Below, one piece after another: positions 1 to 55,922 of a stretch of DNA of 55,922 bases. The number at the start of each line of letters is the position of its first letter. Positions within the stretch are counted from its first letter, which is position 1. Under the pieces are notes generated by a model. It did not search any database, was not told where the DNA came from, and worked only from the letters and a program-made list of their open reading frames with translations. The stretch covers positions 1-55,922 of the forward strand of contig VFJZ01000025.1 of the NCBI GenBank assembly GCA_009885805.1, written 5' to 3'. The position numbers and the translations under genes are program-made. Source of the stretch: Actinomycetota bacterium (GTDB lineage Bacteria; Actinomycetota; Thermoleophilia; Gaiellales; F1-60-MAGs149).

Positions 1-1131
1 CAGACGTACGTGCGTGGGCTGATCGAGGAGGGGCCTCGCAAGAGTCTGCAGCCGACGTTGTTCCGGCTCGGTCGGTGTGGTCTGGACGGGGTCGATGCTG
101 GGTACCAGTCGGTGCAGCAGTTCCTGGCCGACTCGCCGTGGGATCCGGGGGTGCTGATCCGCGCTGCGGCGGAGCGGGTCGCGCCGCGGCTTGAGGTGGC
201 CGCGTGGGTGGTTGATGACACCGGCTTTGCGAAGGATGGGAAGCGCTCGCCGGGGGTGAAGCGGCAGTACTCGGGAACGCTCGGGAAGGTTGGTAACTGT
301 CAGATCGGGGTGAGCGTGCACGCGGTCGGCGCGGCGGGCACGCTGCCGCTGGGCTGGCGGCTGTATCTGCCGGCTGAGTGGTGCGACGACGCCGATCGGC
401 GGCGGCGCGCGAAGATCCCCGACGACGTCGCGTTCGCGACCAAGCCGCAGTTGGCAGCGGATCTGGTGGCGACGGCGCGTAGCTGGGACGTGCCGCACGC
501 GCCGATCCTTGCCGACCAGGCTTACGGCGACGACTCGCTGTTTCGCGAAACGCTCGACGGGCAGGGCGCCAGCTATGTCCTCGCCGTCGGCGCGGCGACG
601 ACAGTGTACGGACCTGCAACGGTGTTCGCGGTTCCGGATCGCCGCGTGGGGGCCGGCCGGCCCCCACGCGTCGCGCAGGCCGACCGGCCGGCCTGCGCAG
701 TCGAGGCGGTCGCCCGTGCGCTGCCGCAGGCCGCCTGGCAGACGCTCGCCTGCCGGACACGACCGGACGGCAGCGTTGCGACCAGCCGCTTCGCGCTCGT
801 CCGCGTCTGGGCCGCGCACCGGATCCTGCGCCACCGCCAGGCACCGCGCCCGGAATGGCTGATCATCGAATGGCCCGAGCAGGCCGACGCTGCGAGTGAC
901 TACTGGCTCTCGAACCTGCCCGCCTCCACGATCCCCGAACAGCTCGCCCGGCTCGCCCGGCTGCGCTGGACGATCGAACTCGACTACCGCCAACTGAAAG
1001 GCGAACTCGGCCTCGACCACTACGAAGGCCGCTCCTGGAAAGGCTGGCATCACCACTGCGCGCTCGTCACCGTCGCCCACGCCTTCCTGGCCGAGCAACG
1101 CCTGCGCCCGAGACCCGAGCGGCCGGCCTGA
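1..1131 (+). CDS. IS701-family DDE transposase, 5' partial
   Basis: This is a cut-and-paste transposase of the IS4-like IS701 family. The frame is already open at base 1 (Q-T-Y before the first GTG at 10), so the N-terminus is missing. Recognisable blocks are WVVDDTGFAKDGKRSPGV (first catalytic Asp), ILADQAYGDD (second Asp), and LRWTIELDYRQLKGELGLDHYEGR near the C-terminus, seen as a YRQLKGE catalytic Glu motif. A stop at 1129-1131 ends this frame, but the -1 frame stays open to TGA 1230-1232 and encodes about 34 more residues that look native (LPEVVRLLQPAF, then CRHC). Either the element carries a recent frameshift or the tail is reached by -1 frameshifting. Two strong palindromes (643-670, 673-698) lie inside the coding region. 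Confidence 0.85.
   Translation, partial: QTYVRGLIEEGPRKSLQPTLFRLGRCGLDGVDAGYQSVQQFLADSPWDPGVLIRAAAERVAPRLEVAAWVVDDTGFAKDGKRSPGVKRQYSGTLGKVGNCQIGVSVHAVGAAGTLPLGWRLYLPAEWCDDADRRRRAKIPDDVAFATKPQLAADLVATARSWDVPHAPILADQAYGDDSLFRETLDGQGASYVLAVGAATTVYGPATVFAVPDRRVGAGRPPRVAQADRPACAVEAVARALPQAAWQTLACRTRPDGSVATSRFALVRVWAAHRILRHRQAPRPEWLIIEWPEQADAASDYWLSNLPASTIPEQLARLARLRWTIELDYRQLKGELGLDHYEGRSWKGWHHHCALVTVAHAFLAEQRLRPRPERPA
643..698. repeat. Two adjacent palindromes inside the transposase gene
   Basis: Bases 643-670 form a perfect 28-base palindrome (14-base half-sites, centre GGCC|GGCC). Immediately after it, 673-682 and 689-698 form a 10-base stem with a 6-base loop. Both are in frame with the transposase. 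They encode a low-complexity Arg/Pro/Ala stretch lying between two better conserved segments, so they may be an in-frame insertion. The function is unknown. Confidence 0.75.
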
Positions 1132-1263
1132 CACTGCCCGAAGTCGTCCGGCTCCTGCAGCCGGCCTTCGCCTGTTGGGACGACCGCTGCCGCCACTGCG
1201 GCCAACCCGTCGACCTCCACCAACTCGAATGACCGCTAACAAAGCCCTACTAGTGCAGATGCA

Positions 1264-3261
1264 TCAATTCTCTGTCCGACGTGCTGCCGCGCCTCGCTCG
1301 ACGGCCTCGACCAGGAGCGTCGCAACGTCGCGAACGTCCATCGCGGCGCCGGTCGCGTTGACGCCGTCGTCCAGCATCACCGTGCAGAACGGGCAGGCGA
1401 CGGCGAGCGTCTGCGCGCCCGTTTCCGTCGCCTGACGAACGCGCTCGGAGTTGATCTGGCTGCCGCGCTCCTCCATCCACATGTGCGCGCCGCCGGCGCC
1501 GCAGCAGAAGGTGCGCTTGCCGTGCTTCGCCATCTCCACCGGCCTGCCGACGGCGGCGACCAGTTCGCGCGGGGCCTCGACCACGTCGTTGTGACGCGCC
1601 AGGTAGCACGAGTCGTGGTACGTGATCGTCCGCTCGTCGGCCGCCGGCCGCAGCCGGCCCTCGCGGACGAGGTCGGCGAGCAGCTCCGTGTGGTGGACGA
1701 CCTCGTAGCGACCGCCGAAGTCGCCGTACTCGCGGCCGAGGCTGTTGAAGCAGTGCGGACAGGTCGTGACGATCTTCGTGACGCCCTGCTCGTTCAGGGT
1801 CTCGACGTTCTGCTGCGCGTAGGCCTGGAAGGTGTACTCGTCGCCCATCCGCCGCGCGGGATCGCCGGTGCAGCACTCGCGAGGGCCGAGGATCGCGAAG
1901 TCGACGCCGGCCATCTGCAGGAGCTTCGCCGTCGAGCGCGCGCCCTCTCGTGCGCGCTCGTCGTACGCGGGCGCGCAGCCGACCCAGTACAGCACCTCCG
2001 GTGGCGCCTCCCCGGGCTCGAGCACGCGGATGCCGAGCCCCTCGGCCCAGTCCGTGCGCTCCGTCTGCGGCTTGCCCCACGGGTTCGAGGCGCGCTCGAT
2101 ATCGCGCAGCATCGTGCCCGCCTCGGCCGGGAAACGGGACTCGACCATCACGAGGTGGCGTCGCAGGTCGACGATGTGGTCGACGTGTTCGATCGAGACC
2201 GGACACTCGTGGACGCAGGCGCCGCAGGTCACGCAGTCCCAGACGACGTCGTCGGTGACGGCGTTCGGGACGAGCGGTGCGGGTGTGAAGGAGGTACCCC
2301 CGCGCGCCGCGGCGACGAGGTCGGGCCCCTCCGCGAACAACTGGTCGCGCAGGCCCATGATCAGCAGCTTCGGCGACAGCGCCTTGCCCGTCGCGAACGC
2401 GGGACAGACGTCCTGACACCGCCCGCACTCGGTGCACGACATCGTGTCGAGCATCTGCTTCCAGGTCAGGTCGGCGGCGGTGCCGGCGCCGAACCGCAAC
2501 TCGGCCTCGGGGAGGTCGTCGCGGAAGTCGAGCGGCTCGAGCCGGCCGCGGGCGCGCGTGCGGCCGAAGTAGACATTCAGGCCCGCGGTCGCGATGTGCA
2601 GGTGCTTGGAGTTCGGCAGGTAGATGGCGAAGGCGAGGATGATCGCGACGTGGGCGTAGACGAGGATGCGCTCCAGCGCCTCGCTGGCCGAGCCGTCGCC
2701 GAACAGGTTCGCCAGCGCGTTCGAGACCGGCGACCACGTCTCCGGGTACTCGTTCAGGTCGAGGCTGATGCGGACCGCATGCCACGCGATCAGCGTCGTG
2801 ACGATGCCGGCGATCGCGATGAGGATCAGGTCGGCCTCGCGCCGGTGGCTGCCGTCGAAGCGCCGCGGGCGCTGGATCTTGCGGATCGCGAACGCGGCGA
2901 GGACACCCGCGAAGACCATCGTCGCGAACACGTCGACCATCAGCGCGAACCAGCCTTGACGGCCGACCCAGGGAAGCGTCGCGTCGCGATCGACGACGCC
3001 GATCATCGCGATCACGATCGTCGGTGCGAGCACCACGAAACCCCAGAAGATCGCGGCGTGCATGAGACCGGGGCCGAGGCGCTGGAACAGCTTGCGCTGG
3101 CCGGCGACGATCACGACCTCGTTGCGGAGACGGCGGGGAACGTCGTCGAAGCGGGCGGCGGGGCGGCCGAGACGGACGAGGCGGTAGAGCAGCAGCGTTC
3201 GTCGCGCGACCAGCGCGCCGCTGACGAGAAGGGCGGCCGCGAGCAGCGCGGCGCCGACCAC
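1264..3261 (-). CDS. Membrane Fe-S oxidoreductase, DgcB/EMO-like (ETF:menaquinone oxidoreductase type)
   Basis: 665 aa, GTG start. It probably passes electrons from electron-transfer flavoprotein to the membrane quinone. Residues about 1-250 hold several hydrophobic helices (NarI-like cytochrome/membrane part). Two ferredoxin-type cluster motifs follow: CTECGRCQDVCP near 272 and CVTCGACVHECP near 345. Two cysteine-rich CCG domains of the heterodisulfide-reductase kind come next (CCTGDP near 463, CCGAGGAHMWME near 590). This is the layout of DgcB of dimethylglycine-utilising Pseudomonas and of the EMO proteins described as ETF:menaquinone oxidoreductases. It sits one base after etfA and two genes after a dimethylglycine-dehydrogenase-like gene, which supports that role. 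The exact quinone and donor are inferred. Confidence 0.87.
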   Translation of the reverse strand: MVGAALLAAALLVSGALVARRTLLLYRLVRLGRPAARFDDVPRRLRNEVVIVAGQRKLFQRLGPGLMHAAIFWGFVVLAPTIVIAMIGVVDRDATLPWVGRQGWFALMVDVFATMVFAGVLAAFAIRKIQRPRRFDGSHRREADLILIAIAGIVTTLIAWHAVRISLDLNEYPETWSPVSNALANLFGDGSASEALERILVYAHVAIILAFAIYLPNSKHLHIATAGLNVYFGRTRARGRLEPLDFRDDLPEAELRFGAGTAADLTWKQMLDTMSCTECGRCQDVCPAFATGKALSPKLLIMGLRDQLFAEGPDLVAAARGGTSFTPAPLVPNAVTDDVVWDCVTCGACVHECPVSIEHVDHIVDLRRHLVMVESRFPAEAGTMLRDIERASNPWGKPQTERTDWAEGLGIRVLEPGEAPPEVLYWVGCAPAYDERAREGARSTAKLLQMAGVDFAILGPRECCTGDPARRMGDEYTFQAYAQQNVETLNEQGVTKIVTTCPHCFNSLGREYGDFGGRYEVVHHTELLADLVREGRLRPAADERTITYHDSCYLARHNDVVEAPRELVAAVGRPVEMAKHGKRTFCCGAGGAHMWMEERGSQINSERVRQATETGAQTLAVACPFCTVMLDDGVNATGAAMDVRDVATLLVEAVERGAAARRTEN

Positions 3262-3262
3262 G

Positions 3263-4195
3263 TCAGCCTCCTCGCCGGCGGCGCAGCTCCGCCGAGATCG
3301 CCGGCACGACCTCGTGCAGGTCGCCGATCACCGCGTAGTCGGCCGTCGTCATGATCGGCGCCTCGGGATCCTTGTTGATCGCGAGGATGCGCTTGGCCCC
3401 CTTGCAGCCGGCGATGTGCTGCGTCGCCCCGGAGACGCCGCAGGGGATGTAGATCTCGGGTGAGATCTTCGTGCCGGTCTGCCCGACCTGGTCGTTGTGG
3501 GAGCGCCAGCCGGCCATCGTCACCGCGCGCGAGCAGCCGACGGCGCCGCCGAGTAGCCCGGCGAGTTCCTCGATCACGGCGAAGCCCTCGGCCGAGCCGA
3601 CGCCGCGGCCGCCGGTGACGACGACGTCCGCATCGGCCAGCGAGACACCGCCGCTGGCCGCGGCGACGCGATCGCGCACCATCACGACGAGGTCGGCGTC
3701 GTCGAGGGTGGGCGTGAAGTGCTCGACCGCGCCCGGCGCACCGGGCGGGTCGGTGGCGACGGCGTGTGGCGCCGCCGTCAGCAGCGCGCGGCGCGCGACG
3801 TGCAGCCGGGCCTCCTCCAGCAGGCTGCCACCCCACCGAACGCGCGTCAGGGTCAGCGGCGCTCCAGGCTCGACGGCGATGCAGCCGGCCGCGAACGGCT
3901 CGCCGGTGTCGGCCGCGATGCGGGCGACGAGGTCGTTGCCGCGCTCGGTTCCGGCGGCGACGATCGCCGTCGCGCCGATGCGATCGGCGATCTCGACGGC
4001 GATACGGGCGACGGCGTCGGGGGCGTAGCCGGTCAGGCGCGCGTCGCTCGCGACATGGACGGTGTCGACGGCGAGGTCGGCGGCGGCGTCGGCCGAGCCG
4101 ACGAGCAGCGCGTGGACGGGGCCGCCGAGGGCGCGGGCGAGCGTGATCGCCTGGCGGGAGACGTCGTCGCCGAGCTCGATCAGGACGAGGTTCAT
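3263..4195 (-). CDS. etfA: Electron transfer flavoprotein, alpha subunit
   Basis: 310 aa, the normal length for EtfA. The N-terminal half is an adenine-nucleotide-binding-like fold. The C-terminal FAD domain has the family signature: GRGVGSAEGF, then SHNDQVGQTG, PEIYIPCGVSGATQH and ILAINKDPEAPI. It forms the soluble FAD-carrying heterodimer with EtfB and takes electrons from the flavin dehydrogenase encoded upstream. Its ATG overlaps the stop of etfB by four bases (ATGA), and its own stop is one base before the Fe-S oxidoreductase start, so the genes are translationally coupled in one transcript. Confidence 0.95.
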   Translation of the reverse strand: MNLVLIELGDDVSRQAITLARALGGPVHALLVGSADAAADLAVDTVHVASDARLTGYAPDAVARIAVEIADRIGATAIVAAGTERGNDLVARIAADTGEPFAAGCIAVEPGAPLTLTRVRWGGSLLEEARLHVARRALLTAAPHAVATDPPGAPGAVEHFTPTLDDADLVVMVRDRVAAASGGVSLADADVVVTGGRGVGSAEGFAVIEELAGLLGGAVGCSRAVTMAGWRSHNDQVGQTGTKISPEIYIPCGVSGATQHIAGCKGAKRILAINKDPEAPIMTTADYAVIGDLHEVVPAISAELRRRRGG

Positions 4196-4959
4196 CGCGC
4201 CACGCCGATCTGCTCCAGCAGGTCGACGACCGCGGCGGCGGCCTCGGCGCCACGCCCGAGCACGACCGCCTCCTTCGCGCTGCCGGGCGGGACGGCGAGA
4301 CGGACGCGCTCGAGGCGCGGGCGCTCTGGCGACGGCTGCGACGCCGCCACCGGCTTCGACTTCGCCCGCATCCGTCCCGGCACCGACGGGTAGCGCGGCA
4401 GGTTGAGTCCCTCCAGCACGGTCGCGACCGCCGGCAGCGGCAGCGCGTAGACGTCGCGGCCGCCGCCGGCCTCCTGCTCGCAGCGGACGGAGCCGGCCTC
4501 GACCGCGATCGCCTTGATACCGGTCGCGCAGGGCCGGCCGAGCGCCCGCGCGATGCGCAGCCCGACCTGGTAGCCGCCGGAGTCGGCGGACTCGTTGCCG
4601 AGGAGGATCAGGTCGAACGGCCCGCTCGCCGCCTCGTCGTCGCGAATCGCGGCGGTGATCGCTGCGACGGTCGCCTCGGGATCGAACTCGCCGCCGTCGG
4701 TCTCCAGGTGGATCGCGCGCGACATGCCCATCGCCATCGCGTCACGGAGTTGCTCCAGCGCCTCGGGCGGGCCGAGCGTGAGCACGACCGACTCGCCGCC
4801 GTGGGCGTCCACGAGGCGGATCGCCTCCTCGACGCCGCACTCCTCGTGCGGCGAGATCGTGAAGCCGAGGTGCTTCGTCTCCAGCGCCTGCTCGTCGGCG
4901 GTCAGGACCATCTTGCCGCCGGTCATGGGCACGCGCTTGACGCAGACCAGGATCTTCAT
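4192..4959 (-). CDS. etfB: Electron transfer flavoprotein, beta subunit
   Basis: 255 aa starting at MKILVCVKRVP, a typical EtfB N-terminus. The stretch LLGNESADSGGYQVGLRIA matches the EtfB signature (AMP/FAD-dimer region), and ALPLPAVATVLEGLNLPRYPS is the usual C-terminal half motif. The ATG at 4959 overlaps the stop of the preceding dehydrogenase by one base, and its stop overlaps the etfA ATG. A long open frame runs upstream in the same phase through the dehydrogenase, but it has no protein logic. The ATG at 4959 is the clear start. Confidence 0.95.
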   Translation of the reverse strand: MKILVCVKRVPMTGGKMVLTADEQALETKHLGFTISPHEECGVEEAIRLVDAHGGESVVLTLGPPEALEQLRDAMAMGMSRAIHLETDGGEFDPEATVAAITAAIRDDEAASGPFDLILLGNESADSGGYQVGLRIARALGRPCATGIKAIAVEAGSVRCEQEAGGGRDVYALPLPAVATVLEGLNLPRYPSVPGRMRAKSKPVAASQPSPERPRLERVRLAVPPGSAKEAVVLGRGAEAAAAVVDLLEQIGVAR

Positions 4960-7469
4960 CAGGACCGGATCCGCAGGTTGTCGGGATCGAAGATCGGCCG
5001 CGGCCCGACGACGTCGACGGTGACCGGGAAGCGCTCGTTCATGTACTCGACGCGGAGCGCCTTGGAGCCCTCGACGGCGTGCTCGGGCGGCAGGTAGGCG
5101 AGGAGGATGTGCCTGCCGATCGACGGCCCGGCGCCGGCGCTGGTGACGTACGAGCGCCGGCCCTTGCGATCGGTGAGCGGCGTGCCGTCGGCGAGCGTGA
5201 TCGGCTCGCGTCCGAGCGGGTAGCGTCGAACGCCGCTCGCCGACGTGTGGTCGTCCACGGTCAGGGTGCAGAGGATCGCGGCCGGGTCCTCCTCGCGATG
5301 GCGCAGGTGCGCATCCTTGCCGATGAAGTCCTGCTCCTTCACGCGAACCGCCTGCATCCCCGCCTCGACGACCGTGTACTCGGTCTCGAGCTCGGCGCCG
5401 TAGGCACGGTAGCCCTTCTCGAGCCGGCCGGTGGTGCCGTAGACGCCGATGCCGCAGGCCGTCAGCGAGTGCGGCCGACCCGCTTCCCAGAGGGTGTCCC
5501 AGAGCAGCGCGCCCTGCTCGATCGGTACGTACAGCTCCCAGCCGAGGTCGCCGACGTACGAGATCCGTGACGCGAGCGCGAGCTGCGACCCGATCTCGAG
5601 TTCGCGGCAGGTGCCGAACGCGAAGCCCTCGTGCGAGACGTCGTCGGCGGTCGCCGCCGCGAGGATGTCGCGGGCGCGCGGGCCCCAGAGGCCGATCGTC
5701 GTCCACGCCGTCGTCACGTCGACGAGCGGTGCGTCGGCCGGTAGGTGGTCGCGGAACCACTTGCGATCCGCCATCCCGTGGGCACCGCCGGTGACGACGC
5801 GGAAGCGATCCTCCGCGAGGCGCATGATCGTCAGGTCGGACTTGAAGCCGCCGCCCTGCCCGAGGACCGGGGTGTAGACGACGCGGCCGACCGGGACGTC
5901 CATCTGCCGGGCGGCGATGCGCTGCAGGCCGGCGAGCGCGCCGGGCCCGGCGACGTCGAAGATCGCAAACGCCGACAGGTCGAAGATGCCGGCGTGCTCG
6001 CGCATCGCCAGATGTTCCGCGTTGATGATCGGCGACCACCAGCGGGCGTCCCACTCGTGCGGCCGGTCGCCGACGCCGTAGTGCTCGACGAGCGGCGCGT
6101 TCGCCTCGTACCACTGCGGACGCTCCCAGCCGGCGGCCTCGTAGAACACGGCGCCGAGCGCTTCGGCGCGGGCGTGCATCGGCGAGATCCGGATCGGCCG
6201 GTCGCTCGCGTACTGCTCGGCCGGGTGGACGATGCCGTACGTCTTCGGGAACGCCTCGAACGCGCGCGCCTTCGTGTGCCGGCGCGTGCGCTGGTGGTCG
6301 TGAAAGCGGCTGATGTCGGAGCTGTGCAGGTCGATGTGCGACTCGCCGAGCACCATCCACTCGGCCATGGACTTGCCGACCGCTGGCCCCTCCTTCACCC
6401 ACACGGCCGCCGCCGACCAGAGGCCCTTCACCTCGGGCAACTCGCCGAGCACCGGCATCCCGTCCGGCGTGAGCGAGATCAGCCCGTTGATGGCGTACTT
6501 CACGCCGACGGACTCGTCGCCGACGATCTCCGGCATCAGTTCGAGCGCGTGCTCCATCTGCAGGTCGAAGTCGGCCTGCGTGAACGGGAACTCGGTCGGC
6601 GACAGTGCGGCCTCCTCGACCGAGGGGATCTCCTCCGGGTCGTGCAGGATCGAGCGGTGCGCGTACGAGCCGATCTCGAGACCGACGCCGTCCTGGCGCT
6701 CGTACATGAACACGTCCATGTCGCGGACGATCGGGTACTCGATCGCCTTCGTGGAGCGCTCGAACCGGGGCACCGGACCGACGTCGATCATCTGGTGCAC
6801 GACCGGCGTCAGCGGGATGTGGGCGCCGGCCATGCGCGCGAGCAGCGGGCTCCAGACGCCGCAGGCGATCACGACGATCTCGGCCTCGATCGTGCCGCGG
6901 CTCGTCACGACGCGGCGGATGCGGCCGGCCTCGACGTCCATACCCGAGACCTCGGTGTTCGCGAACGTCCGCAGCGCACCCATCTCGACGGCTCGCTCGC
7001 GCATGATCGTGCCCGCCTGAAGCGAGTCGGCGATGCCGACGCCGGGGCAGTAGAAGCCGCCGACGAGGATCGACTCGTCCACGAAGGGGACGAGCTCCTT
7101 GATCTCGGCCGGCGTGATCAGGTGCGCGTCGTCGACGCCCCACGCCTTGGCGGAGGCCATCCGGCGGCGCAGTTCCTCCATCCTCTCCTCCGTGCGCGCA
7201 ACCTCGATGCCGCCGCAGACCGTGAGGACGCCCATCTCCTCGTACTGCCGCGACGACTCGATCGTCAGCTGCGCCATCTCCTTCGAGTGGTCGACGAGGA
7301 AGATGAAGTTGGAGGCGTGGCCGGTCGAGCCGCCGGGGTTCGGCAGCGGTCCCTTGTCGATCTGGACGATGTCCGTCCACCCGAGCCGCGCCAGGTGGTA
7401 GACGAGGCTGTTGCCGACGATGCCGCTGCCGATGACGACGCAGCGCGCGCGATCGGGGAACTGGCTCAT
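4959..7469 (-). CDS. FAD-dependent dimethylglycine/sarcosine dehydrogenase with C-terminal GcvT folate domain
   Basis: 836 aa. Predicted to oxidatively demethylate an N-methylated glycine, passing the C1 unit to tetrahydrofolate and the electrons to ETF. The N-terminal half is a DAO-type flavoprotein: GSGIVG at residues 14-19, and GGSTGHAS at 46-53, where His51 aligns with the His that carries covalent FAD in DMGDH relatives (family knowledge). From about residue 430 it is an aminomethyltransferase (GcvT-like) domain. The start is ATG 7469, preceded by AAGGAG about 11 bases upstream. The frame extends further upstream without a Shine-Dalgarno site. The neighbours etfB, etfA and the Fe-S quinone reductase match the Pseudomonas dgcAB-etf logic. 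Substrate (dimethylglycine, sarcosine or another methylated amine) is inferred. Confidence 0.9.
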   Translation of the reverse strand: MSQFPDRARCVVIGSGIVGNSLVYHLARLGWTDIVQIDKGPLPNPGGSTGHASNFIFLVDHSKEMAQLTIESSRQYEEMGVLTVCGGIEVARTEERMEELRRRMASAKAWGVDDAHLITPAEIKELVPFVDESILVGGFYCPGVGIADSLQAGTIMRERAVEMGALRTFANTEVSGMDVEAGRIRRVVTSRGTIEAEIVVIACGVWSPLLARMAGAHIPLTPVVHQMIDVGPVPRFERSTKAIEYPIVRDMDVFMYERQDGVGLEIGSYAHRSILHDPEEIPSVEEAALSPTEFPFTQADFDLQMEHALELMPEIVGDESVGVKYAINGLISLTPDGMPVLGELPEVKGLWSAAAVWVKEGPAVGKSMAEWMVLGESHIDLHSSDISRFHDHQRTRRHTKARAFEAFPKTYGIVHPAEQYASDRPIRISPMHARAEALGAVFYEAAGWERPQWYEANAPLVEHYGVGDRPHEWDARWWSPIINAEHLAMREHAGIFDLSAFAIFDVAGPGALAGLQRIAARQMDVPVGRVVYTPVLGQGGGFKSDLTIMRLAEDRFRVVTGGAHGMADRKWFRDHLPADAPLVDVTTAWTTIGLWGPRARDILAAATADDVSHEGFAFGTCRELEIGSQLALASRISYVGDLGWELYVPIEQGALLWDTLWEAGRPHSLTACGIGVYGTTGRLEKGYRAYGAELETEYTVVEAGMQAVRVKEQDFIGKDAHLRHREEDPAAILCTLTVDDHTSASGVRRYPLGREPITLADGTPLTDRKGRRSYVTSAGAGPSIGRHILLAYLPPEHAVEGSKALRVEYMNERFPVTVDVVGPRPIFDPDNLRIRS

Positions 7470-7500
7470 GGTGCTGGGTCGCTCCTTGTGATTCGAGTCG

Positions 7501-8157
7501 TTACAGGACCGCGCGCATCGCGCGCTCGAAGTCTTCGACGTGCCGGAGCATCGCGCGCTCGGCGGCGTCGCCGTCGCCATCGCGGATCGCCTCGAGCAGG
7601 TCGCGGTGCTCGCGGACGGCGTCGCCGAGGGTGGCGACGCGGTCGATCGCGAGGAACCAGATCCGCAGCGTGAGCAGGTAGTGCTCGGTGAGCACCGTCT
7701 CCACGAACGGGTTGCGCATGCAGCGATAGACGTGCCGGTGGATGCGCTGGTCGAGGCCGATCAGGTCGCGTCCGTCGCCGTCGGCGGCGTCGATCTCCGC
7801 GAGTAGTTCGTCGGTCTCGATGCGATCCGTCTCGGTGCGGCGCTCGGCGGCGAGGCGGGCGGCCGGCGGCTCGAGGAGGGCGCGGAGTTCCGAGAGGCCG
7901 GCGAGGTCACCGGCGTTGACGCTAGCGACCATGACGCCACGGCGCGGAAAGACCTCGACGAGCCGCTCGTTCGCGAGGGTACGCAGCGCCTCGCGCACCG
8001 GCGTCCGGCCGAGGCCGGTCTCCTCCATCAGGTCGCGCTCGTTGAGGAGCGCTCCCGGCAGCAGCTGCAGTGTCACGATCAGCTCGCGCAGCCGGTAGTA
8101 GGCCTGCTCGGCCTGCGAGCGCGCATCCCGCGCCTCGGGTTGGTGGACGTGGCGCAC
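7501..8157 (-). CDS. GntR-family regulator, FadR/FCD subgroup
   Basis: 218 aa. The N-terminal winged helix spans about residues 15-85, with the GntR signature RDLMEETGLGRTPVREALRTL. The C-terminal all-helical FCD domain (about 90-215) has DQRIHRHVYRCMRNPF, including His positions that bind metal or ligand in this subgroup. It is the first gene of the minus-strand operon, 31 bases ahead of the dehydrogenase start, and therefore probably controls that operon in response to a small carboxylate. A short AT-rich patch (8164-8182) just upstream could hold the promoter and operator, but I cannot define a reliable palindrome there. Confidence 0.92.
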   Translation of the reverse strand: MRHVHQPEARDARSQAEQAYYRLRELIVTLQLLPGALLNERDLMEETGLGRTPVREALRTLANERLVEVFPRRGVMVASVNAGDLAGLSELRALLEPPAARLAAERRTETDRIETDELLAEIDAADGDGRDLIGLDQRIHRHVYRCMRNPFVETVLTEHYLLTLRIWFLAIDRVATLGDAVREHRDLLEAIRDGDGDAAERAMLRHVEDFERAMRAVL

Positions 8158-8177
8158 GCGGCGAATATATCAGTCGT

Positions 8178-9537
8178 ATGTCTTGGCGTCGAACGGCGCG
8201 CGGTCAGGCGCGCAGCGAGTCGGCGCTGCGGGTGATGTCGGCGGATGGGCGGCGGGTGGTCTTCGTCTCTGACGACGACACGCTGTCGACCGACGACGAC
8301 GATCGCGTTCAGAACGTCTTCGTGCGCGACCCTGCTGACGGGCGAGACGACCCTGCTCTCGCGCGCGCTGGGCGCTGCCGGCATCGCGGCGAACGGGCAC
8401 TCGGCGACGATCCCACTCGGGCTCGCGGGGCGGGCGATCCCGCCGTCGATCTCGGCGGACGGGACGAAGGTCGTGTTCACCTCGGTCGCGACGAACCTCG
8501 TCCCGGGCGATGCGAACGGTGCACCGGACGTGTTTCTGCGCGATCTGGTGGCGAACACGACGACGCGGGTCAGTCTCGACGCCGCCGGGCAGGAGCTGCC
8601 CGGCTTCGCGGTCGATGGCGCGATCTCCGGCGACGGACTCGGCGTCGCCTTCGTCACGGCGCAGTCGCTCGTCGCGGCGGACACCAACGCCCCGCAGGCC
8701 GACGTCTACGTCCGCACGCTCGCGACCGGCGCGGTCGAACTCGCGAGCCGCGCTGGCGGTGCGAGCGGGCTGGTCGGCCCGAACGATTCCGCGATCTCGC
8801 GACGGATCAGACAATCGTCGTCTCGCAGCGGGCTTCGGCGGAGCAGCCGCGCACGGGCGACGCCGTGTCGTTCCACCCCGCGATCGACGCCGGCGGCTCC
8901 CCCGTTGCGTTCGTGAGCCTCGCGTCGAACATGGTCGTCGTCGATTCGAGCCGGGCGTCCCCGGACGTCTTCGTCCGCGATCTCGCCGCCGGAACGACCA
9001 CGGTTGCGAGTCGCGTTCACGTCGTCGGCCGGGAACCTCGTCACCGGCGACACGAACGGCGCCGCCGACGCGTTCGTCCGCGAGATGACGACGAAGGCGA
9101 CGACGCTCGTCTCGCGCGCGGACGGTGCGGGTGGTGCTCCCGTCGCGGCCTCGTTCGCCGCGATCTCGGGCAACGGTGACTGTGCGGCGTTCTCGTCGGT
9201 CGACGACGGCGCCGTCCCGGGCCTGCCGGTCGGCACCGACTTCGGGCGGGTCTTCCTGCGGACGCTACGGTTGGAGTGCCCGCTCGACCCGCCGCAGACG
9301 TTCATCACGGGCCGTGCGCCGACGCGTGACCGGACGCCGACGTTCACGCTCGTCTCGGACGAGCCGCTGTCGACGTTCACCTGCCGGCGTGGCTCGGCCG
9401 CCTTCAAGGCCTGTGCCGTGGAGATCACCATGCCGCGTCTGAAGGACGGCACGGACCGGGTGCAGGCGATCGCCACGGACCGGGTGGGGCAGGTCGATGC
9501 GACGGCGGCGACGTTCCGCTTCCGGGTCACGTTCTAG
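8178..9537 (+). pseudogene. Broken PD40/TolB-type beta-propeller protein
   Basis: Remains of a repeat protein made of blades of the type 'ISADGxxVVFxSxxxNLVxGDxN...DVFxRDLxxxTTxxVS', ending in an Ig-like/bacterial surface tail (PQTFITGRAP to RFRVTF, stop at 9535-9537). The reading switches frame at least three times: near 8332 (VFVRD then LLTGETT), near 8789-8799 (AIS joined to RDLATDQ), and near 9005 (VASR joined to VAFTSSAGNL). The second and third joins also lose part of a blade. No secretion signal is visible at the 5' end, so it is truncated there too. It looks inactive. Confidence 0.85.
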
Positions 9538-9540
9538 CGT

Positions 9541-9737
9541 CTCGTCGGGGGGAGGTACCGAACGGTGGCGTCGGTGACGCGGTCGCTGAAGTCGGGCCGG
9601 CGGACGACCACCCTCGCGCGCGTCATTGCCCTGCCGGCAAGCGCCTTCCGGCCGGCACGTACCGGTTGCAACTGCAGGCGACGGACGCCGCGGGCAACCG
9701 GTCGCCGATGCGCACGTTGCGGCTCAGAGTCGGCTGA
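9541..9737 (+). pseudogene. Remnant of a surface-protein C-terminal domain
   Basis: Two fragments in different frames join into one recognisable C-terminal motif. The first is GRYRTVASVTRSLKSGRRTTT in frame 1. The second is LPAGTYRLQLQATDAAGNRS..RTLRLRVG with stop 9735-9737. Such endings (LPAGxYRLxxxATDAAGNRS) are common in secreted actinobacterial repeat proteins. It follows the broken propeller directly and may have belonged to the same or a tandem gene. Frame disruption and lack of a start mark it as a fossil. Confidence 0.65.
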
Positions 9738-9780
9738 ACTCGTAACAAGAGCGGCTCGAATCGCAACATTCGCGTGACCC

Positions 9781-9846
9781 GGCCAGGCTCCATTTCGGAC
9801 AAAACCGGGCCCCAGAGGCCCGAAATGGCCGAAATGGAGCCTGGCC
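9781..9846. repeat. 66-base nested palindrome upstream of the MFS gene
   Basis: Perfect 18-base inverted arms (9781-9798 and 9829-9846, GGCCAGGCTCCATTTCGG and its complement) enclose a second hairpin (CGGGCC 9806-9811, loop CCAGA, GGCCCG 9817-9822). It lies between decayed genes and the MFS start. There is no T-run, so it is not a classical terminator. It may be a REP-like element or a bidirectional terminator for read-through from the pseudogenes. The rest of 9738-9885 shows nothing else I can support. Confidence 0.75.
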
Positions 9847-9885
9847 AGATCACGGGCGGGCCGATCAGTGCCAGACTGGACGGCG

Positions 9886-11061
9886 ATGCCGGTGCCGGTC
9901 GAGCGCAGGGCGATCGGAATGCTGCTGATCGCGTCGTACCTCGCGCGCGTACCGGTCACCGCCATCTCCCTCGCGCTGATCCTCGCGATGCGCGAGAGCG
10001 ACCGCGGCTACGCCGCCGCCGGTCTCGTCACCGGCGTCTACGTCGCCGGCCTCGCGATCACCGCACCCAGGCTCGGCAGCCTCGCCGACCGCTTCGGCGC
10101 GCCCTGGGTGTTCGGCGTCGGCGCCCCGCTCTGCGGGCTCACCCTCGCCGCGTTCGCCGTCGGCGTCGAGACCCTCCCCCTCGGTGCGCTGCTGGTCGTC
10201 GCGGTCGTCGCGGGCGCGTCGCTGCCGCCGCTCGGCGCCCTCACCCGCGGCTTCCTGACGCCGCTCGTCCCGGACGAGGAGCGCCGCAGCCGCCTCTTCG
10301 CGATCGATGCGACCGCGCAGGAGATCTGCTTCATCGGTGGCCCACTGGTACTGGCCGGACTCCTGGCGCTCGGCAGCGCCCGCCAGGCGCTCGTCGTCCT
10401 CGCCGCCCTGCTCGCGATCGGTGCCGCCGGATACGCGCTCGCCGCCCGGCCCCTGCCGCGCCCCTCTCCCATGCGGCGCGCGGAGGCGCCGTCGCCGCTT
10501 TCGAGCCGCGGTCTGCGCGCGCTACTCGGCGTCACGGTGCTGATCGGCGTGATGTTCGGCGCGATCGAACTGGGGATCGCCGCCGCGCTCGAGGAGCAGG
10601 GAAGCCGCGATGCGGCTGGTCTCTACCTCGGGATCTGGTCCGTCGGGAGCCTCGTCGGCGGCGTTCTCGCGGTCCGCTTCCCCACCACCGACCCGGCCCG
10701 CCGCCAGGTGCGCGCTCTGGCGCTCGCCGCACTGAGCGCGCTCCTCATCGTCCCCGCCGCCGGCTCCGGCGTACTGCTCGCCGGCGCCCTCGTGGTGCAG
10801 GGCGTGAGCCAGGCGCCGCTGATGGCCGTGGGCTACGCGATCGTGCCGCGCGTCACCTCCGGCCGCCTGTCCGAAGCCTTCGCGTGGCTCACCTCCGCCG
10901 TCGTCGCCGGCATCGCGGTCGGGACGACGCTCGCCGGGCTTGTCTCCGACCAGGTCAGCCCGGCGGCCGCCTTCGCCGTCGGCGCCGCCGCGCCCGTCGT
11001 CGGCCTCGTTCTTGCGCGTCAGATCAGGGTGACGAGGATCGCGGCCAGCGCCGGCGCGTAG
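9886..11061 (+). CDS. Major facilitator superfamily transporter
   Basis: 391 aa, very hydrophobic, about 12 predicted membrane segments, with the MFS loop 2-3 motif GSLADRFGAPWVFG. A less hydrophobic central loop (RPLPRPSPMRRAEAPS) separates the two six-helix halves. I prefer ATG 9886 (MPVPVERRAIGMLL). A GTG at 9868 in the same frame would add six residues, and neither has a Shine-Dalgarno site. The 3' end overlaps the convergent small membrane gene by 43 bases. The substrate is unknown: the sequence gives no drug- or sugar-specific motif and no operon partner. Confidence 0.85.
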   Translation: MPVPVERRAIGMLLIASYLARVPVTAISLALILAMRESDRGYAAAGLVTGVYVAGLAITAPRLGSLADRFGAPWVFGVGAPLCGLTLAAFAVGVETLPLGALLVVAVVAGASLPPLGALTRGFLTPLVPDEERRSRLFAIDATAQEICFIGGPLVLAGLLALGSARQALVVLAALLAIGAAGYALAARPLPRPSPMRRAEAPSPLSSRGLRALLGVTVLIGVMFGAIELGIAAALEEQGSRDAAGLYLGIWSVGSLVGGVLAVRFPTTDPARRQVRALALAALSALLIVPAAGSGVLLAGALVVQGVSQAPLMAVGYAIVPRVTSGRLSEAFAWLTSAVVAGIAVGTTLAGLVSDQVSPAAAFAVGAAAPVVGLVLARQIRVTRIAASAGA

Positions 11062-11294
11062 GCGGCGACGAGGAGCCGGCCGGCGCCCGCCCGCGTCGCA
11101 GCGCCCCAGGCGGTGAAGGCCGTCGCGGTCGCGAGCGCCATCACCAGCGTCTCTGCGTACCAGACGTGGTGGCCGATGTCCTCGTCCCAGAGATGCGCGA
11201 TGGTCGACGGCGACTCGTTGTTGATCCAGTTCGCCGCCAGGTGCATCCCGTGGCCCTCGACGTAGACGACGGCGCCGATGGCACCGGGGATCAC
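11019..11294 (-). CDS. Small conserved membrane protein, possibly N-terminally truncated
   Basis: 91 aa, GTG start at 11294, with at least two hydrophobic helices in the C-terminal half. The segment VYVEGHGMHLAANWINNE followed by HLWDEDIGHHVWYAETL resembles the first third of a larger actinobacterial multi-helix membrane family rich in His and Trp. Upstream there is open frame for only 12 more codons before a stop, and no better start. The visible gene therefore begins mid-family and may be a truncated relic. It overlaps the MFS 3' end and is divergent from gcvPA, 59 bases away. The function is unknown. Confidence 0.5.
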   Translation of the reverse strand: MIPGAIGAVVYVEGHGMHLAANWINNESPSTIAHLWDEDIGHHVWYAETLVMALATATAFTAWGAATRAGAGRLLVAAYAPALAAILVTLI

Positions 11295-11340
11295 CGACCG
11301 CCGACGAAGCGCGCCGCCGGCGAGCGGTCGTCATCGGTGC

Positions 11341-11346
11341 TACGTT
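11341..11346 (+). promoter_or_regulatory. -10 hexamer, leaderless start of gcvPA-like gene
   Basis: TACGTT ends 7 bases before the ATG at 11354, and no Shine-Dalgarno sequence lies between them. This spacing puts transcription start at or next to the start codon. No clear -35 was found. Confidence 0.5.
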
Positions 11347-11353
11347 CGTCGTC

Positions 11354-12745
11354 ATGACTGCCCATCCCTGGATGGCGAACTCGACGGACGCGGCGAAGGC
11401 GGAGATGCTCGCCGCCATCGGCGCCGGCTCCGTTGAGGAGCTCTTCGTCCAGATCCCGCCCGAGCATCGCCTCACCCGGCCGATCGACATCGGCCCGGCC
11501 CTCGTCGCCGAGCACGCGCTGCGTCGTCACCTGCTCGGCCTGCTCGACCGCAATCGCGACTGCGAGCGGAACCTGTCGTTCCTCGGCGGCGGCTGCTGGC
11601 CGCACTTCGTGCCGGCGGTCTGCGACGAGATCGCCGGCCGCTACGAGTTCGTCACCTCCGTCTGGGGAACGCCGGCTTCCGACAAGGGGCGCAGCCAGGC
11701 GTGGTTCGAGTTCTGCAGCCTGATCGCCGAGCTGGTCGAGCTCGACTTCGTCGGGCTCCCCGTCTACAGCTGGGGCGCCGCCGGCGGGCACGCCGTGCGG
11801 ATGGCCGCCCGTCTGACGGGCCGCCGCGAGGTGCTGCACCCGGCGACGATGGATCCCGAACGGCTCGGCGTCCTTCGCACCTACTGCGAGCCGCCGCGCT
11901 CCCCCGGCCACATCGCGCTCGTGCCGATCCCGGCGGGCCCCGACGGCCGCATCGACCTCGCGGCGCTCGAGGCGCACCTCTCCGAGCGGACGGCCGCGGT
12001 CTACCTGGACAACCCAGGCTATCTCGGGATCATCGAGACCGACGGCGCGGCGATCGCGGAGGCGGCCCACGCCCACGGTGCCGAGTTCGTCGTCGGCGTC
12101 GATCCGATCTCGCTCGGCGTGCTCGCCTCGCCGGCCTCGTACGGCGCCGACATCGTCGTCGGCTCCCTGCAGCCGCTCGGCGTCCACATGAGCTGCGGCG
12201 GTGGCGCGGGCGGCTTCATCGCGACCCGCGACGAGGAGCGGTACGCCCGCCAGTACCCGACGCTCTGCCTATCGATCTACCCGACCTCGGAGCCCGGCGA
12301 GCACGGGTACGGCCTCGCCCTGTTCGAGCAGTCGTCGTACGGCTCGCGCGAGGAGGGCAAGGACTGGACGGGGAACTCCGTCTACCTCTGGGCGACGGTC
12401 GCCGCCACGTACCTGAGCCTGGTCGGGCCCGACGGGCTGCGCGAGGTCGGCGAGGTCTGCCTGACCCGGAGCCACGAGGCGGCGGCGCGCCTCGCGCGCA
12501 TCCCCGGCGTCGACATCCGCCATCCGGACGGGTTCTTCAAGGAGATCGTCGTCGGCTTCGACGGTACCGGCCGGACGATCGCCGAGATCAATCGCGGTCT
12601 GCTCGCGCACGGCATCTTCGGCGGCCTCGATCTGTCGGCGACGTTCCCCGCGCTCGGCCAGAGCGCGCTCTATTGCTTCACCGAGGTGCACGAACCGGAC
12701 GACATCGAGCGTCTCGCCACCGCCATCGAGGAGGTGACGTCGTGA
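11354..12745 (+). CDS. Glycine-decarboxylase subunit 1 homologue (GcvPA-like), divergent
   Basis: 463 aa, the length of GcvPA, with fold-type I aminotransferase character and family blocks such as LSFLGGGCWPHFVPAV and CGGGAGGFIATRDEER. In true P-protein the region after this block reads [13 protein letters not shown], which the canonical GcvP at 14967-17837 keeps. Here it is SVWGTPASDKGRSQ. The usual glycine-pocket motif is therefore replaced. This subunit normally lacks the PLP lysine and pairs with GcvPB, which follows with a GTGA overlap. I infer a PLP-dependent decarboxylase-like heteromer acting on something other than plain glycine, or with a changed partner. No gcvH, gcvT or lpd gene is in the window. 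Confidence 0.85.
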   Translation: MTAHPWMANSTDAAKAEMLAAIGAGSVEELFVQIPPEHRLTRPIDIGPALVAEHALRRHLLGLLDRNRDCERNLSFLGGGCWPHFVPAVCDEIAGRYEFVTSVWGTPASDKGRSQAWFEFCSLIAELVELDFVGLPVYSWGAAGGHAVRMAARLTGRREVLHPATMDPERLGVLRTYCEPPRSPGHIALVPIPAGPDGRIDLAALEAHLSERTAAVYLDNPGYLGIIETDGAAIAEAAHAHGAEFVVGVDPISLGVLASPASYGADIVVGSLQPLGVHMSCGGGAGGFIATRDEERYARQYPTLCLSIYPTSEPGEHGYGLALFEQSSYGSREEGKDWTGNSVYLWATVAATYLSLVGPDGLREVGEVCLTRSHEAAARLARIPGVDIRHPDGFFKEIVVGFDGTGRTIAEINRGLLAHGIFGGLDLSATFPALGQSALYCFTEVHEPDDIERLATAIEEVTS

Positions 12746-14268
12746 GGGAGGGCTACCACGCGGCGCGCTGGGACGAGCCCGTCGTCTGCGAACTCGGCAC
12801 CCCCGGCCGGCGCGGCGTGCGCTTCGCCGGCGCCGACTCGGACGCCGGCCGGCACGTCCCCCCGGGGATGCGTCGCCAGGCGCCGCCGGCGCTGCCGGAA
12901 CTCTCCGAGCACGACGTCCTGCGGCACTACCTGCACCTCGCGCAGGAGACGCTCGGGATGCTCGGCGTCTCGCTGTTCGGAACCTGTACCGTCAAGTATA
13001 ACCCTAGACTTTCGGAGCAGCTGGTCGCTCGCCCGGAGATTGCCGAGCTGCACCCGGCGCAGGATCCTGAGACGCTGCAGGGCGTCCTCGAGATCGTGCA
13101 CCGGTTCGACCTGATCCTCCGCGAGCTGTCGGGGATGGACCGGTTCGTGTTCCAGGCCGGCGGCGGCGCCAGCGCCGCCTACACGCACGCCTGTGTCGCC
13201 CGCGCCTACCACGACGCCCGCGGCGAGCTCGGCCGCCGGCGTGAGGTGATTACGACGATCCAGTCCCATCCGTGCAACGCGGCGACCGCGGCTGCGGCCG
13301 GGTTCGACGTCGTGACGCTGCCGCTCGGCCCGAATGGCTACCCCGAGCTCGCTGCGCTGCGCGCCGTCGTCTCCGACCGCACGGCGTCGCTGATGGTCGG
13401 CAACCCCGACGACATGGGGATCTACAACCCGGAGATCCGCGAGTGGGTGCGGCTCGTCCACGACGTCGGCGGCCTCGCGTTCTACGACCACGCGAACTTC
13501 AACGGCGTGATGGGACGCCTGCGCGCCCGCGAGCTCGGGTTCGACGCCTGCATGTACATGCTCCACAAGACGTTCGGCGGCCCGAAGTCCGGTGGCGGCG
13601 GCCCTGCCGTCGGCGCCTACGGCTGCACGGACGCACTGGCGCCGTTCCTGCCCGTGCCCCTCGTCGCGGAGGTCGACGGCGCCTACGTCCTCGACAGCGA
13701 TCGGCCGCAGTCGATCGGCAAGATCCGCGAGTACCTCGGCAACATCCCGGTCGTCGTCCGCGCCTACGCCTGGGCGCGCGGGATGGGCGCGGACGGGATC
13801 CGCGAGGCGGCCGATCTCTCCGTGCTCGCGAACAACTACCTGACCTCCCGGTTGGAGGCGATCCGCGGCGTCGAGACCTCGCACCCGCACATCGACGTGC
13901 CGCGCCTGGAGATGACGCGCTGGAGCTTCGAGCGGATGCATGCCGAGACCGGCGTCGGCGTCACCGACGTCGCGAATCGGATGGCCGACTTCGGGATCGA
14001 CGGGCCGTGGCTGTCACACCATCCCTGGCTCGTGCCCGAGCCGATGACGCCCGAGGCGGGCGAGCTCTGGTCGCGCGAGGATCTCGACGAGTGGTGCGAC
14101 GTGATCCAGCGGATCTCCGACGAGGCCTACTCAGACCCCGAGATCGTCCGGTCGGCGCCGCACCGACAGGTCGTCCGGCAGGTCGACCATGCCGCCGGCG
14201 AGGACCCGGCGGGGTGGGCGACGACCTGGCGGGCGTACCGACGCAAGCATGGGTCGGTGAGGGCCTGA
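12742..14268 (+). CDS. Glycine-decarboxylase subunit 2 homologue (GcvPB-like), divergent
   Basis: 508 aa starting at GTG 12742, which overlaps the stop of the previous gene by four bases. It carries the PLP lysine: MLHKTFGGPKSGGGGPA with Lys276. Canonical GcvP here has [16 protein letters not shown], so the His following the lysine loop is replaced by Lys-Ser. The nucleotide-proximal block NPDDMGIYNPEI is also altered compared with canonical TNPNTLG-type sequences. The N-terminal SLFGTCTVKYNPRLSE matches the GSCTMKYNP signature. The overall family is secure. Whether the substrate is glycine is doubtful because both subunits diverge at active-site positions. Confidence 0.85.
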   Translation: MREGYHAARWDEPVVCELGTPGRRGVRFAGADSDAGRHVPPGMRRQAPPALPELSEHDVLRHYLHLAQETLGMLGVSLFGTCTVKYNPRLSEQLVARPEIAELHPAQDPETLQGVLEIVHRFDLILRELSGMDRFVFQAGGGASAAYTHACVARAYHDARGELGRRREVITTIQSHPCNAATAAAAGFDVVTLPLGPNGYPELAALRAVVSDRTASLMVGNPDDMGIYNPEIREWVRLVHDVGGLAFYDHANFNGVMGRLRARELGFDACMYMLHKTFGGPKSGGGGPAVGAYGCTDALAPFLPVPLVAEVDGAYVLDSDRPQSIGKIREYLGNIPVVVRAYAWARGMGADGIREAADLSVLANNYLTSRLEAIRGVETSHPHIDVPRLEMTRWSFERMHAETGVGVTDVANRMADFGIDGPWLSHHPWLVPEPMTPEAGELWSREDLDEWCDVIQRISDEAYSDPEIVRSAPHRQVVRQVDHAAGEDPAGWATTWRAYRRKHGSVRA

Positions 14269-14293
14269 CGGACACGTGTTTTCGTGCTACACT
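14265..14293 (+). promoter_or_regulatory. Promoter of the toxin-antitoxin pair
   Basis: CTGACG (14265-14270), 17-base spacer, then TACACT (14288-14293), with GTG start 7 bases later. The -35 overlaps the stop of the gcvPB-like gene. This gives a leaderless mRNA beginning at or next to the antitoxin start codon. Confidence 0.6.
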
Positions 14294-14303
14294 TGTTTTC
14301 GTG
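14277..14303 (+). repeat. 10-base direct repeat, candidate antitoxin operator
   Basis: TGTTTTCGTG occurs at 14277-14286 and again at 14294-14303, 17 bases apart. The copies flank the -10 hexamer and the second overlaps the GTG start codon. RHH antitoxins commonly bind short repeated sites over their own promoter, so this is a plausible autoregulatory operator (inference). Confidence 0.55.
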
Positions 14304-14540
14304 GATCGGCGGAACATCACGCTAGCGATTCCGGTCGACCTGCTTCGCGATGCAAAGGTGATGGCGGCCGAGGAGCACACGTCCGTGTCCGCGCTGATGA
14401 TCGAGGCGCTGCGTAACGCCGTCGGCCGCCGGCAACGTTTCGTCGCCGCCCGCGAGCGCCAGCTCGCGCTGATGGGGACGCTCCCGCTCGGGTTCGGCGG
14501 ATCGGCGCGGGTGACGCGAGATGAGCTTCACGAGCGCTGA
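14301..14540 (+). CDS. Ribbon-helix-helix antitoxin-like protein
   Basis: 79 aa from GTG 14301. The N-terminus VDRRNITLAIPVDLLRDAKV has the RHH pattern: a short beta strand (NITLAIP), then helix A (DLLRDAKVMAAEEH) and helix B (SVSALMIEALRNAV). The C-terminal tail (after about residue 50) would contact the toxin. It overlaps the PIN gene by 20 bases, the usual antitoxin-first arrangement of VapBC-type modules. The frame extends far upstream through gcvPB, but the promoter and repeat structure fix the GTG start. It probably represses its own promoter. Confidence 0.8.
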   Translation: MDRRNITLAIPVDLLRDAKVMAAEEHTSVSALMIEALRNAVGRRQRFVAARERQLALMGTLPLGFGGSARVTRDELHER

Positions 14541-14970
14541 CGGCAGGGCGTTCTTCGATACGAACGTCCTCGTGTACGCGTACGACGCGCTGGCGGGCGG
14601 GAAGCGTGACCGGGCCCACGCGCTGGCGGCGGCGTTCTGGGACGGCCGCGGCACCCTCTCCTTGCAGGTCCTCCAGGAGCTCTACGTCACGCTGACGCAA
14701 AAGCTGCGATCGCCGCTCGAGCCGTCCGTCGCCTCCGGGATCGTTGGCGACCTCACGACCTGGATGGTCTACGCGCCGGCGAGCGCCGACGTCCTCGCGG
14801 CGATCTCGCTCCATCGCGAACACGGTCTATCGTTCTGGGATGCGATGATCGTCCACGCCGCGTTGCAGACGGGATGCGCCGTCCTGTACAGCGAGGATCT
14901 CCAGCACGGCCGCCGCTTCGGCGGTCTCGAAATCGTTAACCCGTTCGCCGATCGCCAGGAGCAGACGTGA
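14521..14970 (+). CDS. PIN-domain ribonuclease toxin (VapC-like)
   Basis: 149 aa. PIN-domain acidic residues are all visible: [12 protein letters not shown] (first Asp), [11 protein letters not shown] (Glu), [12 protein letters not shown] (Asp), LYSEDLQHG (Asp). These bind Mg/Mn in the RNase active site of VapC toxins. It starts at ATG 14521 inside the antitoxin gene. Its stop overlaps the GTG of the full-length glycine decarboxylase gene by four bases, which couples translation of gcvP to that of the toxin. That is unusual for a toxin-antitoxin pair, which normally forms a self-contained unit. Confidence 0.88.
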
Positions 14971-17837
14971 TCCAGACGCTCGCCGAGCTCGAGCTCGCCA
15001 TCCCATTCACCCGCCGGCACATCGGGCCTTCCCCCGACGACCAGACGGCGATGCTGGCGCTCCTCGGCCACGCGAGCCTCGACGACCTCGCGGCGGCTGC
15101 CGTGCCGGAGTCGATCATCCTCTCCAAGCCGCTCGACGTGCCTGCCGCGCTGCCGGAGATCGACGTCCTCGGCGCGCTGCGGGAGATCGCCGACCGCAAC
15201 CGCGTGATGACGTCGATGATCGGGCTCGGCTACTACGGGACGCACACGCCGCAGGTCGTCCTGCGGAAGGTGCTCGAGAACCCGGCCTGGTACACGGCCT
15301 ACACGCCGTACCAGCCGGAGATCTCGCAGGGCCGGCTGGAGGCGCTCCTCAACTACCAGACGATGGTCGCCGACCTCACCGGGCTGCCCGTGGCGAACGC
15401 ATCGATGCTCGACGAGTCGACCGCCGCGGCAGAGGCGATGACCGTCGCGCGGCGCGTGTCGAAGGCATCGTCGATGCGGTTCGTCGTCGACGCGGACGCG
15501 CTGCCGCAGACGATCGCGGTGATCTCCACGCGCGCGGAGCCGCTCGGCATCGAGGTTGTCGTCGCCGACCTGTCCGCGGGACTGCCCGATGGCGACCTGT
15601 TCGGCGTCCTCGTCCAGTACCCGGGCGCGTCGGGGCGTGTCGCGGACCCGCGCGGCGTGATCGAGGCCGCGCACGAGCGGGGCGCCGTCGCCGCCGTGGC
15701 GGCCGATCTGCTCGCCCTCGTGCTCCTGCAGCCGCCGGGTGAGATGGGTGCTGACGTCGTCGTCGGCTCGTCGCAGCGCTTCGGCGTCCCGATCGGCTAC
15801 GGCGGTCCCCACGCCGGCTACATGGCCGTCCGGCAGGGCCTCGAGCGGGCGATGCCGGGCCGGCTCGTCGGCGTCTCGATCGACGCCGACGGCGCGCCTG
15901 CGCTGCGGCTCGCGTTGCAGACGCGCGAGCAGCACATCCGCCGCGAGAAGGCGACCTCGAACATCTGCACGGCGCAGGTCCTGCTCGCCGTGATGGCGTC
16001 GATGTACGCCGTCTACCACGGCCGCGAGGGGCTCGAGTTGATCGCCCGGCGCGTGCACCGGATGACCGCGATCCTCGCCGAGGGCCTGCGCCGCGGCGGC
16101 CTGACGGTGGTGCACGACCACTTCTTCGACACCATCCAGGTGCGGGTGCCGTTCCACGCCGACGCCGTGCTCGCGGCGGCGCGCCAGCGCGGCATCAACC
16201 TGCGCCGGGTCGACGCCGACACCGTCGGCATTTCCTGCGACGAGGTGACCGAGCGGCCGCAGATCGAGGGCGTCTGGGCCTCCTTCCGCGTGCACGCCTC
16301 GATCGACGAGCTGGACTTCTCCACGCACGACGCGCTGCCCTCCGCGCTCGTGCGGACGTCGCCGTTCCTGACGCACCCGGTGTTCTCCCAGTACCGGTCG
16401 GAGACGCAGCTGCTGCGCTACCTCCGCCGGCTCTCCGGGCGCGACGTCGCGCTCGACCGGTCGATGATCCCGCTCGGCTCCTGCACGATGAAGCTGAACG
16501 CGACGACCGAGATGCAGGCGGTGACGTGGCCGGAGTTCGCCTCGATCCATCCGTTCGCTCCGCTCGACCAGGCCGATGGCTACCTCACGCTGATCACCGA
16601 TCTCGAACGCTGGCTCGTCGCGATCACCGGCTACGACGCCGTCTCGCTGCAGCCGAACGCGGGGTCGCAGGGCGAACTGGCAGGCCTGCTCGCGATCCGC
16701 GGCTATCACCGCGCGAACGGCGATCACGACCGCGACGTCTGCCTGATTCCGTCGAGCGCCCACGGCACGAACGCTGCCAGCGCGGTGATGGCGGGTATGC
16801 GCGTCGTCGTCATCGCGACCGACGAGCACGGCAACGTCGACATGAACGATCTCGAGGCCCGCGTCGACGAGCACGCCGAGCAGTTGGCGGCGCTGATGAT
16901 CACCTACCCGTCGACGTTCGGCGTGTACGAGGAGACCGTCGGCGACATCTGCGAGATCGTCCACGCCGCCGGCGGCCAGGTGTACGTGGACGGCGCGAAC
17001 ATGAACGCCCTCGTTGGGCTCGCCCAGCCCGGCAAGTTCGGCGCGGACGTCTCGCACCTGAACCTGCACAAGACATTCTGCATTCCGCATGGCGGTGGCG
17101 GCCCCGGCATCGGGCCGGTCGCGGTGCGCGAGCACCTGCGGCCACACCTGCCGAACCATCCGCTGCAGCCGGCCGCAGGCCCTGCATCGGGCCCGGGGCC
17201 CGTGTCGGCGGCGCCGTGGGGGTCGGCCGGGATCCTGCCGATCCCGTGGGCCTACATCCGCCTGATGGGGCCGGAGGGGCTGCGCCAGGCAACGCAGGTG
17301 GCGATCCTCAACGCCAACTACATCGCGCGGCGCCTCGCCGAGCACTACCCGGTGCTCTACACGGGGCGCAATGACCTCGTCGCGCACGAGTGCATCCTCG
17401 ACCTGCGCCCGCTGACGAAGGAGACGGGGGTGACCGTCGAGGACGTCGCGAAGCGCCTGATCGACTTCGGCTTCCACGCGCCGACGATGAGCTTCCCGGT
17501 CGCCGGCACGCTGATGGTTGAGCCGACGGAGTCGGAGGATCTGGGAGAGATCGACCGCTTCTGCGATGCCATGATCCAGATCCGCCGCGAAATCGCCCGG
17601 GTCGAGGCGGGGGAGTGGTCGAAGGAGGACAACCCGCTCCTGAACGCCCCGCACACCGCGCAGATGCTCGTCGGCGACTGGCCGCACGCCTACACGCGCG
17701 AGGAGGCCTGCTACCCCGTCGCGTCGCTATGGCAGGCGAAGTACTGGTCGCCGGTGCGCCGTGTGGATGGGCCGTACGGCGACCGCCACCTGATGTGCAC
17801 GTGCCCGCCGATCGAGGTCCTCGCTGCGGCCGACTGA
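14967..17837 (+). CDS. gcvP: Glycine dehydrogenase (decarboxylating), full-length P-protein
   Basis: 956 aa, normal for the fused P-protein. Decarboxylates glycine with PLP and loads the aminomethyl group on lipoyl H-protein. The N-terminus has the standard FTRRHIGPS block, then [10 protein letters not shown] and [13 protein letters not shown]. The second half has [30 protein letters not shown] and [19 protein letters not shown] with the PLP Lys702. All key motifs are intact. It starts at GTG 14967, overlapping the PIN toxin stop. With the folate-domain dehydrogenase at 4959-7469 it would take methylated glycine through glycine to methylene-THF, CO2 and ammonia. The H, T and L proteins must be encoded elsewhere. 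Confidence 0.97.
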
Positions 17838-17863
17838 TTCTCGACCCGGCGGCGAGCGGCGTG

Positions 17864-17891
17864 TAGCCTGCAGCCATCGCCACCCGAGGAG
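17864..17891 (+). promoter_or_regulatory. Putative promoter -10 and Shine-Dalgarno site of the aldehyde dehydrogenase
   Basis: TAGCCT (17864-17869) is a possible -10. CGAGGAG (near 17885-17891) is a good ribosome binding site about 9 bases before ATG 17901. This gene, unlike several neighbours, has a conventional leader. Confidence 0.4.
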
Positions 17892-17900
17892 CAGAGCCCG

Positions 17901-19391
17901 ATGAACCCCGCAATCGCCACTGACGTCCAGACGAAGAGCCTGATCGGCGGCACGTGGTTCGACGGTTCCGGCGAGCCGCTCGCGATGCGCTCGCACTGGG
18001 GCGACCGGACGTTGGCCGAGGTCGCCCGCTGCACGGCGGACGACGCGGCGCGCGCAATCGCCGTCGCGAAGGAGGCGCAGAAGACCTGGGGCGCGACGCC
18101 GCTCGTCGAGCGCGTCGAACTCCTGCGGCGGATGAACGCGCTGATCGTCGAGCGCGCCGAGGCGATCGCGCAGATGGAGACGCTCGAGACCGGCAAGACG
18201 ATCAACGAGACCCGCGAGGAGATCCTCGAGTACACCGCTCCGGCGTACCAGAAGGCCGCCGAGGAGGTCCTGCGGCACCGGGGGATGACGCTGCCGAGCA
18301 CGCAGGAGCGCTCCACGAACAAGCGCATCGTGCTGACGCACCGCCCGATCGGCGTCATCGCCGTGATCACGCCGTACAACTTCCCGACCGACATCGCCTC
18401 GATCGCGATCGCGCACGCGATCGCGTCCGGCAACACCGTCGTCTGGAAGCCCTCCGAGTACGCGGCGCTCTCCTGCGCGATGATCGCTGAGGTGTTCGCC
18501 GAGGCAGGCTTCCCGGACGGCGTCGTCAACATGCTGCAGGGCCTCGGTGACGTCGGCGAGGCGCTCGTCTCGCACCCGCAGACGGACGGCGTCTTCTTCA
18601 CCGGCTCGACGGCGACCGGGGAGAAGATCGCGCGCGCGGCCGGACTCAAGAAGCTGCTGCTCGAACTCGGCGGCGACGGGCCGCAACTCGTCCTGCCCGA
18701 CGCCGACCTCGACGCCGCCGTCGACGGAGCGGTGCTCGGCTGCTTCTACCTCGCGGGGCAGGTCTGCACCTCCACGGAGCGCATCCTCGTCCACGAGTCG
18801 GTCCACGACGCGTTCGTCGACAAGCTGCGTGTGCGGGTCGCCGCCGTGAAGATGGGCGACCCGACCGACCCGGCGACGGAGATGGGGCCGCTCTGCAACG
18901 CCAAGACGCTCGCCCGAGTCGTCGCGCACGTCGAGGACGCGCGGGCGAAGGGCGCTACCGTCGAGCACTTCGGCGAGCGGCACGGCCTGTTCTATCCGCC
19001 GACGCTGCTGACGGGTCTCACCCAGGACATGCAGATCGCGAAGGAGGAGACGTTCGGCCCGGTGGCCTGCGTCTACCGTGTCTCGTCCACGGACGAGGCG
19101 GTCGAGATCGCGAACTCGTCCGACCTCGCCCTCAACGCGTCGCTCTACACGAGTGACCTCGCGACGGCCTGGCGGGTCGGCGAGGCGCTCCACCACGGCA
19201 GCGTCAACATCAACGAGAGCACCAACTACTGGGATCAGCTGGCGCCGTTCGGCGGTGCGAAGAAGAGCGGCGTCGGCCGCGAACTCTCCCAGTGGTTCCT
19301 CGATGCGTTCACCGAGCCGAAGCTCCTCAATTTCGACCTCAACGACGGGCCGAAGGGCGACCGCCGCGTGATGCGCGCGACCGACGAGTAG
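17901..19391 (+). CDS. NAD(P)-dependent aldehyde dehydrogenase
   Basis: 496 aa, standard ALDH length. The Rossmann part shows PYNFPTDIASIAIAHAIASGN and FTGSTATGEKI. Catalytic residues are Glu255 (LLLELGGDGPQ) and nucleophile Cys289 (GQVCTSTERI). The ending EETFGPVACVY and the GGAKKSGVGRELS motif fit the succinate-semialdehyde/GapN-like branch. It lies 63 bases after gcvP with its own ribosome binding site, so it could be co-transcribed or separate. It could oxidise an aldehyde from amine catabolism, but the substrate is not readable from the sequence. Confidence 0.92.
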   Translation: MNPAIATDVQTKSLIGGTWFDGSGEPLAMRSHWGDRTLAEVARCTADDAARAIAVAKEAQKTWGATPLVERVELLRRMNALIVERAEAIAQMETLETGKTINETREEILEYTAPAYQKAAEEVLRHRGMTLPSTQERSTNKRIVLTHRPIGVIAVITPYNFPTDIASIAIAHAIASGNTVVWKPSEYAALSCAMIAEVFAEAGFPDGVVNMLQGLGDVGEALVSHPQTDGVFFTGSTATGEKIARAAGLKKLLLELGGDGPQLVLPDADLDAAVDGAVLGCFYLAGQVCTSTERILVHESVHDAFVDKLRVRVAAVKMGDPTDPATEMGPLCNAKTLARVVAHVEDARAKGATVEHFGERHGLFYPPTLLTGLTQDMQIAKEETFGPVACVYRVSSTDEAVEIANSSDLALNASLYTSDLATAWRVGEALHHGSVNINESTNYWDQLAPFGGAKKSGVGRELSQWFLDAFTEPKLLNFDLNDGPKGDRRVMRATDE

Positions 19392-19464
19392 CCGACCGAC
19401 GTCACACTGAGCCCCGTAGCGGCATCTCCCGGGCGTGATCGCGGTCCTGGCGAGCGCTGCATCC

Positions 19465-19509
19465 GCTGCCGTGAAAGAAAGGGATCAGATCCCAATCTTT
19501 CACGGCAGC
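19465..19509. repeat. Palindromic REP-like element, copy 1
   Basis: A 45-base near-perfect palindrome: outer arms GCTGCCGTGAAAGA / TCTTTCACGGCAGC, inner arms GGGATC / GATCCC around a single A. Its core is the same 33-base unit (GTGAAAGAAAGGGATCAGATCCC...TTTCAC) found twice at 29277-29342, differing near the right inner arm (AA instead of GT). It lies just upstream of the dead quinone reductase. Confidence 0.85.
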
Positions 19510-19519
19510 GCGACGTCTC

Positions 19520-19949
19520 CTCCGCGCCCTCCAGCGGCTGGCCGCACAGCCCGTCGGCCACTGTCGACGTGCTCGACTTGCAGCGGCACCACGACGGCTT
19601 CCGGGCGGCCGGCCTCCTCGTGCTCCTCCAGCCGCTGTGGTGGTTCTCCCTGCCGGCTATGGCGAACGGATACGTCGATCGCATCTTCGCGACGGCGTCG
19701 CCTACCACTACCCGGCCCACCCCGGCGTGGGCGGGCCCGCTCACGGGCAGGCGAGCACTCGCAGTCTTCACCTCGTCGTACGAGGAGGTGAAGTTCGGCG
19801 CCGAGGGCCTGGTCGGCCGCTCGGTGCCGGGATGACGGTGCTCGAACCGTTCATCGCGTACGGCGCGGATTCGGTGGACGCGCCCATCCGCGCCGGCTAC
19901 CTGGCGGCGCTTGGCGAGCGCCTCGTCAGCCTGCCGCCTGCCGGGCGAT
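19520..19949 (+). pseudogene. Dead NAD(P)H:quinone oxidoreductase (flavodoxin-like fold)
   Basis: The stretch LLVLLQPLWWFSLPAMANGYVDRIFA is the flavin-binding hallmark of the MdaB/NQO1 family, followed by GPLTGRRALAVFTSSYEE. The reading then shifts frame near 19830 into VLEPFIAYGADSVD...AGYLAALGERL, the normal C-terminus. The N-terminal third is missing or unreadable and no start codon fits. The 534-base span 19392-19925 holds only this relic and the palindromic repeat at 19465-19509. No other gene is supported there. Confidence 0.75.
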
Positions 19950-20876
19950 GAGACCGAGGAGGACGGTGACGATCCTCGCGGCGGTGAGGGCGGCGAGGCC
20001 GTTGGGGTCACGTTCCGCAACGAACTCGACGACGTTCGCGCCGGCGATGCGTCCGCGCCCGGCCGCACCCGCGATCAGCTCGACCGTCTGGGTGTAGGTG
20101 AGTCCGCCCGGCGCCGGGCCGATCACGGCCGGCATGACCGACGGGTCGAGGGCGTCCACGTCGAGCGCGACGAACACCTCGGCGCCGCGGGGGATCAGAT
20201 CGAGCACCGGACCGACGCCGTTGGCGTGCAAGTCGCGCGCCGTCACGAAGGTCACGCCGGCGGCAAGCGCGTCGGCGTGGTCGGAGGGCCGCGCCGAGCC
20301 GATCGCCCGTGCCCCGACCTGGATGATCTTCTCGACGTGGGGCATCGCCGCGGCGAGGCGCATCGTTGACGAGAGCCCGTAGCGCTCGCCCTGCACCTCC
20401 TCACGCCAGTCGATGTGCGCGTCGAGTTGCAGGATCGTCAGCGGCCGGCGACCCTCGTACGCGAGCAGCTGCGGATAGGGGACCGAGTCGTCGCCGCCGA
20501 GCGAGATCGGCACGACGCCGCGGTCGAGCAGCGCGCCGGTCGCGGCCCGGATCCGCTCGCGGTTGCCGGCCGCGTCGGCCTCGTCGATCGTGACGTCGCC
20601 GCAGTCGGTCGCCGTGACGACGCCGGCGGGGAAGATCGGCCCGCCGAGATCGAAGTCCATGTGCAGCAGGTTCGCGGAGTAGGGCGCCGCGCCCGCGCGG
20701 ATCGCCGCGGGGCCGCTCCGGCAGTAGGCGCCGACGGAGGCGTAGGGCGTCGCCGTCGTGGCGCCGAGGATCGCGGCGCTGCCGCTCGCCGTCTCGGGCG
20801 TCGCGGCGGGGAGGCCCATGAACGTGGAGCTGTCAACGGCGCCGAACAGCGCGCCGATCGCGGGGATCTGGCTCAT
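19926..20876 (-). CDS. Ureohydrolase (agmatinase/arginase superfamily)
   Basis: 316 aa from ATG 20876. Hydrolyses a guanidino group (agmatine, guanidinobutyrate or a relative) at a dinuclear Mn centre. The metal motifs are LQLDAHIDW (DAHxD intact) and ALDVDALDPS (DxDxxDP intact). The first motif reads SLGGDDSVPYP instead of the usual GGDHS, so the His ligand of one metal is replaced by Asp. The N-terminus GLPAAT...RSGPAAIR agrees with agmatinases. It is divergent from a cysteine hydrolase gene only 10 bases away. Since HutH is nearby, formimidoylglutamase (same superfamily) is an alternative, but the motifs look closer to agmatinase. Confidence 0.88.
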   Translation of the reverse strand: MSQIPAIGALFGAVDSSTFMGLPAATPETASGSAAILGATTATPYASVGAYCRSGPAAIRAGAAPYSANLLHMDFDLGGPIFPAGVVTATDCGDVTIDEADAAGNRERIRAATGALLDRGVVPISLGGDDSVPYPQLLAYEGRRPLTILQLDAHIDWREEVQGERYGLSSTMRLAAAMPHVEKIIQVGARAIGSARPSDHADALAAGVTFVTARDLHANGVGPVLDLIPRGAEVFVALDVDALDPSVMPAVIGPAPGGLTYTQTVELIAGAAGRGRIAGANVVEFVAERDPNGLAALTAARIVTVLLGLIARQAAG

Positions 20877-20886
20877 GTCGGGCAGA

Positions 20887-21471
20887 ATGACGCAGGTGAG
20901 CCGGCTCCTCGACCCAGCGGACTGCATCCTCGTCGTCATCGATGTCCAGCCGGTGTTCCTCGCCCGCGTCGATCCGGGCCTGCGGGACGGCCTGACCGAT
21001 CGGATCGCGTTCCTCGCGCTCAGCGCGCGCCACGCCGGTGTCCCCGTGCTTGCGACGGTCGAGTCGCCGGCGGACTGGGGCGGACTGCACGACGCCCTCG
21101 TCGGGCCGCTCTCCGGAGTGCCGGTGATCGACAAGGGCGTCTTCGGCCTCGCCGACGACTCGGGCGTGTGGCCGCTCGTCGAGGCATCCGGTCGGCGCAC
21201 CGCGGTGTTGACCGGGCTCGAGACGGACGTCTGCGTCGCGCAGTCCGCGCTCGGCCTGCTCGACCGCGGGCTCACGGTGGCGTGCGTCGTCGACGCCGTC
21301 GCCTCGCCCGGCACGGCCCACGCCTTCGGGCTCGAGCGGATGCGCGCGGCCGGCGTCCTCATGGTCGGCGCCAAGCAGGTGCACTACGAGTGGCTGCGGA
21401 CCGTCGCCGCTGCGCGCGCCTTCCGCGCAGCGAACCCCGATCTCGTCGAACCCCCCGGCGTCGTCCTGTAG
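20887..21471 (+). CDS. Isochorismatase-like cysteine hydrolase
   Basis: 194 aa. The catalytic triad of the nicotinamidase/isochorismatase/ureidoacrylate hydrolase family is visible: Asp19 (VVIDVQPVF), Lys83 (VIDKGVFGL) and Cys116 (TDVCVAQSA), with the preceding GLETDVC block typical of the family. I choose ATG 20887 (MTQVSRLL). A second in-frame ATG 12 bases upstream would overlap the opposing gene. It hydrolyses an amide or a vinyl ether. The pairing with a ureohydrolase suggests amide/ureide nitrogen salvage, but this is inference. It ends one base before the convergent LLM gene. Confidence 0.9.
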   Translation: MTQVSRLLDPADCILVVIDVQPVFLARVDPGLRDGLTDRIAFLALSARHAGVPVLATVESPADWGGLHDALVGPLSGVPVIDKGVFGLADDSGVWPLVEASGRRTAVLTGLETDVCVAQSALGLLDRGLTVACVVDAVASPGTAHAFGLERMRAAGVLMVGAKQVHYEWLRTVAAARAFRAANPDLVEPPGVVL

Positions 21472-21472
21472 C

Positions 21473-22345
21473 TCAGGCGAGGTGCGGCCGCACGTCGGCC
21501 GCGAACCATTCGACCGTCTCGTCGTCGGCGAGCAGCGCCAGCATCGTCACGCCGGCCGCGCGCAGGTCCGCGATCTCCGTGAGCGCAGCGTCGGCCCCAC
21601 CGGCGCGATCGACCACCTGCTCGCAGGCGAGCACCTCGAACGCGGCCGGGTCGCGGCCCGCCGCCTCGAGCTCGTCGCGGAAGCCGCGGAGCCAGGCGAT
21701 CTGGCCCGCGTGCGTCGGATCGTCGAGGGCGCCGAGGATCGTCGCCCAGCCGTCGGCGAGGCGGATCGCCCGGCGGCGCGCCGGCGGGGCGTGACCGCCG
21801 AGCAAGAGCGGGATCGGCCGCGTCGGCGCCGGGTTGAACCCTGACGGCGCCCAGGAGTAGGCCTCGCCGTCGAACGCGTTGGGCTCACCCGACCAGACCG
21901 CGCGGAGGGCCGCGACGTACTCGTCCATCCGCTGCCCACGTCGTTCGAACGGGACGCCGAGGGCGTCGAACTCCTCGCGCATCCAACCCGAGCCGAGGCC
22001 GCAGATGATCCGCCCGGGCGCGAACTGCTCGATCGTCGCCAGCGCCTTGCCGAGCACGATCGGATGGCGGTAGGGAGCGACCAGAACCTCCGTCCCGAAC
22101 GCGATCCGCTCCGTCGCGCCGGCGAGGACGCCGATCGCGCCGAGCGGGTCGAGGAACGGATCCGCGGCGGCCATCGGATACGTCTCCTCATAGGGGTAGT
22201 GCGAGGTCAGGGTGACCGGCGTCAGGACGTGGTCGAAGAACCACACCGAGTCGAGGCCGCAGCGCTCGGCGTGCCTGGCCTGCTGGAGGACTCTGGCGGC
22301 GTTGGCACCGGGGCCGGCGTGGTCGAGCTGGAGACCGATGTGCAT
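21473..22345 (-). CDS. LLM-class flavin (F420-type) oxidoreductase
   Basis: 290 aa, a luciferase-like TIM barrel. N-terminal HIGLQLDHAG, then HAERCGLDSVWFFDHV, the cofactor-side motif TEVLVAPYRHPIVLGKALATIEQ (seen as separate short blocks) and LGSGWMREEFDALGVPFERRG are the family fingerprints of F420-dependent members. The C-terminal third carries the insertion PIPLLLGGH. Redox substrate unknown. It lies 9 bases downstream of the hutH stop on the same strand, and TAGTTT 6 bases before its ATG could be a leaderless -10, so it may have its own transcript. Confidence 0.9.
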   Translation of the reverse strand: MHIGLQLDHAGPGANAARVLQQARHAERCGLDSVWFFDHVLTPVTLTSHYPYEETYPMAAADPFLDPLGAIGVLAGATERIAFGTEVLVAPYRHPIVLGKALATIEQFAPGRIICGLGSGWMREEFDALGVPFERRGQRMDEYVAALRAVWSGEPNAFDGEAYSWAPSGFNPAPTRPIPLLLGGHAPPARRRAIRLADGWATILGALDDPTHAGQIAWLRGFRDELEAAGRDPAAFEVLACEQVVDRAGGADAALTEIADLRAAGVTMLALLADDETVEWFAADVRPHLA

Positions 22346-22354
22346 GGGCCGAAA

Positions 22355-23875
22355 CTACTGCAGGTCGCCGGCCGCGGCGATGATGGCGCCCGACCGGACG
22401 AGGTCGGTGGCTGCGGCGAGTTCGGGTGCGAGGTGGCGGTCCGGGCCCGGGCCGGGCACCCGTTCACGCAGCGCTGCGAGCACGGCCCCGGTGCGGGACG
22501 CGGGCTGGAGCGGTGCCCGCAGATCGAGACCGCGGGCGGCGGCGACGAGCTCGACGGCGAGGATGGCCGCGAGGTTGTCAAGCGATCGCCGCAGCTTGCG
22601 CGCCGCGCCCCACGCCATCGAGACGTGATCCTCCTGCATGGCGCTCGTCGGCAGCGAGTCGACCGAGGCCGGTGCGGCCAGACGGCGATTCTCCGCCACC
22701 ATCGCCGCCTGCGTGTAGTGGGCGATCATGAGACCGCTGTTGACGCCCGCGTCCTCGGCCAGGAACGGCGGCAGGCCGTGGGAGCGCGTCCGGTCGAGCA
22801 GGCGGTCGGTGCGGCGCTCCGCGATCGCACCGACCTGGGCGACTGCGATTGCGAGCAGGTCGCACGCCAGCCCGAGTGGAGCGCCGTGGAAGTTGCCGCA
22901 CGACTCGACGCGGCCGTCGGGCAGGATCATCGGGTTGTCGATCGCCGACACCAACTCGATGCCAGCCACCCGGCGGGCGTAGTCGCGCGCGTCGCGCGCC
23001 GCGCCATTGACCTGCGGCGCGCAGCGCAGGGAGTAGGCGTCCTGCACGCGCGGGTCGCCCTCGCGATGGCTGGCGACGATCGCGGACCCCTCCAGCAGCA
23101 GGCGGAGGTTCGCGGCGGACGCCGCTTGCCCGGGGTGGGGCCGCAGCGCCTGCAGATCGGCACCGAAAGGCCGGTCGGTGCCGAGCAGCGCCTCGACCGA
23201 GAGTGCCGCCGACACGTCCGCGGTGGCGAGCAACACGTCGAGGTCGGCGAGTGCGAGGACGAGCATGCCGAGGATCCCGTCCGTGCCGTTGATCAGCGCC
23301 AGGCCCTCCTTGGCGGTCAGCGTCAGCGGCTCGATCCCTGCGTCGGAAAGGGCGTCCGCTGCCGGGCGACGTTGCCCGCCAACGTCGACCTCGCCCTCGC
23401 CGAGCAGCGCGAGCGCGCAGTGCGCGAGCGGTGCGAGGTCGCCGCTCGCGCCGAGTGAGCCGTGCTCCGGCACCACCGGCGTGATGCCGGCGGCGAGCAG
23501 GGCGAGCATCGTCTCGGCAACGACGGGCCGGGCGCCGGACCGCCCGAGTGCCAGCGAGCGGGCACGCAGCAGCAGCATCGCGCGGACGACCTCGCGTTCC
23601 ACGGGCGCACCCATGCCGGCCGCGTGTGAGCGGACGAGGGCGCGCTGCAGCTCCTCGCGCCTGGCGGCCGGAATCGAGGTCGACGCGAGCGAGCCGAAGC
23701 CGGTCGAGACACCGTAGACGGGCTGTTCCGATGCGGCCAGGCGGGCGACGATTGCAGCGCTGGCGGACATCGCGTCGCGAGCCCCTTCACCGAGGGTGAC
23801 CGAGGCGTCGCGGCGCGCCACCGCCACCACGGCGGCCTCGTCGAGGCCGTGCTCGCTGAGGACGATTTCGGTCAC
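22355..23875 (-). CDS. hutH: Histidine ammonia-lyase (HAL/PAL family)
   Basis: 506 aa from GTG 23875. Eliminates ammonia from L-histidine to give urocanate using the self-formed MIO cofactor. The MIO triad Ala143-Ser144-Gly145 lies in GSLGASGDLAPLAH. The catalytic Tyr54 is in QPVYGVSTGFG. The C-terminal part has the family blocks QVNGAARDARDY (as RCAPQVNG), NFHGAPLG and SAMQEDHVSM. No hutU, hutI or hutG follows, so the rest of the pathway is elsewhere or the enzyme serves another purpose. It is divergent from an amino-acid permease, which fits amino-acid uptake and deamination. Confidence 0.93.
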   Translation of the reverse strand: MTEIVLSEHGLDEAAVVAVARRDASVTLGEGARDAMSASAAIVARLAASEQPVYGVSTGFGSLASTSIPAARREELQRALVRSHAAGMGAPVEREVVRAMLLLRARSLALGRSGARPVVAETMLALLAAGITPVVPEHGSLGASGDLAPLAHCALALLGEGEVDVGGQRRPAADALSDAGIEPLTLTAKEGLALINGTDGILGMLVLALADLDVLLATADVSAALSVEALLGTDRPFGADLQALRPHPGQAASAANLRLLLEGSAIVASHREGDPRVQDAYSLRCAPQVNGAARDARDYARRVAGIELVSAIDNPMILPDGRVESCGNFHGAPLGLACDLLAIAVAQVGAIAERRTDRLLDRTRSHGLPPFLAEDAGVNSGLMIAHYTQAAMVAENRRLAAPASVDSLPTSAMQEDHVSMAWGAARKLRRSLDNLAAILAVELVAAARGLDLRAPLQPASRTGAVLAALRERVPGPGPDRHLAPELAAATDLVRSGAIIAAAGDLQ

Positions 23876-23883
23876 GGCGGCAG

Positions 23884-23889
23884 AGGATA
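23884..23889 (-). promoter_or_regulatory. -10 hexamer, leaderless start of hutH
   Basis: On the minus strand TATCCT ends 8 bases before the GTG at 23875, with no Shine-Dalgarno sequence in between. Confidence 0.45.
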
Positions 23890-23976
23890 GGTGAGGATCC
23901 TGGATCCGCGCCCTTGACCGGAGGGGGGGAGACGTGGCACGATCGGCCCCGAAACTCTCAGGGAGGGAGAATCTGC

Positions 23977-25566
23977 ATGGCGGCTGTCTCTGAAACCGGT
24001 CACGACTCCGAGCTCCGTTCGAGCTCGATCGGTCTGGCCGACGTCCTCTTCCAGGCAATGACCTACATGGCGCCCGGCGTCGGTCTTGCCTTCTCGATCG
24101 GCATCGCCGTCCCGATATCCGGCGCGACGCTGCCGTTGTCGGTGATCGTCGCACTCATCGCGTGCACGTTCTGTGCCGTCTCGATCGGGCAGATGGCGAC
24201 ACGCATCCCCTCGGCCGGCGGTCTGTATACGTATGCGGCCAAGGGCATCGGCCCGAAGACGGGCTTCCTGGTCGGCTGGTTCTACGTCTGTTTCGGCGTG
24301 TTTCTACCGGGCTCGCTGCTGACCCTGGGCGGCTGGTTCGTCGATCAGTTCCTCGAGCGGGAGGTCGGTTTCTCGATCGGCTGGTGGTTCTGGGGCGTCA
24401 TCTTCGCCGTCTGCATCTTCATGCTCACGTACTTCGACGTCCGCATATCGGCGAAGGCGACGATCGTTCTCGGCGCGGTCGAGATCGTCATCTTCTTAGC
24501 CCTCGCGGTGACGATGGTCTTCTCCGAGCCGAACTCGGCCAAGCCGTTCACGCCGTCGGCCGGCGCTGACGCCTGGAACGGCATCTTCCAGGGCGCCGTC
24601 TTCGCGATCCTGGCGTTCATCGGCTTCGAGGCCGCGTCCGCGCTCGGCGAGGAGGCGAAGAACCCGAAGAAGGTCATTCCGCAAGGCGTGATCGGTTCGT
24701 GCGTCCTGGTCGGACTCTTCTACGTCTTCCAGACGTATGCCTGGAACGTCGGCGCCGGCGTCGGTACCAGGGGCGACTCGGCGATTGTCGACCACCTCGG
24801 CGAGAGCGGTGGTTCGGCGTGGGATGCCCTCGGTAGCGAGTTCTGGGGTTCGGCCGGTGCGTGGCTCCTCTTCTTCGCCCTGGTCAACTCGGTGGTCGCG
24901 TGCGGCACGGCGGCGACGAACAACGCCGCGCGCGTGTTCTTCGCGATGGGCCGCTCGGGCAGCGCCCCGGCGTGGCTCGGCAAGGTGCACCCGCGCCACA
25001 AGTCGCCGTACATGTCGGTGATCACGACGATCATCGTCACCGGCGTCGTTGCCTACCTGATCGCGTTCATCTACGGCGACGGCGGTGGCGTCGGCGCGGA
25101 GGGCCAGGTCGGCTTCTTCGTCGAGGCGACGTTCTTCACCGTCGTCGCGATTATCATCTACATGATCGCCTGCGCCTCCTGCCTCGGCTACTTCAGCCGC
25201 AAGGAGGGCAAGCCCGAGCGCAACGTGCTGCTCCACGTCGTCGTGCCGATCATCGGCATGGCAGCGTTCATCCTGCCGCTCTACACGCAGTACTTCAGCC
25301 TGGGGGCGCTCTTCGAGGGCACGTGGTTCCAGTGGGGCTACAAGGAAGAGGACGGGTCGAACATCTTCTTCGGTCTCGAGGGTTCGGGCGTCTTCGTCTC
25401 CGCCACGATGGGCGCCCTGCTGTGGGTGATCATCGGCATCCTGCTCTCGTGGTACCTCAGTGCGACCCGGCCCGAGGCACTCGAGCGCGCAACACACGTG
25501 TTCGGCGGCGAGGTCGACGACGAGACGCCGCACGGGCACGCCGACTCGATGTCGATCACGCACTAA
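23977..25566 (+). CDS. APC-family amino-acid permease
   Basis: 529 aa with about 12 membrane helices. The first helix has the APC signature MTYMAPGVGLAFSIG (GxxG substrate carboxylate site), and the sixth region FAILAFIGFEAASALGEEAKNPKK is typical of the amino acid-polyamine-organocation family. Start ATG 23977 has GGGAGGGAG about 7 bases upstream. A TTGACC (23914-23919) could be its -35. It is divergent from hutH, so histidine or a related amine/amino acid is a reasonable substrate. A strong hairpin follows 18 bases after the stop. Confidence 0.92.
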   Translation: MAAVSETGHDSELRSSSIGLADVLFQAMTYMAPGVGLAFSIGIAVPISGATLPLSVIVALIACTFCAVSIGQMATRIPSAGGLYTYAAKGIGPKTGFLVGWFYVCFGVFLPGSLLTLGGWFVDQFLEREVGFSIGWWFWGVIFAVCIFMLTYFDVRISAKATIVLGAVEIVIFLALAVTMVFSEPNSAKPFTPSAGADAWNGIFQGAVFAILAFIGFEAASALGEEAKNPKKVIPQGVIGSCVLVGLFYVFQTYAWNVGAGVGTRGDSAIVDHLGESGGSAWDALGSEFWGSAGAWLLFFALVNSVVACGTAATNNAARVFFAMGRSGSAPAWLGKVHPRHKSPYMSVITTIIVTGVVAYLIAFIYGDGGGVGAEGQVGFFVEATFFTVVAIIIYMIACASCLGYFSRKEGKPERNVLLHVVVPIIGMAAFILPLYTQYFSLGALFEGTWFQWGYKEEDGSNIFFGLEGSGVFVSATMGALLWVIIGILLSWYLSATRPEALERATHVFGGEVDDETPHGHADSMSITH

Positions 25567-25583
25567 GCTCGGTTCGGTTCGGT

Positions 25584-25614
25584 GGGGGAGGGGCCCGATC
25601 GGGGCCCCTCCCCC
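25584..25614 (+). terminator. Terminator-like hairpin after the permease gene
   Basis: A perfect 13-base stem (GGGGGAGGGGCCC 25584-25596 with its complement 25602-25614) and a 5-base loop GATCG, very GC-rich, 18 bases after the permease stop. The following ATACTT is not a true T-run, so termination may be factor-assisted. The -10 of the next gene begins at the last base of the stem. Confidence 0.7.
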
Positions 25615-25619
25615 ATACT
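25614..25619 (+). promoter_or_regulatory. -10 hexamer, leaderless start of MFS gene
   Basis: CATACT (25614-25619) ends 8 bases before ATG 25628. No Shine-Dalgarno sequence is visible. Confidence 0.4.
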
Positions 25620-25627
25620 TCGCGGCG

Positions 25628-26773
25628 ATGATCGTCGCGTCGCCCCGCCGCCGACTGCTCGTCGCGCTCGTCGGGTCGGTCGCGCTCCTCGAAACCCTGC
25701 TGCTGTCGGCGCTGGCGCCGATGCTGCCCGGCTTCGAGCAGGACCTCGGGTTGTCGAAGGCCGAGGTGGGTGTCCTCAACGCGGCGTACCCGCTTGGCGC
25801 GTTCTGCGTCGCCGTGCCCGCAGGGATGCTCGGCGCCCGGTTCGGCCTTCGTCGCGCGGTGTTCGGGTCGGTGCTCGCCCTGGCCCTGGCGACCGCGGCG
25901 CTCGGCCTGTTCGACTCGTTCGCCGGCCTGACGCTGGCGCGCTTCGTGCAGGGAGCAGCCGGCGGTGGGATCGCGTGGCCCGTCGCGACTGCCTGGCTCG
26001 TCGGCGAGACGGCGGTCGAGCGGCGCGGTACAGTGCTCGGCGCCGTCATCGGCATCTCGATCTTCGGTGCCACCCTCGGCCCGGCCCTCGGCGCGATTGC
26101 CACCGCCGACCGAGCGGTCACCTTCCTCCTGCTCGCAGGGGTGACGTTCGCCGCCCTCGGCCTACTCGCCGGCCTCCGCTCACCGGCTCGCTCGGGCGGC
26201 GCCGGGTTCGCGGCGGTACGGGCCGCCTTCGCCGACCGCGACGTCCTGCGCGGCCTTGTCTTCGTGATCGTCCCGGGCGCCCTGTTCGGTGCTGTCGGGA
26301 CGCTGTTGCCGTTGCAACTCGACCGCCTCGGATCGGGCGCGGGCGTCGTCGCTCTGGTCTTCGTCGTCTCGGCGGGGATCGGGGCGATCGTCTCGACGAT
26401 CGTCGGTCGACTCTCCGACCGCATCGGCCGCCGGGCGCCGCTTCGCTTCGCCGTGCTCGCGTCGCCGATCTTCGCGGTCGTGCTGCCGCACCTCGACAGT
26501 TCGCTCGCGGTGGGTGCCTGGGCGGTCTGCTCGATGGCGGTGTGGGGCGTCTTCTGGCCGCCCGCCATGGCGCTGCTGTCCGACGGCGCGCACCGGGCCG
26601 GGGTCGAGCAGGCGCTCGCGTTTGCGATCCAGTCGATGGCGTGGGGCCCGGGCGCCTTCATCGGCGCGCTCGGCGGTGGCGTGCTCGCCGGCGTCGCCGG
26701 GGACGGCGTCGCCTGGGCGGTCGTCGCGATCGTCTGCCTCGCGACGCTCCCGCTCACGGCCCGCACCCGGTAG
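25628..26773 (+). CDS. Major facilitator superfamily transporter
   Basis: 381 aa, about 12 hydrophobic helices. Signature pieces are LGLSKAEVGVLNAAYPLGAF in the first helices, the loop motif GMLGARFGLRRAVFG, and the equivalent GRLSDRIGRRAPL in the second half. The N-terminus from ATG 25628 is short and basic before the first helix (MIVASPRRRLL), as expected for an inner-membrane carrier. It stands between the permease terminator and an acyl-CoA dehydrogenase that seems to have its own leaderless promoter. The substrate is not predictable. Confidence 0.87.
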   Translation: MIVASPRRRLLVALVGSVALLETLLLSALAPMLPGFEQDLGLSKAEVGVLNAAYPLGAFCVAVPAGMLGARFGLRRAVFGSVLALALATAALGLFDSFAGLTLARFVQGAAGGGIAWPVATAWLVGETAVERRGTVLGAVIGISIFGATLGPALGAIATADRAVTFLLLAGVTFAALGLLAGLRSPARSGGAGFAAVRAAFADRDVLRGLVFVIVPGALFGAVGTLLPLQLDRLGSGAGVVALVFVVSAGIGAIVSTIVGRLSDRIGRRAPLRFAVLASPIFAVVLPHLDSSLAVGAWAVCSMAVWGVFWPPAMALLSDGAHRAGVEQALAFAIQSMAWGPGAFIGALGGGVLAGVAGDGVAWAVVAIVCLATLPLTARTR

Positions 26774-26776
26774 CAT
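26771..26776 (+). promoter_or_regulatory. -10 hexamer, leaderless start of acyl-CoA dehydrogenase
   Basis: TAGCAT (26771-26776), overlapping the MFS stop codon, ends 8 bases before ATG 26785. No Shine-Dalgarno site is present. Confidence 0.45.
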
Positions 26777-26784
26777 CGGCGCCC

Positions 26785-27921
<1,137 letters not shown>

Positions 27922-27925
27922 CTGG

Positions 27926-27931
27926 TACCCT
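27926..27931 (+). promoter_or_regulatory. -10 hexamer, leaderless start of flavin amine oxidase
   Basis: TACCCT (27926-27931) ends 8 bases before ATG 27940, in an 18-base intergenic gap without a Shine-Dalgarno site. Confidence 0.4.
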
Positions 27932-27939
27932 CGCCCGAC

Positions 27940-29280
27940 ATGAGCGAGATGCACGACGTGATCGTCGTCGGCGGCGGCATCGCCGGGCTCGCCGCGGCCT
28001 GGGACCTGCGCAACCGTGACCTGGTCGTCCTCGAGGCGGCCGATCGGCTCGGCGGGCGGATCCGCTCCGAGACGCGCGGCGAGCACTGGATCAACCTCGG
28101 CGCGCACGTGTTCGCCGGCGCCGGCTCGGCGTCCGACCGGCTCATCCGCGACACCGGCGTCGACGCCCTCCCGGTCCCGGGTCGCCTCACCTCGGTCGCG
28201 ATGAACGGCGCCTTCATCAACAGTGGTCGCGTCGAGACGGTGCCGTTCCGTGTGCCGATGCCGAGTGCCGACCGGCTCGCGCTACTGAAGACCGGCGCGC
28301 GGCTGCGGTTCGAGGTGGAGCGCCTCAAGCGCATCGAGCGACCCCGTCCCGGGGAGTCGCTCCGCCAGACCGAACTCCGCGTCATGGGTCACCTCGCCGA
28401 CCGCACGTTCGCGGACTGGACCGGCCCGCTGCCCGCCGACGCCGACGCCCTTCTCCGCGCCACGATCACACGGTCGACCGCCGAGTGCGAGCAGCTCACC
28501 GCCGGCCAAGGCGTCCACTTCTTCTCCCTCGTCTGGACGAAGGGCGGCGGCCTCTCGAACAACGTCCTCGGTGGCTCGCAGGTGCTCATCGACGCGATCG
28601 GTACGGAGCTCGGCGACGCCGTCCGGCTCGGCTGCGCCGTCGAGGAGGTCACGCAGCACGACGATCACGTCGTCGTCCGCCATACCGGCGGCGAGGTGCG
28701 CGCGCGGCACGTCATCATGGCGACGAAGGCGTACGAGACGCAGGCGCTCGTCACCGGCCTCGCACCCGACGTGATGGACGCGCTCGGCGCGATCCCCTAC
28801 GGCCCGCTGATCGTGATGGGGATCCTCACGGACGAGACCGCCGCGATGCCGTACGACGACCTGTACGCCCTCGCCACGCCGAAGCAGCCGTTCAACATGA
28901 TGTTCAACATGGCGAACGTCCTTCGCCGTCCGGGCGCGCCCCGCACGCCGGGCGGCAGCCTGTTCGTCTACCGCAACGGCGATCGCGGCGCCTGGCGCTA
29001 CCTGGAGATGTCCGACGACGAGGTGCGGGTGGAGTGGCTGACGGCCCTCGAAGGGCTCTTCCCGGCGCTCCGCGGGCACGTCGCCGAGACCGTGATCCTG
29101 CGGATGCCGCGCGGCCTGCCCTACCCGAAGCCGGGCTACGACGCCATCCTCGCGACCCTCGACCGGCCGCTCGGACGTCTCCACCTCGCCGGCGACTACC
29201 TCGGCGGCTCGTACACCGAGACCGCCGTTGCCTCTGGCCAGGCATCGGCGCTCGCCGTCCGCCGCGCGTTGCAGCCGTGA
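27940..29280 (+). CDS. Flavin-containing amine oxidase-like protein
   Basis: 446 aa. The N-terminal dinucleotide fold is clear: VIVVGGGIAGLAAAWDL followed by VLEAADRLGGRIRSE, the amine oxidase/phytoene desaturase/protoporphyrinogen oxidase pattern. The C-terminal FAD-closing motif is RLHLAGDYLGGSYTETAVASG. It probably oxidises an amine or a ring substrate with O2 or a quinone. The substrate is not indicated. The stop TGA (29278-29280) lies inside the first copy of a palindromic repeat, so the present C-terminus (LQP) was set by repeat insertion. An alternative start is the next ATG, 9 bases downstream. Confidence 0.87.
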   Translation: MSEMHDVIVVGGGIAGLAAAWDLRNRDLVVLEAADRLGGRIRSETRGEHWINLGAHVFAGAGSASDRLIRDTGVDALPVPGRLTSVAMNGAFINSGRVETVPFRVPMPSADRLALLKTGARLRFEVERLKRIERPRPGESLRQTELRVMGHLADRTFADWTGPLPADADALLRATITRSTAECEQLTAGQGVHFFSLVWTKGGGLSNNVLGGSQVLIDAIGTELGDAVRLGCAVEEVTQHDDHVVVRHTGGEVRARHVIMATKAYETQALVTGLAPDVMDALGAIPYGPLIVMGILTDETAAMPYDDLYALATPKQPFNMMFNMANVLRRPGAPRTPGGSLFVYRNGDRGAWRYLEMSDDEVRVEWLTALEGLFPALRGHVAETVILRMPRGLPYPKPGYDAILATLDRPLGRLHLAGDYLGGSYTETAVASGQASALAVRRALQP

Positions 29281-29342
29281 AAGAAAGGGATCAGATCCCG
29301 TTCTTTCACGTGAAAGAAAGGGATCAGATCCCGTTCTTTCAC
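29277..29342. repeat. Tandem pair of palindromic REP-like units between convergent genes
   Basis: Two identical 33-base units abut exactly (29277-29309, 29310-29342), each GTGAAAGAAAGGGATC-A-GATCCCGTTCTTTCAC, palindromic apart from one mismatch. The TGA in the first unit ends the amine oxidase gene on the plus strand. The TGA in the second unit, read on the minus strand, ends the LuxR gene. The pair resembles a BIME. It can fold into two hairpins or one long one and may terminate transcription from both sides. Confidence 0.9.
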
Positions 29343-30346
29343 GTGCTGAACGCCTCGAGCGGGACGATCAGGCCGTCGGCCACGGCGCGGGCAGCCGCTG
29401 CGGCGCGCGTCGGCACGCCGAGCTTGCCGAGTACCTGCTCGACGTAGGTGCCGACCGTGCGCGGCGAGATCCACAGGCGCGAGCCGATCTCAGCGTTCGA
29501 CCAGCCGGAGGTCAGCATCGTCAGGACTTCCAGTTCGCGGCGCGTCAGCTCGATCACGAGCGTCTCGGCGGCGATCGTGACCACCGCATCGCAGCCCTCG
29601 ATGCCGTCGGCCCGGCACGGGATCACGCTGATCCGGTGCCAACGTCGGTCGTCTGCGGGCCACAGGAAGCGCGTGTGGCGCCGACCGTCGCGCTCCGTGA
29701 GGCTGTGGGCGTGCCGCGGCAACTGCGCGCCCTCGGCCAGCAGCACATGCCCCGGGACGCCTGCGAGCCGAACCACGTCGCCTGCGCGCGACAACGCGAT
29801 CGCGAACGCACCGGGTTCGATCAGCGACAGCAGGAAGCGCGCGGACTGCGTTGGATCGACGACGTTGGCGAGCGTCGCGCCGAGCGCCTGGACCAGTTCC
29901 CGCTCCGTGTCGGAGGGATGGTCGGGATCGGCGGTGGAGAGGTTGAGCAAGCCGGTTTCGCGCCCGTCGGCCGTCCGCAGGCACATCGTCAGGCCCTCGC
30001 TGTAGCCGGCCGGCACGAGCCGCTCGGCGATCGTCCGGACGGCGAGCGCGTCGCCTGGAACGTCACGCATGCACACGGCCTGCCCCGTCAGGTGCATGTC
30101 CAGCGAACGGATCTCCTCGTCGAAGTCAGGCCCGTTGAGGTGATCGAGAAGGCTCTCGTCGTAGCCGTCGTTCGCCAGCAGTCGGCGTTGTCCGTCGAGC
30201 GGGTCGACGAACGAGAGCGCCGCGTGATCGAAGGGAACAACCTCGCGCAACGCGGCCAGCACGGCGACCGCGCGCTCACGCGGCGCGAGCGGCTCACTCG
30301 CGGCGCGCGCCACGCGGGCGATCCCATCGAGAGCCGCGACCGCCAC
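29339..30346 (-). CDS. LuxR-family regulator with GAF-like sensor domain
   Basis: About 335 aa from GTG 30346. A TTG at 30382 would add 12 residues but lies within a dyad. The N-terminal 130 residues resemble a GAF/PAS-type sensor (VPFDHAALSFVDPLDGQRRLL), a middle region carries a PAS-like segment, and the C-terminal 60 residues are a LuxR HTH: LTRRELEVLTMLTSGWSNAEIGSRLWISPRTV as successive short motifs. The last residues before the stop come from the palindromic repeat. It is divergent from the ABC transporter/amidase operon and is the obvious candidate regulator. The ligand is unknown. Confidence 0.85.
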   Translation of the reverse strand: MAVAALDGIARVARAASEPLAPRERAVAVLAALREVVPFDHAALSFVDPLDGQRRLLANDGYDESLLDHLNGPDFDEEIRSLDMHLTGQAVCMRDVPGDALAVRTIAERLVPAGYSEGLTMCLRTADGRETGLLNLSTADPDHPSDTERELVQALGATLANVVDPTQSARFLLSLIEPGAFAIALSRAGDVVRLAGVPGHVLLAEGAQLPRHAHSLTERDGRRHTRFLWPADDRRWHRISVIPCRADGIEGCDAVVTIAAETLVIELTRRELEVLTMLTSGWSNAEIGSRLWISPRTVGTYVEQVLGKLGVPTRAAAAARAVADGLIVPLEAFST

Positions 30347-30374
30347 GACGGGGAGTATGATCGCTCCTGGTCCC

Positions 30375-30441
30375 TCCGTCAATCGACGGATTGCTTAACG
30401 ATGCAGCCTCTGGCATGCTCGGGCCCGACGGCTCTGCCGTC
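30375..30441. promoter_or_regulatory. Two dyads in the LuxR/ABC divergent intergenic region
   Basis: TCCGTC-AATC-GACGGA (30375-30390) is a perfect 16-base dyad. GACGGC-TCT-GCCGTC (30427-30441) is a second hairpin-forming dyad. Both lie between the divergent LuxR regulator and the binding-protein gene and share the CCGTC/GACGG half-site, so they may be operator sites. No convincing -35/-10 pair was found. The rest of 30347-30498 has only the strong ribosome binding site GGAGGAGGAGG before ATG 30499. Confidence 0.45.
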
Positions 30442-30498
30442 CCGCTGTCGCGCTCTGGGAGGCTCGCGTCGGCGATCAACGTAGGAGGAGGAGGACGT

Positions 30499-31845
30499 AT
30501 GCGGGATCCCGCAAAGCGGCACCGACGTCTCGTCTGGCTGCTCGCGATCTTCGTGGTCGCGCTCGTAGTTGCAGCCTGCGGCGGCGACGACGAAGCCGAT
30601 GCGCCGGCGACCAGTGCGGCTCCGGCCGACACCGGCGCGGCGCCAGCGACCGACACCGCAGTTGCAGCGCCGACCGGCGAGCCGATCGTGATCGGCGGTC
30701 CGTTCGCGCAGACCGGCCCCGCCGGCATCGCCGACCACAAGGACTGCTGGAACGGCAGCCAGATGGCGATCGACGAGATCAACGCGGCCGGTGGCGTCAA
30801 CGGCCGCCCGCTCGCGCTCGAGGTCACCGATATCGACATGCTGACACCGGAGGGTGTGCAGACGTCGTTCCAGACGCTCGCCGACAAGAAGGTCGATGCG
30901 ATCGTCTCGCCCTTCGTGATCACGTACCAGCCCGCGCTGGATGTGGCCGCGGCGGCCAGTATTCCGTACCTCTCCGGCGGCACCTCGTCGCCGACCGTCG
31001 CCGTCGTGCAGGGCGATCAGGAGAAGTACTGGAACTTCGTGCAGGACCCGTCCGAGGCGTACTACGGCAACGGCTTCATCAAGTCGCTGAACACGCTGCA
31101 GGAGTCCGGTGTCTGGACGCCCAAGAACAACAAGGTCGACATCGTCACGGGCGACACCGAGTACAACCAGCTGATCGGCAAGGGCGCGCTCGAGGAGATC
31201 ACGGCCCAGGGTGGTAAGTGGGTGCTCGGTCTCGAGGAGGCAGTCCAGGGCGGGCAGCTCGCCGACTGGTCTCCGATCATCCAGAAGCTGAAGGCTTCGG
31301 ATGCCGGCGTCATCATGATCAACCACTGGATCGGCGCCGAACTGGCGGGCTTCGCCCAGCAGTACGCCGCTGACCCGGTGCCGGGCGCCCTCGTGTACCT
31401 GCAGTACGGCCCGTCGCAGCCGGAGTTCCTCGACATCGCCGGCGAGTCGGCGGAGGGCTTCTACTGGGGAACCGTCATCGGCGTCCCGAACACGGGCGTC
31501 GCCGCCGAGTTCCGCACCAAGTACTCGGCGCTGTACCCGGGCACGTTCGGCATCGTCTACACCGGCTGGTGCTACGACATGGTGCAGATGCTGAAGAACG
31601 CGTGGATGGTCACCGACCCGGCCGACACCAGGGCCGTCGTCGCGCACGTGAAGGCGAACCCGCACGACGGCACGACCGGTCACATCGACTTCTCGAACGT
31701 CGAGGCGCCGGTCTACCCGGACAACGTCGACGACCCGGCCAAGGGCGTCACGCATCTCTTCTTCCAGGTGCAGGACGGCAAGCACACGATCGTGCTGCCG
31801 GACGTGTACAAGGAAGCGGACTATCGCACGCCCCCGTGGGGCTGA
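30499..31845 (+). CDS. ABC transporter substrate-binding lipoprotein (branched-chain/amide type)
   Basis: 448 aa, extracytoplasmic lipoprotein. The signal is a basic stretch then a hydrophobic core ending in the lipobox LVVAAC, Cys27 being the lipidated residue, followed by an Ala/Pro/Thr-rich linker to about residue 52. The rest is a type I periplasmic binding fold (Peripla_BP_6): VIGGPFAQTGPAGIA, DEINAAGGVNGRPL and the later YTGWCYDMVQML. This family captures branched-chain amino acids, urea and short amides. It is the first gene of the 13-gene operon, with a perfect ribosome binding site, and its stop lies inside the next gene. Confidence 0.93.
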   Translation: MRDPAKRHRRLVWLLAIFVVALVVAACGGDDEADAPATSAAPADTGAAPATDTAVAAPTGEPIVIGGPFAQTGPAGIADHKDCWNGSQMAIDEINAAGGVNGRPLALEVTDIDMLTPEGVQTSFQTLADKKVDAIVSPFVITYQPALDVAAAASIPYLSGGTSSPTVAVVQGDQEKYWNFVQDPSEAYYGNGFIKSLNTLQESGVWTPKNNKVDIVTGDTEYNQLIGKGALEEITAQGGKWVLGLEEAVQGGQLADWSPIIQKLKASDAGVIMINHWIGAELAGFAQQYAADPVPGALVYLQYGPSQPEFLDIAGESAEGFYWGTVIGVPNTGVAAEFRTKYSALYPGTFGIVYTGWCYDMVQMLKNAWMVTDPADTRAVVAHVKANPHDGTTGHIDFSNVEAPVYPDNVDDPAKGVTHLFFQVQDGKHTIVLPDVYKEADYRTPPWG

Positions 31846-32612
31846 TCGAACCCACGCTGAATGACCCGGCGCCGGTGCGGGAGAGCGTCTTCTCCTGCAC
31901 CGGCGTCAGCCTGCAGCTCGTCGGCAGGCAGATTCTCGACGACGTCTCGCTGTCCGTCCGGCCCGGTGAGGTCCTCGGCCTCGCCGGGCCGAACGGCGCG
32001 GGTAAGACGAGCCTGTTCGAGGTGCTGACCGGGCGCTATCGCGCCCAGGCCGGCCGGGTCGTCCTCGCCGGCCGGGACATCACCTCCGATCCACCGTTCG
32101 CGCGTGCCCGGGCGGGTCTCGGACGTACGTACCAGCGGCCGGTCGTACCGAGCCTGCTCAGCGTCCGCGACACGCTCGAGGTGGCGCGCACGGCCTACCG
32201 GCCGTACCCCTCGACCCACCAGATGGAGTGGGCGCGAGCGCTCGTGCGCATGCGCGCCCCGATCACGGCGCCGGCTGCCGGCCTGGAGACCCTCGAGCGC
32301 CGCAAGCTGATGCTCGCGTCGATGCTCGCGCGGCGGCCGAAGGTGCTCCTCCTCGACGAGCCGGCCTCGGGGCTGACCGGTGCCGAGATCGACGAGATCG
32401 ACGTCATCGTCCGCGCCGCGAGCCAGGAGCACGGCATCGCGGTCATCATCGTCGAGCACCGGCTCGAACTGCTCGCGTTGGTCGCCTCGCGCGTGATCGT
32501 GCTCGATCTCGGCAAGATCATCGCGGAAGGCCCGCCGGAAACGGTCTTCGACGAGCCTCAGGTGCAGGCCGCGTACTTCGAGACGGCCGCCGAGGCGGCG
32601 GCGACAGGATGA
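31836..32612 (+). CDS. ABC transporter ATP-binding protein (LivG-like)
   Basis: 258 aa from GTG 31836, overlapping the previous stop by 10 bases. Walker A is GPNGAGKTS and Walker B is VLLLDEPASGL, with VEHRLELL as H-loop. The signature helix is poor: instead of an LSGGQ- or LPYGDQR-like loop it reads GLETLERRKLMLA. It pairs with the LivF-like ATPase encoded next, which has a normal LSGGE. One composite ATP site would therefore be degenerate, a situation known in several asymmetric ABC transporters. Forms the cytoplasmic motor of the importer. Confidence 0.93.
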   Translation: MGLIEPTLNDPAPVRESVFSCTGVSLQLVGRQILDDVSLSVRPGEVLGLAGPNGAGKTSLFEVLTGRYRAQAGRVVLAGRDITSDPPFARARAGLGRTYQRPVVPSLLSVRDTLEVARTAYRPYPSTHQMEWARALVRMRAPITAPAAGLETLERRKLMLASMLARRPKVLLLDEPASGLTGAEIDEIDVIVRAASQEHGIAVIIVEHRLELLALVASRVIVLDLGKIIAEGPPETVFDEPQVQAAYFETAAEAAATG

Positions 32613-32651
32613 GTAGGCAACGGTCGGAGCGGAGCGGAGGCCATTGCCTAC
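32613..32651 (+). repeat. Hairpin between the two ATPase genes
   Basis: GTAGGCAA (32613-32620) pairs with TTGCCTAC (32644-32651), with two further G-C pairs inside after a mismatch. It starts directly after the livG-like stop and could modulate downstream expression or protect the 3' end of the upstream message. Confidence 0.55.
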
Positions 32652-32659
32652 GGTGGCGA

Positions 32660-32696
32660 ATGCCGTGCGATGCTGCTCCGAAGGAGCGCACGGCAT
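32660..32696 (+). promoter_or_regulatory. Hairpin sequestering the livF ribosome binding site and start codon
   Basis: ATGCCGTGC (32660-32668) pairs with GCACGGCAT (32688-32696) and GCTCC (32675-32679) pairs with GGAGC (32683-32687), leaving a 6-base bulge on the left arm and a GAA loop. The Shine-Dalgarno AAGGAG (32681-32686) is in the stem or loop, and the first two bases of the ATG (32695-32697) are paired. This should restrict initiation unless opened, e.g. by translating ribosomes. Confidence 0.6.
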
Positions 32697-33426
32697 GAGC
32701 CTTCTTGAGATCAAGGGCCTGTCGGCCGGCTACGGGCCGCTCCGCGTGCTGCACGATCTCGACCTCACGATCGAGCGGGGCGAGCGTGTCGGCCTCGTCG
32801 GCCTGAACGGGCACGGCAAGTCCACGCTGCTGCAGGCGATCGTCGGTCTGACGGGGTGGCAGTCGGGTTCGATCCTCCTCGACGGCGTCGAGATCGGCGG
32901 CACCCGCATGCACGGCTCCGGCCGCGCGACGCCGAAGATCGTCCGCCGCGGCGTCGCGCTCGCCCCGCAGGGCGACGCGATCTTCCCCGGCCTGACCGTG
33001 CAGCAGAACCTCGATTCCGGGGCGTTCACCGCCCGCGCGTGGCGCGAGCGACGCCGCCGGCGTGAGCGCGTCCTCGAGATCTTCCCGGCTCTCGGTCAGT
33101 TGCTCGGCCAGAGCGTCGGCACGCTGTCGGGCGGCGAGCGCCGGATGGTGTCGCTCGGGCGGGCGTTCATGGGCGACCCGCGCGTCTTCCTCGTCGACGA
33201 ACCGTCGCTCGGCCTCGCCCCGAAGATCTCCCGCAGCGTCGTCGAGGCGCTCGGGCGGATCGATATCGGCGACGGCGCGATGATCATCGCCGAGCAGGAC
33301 CTCGGGCTGATCCAGGGTCGCGTCGATCGCACCCTCGGCATGCACGCCGGTGAACTGAAGCAGGACATCGGCGACGCCCTGCTCGTCGGCCACGCCCAGA
33401 CGCATCCCCACGGCACGCAGGGCTAG
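32695..33426 (+). CDS. ABC transporter ATP-binding protein (LivF-like)
   Basis: 243 aa. Walker A GLNGHGKST, Q-loop region VALAPQGDAIFPGLTV, signature VGTLSGGERRMVSL and Walker B VFLVDEPSLGLAP followed by IIAEQD are all standard for LivF. ATG 32695 is chosen because of AAGGAG eight bases upstream and the family-typical start MSLLEIKGLSAGYG. The frame extends further upstream without homology. It forms the heterodimeric motor with the LivG-like protein. Initiation may be controlled by the hairpin at 32660-32696. Confidence 0.94.
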   Translation: MSLLEIKGLSAGYGPLRVLHDLDLTIERGERVGLVGLNGHGKSTLLQAIVGLTGWQSGSILLDGVEIGGTRMHGSGRATPKIVRRGVALAPQGDAIFPGLTVQQNLDSGAFTARAWRERRRRRERVLEIFPALGQLLGQSVGTLSGGERRMVSLGRAFMGDPRVFLVDEPSLGLAPKISRSVVEALGRIDIGDGAMIIAEQDLGLIQGRVDRTLGMHAGELKQDIGDALLVGHAQTHPHGTQG

Positions 33427-33436
33427 GGGAGGACCG

Positions 33437-34351
33437 TTGGACTGGTTCGTCGTCACCTCCGCCCTCGCCCTCGCCGCGATGTACGGGCTCCTCGGCATCG
33501 GCATCTCGCTGACGTGGTCGAGCATCGGCATGCTCAACCTCGCCCACGGCTTCACGTTCGCCGCCGCCGGCTACGGCGCCTGGTGGGCGTCGAAGAACCT
33601 GATGTCGGCGCCGACGTCGGGAACCGACGCGCTCATCGTCGCCCTCGCCGGCATTCTCACCGGTGTCGTCGGCGGGCTCGTGGTCGGACTCGTCGCCTTC
33701 TTACCACTCCACGACCGGCCGAACTTCCCGATTCGATCGCTGATCGCGACGCTCGCGATCTCGCTTGCGGGCACCCAGATCTTCCTCCTCACGTTCGGGC
33801 CCCTGAACAAGCCGCTGCCGAAGATCTTCGACCCGGTCGGTAAAGCCCTCGACATGCGCAAGTTCGAGATCGGGCCGATCGAGATGACCTGGGATCGCGC
33901 CGGCTCGATCGTCGCCGCGACGCTGTTGTGTGTCCTCGTGCTCGTCTGGGTGCGGATGTCCCGTCGCGGCATCCAGATGCGGGCGATGATGCAGAACCCG
34001 GAGGGCGCCGCCCTCGTCGGCGTCTCGGTGCGCTCGACCGGGATGATGGTGATGGGGATCTGCGGTGGCATGGCCGGCCTCGCGGCCGTCCTTCTGTCGT
34101 CGACCTTCTTCGTCAATCCGGCCGCCGGCGTCCAACCGCTCGCGAAGGGGCTCGTGATCGCGCTCCTCGGCGGCCTCGGATCGGTGCCCGGCGCCGTGAT
34201 CGCGGCGATCCTCGTGGGCTTCACCGAGGCGCTGACGGCGAAGTACTTCGGCACCACGACGACGCTCTTCGCCCAGTACGTCCTCGTGTTCCTGGTGCTC
34301 GCGGTCCGCCCCCGCGGCATCGGCGGTCTGCTCGACGAGGTGCGCGCATGA
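33437..34351 (+). CDS. ABC transporter permease (LivH-like)
   Basis: 304 aa from TTG 33437 with GGGAGGA about 5 bases upstream. About eight membrane helices. Family blocks are LLGIGISLTWSSIGMLNLAHG in the first helices and, near the C-terminus, GLVIALLGGLGSVPGAVIAAI, the EAA-like coupling loop of branched-chain permeases. Forms the transmembrane channel with the LivM-like protein. The final codons overlap the next gene's ATG (ATGA), so the two permeases are translationally coupled. Confidence 0.92.
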   Translation: MDWFVVTSALALAAMYGLLGIGISLTWSSIGMLNLAHGFTFAAAGYGAWWASKNLMSAPTSGTDALIVALAGILTGVVGGLVVGLVAFLPLHDRPNFPIRSLIATLAISLAGTQIFLLTFGPLNKPLPKIFDPVGKALDMRKFEIGPIEMTWDRAGSIVAATLLCVLVLVWVRMSRRGIQMRAMMQNPEGAALVGVSVRSTGMMVMGICGGMAGLAAVLLSSTFFVNPAAGVQPLAKGLVIALLGGLGSVPGAVIAAILVGFTEALTAKYFGTTTTLFAQYVLVFLVLAVRPRGIGGLLDEVRA

Positions 34352-35895
34352 GCTCCGCCGAGCAGGTCGCGCGCGAGCGCGAGCGGCAGGCGCTGGTCGG
34401 CCGCCGTCGCCTGCTGCCGCGAGTGCCGGCGCGCGCGGACCGCACACTGCACCGGCGCCGCTGGCCGCTGTCGAAGACGACCGTCTTGCACCTCGGCGGC
34501 CGCTACAACCCGAAGACCCTCGGGCGCGAGCGGCTGATCACGGAGAAGGCGCCGCTGTGGTGGTTCACGTTCCTCTCGCTCGCCCTTGTCGTGCCGCTCC
34601 TCGCCGGTACCGACAAGATGCTGACGATCGCCTCCACGTTCGCGATCTACGCCTCGATCAACCTGATGTGGATGCTGGTGATGGGGACGGCCGGCATCTT
34701 CTCGCTCGCCAGCCTCGCCATCACCGGCATCGGCGCCTACGCCACCTGCTGGCTGACGATCAACGCCGACCTGCCGTGGCCGCTGATGTTCCCGGTCGGC
34801 GCGGTCGTCGGTCTCTTCGTCGGCGTGATCATCGCGATCCCGGCGAGACGCATGGATGGCATGTACTACGCGCTCCTCACGCTCGGCATCGCCGAGGTGT
34901 GCCGCGCCTACGCCCTGCAGGCGAAGTGGATCGGCGCACAGTCCCAGGGTTCACTGTCGGGCGGCGGCGGGTTCATCCCCGAGGACATCCGCTTCACCCA
35001 GACCGGGCAGCGGATCGGGTACGCCGCGGCGTTCGTGCTCCTGCTCGCCGCGCTCGCCGTCTACCGCGCCGTGAACGGTCAGCGCCTCGGGCTGCTCCTG
35101 CGCGCGTCGCAGAAGGAGGACGAGGCCGTCTCGGAGTCGATGGGGATCGACTTCCAGCGTGCACGGCTCGCCGTGTTCCTGATCTCCTCGGCCGGGCTGG
35201 GCGTGATCGGCGCCTTCTACGCCGGCTACTTCCGCGCCGCGTCCCTCTCGCTGTTCGGCGTCGACCTGTTGCTGCTGCTCTTTGCGATGATCGTGATCGG
35301 TGGCCTCGGACGCGCCGAGGGCGCCGTGATCGGCACCTTGCTCGTGACTATCGTCGATCGCTACTTCGTCGACTTCGGCGCGAAGCGCTTCCTCTTCATC
35401 GGGCTCCTGATGCTCGCCTCCGTGCTCTTCACCCGCGGCGGTGCGTTCGGCCTGCGCGATCAGTGGCGCGAGCTACGCGCTCGCCGCCGCAGTCAGAGGC
35501 GGGCGGCGCGGACGTCGCGGCACGGCGCGGTCTCGCCCGAGGAGGCGCCGGAGATCGCGGACAAGGCGCAGATCTACCAGCGGCGCTTCGACCACAACCA
35601 GCGTGCGCATCTGAAGTCGCTGATCACGGACGACCTGATCGCCGAGCATCGGCGCAACCCGACCGGCCTGCACTCGGAGGAGCTCGAGCGCGTGATGCTG
35701 TACTTCCGCAAGGCAGAGCTGGCCGGCAAGTACTGCGTGTACGCGGTGAAGCCGTTCGCGAAGTACCGCATCGTCGCGCTCTCCGGCCTACCCGGCGTTC
35801 CACCGCGCGTGGTCGACGACCGCGTGTACCCGACGGTCGACGAGGCCTACCACGCCGTCTTCCTTCGTCGCGTCAACGATCTCCGCTCGTCCTAG
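34348..35895 (+). CDS. LivM-like ABC permease fused to a DMFase small-subunit domain
   Basis: 515 aa, well above the 300-350 aa usual for LivM. Residues about 1-65 are a basic cytoplasmic extension, and about 70-375 are the permease (AGIFSLASLAITGIGAYA, RRMDGMYYALLTLGIAE, VIGGLGRAEGAVIGTLL). After a basic linker, residues about 400-512 match, from memory of that family, the N,N-dimethylformamidase alpha subunit (about 132 aa). Landmarks in order are IAEHRRNPTG, ERVMLYFRKAELAGKY, YRIVALSGLPG and EAYHAVFLRRVNDLRSS. No ATG, GTG or TTG codon occurs between the last helix and the core of this domain, so it is not separately translated. The matching large subunit starts 11 bases downstream. I infer that the hydrolase is docked on the importer's cytoplasmic face. 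Confidence 0.88.
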   Translation: MSSAEQVARERERQALVGRRRLLPRVPARADRTLHRRRWPLSKTTVLHLGGRYNPKTLGRERLITEKAPLWWFTFLSLALVVPLLAGTDKMLTIASTFAIYASINLMWMLVMGTAGIFSLASLAITGIGAYATCWLTINADLPWPLMFPVGAVVGLFVGVIIAIPARRMDGMYYALLTLGIAEVCRAYALQAKWIGAQSQGSLSGGGGFIPEDIRFTQTGQRIGYAAAFVLLLAALAVYRAVNGQRLGLLLRASQKEDEAVSESMGIDFQRARLAVFLISSAGLGVIGAFYAGYFRAASLSLFGVDLLLLLFAMIVIGGLGRAEGAVIGTLLVTIVDRYFVDFGAKRFLFIGLLMLASVLFTRGGAFGLRDQWRELRARRRSQRRAARTSRHGAVSPEEAPEIADKAQIYQRRFDHNQRAHLKSLITDDLIAEHRRNPTGLHSEELERVMLYFRKAELAGKYCVYAVKPFAKYRIVALSGLPGVPPRVVDDRVYPTVDEAYHAVFLRRVNDLRSS

Positions 35896-35906
35896 GGGGC
35901 CCTGCC

Positions 35907-38213
35907 TTGGCACGCATCAAACTCACCGGCTACAGCGACCAGGTCTCCGTCTGCGAGGGCGAGACGGTCCGGTTCATGGTCAGCGCGGAGGGCGCGTCGA
36001 ACGTCGACGCCCAGATCGTCCGGATCATTCACGGCGACGAGCACCCCGACGGTCCCGGGTTCATCGAGGAGGTGATCCCCTCCGACGCGGCCGGCTCCTA
36101 CGCCGTCCGTCGCCAGTTCGTCGACTCGGGCTCGCGTGCAGACGTCGACGACCCGCAGGGCCTGCTCGACATCGCCGGGCCGATCACGATCCACGCGTTC
36201 GTCTACCCGACGACGCCGATGAAGGGCCGGCAGGCGATCCTCTCGCGCTGGGCGATCCACGAGACGGCCGGCTACGGCCTCGGCATCAACACCTCCGGGC
36301 ACCTGGAGTTCTGGGTCGGCGACGGCGATGAGACCGATGCGATTGCCGCCGAAGTGCCGCTCGTGCATCACACGTGGTACTTCGTCGCCGCCACCTACGA
36401 GCCGGGTTCCGGCGCGGCGACGATCTTCCAGCAGGCGGTGGTCAACCCGTACAACGGCCGGCTCGGCAAGGTCGCGCCGTTCGACCACCGCTCCCGGGTG
36501 CGCCAGCCGCTGCGGGTGAAGCCGAAGGGCGGCGACCGCCCGTTCCGTTTCGCGGGCGCGCTGATGCATGCCGACGTCCGCGGGCTGTTCAACGAGCTCC
36601 GGTTCAACGGCAAGATCGACCGCTGCGGCGTCCACGGCCGCGCCCTCGGCGAGGCCGAGCTCGAGGCGATGGCCGCGGGCGACGAGCCGCCGGCCGACGG
36701 TGTCATCGCCCGCTGGGACACCGCCGCCGGCTACGAGGAGAACGGCATCGGCGACGTGATCCGCGACGTCGGGCCGAACGGACTCCACGCCCACGGCACG
36801 CACCGGCCGGTGCGGGCGATGACCGGGTGGAACTGGGAGGGCCGGCACGACGACTGGCGCGTCGCACCGGAGCAGTACGGCGGGATCCACTTCCACGACG
36901 ACGCGGTCACCGACTGCGGCTGGGAGCCGACCGTCTCGTGGACCGTGCCCGCGGGTGCCCGATCCGGCTGCTACGCGCTGCGCGTCACGGCGCACGAGGG
37001 CGAGGACCACATCCCGTTCTTCGTCCGGCCGGCCGCGCCGAAGGGCAAGATCCTCTTCCTCGCGGCGACGAACTCGTACCTCGCCTACGCGAACGAGATG
37101 ATCGTGCACCACGCCCCGGTCGCCCAGGCGATCGTCGGGCACGTCCCGATCCTCTCCGCGATCGAAGCCGACTACTACCAGGACCCGGAGTTCGGCCGGT
37201 CGACGTACGACCACCACAGCGACGGCGAGGGCGTCTGCTTCTCGTCGTGGCTGCGACCGATCCTCAACCTGCGTCCGAAGTGGCGCTCGTCGGCGATCAC
37301 GACGACCTGGCAGTACCCGCGCGACCTCTCGATCGTCGGCTTCCTCGAGCACAACGACTACGAGTACGAGGTCGCGACCGACCACGATCTGCACCGCGAG
37401 GGCATCGACCTGCTCCGCGACTACAACGTCGTCGTCACCTGCTCCCACCCCGAGTACTGGTCGGAGCGCGCCCTCGACGCTCTCGAGGATTACGTCGCCG
37501 ACGGCGGCCGTCTCATGTACATGGGCGGTAACGGCTTCTACTGGGTCGTCTCGTCCACCGACGGCGAGCCGCACGTGATGGAGGTGCGCAAAGGCGAGGC
37601 CGGCACGCGTGCCTGGCAGGCCAACCCCGGTGAGCTCTACCATCAGACGTCGGCGGAGCGCGGGGGTATCTGGCGTCTCCGCGGCCGCCCGCCGCAGAAG
37701 CTGACGGGGGTCGGGTTCACGACCGAGGGATTCGACTTCTGCCGGCCGTACCGGCGGATGCCCGATTCCTTCCACAAGACGGCGGCGTGGATCCTCGACG
37801 GGATCGGTGACGACGAGATCATCGGCGACTTCGGGCTCGCGCTGGGCGGCGCCGCCGGTCTCGAGACCGAACGCTACGACCTCAACCTCGGCACGCCGCC
37901 GCACGCGCTCCTGCTCGCGACGGCCGACGGCTTCTCGGACAACTACCCGGGCGTCCAGGAGGACATCCTCTTCAACCACCACGGACTGATGGGCACGCAG
38001 AACCCGCTCGTCCGCGCCGACATGGTGTACTTCACGACCCGCAACCACGGTGCGGTGTGGTCGACCGGCTCGATCGCCTGGTCGAGTTCCCTGCCGTCGA
38101 ACGGCTGGGACAACAACGTCTCGCGCATCACGAAGAACGTCCTCGACGCCTTCGGCCGCGCCGGCTCGCTGCCCGGGTCGGAGTTCGTCGAGGAGGAGAA
38201 GTCGTGGCGTTAG
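35907..38213 (+). CDS. N,N-dimethylformamidase-type amidohydrolase, large subunit
   Basis: 768 aa, compared with about 762 for known DMFase beta subunits. Residues about 70-280 form a LamG/concanavalin-like domain (GPITIHAFVYPTTP, SRWAIHETAGYGLGI), and the C-terminal half is the catalytic domain. The mononuclear-iron residues reported for the Paracoccus enzyme (two Tyr, one Glu) have counterparts at a near-constant offset: Tyr394 (YLAYAN), Tyr434 (STYDHH) and Glu516 (SHPEYW). So do the nearby residues His514, Asn542 (GGNGFYW) and Lys562. It should hydrolyse a formamide or other N-substituted amide in complex with the alpha-like domain fused to the permease. Start TTG 35907, with a GGGGG site 9 bases upstream. 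The true substrate is unknown. Confidence 0.92.
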   Translation: MARIKLTGYSDQVSVCEGETVRFMVSAEGASNVDAQIVRIIHGDEHPDGPGFIEEVIPSDAAGSYAVRRQFVDSGSRADVDDPQGLLDIAGPITIHAFVYPTTPMKGRQAILSRWAIHETAGYGLGINTSGHLEFWVGDGDETDAIAAEVPLVHHTWYFVAATYEPGSGAATIFQQAVVNPYNGRLGKVAPFDHRSRVRQPLRVKPKGGDRPFRFAGALMHADVRGLFNELRFNGKIDRCGVHGRALGEAELEAMAAGDEPPADGVIARWDTAAGYEENGIGDVIRDVGPNGLHAHGTHRPVRAMTGWNWEGRHDDWRVAPEQYGGIHFHDDAVTDCGWEPTVSWTVPAGARSGCYALRVTAHEGEDHIPFFVRPAAPKGKILFLAATNSYLAYANEMIVHHAPVAQAIVGHVPILSAIEADYYQDPEFGRSTYDHHSDGEGVCFSSWLRPILNLRPKWRSSAITTTWQYPRDLSIVGFLEHNDYEYEVATDHDLHREGIDLLRDYNVVVTCSHPEYWSERALDALEDYVADGGRLMYMGGNGFYWVVSSTDGEPHVMEVRKGEAGTRAWQANPGELYHQTSAERGGIWRLRGRPPQKLTGVGFTTEGFDFCRPYRRMPDSFHKTAAWILDGIGDDEIIGDFGLALGGAAGLETERYDLNLGTPPHALLLATADGFSDNYPGVQEDILFNHHGLMGTQNPLVRADMVYFTTRNHGAVWSTGSIAWSSSLPSNGWDNNVSRITKNVLDAFGRAGSLPGSEFVEEEKSWR

Positions 38214-38557
38214 ATCGCGCGACGTTCGACCACGTCTGCCTGATCACCGACGTCGAGCAGCCGGGCGAGAGTTGGGTCGAGGCGACGCGCGTGTGGGTGA
38301 CGAGTCCCCGCGCGCACGCCTGCAACGTCGAGTACCTGCGCTTCTCGCCGGACAGCCCGGTCGCGGGGCCGATCCGGGAGCAGCCGCACATCGCCTACCG
38401 CGTGCTCGACCTCGCTGCGGCGATCGAGGGGCACGAGGTCATCCTGGGGCCGTTCGGCGTCGGCGACGGCTTTCTCGAGGTGGCGTTCCTGCTCGTCGAC
38501 GGCGTCGTCGTCGAGTTCATGCAGTACCGGGATCCCGACGAGAAGGGGTGGTTCTGA
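38204..38557 (+). CDS. VOC (glyoxalase/dioxygenase-fold) family protein
   Basis: 117 aa from GTG 38204, overlapping the amidohydrolase stop by 10 bases, with GAGGAGGAGAAG just upstream. A single VOC unit with beta-alpha-beta-beta-beta halves: DHVCLITDVEQPG at the start (His9-type metal position) and FLEVAFLLVDGVVVEFMQYRDP at the end, seen as separate blocks, with the terminal Glu (VEFMQ) as the usual metal ligand. It could isomerise, cleave or bind an intermediate released by the hydrolase. No specific subfamily is recognisable. Confidence 0.82.
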   Translation: MALDRATFDHVCLITDVEQPGESWVEATRVWVTSPRAHACNVEYLRFSPDSPVAGPIREQPHIAYRVLDLAAAIEGHEVILGPFGVGDGFLEVAFLLVDGVVVEFMQYRDPDEKGWF

Positions 38558-39348
38558 TGCAGGTCGGCGGGCACTCGAACACGTACCACACGCGCACCGG
38601 CGAGGAGGCGTGGGCCGGCATCGCAGCGGCGGGCTACATCACCGTCGAACTGTCGGCCGTGCTCGGCTGGTCGGAGCACGTCGATCTCGACGCGCCCGTC
38701 GCCGACCTCTATGCACGCCTCGCCCACTACGGGCTGACGCCGACGGTGCTGTCCGGCCACTCCGACCTGACGACCCCCGACGGGGTCGACCTCGCGATCA
38801 AGGCGATCCGCTGGTGTCATGACAACGAGATCGGCGTCATGAACTCGGCGATCGGCGGCCATTCGTCGCAGGAGGAGTCCGAGTCTGCCTTCCTCGCCGG
38901 CATCGGCCGCGTCGCCGCCGCGGCCGACGACGCCGGGGTCGACGTCGCTCTGGAGATCCACGGCGACATCATGGCGACCGGCGCGCGGACGCTGCCGCTG
39001 CTCGAGCGGATCGGCCATCCACGCATCCTCGTCGCCTACGACACCGCCAACTGCGAGTTCTACGGGGACACCGCCGCAGTCGACGACCTGGCGACGATGG
39101 TGCCCTACCTCGCCAACGTCCACCTGAAGGACAAGCGCGGCGGCGCAGGCGTCTGGGACTTCCCGGAACCCGGCGGCGGCCACGTCGACTTCACTGCCAT
39201 ACGCAAGATCCTCGTCGACGGCGGCTACGACGGGCCCGCCTCGGTGGAGATCGAGTTCGACGGTACGTGGCCCGATCTCGCCGGCATCGACGCGGTGATG
39301 AAGAGCGGTCGCGACCACCTCGTCGCCTGCGGCTACGACTGCGGCTGA
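38557..39348 (+). CDS. Sugar phosphate isomerase/epimerase-like TIM barrel
   Basis: 263 aa. The AP-endonuclease-2/xylose-isomerase-like fold is indicated by GYITVELSAVLGW, then VALEIHGDI (Glu), AYDTANCEFYGD (Asp, Asn), VHLKDKRGG (His) and the closing SVEIEFDGTW (Glu). These are metal-binding positions used in ketose epimerases and inosose dehydratases. ATG 38557 shares one base with the previous stop. The gene is next to a Gfo/Idh/MocA dehydrogenase, a combination typical of inositol, keto-sugar and aminosugar catabolism. This hints that the amide substrate contains a polyol or sugar part (inference). Confidence 0.88.
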   Translation: MQVGGHSNTYHTRTGEEAWAGIAAAGYITVELSAVLGWSEHVDLDAPVADLYARLAHYGLTPTVLSGHSDLTTPDGVDLAIKAIRWCHDNEIGVMNSAIGGHSSQEESESAFLAGIGRVAAAADDAGVDVALEIHGDIMATGARTLPLLERIGHPRILVAYDTANCEFYGDTAAVDDLATMVPYLANVHLKDKRGGAGVWDFPEPGGGHVDFTAIRKILVDGGYDGPASVEIEFDGTWPDLAGIDAVMKSGRDHLVACGYDCG

Positions 39349-39349
39349 C

Positions 39350-40372
39350 ATGATCGGCGTGGCGATCGTCGGCGCGGGCTTCATGGGGAAGACCCACGCC
39401 GCTGCCTGGCGCGCCCTCGGCGATCGCGTCCGCGTCGAGGTCGTCGCCTCGCGGACAGCCGCTCGTGCCGCCGAGGTGGCGGAGGCTGCGGGTTCGGGTG
39501 ACGTCATGACGGATCTCGCCGCGGCCGTTCGCGACCCCAGGGTCTCGCTGGTGGACATCTGTCTGCCGACGCCGCTTCACCGCCAGGTCGCCGAGGCGGC
39601 GTTCGCCGCCGAGAAGGACGTCCTCGTCGAGAAGCCGCTGGCGCTGACTCGCGAGGACGCCGAGGCGATCGTCGACGCGGCTGACCGGGCCGATCGCACC
39701 CTCCTGGTTGGGCTCGTGCTGCGTCACTGGCCCGAGTACCTGCGGCTGCACGAGCTTGCCGCGGAGGGGGCGATCGGCACGGTGCGCTCAGTCTCTGCGC
39801 TGCGCCTGTCGCCGCCGGCCGACTGGGCGGACTGGTTCATCGACCCGGCGCAGTCCGGCGGCGCCGCAGTCGACCTGATGGTGCACGACTTCGACCAGCT
39901 GAACGCGCTGCTCGGCGCGCCGAGGACCGTGCACGCGCAGTGCGTCCGGCGCGGCCCGCACGGGGCGCCGCAGCACGTCCTCGCCGTCACCTCCCACGAA
40001 CACGGCGTCGGTCTGGCCGAGGGCGGCCTGATGCTGCCGGGGTCGTACCCGTTCAGCTCGGGGATCCGTGTGCTCGGTGACGGTGGCGTGCTCGAGTATC
40101 CGTTCGCCGCAGGTCCTGCGGTCGGCGGTGGCAACATCGGCGGCGTCGACCAGGACGCGAACCGGTTGCGGCTGCACCCGGGGGAGGGCGATGCGCGCCT
40201 GATCGAAGTGGAGAGCGCCGATCCGTGGCACCGGCAGGCCGCGTACCTCGTGGACTGTCTCGAGGCCGGGCGCGCGCCCGAACGGGGGACGGGTGCCCAG
40301 GCGCTCGCCGCTCTGCGCGTCTCGTTGGGCGCGAACCGCTCGTTGGAAACCGGAAACGTCGAGGAGGTCTGA
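39350..40372 (+). CDS. Gfo/Idh/MocA-family NAD(P)-dependent oxidoreductase
   Basis: 340 aa. The N-terminal Rossmann domain starts VAIVGAGFMGKTHAAAW, followed by the family catalytic motif VLVEKPLALT (the EKP lysine). The C-terminal alpha/beta substrate domain has GGAAVDLMVHDFDQLNALLG, where the Asp/His pair is the usual active-site element. It oxidises or reduces a sugar, inositol or similar hydroxyl. It lies two bases after the isomerase gene and is followed by the deacetylase gene with a GAGGAGG site, so it belongs to the same operon. Confidence 0.92.
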   Translation: MIGVAIVGAGFMGKTHAAAWRALGDRVRVEVVASRTAARAAEVAEAAGSGDVMTDLAAAVRDPRVSLVDICLPTPLHRQVAEAAFAAEKDVLVEKPLALTREDAEAIVDAADRADRTLLVGLVLRHWPEYLRLHELAAEGAIGTVRSVSALRLSPPADWADWFIDPAQSGGAAVDLMVHDFDQLNALLGAPRTVHAQCVRRGPHGAPQHVLAVTSHEHGVGLAEGGLMLPGSYPFSSGIRVLGDGGVLEYPFAAGPAVGGGNIGGVDQDANRLRLHPGEGDARLIEVESADPWHRQAAYLVDCLEAGRAPERGTGAQALAALRVSLGANRSLETGNVEEV

Positions 40373-40374
40373 GC

Positions 40375-41484
40375 ATGGCTACGGGATTCGTCTGCGACGA
40401 GCGCTACTTCTGGTGGGACACCCGCTCGGCGGGCCTGTTCATGCCGTCGCACCCCGCGATCGGCGTCGAACCCGACGCGCACGCCGAGGGCCCGGCGACC
40501 AAGCGCCGCTTCCGGAACCTGCTCGAGTTGTCGGGGATGCTGAAGCAACTGACACCGGTCGAGCCGCGGGAGGCGACGGTCGCCGAGGTCGCGCGCTGCC
40601 ACTCGATGGAGCACATCGAGCGGATGAAGGCGCTGAGCGACGACAACGGTGGCGACGCCGGTGAGCTGACGCCGTTCGCGCCGGGCGGCTACGAGATCGC
40701 GCTGCTCGCTGCCGGCGGCGTGATCGCGGCGGTCGACGCGGTCGTCGCCGGCACGGTGCGGAACGCCTACGCCCTCGTGCGGCCGCCCGGCCACCACGCC
40801 GAGCGCGATCGCGGTCGCGGCTTCTGCATGTTCGCGAACTGCACGATCGCCGCCCGCCACGCGCAGGCGGCGCATGGCCTGAAGCGGGTGGCGGTCGTCG
40901 ACTGGGACGTCCATCACGGCAACGGCACGCAGTGGCTGACGTACGACGACCCGTCGGTCCTCGCGATCTCGCTCCACCAGTACGAGAACTTCCCGCCCGA
41001 CTCGGGGTACGTCACCGAAAATGGCGAGGGCGCGGGGAAGGGTGCGAACGTCAACGTCCCGCTACCCGCGGGCTCCGGCGTCGGCGCCTACACGGCGGCG
41101 TTCGAACGGGTCGTGATCCCGGCGCTGCGTCGCTTCCGGCCGGAACTCATCATCGTCGCGTCCGGGCTCGACGCCTCGGCCTACGACCCGCTCGCCCGGA
41201 TGATGATGCACTCGGACGGGTTCCGGGACATCTGTGCGCAGATCCTCGCCGTCGCGGACGAGGTCTGCGACGGGCGCGTCGTCGTCGCCCACGAGGGCGG
41301 GTACTCGCAGGTCTACGTCGCCTTCTGCGGTCTTGCCGTGGTCGAGACCATGGCGGGCGTGCGGACGATCGACGACCCGTACCTGGCGATGGCGGCGGGC
41401 CTCGGCGGCCAGGACCTTCAGCCACACCAGGACGCGATGATCGCCGAGGCGGAGGCGCTCGTCGCGAACGTCCCGGCTCCGTGA
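40375..41484 (+). CDS. HDAC-like / acetylpolyamine-type deacetylase
   Basis: 369 aa, class II histone-deacetylase fold. Catalytic His140-His141 are in VRPPGHHAE. Zinc ligands are Asp178 and His180 (VVDWDVHHGNGT) and Asp266 (ASGLDAS). The transition-state Tyr is in HEGGYSQVY. Bacterial members remove acetyl groups from polyamines or other N-acetyl compounds. The N-terminus (CDERYFWWDT) is typical of the bacterial class II group. ATG 40375 with GAGGAGG eight bases upstream. Together with the DMFase and M20 genes this makes three different amide-hydrolysing activities in one operon. Confidence 0.9.
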   Translation: MATGFVCDERYFWWDTRSAGLFMPSHPAIGVEPDAHAEGPATKRRFRNLLELSGMLKQLTPVEPREATVAEVARCHSMEHIERMKALSDDNGGDAGELTPFAPGGYEIALLAAGGVIAAVDAVVAGTVRNAYALVRPPGHHAERDRGRGFCMFANCTIAARHAQAAHGLKRVAVVDWDVHHGNGTQWLTYDDPSVLAISLHQYENFPPDSGYVTENGEGAGKGANVNVPLPAGSGVGAYTAAFERVVIPALRRFRPELIIVASGLDASAYDPLARMMMHSDGFRDICAQILAVADEVCDGRVVVAHEGGYSQVYVAFCGLAVVETMAGVRTIDDPYLAMAAGLGGQDLQPHQDAMIAEAEALVANVPAP

Positions 41485-42785
41485 CCGCCACCGTCCTCGC
41501 CGCCGCCGCCGGCCGGCGCGAGGAACTCGTCGACCTCGTCCGCGACCTCGTCGGCCATCGCTCGGAGAATGCGAAGCTCGTCCCGGCCGCCGCCGTCACG
41601 GCGGCGGCCACGGGCGAGTCGGCCTGCCAGGACGCGATCGAGCAGGCGTTCGCGGACCTCGGCATGACGATCGATCGCTTCGAGGCGCTCCCGGGCCGCG
41701 AGGACGTCGTCGGCCGGCTCGCGGGGTCCGGCGGCGGTCGCTCCCTGATCCTGAACGGCCACGTCGACGTCGTTCCCGCCGGCGCGCCCGAGGAGTGGCC
41801 GCACGATCCGTGGGGTGGCCACCTCGACGGCGAGGGTCGCCTCTGGGGCCGCGGCTCGTGCGATATGAAGGGCGGGATCGCCTGCGGCATCGTCGCGTTG
41901 CGCATCCTCCGCGATCTCGGTGTCCGGCTCCGTGGCGACGTCGTCTTCCAGTCGGTCGTCGACGAGGAGACGGGCGGCCCGGGGACGGTGCGGGCGATCG
42001 AGCGCGGGCACGTCGCCGACGCCGCGATCATCCTCGAGCCGACGAACGGGCACCTGCAGCCGGTCGAAGGCGGGCTCGAGTGGGTTCGCGTCGTCATCCG
42101 CGGCCGCACGGGCCACAGTGCGGCCCGATACCGGTCGATCCACGCCGGTGGCCGGGGCGCGCCGGTGTCGGCGATCGAGAAGGCCGTCGACGTCCTGCAC
42201 CGGCTCCGGGAGCTCGAACGTCACTGGGGCGTGCACCGCGTCCATCCCCTGCTGCCGCGCGGCATCACGACGCTGAACCCCGGCGTCATCGCGGGCGGCT
42301 CGGGCGGCGGCGCCGACGGCATGCCGAACGGAATGGTCGCGTACTCGAACTTTGCGGACTACTGCGCGCTCGGTCTGTCGATGAAGTACCTCCCCGACGA
42401 GTCACCCGACGAGGTGCGGGCGATGTTCGAGGACGAGCTTGCGCGGATCGCCGCCGCCGATCCGTGGCTGCGCGAGCATCCGCCCGAGGTCGAGTGGGGG
42501 ATCGCCGGCGTCTCGTTCCCGCCCGCGGAGACGCCGCCCGACCACCGGTTCTGCCAGACCGTCGCGGGCGCGTTTCGGCGCGCGACCGGTCGCGCGGAGA
42601 CGTTCTCCGGCTTCGAGGCGGTGTCCGACCTCGCCTGGCTCTCGGCGGCGGGGATCCCGAGCCTGCTCTACGGCCCCGGCGACTTCGCGCAGGCGCATTC
42701 GAGCGCCGAGTACGTGTGCGTTGACGAACTCGTCGAGGTGACCGGTGTCGTCGCGCTCGCGGTGATGGACTGGTGCGGATGCTGA
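41481..42785 (+). CDS. M20-family amidohydrolase/deacylase (ArgE/DapE-like)
   Basis: 434 aa from GTG 41481, overlapping the previous stop (GTGA). Di-zinc peptidase family: LNGHVDVVP (His94, Asp96), RGSCDMKGG (bridging Asp), VVDEETGGPG (catalytic Glu pair) and ILEPTNGHL. The dimerisation lid lies between about residues 200 and 330 (GRTGHSAARY). C-terminal GDFAQAHSSAEYVCVDELVE carries the last zinc His. Likely removes an acyl group from an amino acid or hydrolyses an amide. The substrate is probably the pathway intermediate. Confidence 0.92.
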   Translation: MTATVLAAAAGRREELVDLVRDLVGHRSENAKLVPAAAVTAAATGESACQDAIEQAFADLGMTIDRFEALPGREDVVGRLAGSGGGRSLILNGHVDVVPAGAPEEWPHDPWGGHLDGEGRLWGRGSCDMKGGIACGIVALRILRDLGVRLRGDVVFQSVVDEETGGPGTVRAIERGHVADAAIILEPTNGHLQPVEGGLEWVRVVIRGRTGHSAARYRSIHAGGRGAPVSAIEKAVDVLHRLRELERHWGVHRVHPLLPRGITTLNPGVIAGGSGGGADGMPNGMVAYSNFADYCALGLSMKYLPDESPDEVRAMFEDELARIAAADPWLREHPPEVEWGIAGVSFPPAETPPDHRFCQTVAGAFRRATGRAETFSGFEAVSDLAWLSAAGIPSLLYGPGDFAQAHSSAEYVCVDELVEVTGVVALAVMDWCGC

Positions 42786-43963
42786 CGTCGTTCTACTGCT
42801 TCGCGTCCGATCTGGAGGATCGCGGCACCGACGTCGCCCTCGACGAGATGCAGGCCGCCGGCGCGACGGGCGTGACGCTGGCGTCCGCGTATCACGCCGC
42901 GCGCGATCTGTTCCCCCGCGCCCGCGGGCGGCGGGTGCGGTTCCTGCGCGGCGGCGAGGTGCACTTCCGTCCCGACCCGGCGCTGTGGGCCGGCGCCGTG
43001 CTCACGCCGCTCGGCGGCGAGGCCGAGACGCTCGGCGACCTCGTCGCCGCAGCCGGCCGGCGCGATATGCACGTCGACGGCTGGACGGTGTTCCTCCATG
43101 TCGACCGCGAGCTCGACCTGCCCGCCGGCCTTGCGGAGGAGACCTGTTTCGGCGACCCGCTGCCGACCCAGCTCTGTCCGGCCAGTCCCGATGTGCGCAC
43201 GTACGCGGTGACGTTGGCGCGCGAGGTCGCGCGCCGCGGCGTGCGCGCGGTCGTCGCCGAGTCGCTCCACCATCACGGGTTCGGGCACGGCTACCACCAC
43301 GAGCGGGCGTTCGTCCGCCTCGGCCCGCTCGCCCGGGCGGTCCTCGACCTCTGCTTCTGCCGGCATTGCGCGGACGACGACGAGCGGGCAGTGGCGCGCG
43401 CGATCGTCGCGGAGGCGTTCGCGGCGGACAGCGACACCGGGCCGGAGTGCACCTGGGCCACGGTCGACGCGGTCTTGCCCGGCTTCCGGGCCCGCCGGGA
43501 GGCGCAGGTCGCGTTGCTTGTCGGCGAGGTCGCCGCCGCCTGCCGGGCGGAGGGGGCGGAGCTTGTCTTCCTCGACCCATCCGGGGCGGCGAAGGGCTAC
43601 GCGACCGGCCGCCCTGAGGGCGGCGCGGCACCCGAGATCGCCTGGACGATGGGCGTCGACGTCGCCGGCTGTGCGCAGGCGGCCGGAGCGCTCGGCGTGA
43701 TCGCGTACGCCGCCGACCCCGCGCGCGTCGCGCTGGATCTCGACGCATACCGGGCGCTCGCCGGTCCGGACGTCGCCCTGGAGGCCGTCCTGCGACCGTC
43801 GGCGCCCGACTGCGAGGACGCCGGCAATCTCGCGGCGAAGCTCGCGGTGTGTGCCGAGCGCGGCGTGCGCGCCGCGGGTCTCTACCATTACGGGCTCGTG
43901 CCGGTGGCGGCGATGGAGCGGGCAGCGGCCGCGCTCGGCGGTGTCGCGGGGGGTGGACGGTGA
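42773..43963 (+). CDS. Conserved protein of unknown function, probable TIM-barrel
   Basis: 396 aa (an ATG at 42779 is an alternative start). I cannot name the family. The sequence alternates hydrophobic strands and helices (VTLASAYH, GWTVFLHV, VRAVVAESLHHHGFGHGYHHE, AAGLYHYGLVP), suggestive of a glycoside-hydrolase-like barrel. It contains a compact cysteine motif LDLCFCRHCADD near residue 200 that could bind metal or form a disulfide. It overlaps the M20 gene by 13 bases and the SDR gene by four, so it is firmly inside the operon. It may act on a glycosidic or polyol part of the substrate (speculation). Confidence 0.75.
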   Translation: MRMLTSFYCFASDLEDRGTDVALDEMQAAGATGVTLASAYHAARDLFPRARGRRVRFLRGGEVHFRPDPALWAGAVLTPLGGEAETLGDLVAAAGRRDMHVDGWTVFLHVDRELDLPAGLAEETCFGDPLPTQLCPASPDVRTYAVTLAREVARRGVRAVVAESLHHHGFGHGYHHERAFVRLGPLARAVLDLCFCRHCADDDERAVARAIVAEAFAADSDTGPECTWATVDAVLPGFRARREAQVALLVGEVAAACRAEGAELVFLDPSGAAKGYATGRPEGGAAPEIAWTMGVDVAGCAQAAGALGVIAYAADPARVALDLDAYRALAGPDVALEAVLRPSAPDCEDAGNLAAKLAVCAERGVRAAGLYHYGLVPVAAMERAAAALGGVAGGGR

Positions 43964-44745
43964 CCGGCGGGCTGCTCGCGGGGAAGTCGGCGTTCGTGAC
44001 CGGCGCCGGCGGCGGCATCGGTGCGGCCGTCGCGCGGCGCTTCTGCGAGGAGGGCGCGCGTGTGGCGCTCGCCGACGCGGACGCCACCGCCGTCGAAGCG
44101 GTTGCTGCCAACCTTGCAGGTGCCGGCTTCGACGCGGCCGCCGTCGCGCTCGACATCACCGACGAGGCAGCCGTCGGGCGCGTGATGGACGCGGCCGCCG
44201 AGCGGCTCGGGCGCCTCGACACGCTCGTCGCGAACGCCGGGATCCTCCACGTCGGCCGGATCGCAGAGACGACTGCCGAGGCGCTCCGCCGGACGGTCGA
44301 CGTCAACCTCGTCGGCACGATCTCGTGCATCCGCGCGGCGCTGCCGCACCTGCGCCGGGACGGCGGCGGGTCGATCGTCTGCACGGTGTCGCAGGCCGGC
44401 ATCGAAGGCGCTCCGGAGCTCACCGCCTACTGCTCGTCGAAGTTCGCGGTCACGGGCGCCGTCCAGTCGCTCGCGCGTGAGCTCGGCCCCGAGGGAATCC
44501 GGGTGAACGGCGTCGCGCCCGGCCTGGTCGAAACGCCGATGCTCGCACGATTCTTCGCCGACCGCGCCCGGGTTCGCGGGCTGTCGACCGAGGAGGTGCG
44601 CGAGCGCGCGCTCGCCGGCGTCCCGATCGGCCGGGTCGCGTCACCGGTCGAGATCGCGAACGTGATCGTCTTCCTCGCCTCGGGCCTCGCCTCGTACGTG
44701 AGCGGCGTCGTCCTGCCGGTGCTCGGCGGCGAGATCAGCCGCTGA
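43960..44745 (+). CDS. Short-chain dehydrogenase/reductase
   Basis: 261 aa from GTG 43960 (GTGA overlap with the previous stop). Classical SDR: cofactor motif TGAGGGIG, NAG motif LVANAGILH, catalytic Tyr and Lys in AYCSSKFAV, and GPEGIRVNGVAPGLVETPM. The acidic residue after beta-2 (LADAD) favours NAD. It is the last gene of the packed operon. A small hairpin (44748-44765) follows, then the helicase-associated gene. Probably oxidises an alcohol intermediate. Confidence 0.92.
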   Translation: MTGGLLAGKSAFVTGAGGGIGAAVARRFCEEGARVALADADATAVEAVAANLAGAGFDAAAVALDITDEAAVGRVMDAAAERLGRLDTLVANAGILHVGRIAETTAEALRRTVDVNLVGTISCIRAALPHLRRDGGGSIVCTVSQAGIEGAPELTAYCSSKFAVTGAVQSLARELGPEGIRVNGVAPGLVETPMLARFFADRARVRGLSTEEVRERALAGVPIGRVASPVEIANVIVFLASGLASYVSGVVLPVLGGEISR

Positions 44746-44747
44746 TA

Positions 44748-44765
44748 CCCTGCCGGGGTGCAGGG
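44748..44765 (+). other. Small hairpin at the end of the catabolic operon
   Basis: CCCTGC (44748-44753), loop CGGGGT, GCAGGG (44760-44765). The stem is only six pairs and has no T-run, so it is at best a weak terminator. The overlapping TACCCT (44746-44751) could instead be a -10 for the helicase-associated gene starting at 44778. Confidence 0.35.
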
Positions 44766-44777
44766 CGCTCCGCAACG

Positions 44778-46811
44778 GTGAAGGTCGGCGACGCGGTTCG
44801 TCGCCTCGGCCGCGACGAACTCGAACGGCTCGTGCGACTCCGTCCCGATCTCGGCCGCGCCCGCGATGTCGACGACCTGATCCATCGCGCGAACTGGCAG
44901 GGGTCGATCGTCGCCGCGACCGAGGAGTTGTCGATGACGGGCTGGGTGACCATGAGCGCCGCCTGCCTGGCCGGTCCCGCGGCCTCGTTCGAGGGCATCC
45001 GGAAGCTGGTCAGCCTCCCGGAGGAGGTGCTGGTCGAGGGCGCGAGCGAACTCGCCGCGCTGCTTCTCGCCGATACCGACGGCGAAACACTCGATCTTCA
45101 CGGCACCCTCCGCCAACAGCTGCCGTATCCGTTCGGGCTGGGACGCCCCGTCGTGACCCTGCTCGAATCGCTCGTCATGGACGACCTGAGGACGATCCTC
45201 GCGGCGCTCGGACTCGACGAGGAGGGGCGGAAGGCCGATCTCGTCGAGCGGCTCAGCGGCTATCTGCTCGCACCCGGCCGGATCGCGCAGCTCGTCGCCG
45301 GGGCGCCGCCCGAGGTGCGCGCGCTTCTCGCCGAGTTCGATCAGCGCGGGTATCCCTGCGTCGACGCGGAGCATCCCGCCGAGCAGGATGCGCGTGCCCA
45401 CGGCCTGCTCGTGCGGCCGCGCTGGAGCGAAGCGGAACTGCCGCGCGAGGTCGGCGTCGCGCTCCGCGGCGGCCTGCCTCTCGGCATCCCGTACGAGCGG
45501 CCCGCAGCGGTCGTGCGCCCCGTATCGGACGCCGAGATCGCGGCAGCGAACGCCGACGCCGTCGCCGCGGCGCACACGACAATCGATCGCATCGCGCGGA
45601 TCGTCTCACTCCTCGCCGAGGAGCCGGTGCCGCTCCGCCAGGACGAGGCGCTCGGTGTCCGCGAGGTCAAGCGCCTCGCGGGCGCGCTGGGGAGGCCGGA
45701 GCACGAGATCGCCTGGCTTGTCGAGGTGGCGTCTGGCCTCGGGCTGCTGAAACGGGCGGGGCGGGCCGGATCACGGCGCCTTGCGAGCGCCGGCCAGTGG
45801 GGTGGCAGCGCGACCGACCGCTGGCTCGAGCTCGCCCGCGGCTTCGGTACCACCTACCGCCACACCCATGTCGCCGGGCGCCGCGACGACTCCCGTCTGC
45901 TCCTCGCGCCGCTCGCGCACGCACCGTCGCTCGGCGACCCGCGGCCCCTTCGCACGGACGTGCTCCAGATCTTCGACGTGCTCGACGCCTCTTCGGCGCT
46001 CGATCCGGCATCGATCGGACCGCTCGCCCACTGGCTGCGCCCGGCCCGGTGGGGGTCGCAGCCCGCGTCCCCGCGTGAGATCGCAGCGTTCCTCCACGAC
46101 GAGATGGAGTCGCTCGGACTCGTCGCGGGCGGTCGGCTCTCCGCACCCTTCCAGGCGTTGCGCGCCGGAGACGAGGATCGCGCCCGCGAGCTCTTCGAGG
46201 GCGCCGCAGGCCTCGGCCACCGCGGCTTCACGGTGCAGGCCGACGCGACGATCATCGTGCCTGGGCGGGCGGCACCGCAGACGTCGGCGAAGCTCCGTCG
46301 GTTCGCGGACGTCGAGTCGGACGGTGCTGCGCTCGTCTTGCGGGTGACCGAGACGTCGATCCGCCGCGCGATCGATGCCGGTGAGACCGCCGAGGGGATC
46401 GTCGCGTTCCTGACCGAGCACGCGAGCCATGGCCTGCCGCAGCCGATCGCCGTGCTGATCGACGACGTCGGACGGCGCCACGGATCGCTCGTCGTCGGCG
46501 CCGGCCGTGCCTTCGTCCGCTCGGACGATCCGGCGCTTCTCGAGCAGGTGTTGCGGCACCGCAAGCTCGCAAAGCTCGGCCTCCGACGTGCGGCGTCCGG
46601 CCTCCTGGTCGCGGATGCGACGACGGCGACGCTGATCGGCGCGCTGCGCGGTGCCGGGTTCCTGCCCGTTGCAGAGACCCCTGCCGAGCCGGCCGCGGTG
46701 CGGGCGCGCCGCGCGCCCCCGGCAGATCCCGCCTTCAGCCACTACGTCCTCGACGAGGTGCCGGTCGACCCGGCCGCGTGGGCGCTCCGGATGCTGGCGA
46801 GCGCCCGATGA
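44778..46811 (+). CDS. Helicase-associated protein, partner of XPB
   Basis: 677 aa from GTG 44778. This is the large protein regularly encoded directly before the actinobacterial XPB helicase. The N-terminal and middle parts are helical with winged-helix-like stretches (RKADLVERLSGYLLAPGRIAQL). The C-terminal part, about residues 470-660, is the XPB/Ssl2-type helicase-associated domain: VQADATIIVPGRAAPQT, LVLRVTETSIRRAIDAGET, LIDDVGRRHGSL and KLAKLGLRRAASGLLVADA (short separate blocks). It probably cooperates with the helicase in DNA repair or transcription-coupled processes. Overlaps the helicase gene by four bases (ATGA). Confidence 0.85.
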   Translation: MKVGDAVRRLGRDELERLVRLRPDLGRARDVDDLIHRANWQGSIVAATEELSMTGWVTMSAACLAGPAASFEGIRKLVSLPEEVLVEGASELAALLLADTDGETLDLHGTLRQQLPYPFGLGRPVVTLLESLVMDDLRTILAALGLDEEGRKADLVERLSGYLLAPGRIAQLVAGAPPEVRALLAEFDQRGYPCVDAEHPAEQDARAHGLLVRPRWSEAELPREVGVALRGGLPLGIPYERPAAVVRPVSDAEIAAANADAVAAAHTTIDRIARIVSLLAEEPVPLRQDEALGVREVKRLAGALGRPEHEIAWLVEVASGLGLLKRAGRAGSRRLASAGQWGGSATDRWLELARGFGTTYRHTHVAGRRDDSRLLLAPLAHAPSLGDPRPLRTDVLQIFDVLDASSALDPASIGPLAHWLRPARWGSQPASPREIAAFLHDEMESLGLVAGGRLSAPFQALRAGDEDRARELFEGAAGLGHRGFTVQADATIIVPGRAAPQTSAKLRRFADVESDGAALVLRVTETSIRRAIDAGETAEGIVAFLTEHASHGLPQPIAVLIDDVGRRHGSLVVGAGRAFVRSDDPALLEQVLRHRKLAKLGLRRAASGLLVADATTATLIGALRGAGFLPVAETPAEPAAVRARRAPPADPAFSHYVLDEVPVDPAAWALRMLASAR

Positions 46812-48445
46812 GCGGCCCCCTGATCGTGCAGTCCGACCGCACCCTCCTGCTCGAGGTGGATCACGAGCTGTTCGACGAGTGCCGGCGGGCGATCGCGCCG
46901 TTCGCCGAGCTGGAGCGCGCGCCCGAGCACGTTCACACCTACCGGATCACGTCGCTCGCGCTCTGGAATGCCCGCGCCGCCGGCCACGACGCGACCGACG
47001 CGGCCGAGGTCCTGACGCGCTTCGCGCGGTATCCGGTGCCACCGGCGATCCTCGTCGACCTGCGCGAGACGATGGAGCGCTACGGGCGCCTCGCGATCGA
47101 GAGCGACGGGGACGGACTCGTCCTGCGTGGCCTCGACCTCGCTGTGCTCGAGGAGGTCGCGCGATCGAAGAAGGTCGCGCCGCTCCTGCGGGAGCGGCTC
47201 AGCCGTGGCGTGTTCCGCGTGCCGGCAGCCGAGCGGGGGAGGCTGAAGCAGGCGCTGCTCGCCGTCGGCTGGCCGGCCGTCGACACCGCCGGCTATGTCG
47301 ACGGCGTTGCGCTCGAGGTCGACCTCGTCGAGTCGCCCGGCCGTGGTCTGCGCACCTATCAGCGCGAGGCGGCCGAGTCGTTCCTCGCGGCCGGATCGGG
47401 CCTCGTCGTGCTGCCGTGTGGCAGCGGCAAGACGATGGTCGGCGCCGCGGTCGTCGCCGGTGTGAAGGCGCAGACGCTGATTCTCGTCACGAGCACCGTC
47501 GCGATCCACCAGTGGCGGCGTGAGCTCGCGACCTGGACGACGCTGAACGAGGAGGACATCGGGGAGTACTCGGGCGCGACGAAGGACATCCGCGCGGTGA
47601 CGATCGCGACGTACCAGATCCTGATCGCGCGTCGCGGTGGCGTCCAGGCGCACCTCGATCTCGTCGCGCGCGAGGAGTGGGGGCTGATCGTCTACGACGA
47701 GGTGCACCTGTTGCCGGCGCCGGTGTTCCGGATGACGGCGGAGATCCAGGCGCGGCGACGGCTCGGCCTCACCGCCACGCTCGTCCGCGAGGACGGTGCC
47801 GAGGGCGATGTCTTCACGCTGATCGGGCCGAAGCGCTACGACGTGCCGTGGCGCGAGATCGAGCGACAGGGCTGGATCGCGCCGGCGACGTGCATCGAGG
47901 TGCGGGTCACCCTCCCCGACGACGAGCGGATGGCGATCGCCCTCGCCGAGCCGGCCGACGCCTTCCGGCTCGCCGCGACGACGCCCGGCAAGCTCGACGT
48001 CGTCGAGCGGATCCTCGCGCGGCACCCCGGCGATCCGGCGCTCGTGATCGGGCAGTACCTCGACCAGCTCGACGATCTCGCGGCGCGCCTCAACGCGCCG
48101 CTGATCACCGGGCGCACACCGAACCCCGAGCGCGAGGCGCTCTACGCCGCGTTCCGGGCCGGTGCGCTGCGCGTGCTCGTCGTCTCGAAGGTCGCGAACT
48201 TCTCCATCGACCTGCCGGAGGCGTCGCTCGCGATCCAGGTCTCGGGGATGTTCGGCAGCCGCCAGGAGGAGGCGCAGCGCCTCGGCCGCATCCTCCGCCC
48301 GAAGGCCGACGGCCGTCAGGCGCGCTTCTACACGGTCGTCGCGCGCGACACGAGCGACGCGGAGTTCGCCTCGCGCCGCCAGCGCTTCCTCGCCGAGCAG
48401 GGTTACGGCTACGTGATCCTCGACGCCGGTGACCTCGGCTCGTAG
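46808..48445 (+). CDS. XPB-type DNA helicase (SF2)
   Basis: 545 aa. The N-terminal 190 residues are the XPB damage-recognition-like region. SF2 motifs follow: Walker A LPCGSGKTMVG with Lys208, motif II VYDEVHLLPAP with Asp297 (DEVH box), LGLTATLVREDG (motif III with the RED motif of XPB) and the second RecA domain ending QEEAQRLGRILRPK (motif VI Arg residues). It translocates 3'-5' on DNA in characterised homologues. The 3' end overlaps the convergent amidohydrolase gene by 37 bases. Confidence 0.95.
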   Translation: MSGPLIVQSDRTLLLEVDHELFDECRRAIAPFAELERAPEHVHTYRITSLALWNARAAGHDATDAAEVLTRFARYPVPPAILVDLRETMERYGRLAIESDGDGLVLRGLDLAVLEEVARSKKVAPLLRERLSRGVFRVPAAERGRLKQALLAVGWPAVDTAGYVDGVALEVDLVESPGRGLRTYQREAAESFLAAGSGLVVLPCGSGKTMVGAAVVAGVKAQTLILVTSTVAIHQWRRELATWTTLNEEDIGEYSGATKDIRAVTIATYQILIARRGGVQAHLDLVAREEWGLIVYDEVHLLPAPVFRMTAEIQARRRLGLTATLVREDGAEGDVFTLIGPKRYDVPWREIERQGWIAPATCIEVRVTLPDDERMAIALAEPADAFRLAATTPGKLDVVERILARHPGDPALVIGQYLDQLDDLAARLNAPLITGRTPNPEREALYAAFRAGALRVLVVSKVANFSIDLPEASLAIQVSGMFGSRQEEAQRLGRILRPKADGRQARFYTVVARDTSDAEFASRRQRFLAEQGYGYVILDAGDLGS

Positions 48446-49995
48446 CCGCGGCTACGTAGCCCACGCCCGGGCGTCGCCCCCGTGTGCGCGCCGTCCAGCA
48501 CGACCGCAACGCCGTTGACGATCACGTGGGGAATGCCCTCCGGGAGTGAGCGCGGCTCCTCGTAGGTGGCCGTGTCGCGGACCGCCGCCGGGTCGAAGCA
48601 GGTGACGTCGGCGGCCATGCCCGGTCGCAGCAGGCCGCGATCCGGTAGGCGCAGGACCCGGGCCGGCAACGAGGTGAAGCGGCGGACGGCGTCCTCGAGG
48701 CGCAGCAGGCCGAGCTCCCGGACGTAGACGGCGAGGTAGCGCGGGAAGGTGCCCCAGCCGCGTGGGTGCGGCCGCTCGCCGACGACGATGCCGTCGGAGC
48801 CGCCGGTGTGACAGGGGTGCTGCATGATCGCGCGGACGTTCTCCTCGTTGCCGACGTGATGCGTGGCGGCAAGCGCGAGGTTCCCTTCGGCGCAGAGCTC
48901 GCAGTAGACGTCGATCGGCCGCCGGCCGGCGGCGGCGGCGCGGTCGGCGATCGAGACCCCGCCGGGCACCACCACCGACCAGTCGATCGGCACGCCGTGA
49001 TGGCCGTCCGTGCCGACCTCCTCCAGCTCGTGGCAAAGCCGCTCGCGCAGCGACGGGTCGCGCAGCCGGGCGATGGTCGCCTCCCCACCGCCGGCGAGCG
49101 CCCAGCCCGGAAGGAAGGCGTGCAGGTACGTGTTGCCGGCGAGGTACGGATAGGTGTCGAGCGTGACCTGGACGCCCTCGGCCATCGCGGCGTCGATCAT
49201 CGCGAGCAGCTCCGGCGCCCGGCCGCGGTTGCAGGCGAAGCCGAGGTGGCAGTGCGCGAGATGCAGCGGCACGCCTGCACGGCGCGCGATCGCGATCGAG
49301 TCCCGGTAGCCCTCGATGGCGTGCGAGCCGTAGTTGCGGTGGTGCGGCGTGTACGGGGCGCCCGAGCCGCGCATCACCTCGCAGAGGGCGACCAGTTCGT
49401 CGTCATCGGCGTACATCCCGGGCGCGTACGTCAGCCCGGCCGAGAGCCCGGCGGCGCCCTCGGCGAGCGCCTGCTGCAGCAGCCGGCGCATCTCGGCCAG
49501 CTCGTTCTGCGTCGCCGGCCGATCCTCCTGGCCGACCGTCTGCAGACGGAGCGTGCCGTGCCCCACGAGCGTCACGACGTTGATGGCGCTGGCGCCGTCG
49601 AAGCGCCGCAGGTAGTCGGCCACGGAGCGCCAGTCCCAGTCGACGTCCGGATCGCCGTTCCAACCCTGCAGCATCGTCCGCAGCTGGTCGAGCGTCTCGC
49701 GGCGGGCGGGCGCGAGCGACAGGCCATCCTGGCCGACGACCTCGAGCGTCACGCCCTGGTGCACCTTCATCGCGTAGTGAGGATCGGCGAGCGGCTGCAG
49801 GTCCGAGTGCGTGTGCATGTCCGTGAACCCGGGACAGACGACGAGCCCGGTCGCGTCGATCTCGGTTCGCGCCCGCTCGTCGAGCTGCCCGACCGCGACG
49901 ATCCGGTCGCCGCGGATGCCGACGTCCGCGCGGAACCACGGGCTCCCGGTGCCGTCGACGACGCGGCCCCCGCGCACGGCGACGTCGAGCGTCAC
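48409..49995 (-). CDS. N-acyl-D-amino-acid deacylase-like amidohydrolase
   Basis: 528 aa from GTG 49995. Metal-dependent amidohydrolase superfamily, D-aminoacylase branch: [16 protein letters not shown] with His61, His63 and Asp65, later LHLAHCHLG and the active-site Asp in [13 protein letters not shown]. Classical D-aminoacylases have a Cys metal ligand in a GNCG motif. Here it is [11 protein letters not shown] (Asp90), so metal coordination must differ or use Asp. C-terminal [14 protein letters not shown] is the standard closing strand. Overlaps the SDR gene upstream by four bases. Deacylates a D-amino acid or hydrolyses a related cyclic or acyl amide. Confidence 0.9.
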
Positions 49996-50744
49996 CCGCC
50001 CCCGTCCGGCCGCGACTCGACGAGCAACTCCTCCGCCATCAGCCCGAGGCCGGCCAGCAGACCGCCGTCGACGCGCAGGATCTCCCCCGTGATGAACGAC
50101 GCCTCGTCCGAGGCGAGGAACGCGACGGCTGCCGCGACCTCGTCCGGCTCCCCGACCCGGCCGAGCGGGTACCAGCGGGCGAGCCGCTCGAGCAGGTCCG
50201 GCTCACGGGCGAGGCGGGCGCCCCAGGCCGCGGTTCGCACGGTGCCGGGGGCGACGGCGTTGCAGCGGACGCCGTGCCGCCCGTAGCGCGTCGCGACCGA
50301 GCGCACCAGATTGTCGAGCCCGGCCTTCGCCGCGCTGTAGGCCTCGTTGCCGACGTAGGTCTGGGCGTTCACGGAGGAGATCGCGACGATCGCTCCGCGC
50401 CGCCGCTCGATCATCCCCGGCAGGACGGCGCGGATCGCCTGCATCGCGCTCGTCAGCGTCCCCTCGACGTCGGTGCGCCAGGAGTCGTCGGACACGGTGA
50501 CGAGGTCGTCGCCCGTAACCGACAGCGTCGCCGTGACGAGGACGTCCGCACTGGCAGCCACGTCGTCGAGCGTCGAGACGGCGCCCCCGATCGCTCGCGC
50601 GACCTCCTCCGCTCGCGCCGCGTCGAGGTCGCAGATCACCACGCGCGCGCCATCGGCGGCGAGCCGCCGGCAGACAGCGGAGCCGATGCCACCCGCACCG
50701 CCGAGGACGACGGCCGTCCGGTTCGCGAAGCGCACGGCCGGCAT
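49992..50744 (-). CDS. SDR-family oxidoreductase with altered NAG motif
   Basis: 250 aa. The SDR fold is clear: [13 protein letters not shown] cofactor loop, [12 protein letters not shown] (Asp after beta-2 suggests NAD), catalytic YSAAKAG and [12 protein letters not shown], ending [12 protein letters not shown]. The NNAG motif after beta-4 is missing: [12 protein letters not shown] stands there. ATG 50744. Its last four bases are shared with the start of the amidohydrolase gene, so it precedes that gene in a two-gene unit. Substrate unknown. The changed motif may alter the cofactor pocket. Confidence 0.87.
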
Positions 50745-50768
50745 CGTACGGTCTGCACGCGAGTGGTG

Positions 50769-51389
50769 CTACGGCGACGTCGCGACCGCGCCGGACGACG
50801 GCGGGCGGGCCCGGACGCGACCGCCCCGCATCGCGAGTACCCACAGCACCAGGGTGGCGTTGGTCAGCAGCAGGACGGCGGCGGCGATGCCGATCGCGCG
50901 CTTGTGGGCGGCGAGCGTCTGCTCCTTCGCCACACAGGCGCCGTTGCATCCTGTAGCGGCGACCGCCGGGTTCGTGTGGTGTCGGTGGTCGTGGTACTGG
51001 TGCGAGGCGGCCAGGCGACTCGACTGGGTGCGGTAGTCGGACGCCGCCGCGACGGCGACGCGACCGACGCCGACCGCGGTCGTCAGCACGACCACGAGAG
51101 CGACGGCACCGCCGAACCGCGCTACGCCGCGCGCGCGGCCGAGGAGACGATCGGTCACGCGCAGCGCGACGATCACCGCCGCCACTTCGAGCGGCAGCAT
51201 CACGACGACGTACTGCACCCACGTCTCGAGTGGCCGGCCGGCGGCATCGATCGAGCCGACGGCGCCCCGGAGCGACGTCGCCCAGAACCCGTCCGCCGCG
51301 GTCGTGAGGACGGCGAGGACGGCGACGGTCCACCAAGACACGGGCGACCGCGGCGCGCGCGTCGGCGGCGCCGGCGCGACGGACGTCAC
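50769..51389 (-). CDS. Membrane protein with His-rich extracytoplasmic loop
   Basis: 206 aa from GTG 51389, coupled to the multicopper oxidase stop by a GTGA overlap. Four hydrophobic helices (WWTVAVLAVLTTAADGFWA, YVVVMLPLEVAAVIVALRV, AVALVVVLTTAVGVGRVAVA, AIGIAAAVLLLTNATLVLWV). Between helices 3 and 4 lies HQYHDHRHHTNPAVAATG followed by CNGAC, a His/Cys cluster well suited to copper binding. No family name is recognisable. Coupling to a copper oxidase gene suggests a role in metal supply, anchoring or electron transfer (inference). Confidence 0.72.
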   Translation of the reverse strand: MTSVAPAPPTRAPRSPVSWWTVAVLAVLTTAADGFWATSLRGAVGSIDAAGRPLETWVQYVVVMLPLEVAAVIVALRVTDRLLGRARGVARFGGAVALVVVLTTAVGVGRVAVAAASDYRTQSSRLAASHQYHDHRHHTNPAVAATGCNGACVAKEQTLAAHKRAIGIAAAVLLLTNATLVLWVLAMRGGRVRARPPSSGAVATSP

Positions 51390-53590
51390 GGCGTGATCTC
51401 CCAGCCGAACATCATCGCGTGATCCTCGTGGGCGAGGTTGTGACAGTGCGCCACGTATGGGCCGACGAAGTCGCGGAAGCCGCGATACACGATCACGGAC
51501 TCGGCCGGGTCGAGCGCGACGAGGTCCTCCCGCGACACGTCGTCGGGGTGACTCCTCGCCGGGGTGAGAGTCACGTCCTTGCCGTTTCGCATCACGGTCC
51601 GGTGCTCCTCCATGTGGAGGTGGAAGGGGTGGACCCAGCCACCGCCGCCGTTCCTGATCTCCCAGAGGTTGAAGCTGCCGACCTTCTGCCGGGCGGGCGG
51701 CCGCTTGCCGGCCGGGTTCTTGAGGCTGGTCGCGACCGTGGCCGGGTCGAACGGCTGACCGTTGATGAGCCACTCGATCTCGCCGCCGATCGAGCCGCGC
51801 TTCACCTCGAAGATGAGACGGTTGTTCATCAGCGTCTTCCAGTTCGACGGCAGTGGCGGCAGGTCGCGGAGCTTCGTCGACGGGGTCGGCATCAGGCTGG
51901 CGTCCTCGGGCATGTCGTCACCGTCGATGACGATCGCCAGCAGCGGGATCTTGTAGTCCGGGTCCGGCCCGGAGCGCGACGAGTTCGACCACATCCGGCC
52001 GTCGGGCATCGCCATGAGGTTCGTCAGGTAGATGACGTCGCCGCTACTCGTCGGCGTCCCGTCCTGGTAGCGGCTGAAGTCGACGACCACCTCCCGGCGC
52101 TTCGCGGGCCACAGCTCGAACGAGTCGCGCGTGATCGGGAACGGCAGGAGGCCGCCGTCCGACGCGATCTGCGTGAACTGCATGCACTGCTGGCCGTCCG
52201 GGATCCGGTACTGGCCCTGGAGTTCGTCGTCCCTGAGGCCGAGCGAGACGGCCGACACCGGGCCCCGCGTCGAACTCATCAGGGCGAGTTCGTAGATGCG
52301 CGCGACGGAGGCGTCGAGGAATCGGAGGCGGTAGCGCCGCCGCTTCACGTGCAGGACGGGGTACGCGACGCCGTTGACGGTGAAGACGTCCCCGACGAAG
52401 CCGTGATTCGGGAAGTGCCGGTAGAACGTCTTCCCCCACCATTCCGGATGCGTCCGCGGGTTGCCCGACTCCGGGTACTCGCCCAGTCCGTCGTGCATGT
52501 CCTGGTGGAGCGTGACGCCGTCGTCGAGCCGGCAGTCGTAGAGTGCGAGCGGGATGTCGTACGCGACGTCGAACGACCCGTCGGCGTTGTCCGTGCGGAC
52601 GCCCGGAAGGCGCAGACCCCGGCGCTCGTCGCCCATGTCCATGCCGTTCTTCGGGTCGTAGATCGGGTAGAGGCCGACCATGCCCTTGTAGACGTTCGCC
52701 CCCGTGTGGTCCATGCGGTGGTCGTGGAACCAGAAGAAGCTCTGCTTCTCCCGGTCATCGCCGCCCGCGGGCCAGTTGAGGTAGAGGTTGTCGCACCACT
52801 GCAGCGGGCCGTAGCCCATCGCCCGGGGGCCGTAGCGCATGCTGTAGTGCGGGTTGCCGTCGCTCTCGGGCGCGGTGTGCCCGTTGTGGAGGTGGGTGAG
52901 GAATGACCAGTCGGGGGAGCCGAAGTCCTGGCGATCCAGGTTCAGCGGGTTCAGGTGCAGCAGGTTCTCGAACCGCACGAGCACCGGCTTGCCGTACTCC
53001 GCATTGATACGCGGTCCGGGGAACGTGCCGTTGAATCCGTAGATCGTGCTCGGCGGCAGCGTGCGCAGGGTCCCCGGCGCGTACGTGCGTCCGGCCGCGT
53101 CGAATGATGCCGCCGGCTCCCCGTTGTCGTCGATCGGGAGCACCTGGGAGGTCGTGAACGCATGCGTGTTCACCCGCAGATCGATCTTGTAGACGATCGG
53201 TTCGGGGTAGCCGATCTTGCCCGGCCAGATCTGGTGACGGTCGTTGTCCATCGAGTTCTGACAGTCGGCCCGCGGTGGGCTCTTCCACGCCGACCAGGCG
53301 TCTTTCGGCACCGGCGCGAGCGCCCGCGGGATCGGCAGCGGATCTCGGAACGGAGACAGGATCAGCGGACTCGTCGGGAACTTCTCGACGTAGATCGCGT
53401 CTGCGAGGGCGATCGAGACGGCGTCGAATACGCCGTTGACGGACAGGAGCCCGCGTCGTTTCAGACTCGCGACGACCGCGGGTGCGGTCGCGCCGAGCGC
53501 GATCGCAGCCGTGCTGGCGGCGCCGAGTTTCAGGAACCCGCTTCGTGGGAGCACCGGCGCGGCGGTGCCCGCGCGCACGTCGACAGCCAT
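51386..53590 (-). CDS. Multicopper oxidase (CotA/bilirubin-oxidase-like)
   Basis: 734 aa from ATG 53590. All four copper motifs are present: HLHNGHTAPE near 232, FWFHDHRMDHT near 287, HPFHLHMEEH near 651, and HCHNLAHEDHAMM near 713 with the type 1 Cys and axial Met. Three cupredoxin domains are expected. The N-terminus PRSGFLKLGAASTAAIALGA resembles a Tat signal but has only one Arg before the FLK part. Oxidises metals, bilins or phenolics with O2 outside the membrane. The open frame continues 50 codons upstream, but no better start exists. The following gene is the coupled His-rich membrane protein. Confidence 0.93.
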   Translation of the reverse strand: MAVDVRAGTAAPVLPRSGFLKLGAASTAAIALGATAPAVVASLKRRGLLSVNGVFDAVSIALADAIYVEKFPTSPLILSPFRDPLPIPRALAPVPKDAWSAWKSPPRADCQNSMDNDRHQIWPGKIGYPEPIVYKIDLRVNTHAFTTSQVLPIDDNGEPAASFDAAGRTYAPGTLRTLPPSTIYGFNGTFPGPRINAEYGKPVLVRFENLLHLNPLNLDRQDFGSPDWSFLTHLHNGHTAPESDGNPHYSMRYGPRAMGYGPLQWCDNLYLNWPAGGDDREKQSFFWFHDHRMDHTGANVYKGMVGLYPIYDPKNGMDMGDERRGLRLPGVRTDNADGSFDVAYDIPLALYDCRLDDGVTLHQDMHDGLGEYPESGNPRTHPEWWGKTFYRHFPNHGFVGDVFTVNGVAYPVLHVKRRRYRLRFLDASVARIYELALMSSTRGPVSAVSLGLRDDELQGQYRIPDGQQCMQFTQIASDGGLLPFPITRDSFELWPAKRREVVVDFSRYQDGTPTSSGDVIYLTNLMAMPDGRMWSNSSRSGPDPDYKIPLLAIVIDGDDMPEDASLMPTPSTKLRDLPPLPSNWKTLMNNRLIFEVKRGSIGGEIEWLINGQPFDPATVATSLKNPAGKRPPARQKVGSFNLWEIRNGGGGWVHPFHLHMEEHRTVMRNGKDVTLTPARSHPDDVSREDLVALDPAESVIVYRGFRDFVGPYVAHCHNLAHEDHAMMFGWEITP

Positions 53591-53676
53591 CCTGGGGGGA
53601 CCGTTCTGGGGGGAGGGACGGGACCATCCGCCGGTGGGCGGCAGATGTGGGGGGAGGGGAATGTCCCACCGCCACC

Positions 53677-53759
53677 GTACCTCAGCGCGATTCTCGACGG
53701 CTATCGTCAAAGTTGACGGGATTCGAGGTACGCGGAGCACACGTCGGATTCACGATAAT
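53677..53759. promoter_or_regulatory. Divergent regulatory region with nested dyads and a leaderless -10
   Basis: GTACCTC (53677-53683) and GAGGTAC (53725-53731) form an inverted repeat around a 14-base palindrome CGTCAA-AG-TTGACG (53705-53718), whose arms read TTGACG outward on both strands. GATAAT (53754-53759) ends 6 bases before ATG 53766 of the enoyl-CoA hydratase, a leaderless promoter. The remainder of 53591-53676 is G-rich with no clear signal for the oxidase gene. Confidence 0.5.
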
Positions 53760-53765
53760 CGGGCG

Positions 53766-54443
53766 ATGACGCCGATCCGCACCATCAGGCACGACGCCGT
53801 CCTCGAGATCGTCCTCGACCGGCCGCCGGTCAACGCCGTCGACCAGACGCTCGCCGACGGCCTCTACGCGGCGTTCACGACCCTGCGGGATGACGACGCC
53901 CTCGGCGCGGGCGTCCTGATCGGCGCCGGGCATCGCGCCTTCTCGGCCGGCTGGGATCTGAAGGCGGCGGCCACCGGCGGCGCGAACGTCGGCTGGACGC
54001 CCGGCGGCTGGGCCGGCTTCACCCAACTCTGGGACCTCGACAAGCCGGTCGTCGCGGCAGTGGACGGCCCGGCCGTCGCCGGCGGGTTCGAGATCGCGCT
54101 CGGCTGCGACCTGATCGTCGCGGCGGAGCACGTCGAGTTCTGGCTGACCGAGGTCGGCCTCGGCATCCTGCCGTCGGCCGGGGCGCTGCAGTGGCTGCCG
54201 CGGAAGGTCGGGCTCGCGCTCGCGAGCGACCTGATCCTCACCGGCCGCCACCTGACGGCGCAGGAGGCGAAGCAGCACGGGCTCGTGCGCGACGTCGTCC
54301 CGGCCGCCGACCTGCGTGCGCACGCCCTGGCTCTCGCCGCGGAACTCGCCGCGAAGCCGGCCGAGACCGTGCGCGCCGTCAAGCGCATCCTCCGCGAGAC
54401 GGCCCACCTCCCGGTGGCGGAGACGTTCACCCCGCGCGGGTGA
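53766..54443 (+). CDS. Enoyl-CoA hydratase/isomerase family protein, short
   Basis: 225 aa, shorter than the usual 255-265. Crotonase fold: LEIVLDRPPVNAVD, the oxyanion-hole block RAFSAGWDLKAAA, KPVVAAVDGPAVAGGFEIALGCD, and ACT-like FWLTEVGLGILPSAGALQWLPR where the first catalytic-position Glu is kept (TEVGLG). The normal C-terminal helical tail is cut after ETAHLPVAETFTPRG, close to the overlap with the selenoprotein gene on the other strand (17 bases). Acts on an acyl-CoA. Activity is likely but the oligomer contacts made by the tail may be changed. Confidence 0.88.
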   Translation: MTPIRTIRHDAVLEIVLDRPPVNAVDQTLADGLYAAFTTLRDDDALGAGVLIGAGHRAFSAGWDLKAAATGGANVGWTPGGWAGFTQLWDLDKPVVAAVDGPAVAGGFEIALGCDLIVAAEHVEFWLTEVGLGILPSAGALQWLPRKVGLALASDLILTGRHLTAQEAKQHGLVRDVVPAADLRAHALALAAELAAKPAETVRAVKRILRETAHLPVAETFTPRG

Positions 54444-54948
54444 CCGCCCGCACGATCGCGTCGAACGCGCCGTCGGCGTAGGCGCGCACCTCGGCGTCCG
54501 TGCGGTCCTGGATCGGATGCGGCACGAAGACGCGGGCGACGGGCGTCCCGAGCGCCACGGCCTGCACCTCGGCGGCCTCGACGAACCCCTCCGAGCAGAC
54601 GACGACCGAGGCGACGCCGCGCGCCTCGAGGTCGGCGATGTCGTGCACACTGCACGACGTGCAGCTGCCTCAATCGGCGAGCGCCTGGATCACGACCGTG
54701 TTGTGCGTCGCGATCTCGTGGCGCAGATCGGCCGGCGCCGGCCGCGCGAACGTCGGCTTCGTGTAGCGCGTCACCGATGCGCCCGCCGCGCTCGTCAGTT
54801 CGGCGATCCGGTCGCAGAAGACGTCGCCGCGCGCCTTCGAGATGTCGACGATGGCGACCATCTCGCCGGCGAGATGGTCGGGACGGACGGCGAGCGGGCG
54901 CGTCACGCCCGACCGCTCCGCGGTCGGATCCAGGATCACGATTCCCAT
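54427..54948 (-). CDS. UGSC-family selenoprotein (in-frame TGA read as selenocysteine)
   Basis: 173 aa if TGA 54670-54672 is decoded as Sec. The 92 codons before it (MGIVILDPTAERSG to VVIQALAD) and the codons after it are in the same frame. The joint reads LAD-U-GSCTSCSVHD, with Sec93, Cys96 and Cys99, exactly the motif that gives the UGSC family its name. Cys homologues read CGSCT (family knowledge). Twelve bases after the TGA a 19-base hairpin serves as a candidate SECIS. ATG 54948 has GGGAGG about 7 bases upstream. Without Sec, the product would be split into a 92-aa fragment and an untranslated remainder. Probably a thiol/selenol redox protein. Precise role unknown. Confidence 0.9.
54640..54658 (-). 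promoter_or_regulatory. Candidate bacterial SECIS element
   Basis: On the minus strand GTCGTGCA-GTG-TGCACGAC gives an 8-base stem with a 3-base loop (or 7 pairs with loop AGUGU). It begins 12 bases after the TGA, so the apical loop is about 19 bases downstream and starts with AG/GU. These values fall in the range described for bacterial SECIS elements recognised by SelB. Confidence 0.72.
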
Positions 54949-55862
54949 GGGCTGACCTCCCGATGCACTGAGTGGCTGAGCCCGGTGGCCCAGCCGTTGA
55001 TGACTGCGGTGAAGAGACCGGCCCGCCCGCCGGCGTGCGTGACGACGACCTCGCCCGGGTGGGCGAGCGCGGCCACGAGATCGACCCGCGTCCAGCCGGC
55101 CTCGTGGAACAGCCGCGCGTGGTCGGGTGCGACGACGAGCAGCGCGTCGACGCCCGGGGTGAGGCGGCTGCGGATCGTCGCCGCGAGCGCCTCGGCGGTG
55201 CGGGCGGCCTGGTCGGTGATCGTCTGCGATCCCTCGCCGGCGAACACCGTCACGGCCGAGCGGCCGTCGCCCGCGAGCGGCCCGAACGGCGAGTCCGTCT
55301 CGTCCTCGGCGAAGCAGAACCCGACCTTGCCGGGATTGCCATGGGTCGCGCGGTCGACGCCGCCGGGGCGGCAGCCGCCGATGTTGCGACCGACGAGCTG
55401 GACGGCCCGGCCGATCGACAGCGCCGCCCTGTTCCCCTGCCCGAGGACGTTGCCGCCGCTCGCGACCCCGATGCGCGCGGCGACCGGTCCGTTGACGATC
55501 ACGATCGGCGAGACGGCCATCGTCGTCGCCATCAGGCCGTGCCAGTTGAAGGCGTCGTCGCAGCAGGCTTCGACGGCGGCGAGGACGACCGGTAGATGCT
55601 CCGGCAGGCAGCCGGCGAGCACCGCGTTGATCGCGACCTTCTCCACCGTTGCCGGCTGGAGGTCGGGCGGCACGACGCCGACGGTCTCGTCGGGTCGGCG
55701 GCCCGTGCCGGTCAGGAGCCTCAGGACGCGCTCGGGCGTCGGCGGTACGACCGGCAGGCCGTCGGTCACACCCCGCCCGTGCAGGGCCTCGACGGGATCC
55801 TCGTCGGCACCGAACTCGATTCGGCGGCTGCGCAGCCCGTGGCCGTCGTAGCGCGCCCGCAA
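54936..55862 (-). CDS. Conserved partner of the UGSC selenoprotein
   Basis: About 308 aa if the TTG at 55862 is used. The frame stays open to a stop near 55900, so the start is uncertain. I recognise a conserved family encoded beside UGSC proteins but cannot give it a function. Landmarks are DGLPVVPPTPERV, PATVEKVAINAVLAGCLPEHLPVV, VNGPVAARIGVASGGNVLGQGNRA, IGRAVQLVGRNIGGCRPGGVD and VVTHAGGRAGLF (short separate blocks). Cys residues in LAGCLP, EACCDD and GGCRPG could be redox active. Overlaps the selenoprotein gene by 13 bases, indicating co-expression. Soluble, no signal peptide. The last 60 bases of the window hold nothing further I can support. Confidence 0.75.
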   Translation of the reverse strand: MRARYDGHGLRSRRIEFGADEDPVEALHGRGVTDGLPVVPPTPERVLRLLTGTGRRPDETVGVVPPDLQPATVEKVAINAVLAGCLPEHLPVVLAAVEACCDDAFNWHGLMATTMAVSPIVIVNGPVAARIGVASGGNVLGQGNRAALSIGRAVQLVGRNIGGCRPGGVDRATHGNPGKVGFCFAEDETDSPFGPLAGDGRSAVTVFAGEGSQTITDQAARTAEALAATIRSRLTPGVDALLVVAPDHARLFHEAGWTRVDLVAALAHPGEVVVTHAGGRAGLFTAVINGWATGLSHSVHREVSPWES

Positions 55863-55922
55863 CTCGTCGACCCGCCCGGGGTCGGCAGAGAGCGAGCTTC
55901 AGCCAGGTTTGGACGGCGGCAG

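Follow-up and report, generated by a model that had tools for sequence, protein, structure and literature searches.

Can the channel protein of an ABC importer also be a subunit of the enzyme that hydrolyzes its cargo? The window, by which we mean the whole 55,922-nucleotide stretch of DNA analyzed here, raises this question because a preliminary description took one of its genes to encode a LivM-like permease that ends in the small (alpha) subunit of N,N-dimethylformamidase (DMFase), with the large (beta) subunit encoded by the next gene. The window holds a full HAAT importer set (PF02653 twice, PF00005 twice, and PF13458), and the gene in question, LivM::alpha, supplies one of its permeases (Table 1).

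Table 1. Features of the window that bear on the LivM::alpha fusion
Feature	Coordinates	Strand	Evidence
Divergent GAF + LuxR-type regulator	29339..30382	-	
Substrate-binding lipoprotein, LivK/UrtA kind	30499..31845	+	PF13458 E 8.5e-32 (query from 30508)
LivG-type ATPase (putative start)	31881..32612	+	PF00005, PF12399
LivF-type ATPase	32695..33426	+	PF00005; UrtE/LivF models below cut-off
LivH-type permease	33437..34351	+	PF02653 E 2.3e-33
LivM::alpha (515 aa): LivM-type ABC permease with a DMFase small subunit as its C-terminal domain	34348..35895	+	
Permease part, residues 1-362, ~10 predicted helices, BtuC/HmuU-like fold	34348..35433	+	PF02653, AlphaFold2, foldseek
Basic linker (residues 363-404), for the most part a single predicted helix (368-392)	35434..35559	+	
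DMFase small-subunit (alpha) domain, residues 405-515	35560..35892	+	phmmer 6lvb_B, foldseek 6lvb_B/6lvv_B
DMFase-type large (beta) subunit, 768 aa	35907..38213	+	6lvb_A, iron-site residues
HDAC-like amidohydrolase, downstream, same-strand gene run	40375..41484	+	PF00850 E 1.9e-87

The 515-residue frame is open over 34348-35892, with its stop at 35893-35895, and its ATG and the stop codon of the LivH-like frame overlap (GCGCATGAGC). Residues 91-357 match PF02653 (BPD_transp_2, E 3.9e-28). The NCBIfam equivalogs for LivM and UrtC score 62 versus 366 and 57 versus 576 bits, short of the curated scores; by sequence, the permease is of the same superfamily as LivM and UrtC but is not one of those transporters. 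A single-chain AlphaFold2 model of the full-length protein (45 natural fusions) has a mean pLDDT of 82.5, mostly 70-98 from residue 70 on. When this model was searched with foldseek, DMFase small subunits ranked first and BtuC-type permeases (HmuU, BtuC) next.

The identity of the C-terminal domain is supported by sequence and by fold. In a PDB-wide phmmer search, residues 405-514 align to residues 17-129 of the DMFase small subunit 6lvb_B (E 1.6e-11). The foldseek E value against DMFase small subunits is 9e-6 for the full-length model and 2.5e-8 for the alpha domain alone, for which the next, non-DMFase matches have E > 0.5. Modeled by itself (single chain, mean pLDDT 89.9), the domain has the small-subunit fold, with long N- and C-terminal helices and short strands, and matches 6lvv_B with a TM of 0.80 and an rmsd of 1.7; TM values to 6lvb_B/6lvv_B range over 0.78-0.82. 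The membership in the DMFase small-subunit family that had been proposed from the sequence is thus confirmed. No Pfam or NCBIfam model matches the alpha domain, and automatic annotation therefore misses it; on the annotated plasmids, the fusion goes under the name "branched-chain amino acid ABC transporter permease". The domain retains the conserved positions of free alphas that adjoin beta, and in nearly all relatives the alpha part is better conserved than the permease part (e.g., 65 vs 49% and 63 vs 50%), which argues against a decaying tail.

The partner subunit is where the preliminary description had placed it. Beta is homologous to the DMFase large subunit 6lvb_A over its full length (E 2e-197) and keeps the 2-Tyr-1-Glu iron site and the essential His. 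The Fe ligands Y399, Y440, and E521 of the Paracoccus enzyme correspond to Y394, Y434, and E516, H519 to H514, N547 to N542, and the pocket-narrowing F693 to F689; the Paracoccus residues are numbered and assigned as in PMC7686228. The same paper describes the large subunit as inactive by itself and the substrate cavity as lying between the large and small subunits.

The most mundane reading of such a gene is that an assembly or sequencing error joined two neighbors, and the window does come from a draft genome (3.56 Mb, 101 contigs, 95% complete). A one-base error is an unlikely source from the frames: correction in one direction leaves the permease without a stop across the whole domain, and in the other requires a 150-bp gene overlap. 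The same fusion at 55 other loci, complete plasmids and isolate genomes among them, rules out such an error, and we give this reading essentially no credence. The preliminary description had also allowed for a better-matching alpha gene elsewhere; neither BLAST nor a profile found a second alpha in this genome, although one could have escaped notice in an assembly that is 95% complete.

The fusion is real, and dozens of bacteria in two phyla have kept it. Searches of relatives in the window's class and phylum returned free alphas only and no fusion, and a genome contig scan with the query P0001 gave no match. An alignment of large subunits, scanned against 84,980 species genomes, yielded 80 loci, of which 51 have LivM::alpha as one frame directly upstream of beta; since the 80 are the nearest relatives of the window's beta, this is not a family-wide rate. 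Most of the 51, and the 4 plasmid loci with the fusion, share the order SBP-LivG-LivF-LivH-LivM::alpha-beta. The hosts are Actinomycetota MAGs and alpha-, beta-, and gammaproteobacteria, and include rhizobia, rhodobacters, methylotrophs (Methylorubrum, Methylocella, Hyphomicrobium, Methylopila), and burkholderiales. Among 385 alphaproteobacterial genomes, alpha was found in 34, and among the best matches checked it was fused only in G783 and the center genome G771. A plasmid search found 26 conjugative plasmids (Agrobacterium, Rhizobium, Aminobacter, Ensifer) that match most of P0001, with the operon present in all four loci examined (L096-L099). Three apparent fusions (G575 [L011], L102, and L112) were rejected, as alpha there lies in a frame held open through high GC and no permease is encoded; a weak match in G089 (L004) looked like chance, as the coding frames there read as unrelated genes. 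A fused system on a contig labeled as a Klebsiella pneumoniae MAG (L036) groups with gammaproteobacteria, and that bin is probably mislabeled or contaminated.

In a tree of 93 large subunits (a quick tree with SH-aLRT support, without bootstrap), all fused systems, that of the window among them, fall in one clade of 64 with an SH-aLRT of 100; Paracoccus DMFase lies outside, and within the actinobacterial group the window branches off first. As the simplest account of this single clade, the fusion probably arose once and was followed by a few fissions. A few free-alpha members occur inside the clade (L055, L067, L071, and L058, plus second copies in L062 and L068), and the free alphas of the fission lineages start at about the junction position. 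The first four of these do without a tether, which suggests that the enzyme can probably work without being anchored. Outside the fused clade, a free alpha-beta pair lies beside an unfused, distant LivK-G-F-H-M operon (L089, 8554-16137), so an enzyme of this kind is linked to a LivKGFHM-type transporter there too. The second beta of L097 belongs to the fused clade and has no alpha of its own; on this plasmid, pMDW2, two tandem large-subunit genes with one shared fused alpha are followed by a propionyl-CoA synthetase and a type II haloacid dehalogenase (11514-16257). A link to methomyl through the pMDW2 host was considered and dropped, as nothing connects the operon to that compound. Short proteins that match mainly the C-terminal half of alpha (profile ~49-122) were seen at L027 (30-686, minus strand) and in G769, G773, G775, G780, and G781; by sequence, they are apparently a divergent alpha type, present in several genomes that carry the fusion as well.

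The junction itself is the next source of evidence. Window residues 362-410 form a 49-residue segment without an indel in 56 of 56 fusions, while several other permease regions differ in length. Such a fixed length suggests a set spatial relation of alpha to the membrane, not a loose tether. The linker is strongly basic (mean K+R of 10.3, with 13.5 in the N-tail), and ten predicted helices flanked by a basic N-tail and linker would place both ends of the protein, including the alpha domain, in the cytoplasm. Residues ~380-405 are modeled with lower confidence (pLDDT near 62), as might be expected if a protease cut the fused protein after synthesis and freed alpha; we consider this very improbable, as the linker length is conserved and we know of no precedent for proteolytic release in the family. 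The same fixed-length basic helix, conserved straight after the last membrane helix, could instead belong to a gate or sensor, with the binding of beta to alpha, or substrate at the alpha-beta interface, switching the importer so that uptake proceeds only when the enzyme is present. C-terminal regulatory domains occur in other ABC importers such as MetNI and ModBC, and a single alpha on each transporter is not enough to provide much enzyme. Against such a switch, the positions conserved among free alphas are retained in the domain, and the searches of the window's genome turned up no other alpha, so that the domain probably must at least complete the enzyme; we judge regulation as its main role to be rather improbable.

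Whether alpha is made only as part of the permease depends on the lineage. The window has no in-frame ATG, GTG, or TTG between codon 359 (the last helix) and codon 420, so its alpha is in frame with LivM and is not a separate polypeptide; an AGGAGG stretch (~35541-35546) lies ahead of an ATC codon and could possibly form a very weak, non-canonical start. Most actinobacterial fusions likewise have no start codon at 395/396, and the two with TTG have no clear Shine-Dalgarno sequence. Most of the actinobacterial genomes with a fusion that were searched yielded no further alpha. The proteobacterial fusions differ, with an in-frame ATG or GTG at residue 395 or 396 in 42 of 45, behind a AAAGGAGG-like Shine-Dalgarno-like stretch; a sequence like GAGAAAGGAGGCGAG precedes this start. 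The mean anti-Shine-Dalgarno energy is -10.3 at the junction, whereas the remaining ATGs in these genes average -1.9. All three proteobacterial fusions that lack the start (L044, L062, and L098) have a separate alpha gene, vs 1 of the 42 with the start (Fisher p 2.8e-4, although L044 and L098 are sisters, which leaves about two independent events). At L044 (8549-8995) and L098 (11227-11841), this is a second, divergent free alpha that lies between beta and the fused permease without the internal start. Free alpha is thus probably also made from the junction start in Proteobacteria, and two regimes seem to exist, one with the fused form only and one with the fused form and an internally started alpha. 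The claim that alpha can only be made within the permease therefore stands for the window and most of its actinobacterial relatives and fails for the family as a whole.

These starts also invite the reading that the fusion is mainly an expression device, fixing the ratio of transporter to alpha while the working enzyme is soluble and contains free alpha from an internal start or a separate gene, so that anchoring is incidental. The high frequency of the junction start and the separate alpha genes of the start-less fusions are what this reading would predict. Yet the Shine-Dalgarno signal is mostly dictated by the peptide KGGE, to which synonymous codons add a modest bias beyond the expectation from codon usage (combined p 5e-5, with relatives that are not independent). 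A ratio-setting device would moreover not need a length-fixed linker, and it fits poorly with the window and most actinobacterial fusions, where the start is missing and another alpha was mostly not found. Overall, we regard it as unlikely, though as a reading that deserves some weight.

The reading that we favor, with a confidence slightly above even, is a docked uptake-and-hydrolysis unit in which a cytoplasmic iron amidase sits on its own importer. The substrate-binding lipoprotein would hand a small amide to the LivH/LivM::alpha channel, import would be driven by LivG/LivF, and the permease C-terminus would keep alpha on the cytoplasmic side at a fixed distance from the membrane. Beta, translated next, would bind the fused alpha and be active only then, because the DMFase large subunit alone is inactive. 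Hydrolysis would begin at the cytoplasmic face of the importer and pull uptake forward; in Proteobacteria, the junction start would add soluble alpha and give both anchored and free enzyme. From the conserved co-location we infer that enzyme substrate and importer cargo are the same. Beta would assemble on the fused alpha, transport and catalysis would be coupled, and substrate hand-over at the channel exit is plausible. With no other alpha found, the window's enzyme is apparently completed only on the transporter, and as each transporter carries one alpha, an alpha2-beta2 enzyme would bridge two of them. A stronger form, in which the channel protein is an obligate subunit of a cargo-destroying amidase that is active only on the membrane and bridges two transporters, and in which a second start sets the proteobacterial ratio of anchored to soluble enzyme, is put forward tentatively, at somewhat less than an even chance. 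We note that co-location is no proof of channeling, that small amides move quickly by diffusion and may pass through membranes unaided, and that the internal starts suggest a possibly large soluble share of the enzyme in Proteobacteria.

Since the beta clade is separate from Paracoccus DMFase, the substrate is not transferable by homology. The retained pocket Phe, the methylotroph hosts, and the HDAC-like amidohydrolase nearby in Actinomycetota make a small N-substituted amide, which need not be DMF, a fair guess. The PDB relatives of that amidohydrolase include propanil and dimethoate hydrolases, and it adjoins beta in 7 actinobacterial relatives. The closest solved structure to the substrate-binding lipoprotein, 3h5l (E 2.3e-49), is annotated just as a putative branched-chain amino acid ABC transporter protein; it is too distant, and its annotation too provisional, to identify the substrate.

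In its large-subunit homology with all Fe ligands, its alpha fold and sequence, the position of alpha directly upstream of beta, and a LuxR-type regulator nearby, the window resembles Paracoccus DMFase (DmfA1/DmfA2, 6lvb). It differs in that its alpha is a permease tail and its beta belongs to a distinct clade; no transporter is described for the Paracoccus enzyme, whose subunits, in the account of the operon in PMC4543880, are separate genes of one operon under a LuxR-family activator, DmfR. The window's importer shares with LivFGHMK and UrtABCDE an SBP, two ATPases, and two permeases of the usual families but has a 150-residue cytoplasmic extension on LivM that ends in an enzyme subunit. In peptidase-containing ABC transporters (PCAT), which are exporters, a complete protease domain acts on the cargo. 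They likewise join an ABC transporter polypeptide to an enzymatic function on cargo (in the window, the inferred substrate), whereas in the window an importer carries one subunit, non-catalytic yet required, of an enzyme built from two chains. N-acetyl-(R)-beta-phenylalanine acylase (8huy) has a homologous large-subunit chain and metal-site residues, but its PDB entry has that chain alone and a Leu at the pocket Phe; we know of no transporter fusion of an 8huy-type acylase.

The fusion is apparently undescribed. In the open-access literature searched, no case of a LivM::alpha-type fusion came up, in line with the preliminary description, and no paper treated dimethylformamidase together with an ABC transporter. 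Transport metabolons, in which uptake is coupled to catabolism, are usually argued from weak, transient contacts. Here, a single polypeptide is channel and enzyme subunit and has persisted in two phyla, its linker fixed in length, so that the import of a compound may be physically coupled to its breakdown. As one clade offers natural controls (free-alpha, fused-only, and fused plus internal start), the benefit of docking an enzyme at the transporter exit is directly testable. Genes annotated only as branched-chain amino acid permeases also gain a concrete likely role in amide degradation.

Several observations concern the surroundings of the operon. Same-strand genes with tiny gaps or overlaps occupy 38557-44745 and encode a TIM-barrel isomerase, a Gfo/Idh-type oxidoreductase, the HDAC-like amidohydrolase, an M20 deacylase (ArgE/DapE-like), a 396-residue protein (42773-43963) with no Pfam match, and an SDR; together with beta, this makes three amide hydrolases in one gene run. 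Clustering of the loci by their neighbors gained little, as overlapping reading frames dominated. The GAF + LuxR-type regulator is also found upstream in 7 actinobacterial fused operons, and a Pseudonocardia free alpha-beta pair (L079, 11268, minus strand) adjoins a regulator 55% identical to that of the window. Between an oxidoreductase gene that ends at 29280 and the convergent regulator gene, a 33-bp imperfect palindrome occurs twice in tandem (29277-29342, gtgaaagaaagggatcagatcccgttctttcac); the pair may be a terminator for both directions or a small repeat element.

Follow-up and report, generated by a model that had tools for sequence, protein, structure and literature searches.

A UGSC family gene with a probable selenocysteine codon and its linked partner gene with a candidate second one in an actinobacterial contig

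Results

Genes and features at the locus

The window, which is the whole stretch of DNA analysed here (55,922 nucleotides), was the entire contig C99 of a draft genome of 3.56 Mb (95.21% complete, 3.33% contamination). The UGSC gene and an upstream partner gene were located on its minus strand (Table 1). When read from 54948 to 54427 (-), the UGSC frame contained a single internal TGA at codon 93 of 173, in the context ...VVIQALAD-U-GSCTSCSVHD.... The first-pass annotation of this DNA had described one frame broken only by a TGA on the U of UGSCTSCS, and its coordinates were found to be exact. It had also foreseen that standard annotation would report two short genes, and the open reading frames expected from an ordinary caller were indeed 54670-54948 and 54427-54648. 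The assignment to the UGSC family was supported by profile searches: residues 5-170 of the window protein matched the Pfam model PF24696 'UGSC family' (138.9 bits against a cut-off of 25; E 2.5e-40), and the protein also scored over the cut-off of the NCBIfam model NF041046 'UGSC family (seleno)protein' (140.5 bits, cut-off 125). Members of the family are expected to have Sec or Cys as the opening residue of the UGSC motif, and codon 93 of the window gene coincided with that residue.

The frame of the partner gene was open past its first apparent stop (LPPSKPG-TGA-SSLSADPGR), which lay 7 codons from the contig end.

Two further observations concern the surroundings. An enoyl-CoA hydratase-like gene (window 53751-54443, +) runs convergently to the UGSC gene, and the two overlap at their 3' ends. 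Glycine dehydrogenase genes for a GcvPA-type subunit and a full-length GcvP were found a few kb apart at window 11354-12745 and 14967-17837 (+).

Table 1. Features of the UGSC locus and its partner gene in the window.
Feature	Coordinates	Strand	Description
UGSC family selenoprotein gene	54427..54948	-	173 aa, ATG at 54948, stop TGA 54427-54429
Sec93 codon (TGA), read as the U of UGSCTSC	54670..54672	-	Frame reading and codons of relatives
SECIS hairpin GUCGUGC-AGUGU-GCACGAC	54640..54658	-	Begins 12 nt past the UGSC TGA
Partner gene	54936..55922	-	Upstream of UGSC, 13-nt overlap with the UGSC start; runs off the contig end
Second in-frame TGA, proposed Sec of the KPGU linker (KPG-TGA-SSLSADPGR)	55899..55901	-	In the alignment, falls on the invariant [RK]PGC cysteine
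SECIS-like hairpin GCCGACCC-CGGGC-GGGUCGAC	55866..55886	-	Begins 13 nt past the second TGA, 7/8 pairs

The selenocysteine codon in UGSC relatives

The model NF041046 was searched in 399 genomes of the class of the window's genome, of which 36 had a match and 20 scored over the cut-off. The search gave 48 matches, and 30 fetched loci including the window were read (L043, a second fetch of the window, was excluded), the Sec column being taken from the profile alignment. TGA was present in 23 of them, a Cys codon in 6 and GCC in one; the Cys-containing homologues that the first-pass annotation had proposed for comparison were therewith at hand. Another set was obtained by scanning named genomes with the partner protein and keeping the best 80 of 576 candidates. 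Among these, 75 Sec columns were readable, with 73 TGA, 2 TAG and no Cys codons. When both sets were pooled (105 loci, the partner-found part coming from the best 80 of 576), the column held TGA in 96 and TAG in 2. The TAG codons occurred in Blastococcus and Geodermatophilus (L047:8326 and L099:8326), where the partner retained RPGC. Exceptions at the UGSC Sec position included Met in L174 and Ala in L041.

The UGSC hairpin

The UGSC hairpin could be drawn with 7 pairs and a 5-nt loop or with 8 pairs and the loop GUG. In the window alone it was unexceptional (z -0.08 for a 53-nt stretch and -1.63 for 23 nt), and 22% of synonymous recodings paired as well as the native sequence. The single window was insufficient, and it was the addition of relatives that placed the hairpin far beyond chance. 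At 92 distinct Sec sites the stem held 6.71 of 7 pairs versus 4.71 (sd 0.13, maximum 5.20 in 500 sets) in synonymous shuffles, with kinship ignored, and the complete 7-pair stem was present in 69 of the 92 sites versus a mean of 7.7 in the shuffles. The Cys and other sites (n=7) showed no excess, with 3.86 pairs versus 3.98 shuffled. Two-sided stem changes accompanied by differing amino acids were recorded in L013/L014, L031, L035, L036, L037/L040 and L039. Loop positions 2-3 were GU in 91 of the 92 Sec sites; the loop G and U are important for SelB of E. coli. When the UGSC surroundings and the whole window were scanned with Rfam, no family, SECIS included, reached its gathering score; the sole weak match was an unrelated viral element (E 1.2).

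Judged from these alignments, the hairpin is a SECIS whose stem was retained through compensatory change in Sec-coding genes only. It was concluded that the UGSC TGA is almost certainly decoded as selenocysteine, aided by the hairpin just 3' of it. A selenocysteine codon followed at the proper distance by a hairpin of 7-8 pairs was what the first-pass annotation had claimed, and both parts of that claim held.

Selenocysteine machinery in the genome

The same annotation had expected the genome to encode the selenocysteine machinery. SelA was found by profile search (508.6 bits, cut-off 267.9), and SelB was recognized in the open reading frame right after selA, which was read in part (TIGR00475, 300.4 bits, cut-off 242.25), though the SelB winged-helix model PF09106 had no match. 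SelD scored 359.3 bits (cut-off 125) and carried its own in-frame TGA in GGGUACK (GGG-TGA-ACK). A tRNA-Sec with the anticodon TCA was also found, and the full set by which a selenoprotein-making bacterium is recognized (SelA, SelB, SelD and tRNA-Sec) was complete.

Architecture of the partner and its linkage to UGSC

The window's partner copy begins at the linker, its thioredoxin domain being lost at the end of contig C99. Neither Pfam nor NCBIfam provided a family for the window's partner gene, and a sequence search of the PDB with the partner gave no relative (best E 0.064 for the core, nothing of use). In full-length relatives, a thioredoxin domain with a CxxC of the CPTC type was joined to an unnamed core by an [RK]PG[C/U] linker. 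Cys118 of the linker and Cys215 of the core were invariant across 38 partner sequences, TGA being counted as Cys. In the predicted L116 model, the first 104 residues adopted the thioredoxin fold (Z up to 10.5, rmsd 2.1, 90 aligned), and this domain accounted for all matches listed in a fold search with the partner model. More distant partners had neither the thioredoxin domain nor the linker.

A partner homologue was found in 31 of 31 UGSC loci (29 in other genomes and the window twice), placed upstream, downstream or fused; the fusions were L041 and L042. Starting from the partner, the UGSC domain was present in 76 of 80 loci (best 80 of 576 candidates). Among the four UGSC-less loci of this set, L093 and L121 stop with their contig, L066 breaks off in an apparent UGSC start (weak, E 0.23), and L065 has room for UGSC yet none, an unrelated gene following instead. 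A phylum-wide search with full-length partners gave matches in 28 of 396 genomes, and UGSC adjoined the partner in 27 of the 29 phylum loci examined, its Sec column holding TGA in 23, Cys in 3 and Met in one.

The neighbours of the pair, named by eye from gene clusters in the best 80 of 576 loci, formed no common pathway. They included selA (9/80), selB (8/80), metallo-beta-lactamase fold proteins (12), flavin reductase (10), acyl-CoA dehydrogenase (10) and thiolase (7). The selA-like genes, mostly accompanied by selB, were seen near the pair in L049, L052-L054, L063, L064, L095, L105 and L111.

The second in-frame TGA

The first-pass annotation had overlooked that UGSC proteins are already known as selenoproteins, and also that another in-frame TGA occupies a conserved Cys position of the upstream gene. 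The same genome holds another copy of the partner on contig C27, 85% identical, in which the linker also has TGA and the upstream thioredoxin domain is complete.

The region L148:1-414 (G000:C27:1-414) aligned with window 55509-55922 at 85% identity, with long identical stretches at the breaks. The ends of C99 and C27 look like strain variation or a duplicate breaking the assembly. Since both ends lie within stretches that the two copies share, and a single UGSC gene was found in the genome, the partner copies may represent the same locus in different strains.

Stop codons in the partner were counted in 78 of the best 80 of 576 loci: 30,885 codons of the thioredoxin domain, linker and core contained 4 in-frame stops, all of them TGA at the linker Cys, in a count from which L050 and L076 were left out for motif misfit and in which the linker column accepted Cys or TGA, so that TAA or TAG there was invisible and stops elsewhere were visible. 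The carriers were L062 and L116 (Acidimicrobiaceae) and L118 and L119 (Betaproteobacteria), and SelA was present in all four genomes. The 396 genomes of the phylum yielded no KPGU case further to the window's own. In the pairs L062/L116 and L118/L119, synonymous changes per site exceeded other changes both before and after the TGA, indicating purifying selection; between the window and C27 copies, synonymous changes prevailed 3' of the TGA. In a partner tree of 86 rows, the 5 Sec rows needed 3 changes (bootstrap range 3 to 3), the window row being partial and on a long branch.

All six linker TGA sites (window, C27 and the four others) were followed at the same distance by a stem around CGGGC or CGGGGU. 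This stem had 7.17 of 8 pairs at the 6 Sec sites versus 5.39 (sd 0.39, maximum 6.50 in 400 sets), and 4.17 pairs versus 3.95 at 88 Cys sites, where the stem positions were picked from the Sec sites themselves with a bias in their favour. A freer hairpin search pointed in the same direction (Mann-Whitney p 0.005, kinship ignored). The window's partner hairpin alone was no better than shuffles. Because single hairpins were mostly unexceptional against shuffles and that of L116 was poor (P 0.31), the support given by the hairpin to a partner selenocysteine was rated as moderate.

Taken with the linker alignment, these data indicate that the partner linker residue in the window's genome is very probably selenocysteine, and the partner, too, appears to be a selenoprotein, as yet without a name.

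Discussion

Alternative readings

According to one alternative, which follows a guess made in the ocean survey of Zhang and Gladyshev (2008), UGSC is a thiol oxidoreductase of the common thioredoxin-like kind, and the partner is merely its reductase. The UxxC motif agrees with such a role. The predicted UGSC model (pLDDT 94) consists of five alternating strands and helices in a Rossmann-like arrangement, with Sec93 placed just ahead of the helix 94-109 that holds Cys96 and Cys99. Compared with the PDB, the model was of the flavodoxin or receiver-domain sort, an unspecific likeness (Foldseek at best E 1.5e-4 with TM 0.49; highest Z 11.7 at rmsd 3.3 over 133 aligned residues, a value equalled by a designed protein), and no thioredoxin was among the listed fold matches; the thioredoxin domain sits on the partner instead. 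Among the matches listed, the predicted model gave no support to the thioredoxin-like fold guessed for UGSC (PMC2398784), and this alternative was considered unlikely.

It may also be argued that the second TGA is a real stop or a contig-end artefact and that the partner starts at TTG 55862 without a thioredoxin domain. The site does lie at the contig edge, only 5 of the 86 tree rows carry TGA, and some distant partners are devoid of the thioredoxin domain. Against this, the same TGA stands in the 85%-identical C27 copy behind a complete thioredoxin domain, and the same residue is TGA in four other genomes, which makes a stop improbable and favours selenocysteine in the linker.

For the UGSC codon, we also weighed genuine termination, an error of sequencing or decay of the gene, with two unrelated short open reading frames as the outcome. 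TGA is a standard stop, and the hairpin of the lone window was unremarkable; the codons found in the Sec column of the relatives (TGA 96 and TAG 2 of 105 loci, partly from the best 80 of 576 partner-found candidates) and the conservation of the stem, compensated only in TGA/TAG loci, refute this reading in practice, and the Sec machinery is complete. A changed code, by which both TGAs would be read as another amino acid, found no point in its favour and has a negligible probability, as TGA is also the terminal stop of the UGSC and partner genes and the tRNA with the anticodon TCA is tRNA-Sec.

Proposed enzyme and mechanism

Because the linkage is strict and natural fusions occur, it was proposed that UGSC and the partner act together as one redox enzyme, which we regard as probable from the gene arrangement. 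A hint at its chemistry was given by the GrdB subunit of glycine reductase. With a limit of E 1, 33 of 46 UGSC proteins matched the GrdB model TIGR01917, the lowest E value being 3.3e-6; the window protein reached 14.7 bits where the cut-off of this model is 602.2. In an hhalign comparison with a profile of 11 GrdB-like proteins of the phylum, Sec was aligned on Sec over 83 columns (E 0.0018, probability only 14.7%). A profile comparison of the partner with GrdB gave no similarity. Weak as this link is, the UGSC domain may be distantly related to the Sec domain found in GrdB, and for this reason reductive cleavage is the best guess for the chemistry of the pair.

GrdB-like genes (PF07355) were also encountered in the window's own phylum (L178-L190), with an in-frame TGA in UGTGTR in 13 of 13 loci read.

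The complex and its chemistry, as we infer them from the two genes, their linkage and the RNA signal seen in the sequence, would operate as follows. The partner core would bind the substrate, and Sec93 of UGSC, which has Cys96 and Cys99 beside it, would attack this substrate. In the next step the partner would reduce the oxidised UxxC centre: electrons would leave the CPTC pair of the partner's thioredoxin domain and reach UGSC by way of the linker Cys or Sec. This electron path is put forward tentatively, as a possibility that we hold to be rather less than even. With the path left aside, the explanation as a whole (Sec in UGSC, Sec in the partner and a two-protein redox enzyme) is reasonably likely.

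A strict partner with a thioredoxin domain is a likely electron donor and second subunit for UGSC; therefore, UGSC activity can be sought with both proteins present. With the partner's switch from Cys to Sec, seen in more than one lineage, a candidate family of selenoproteins is added whose genes ordinary gene calling would cut at the TGA. The novelty lies in the partner family of UGSC and in the candidate Sec of the partner, the reading of UGSC itself being already known. The broadest claim would be that of an unreported partner selenoprotein family with a linker change from Cys to Sec in at least three separate lineages, forming with UGSC a new two-protein selenoenzyme that is widespread, akin to the Sec domain of GrdB and present in many phyla beyond the amino-acid-fermenting anaerobes; we consider this claim plausible, with chances slightly short of even.

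Comparison with known systems

Among the known systems, GrdB/PrdB (PF07355, TIGR01917, TIGR04483) resembles UGSC in having Sec in a UxxC centre, after which comparable LE..GIP and P-P motifs occur. It differs in its N-terminal half, which is missing from UGSC, in the UGSC scores, which fall far under the GrdB family cut-offs, and in the window's partner, which is unrelated to it by profile. Thioredoxin is used by glycine reductase as well, as stated in a 2026 review (PMC13188914).

The VPGUxxT family thioredoxin-like selenoprotein NF041383, listed in that review (PMC13188914), combines a thioredoxin-like domain with a PGU motif, as the partner does, but none of the 38 partner proteins matched it at E up to 1. 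An RPGU or KPGU selenoprotein was not reported in the accessible table of the review (PMC13188914), in NCBIfam or in a text search, most subscription papers lying outside the scope of the latter.

The UGSC family itself is well represented in the literature. The ocean survey counted 255 Sec and 21 Cys UGSC proteins, mentioned a fusion of UGSC with a domain named Unknown_1, and placed UGSC among the most abundant selenoproteins, an abundance seen in ocean and fresh water data (PMC2398784). The 2026 review lists UGSC as NF041046 and describes the functions of such proteins as largely uncharacterized (PMC13188914). Because the family was already listed as selenoproteins in both, the window UGSC protein by itself only enlarges a known family by one member, with nothing different in UGSC itself. 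It shares with NF041046/PF24696 the whole-length match, the Sec motif, the SECIS and the Sec-using genome; for that family, a strict tie to one partner family and a Sec in the partner itself were not found described.

The fusions L041 and L042 may correspond to the UGSC/Unknown_1 fusion, in which UGSC is likewise joined to a conserved domain without a name (PMC2398784), and the partner core may be Unknown_1. For the latter, the accessible text mentions a conserved Cys and no Sec (PMC2398784). UAG-coded UGSC selenoproteins of Geodermatophilaceae have already been published, and the TAG codons found here in the UGSC genes of Blastococcus and Geodermatophilus agree with that report (PMC5330540).
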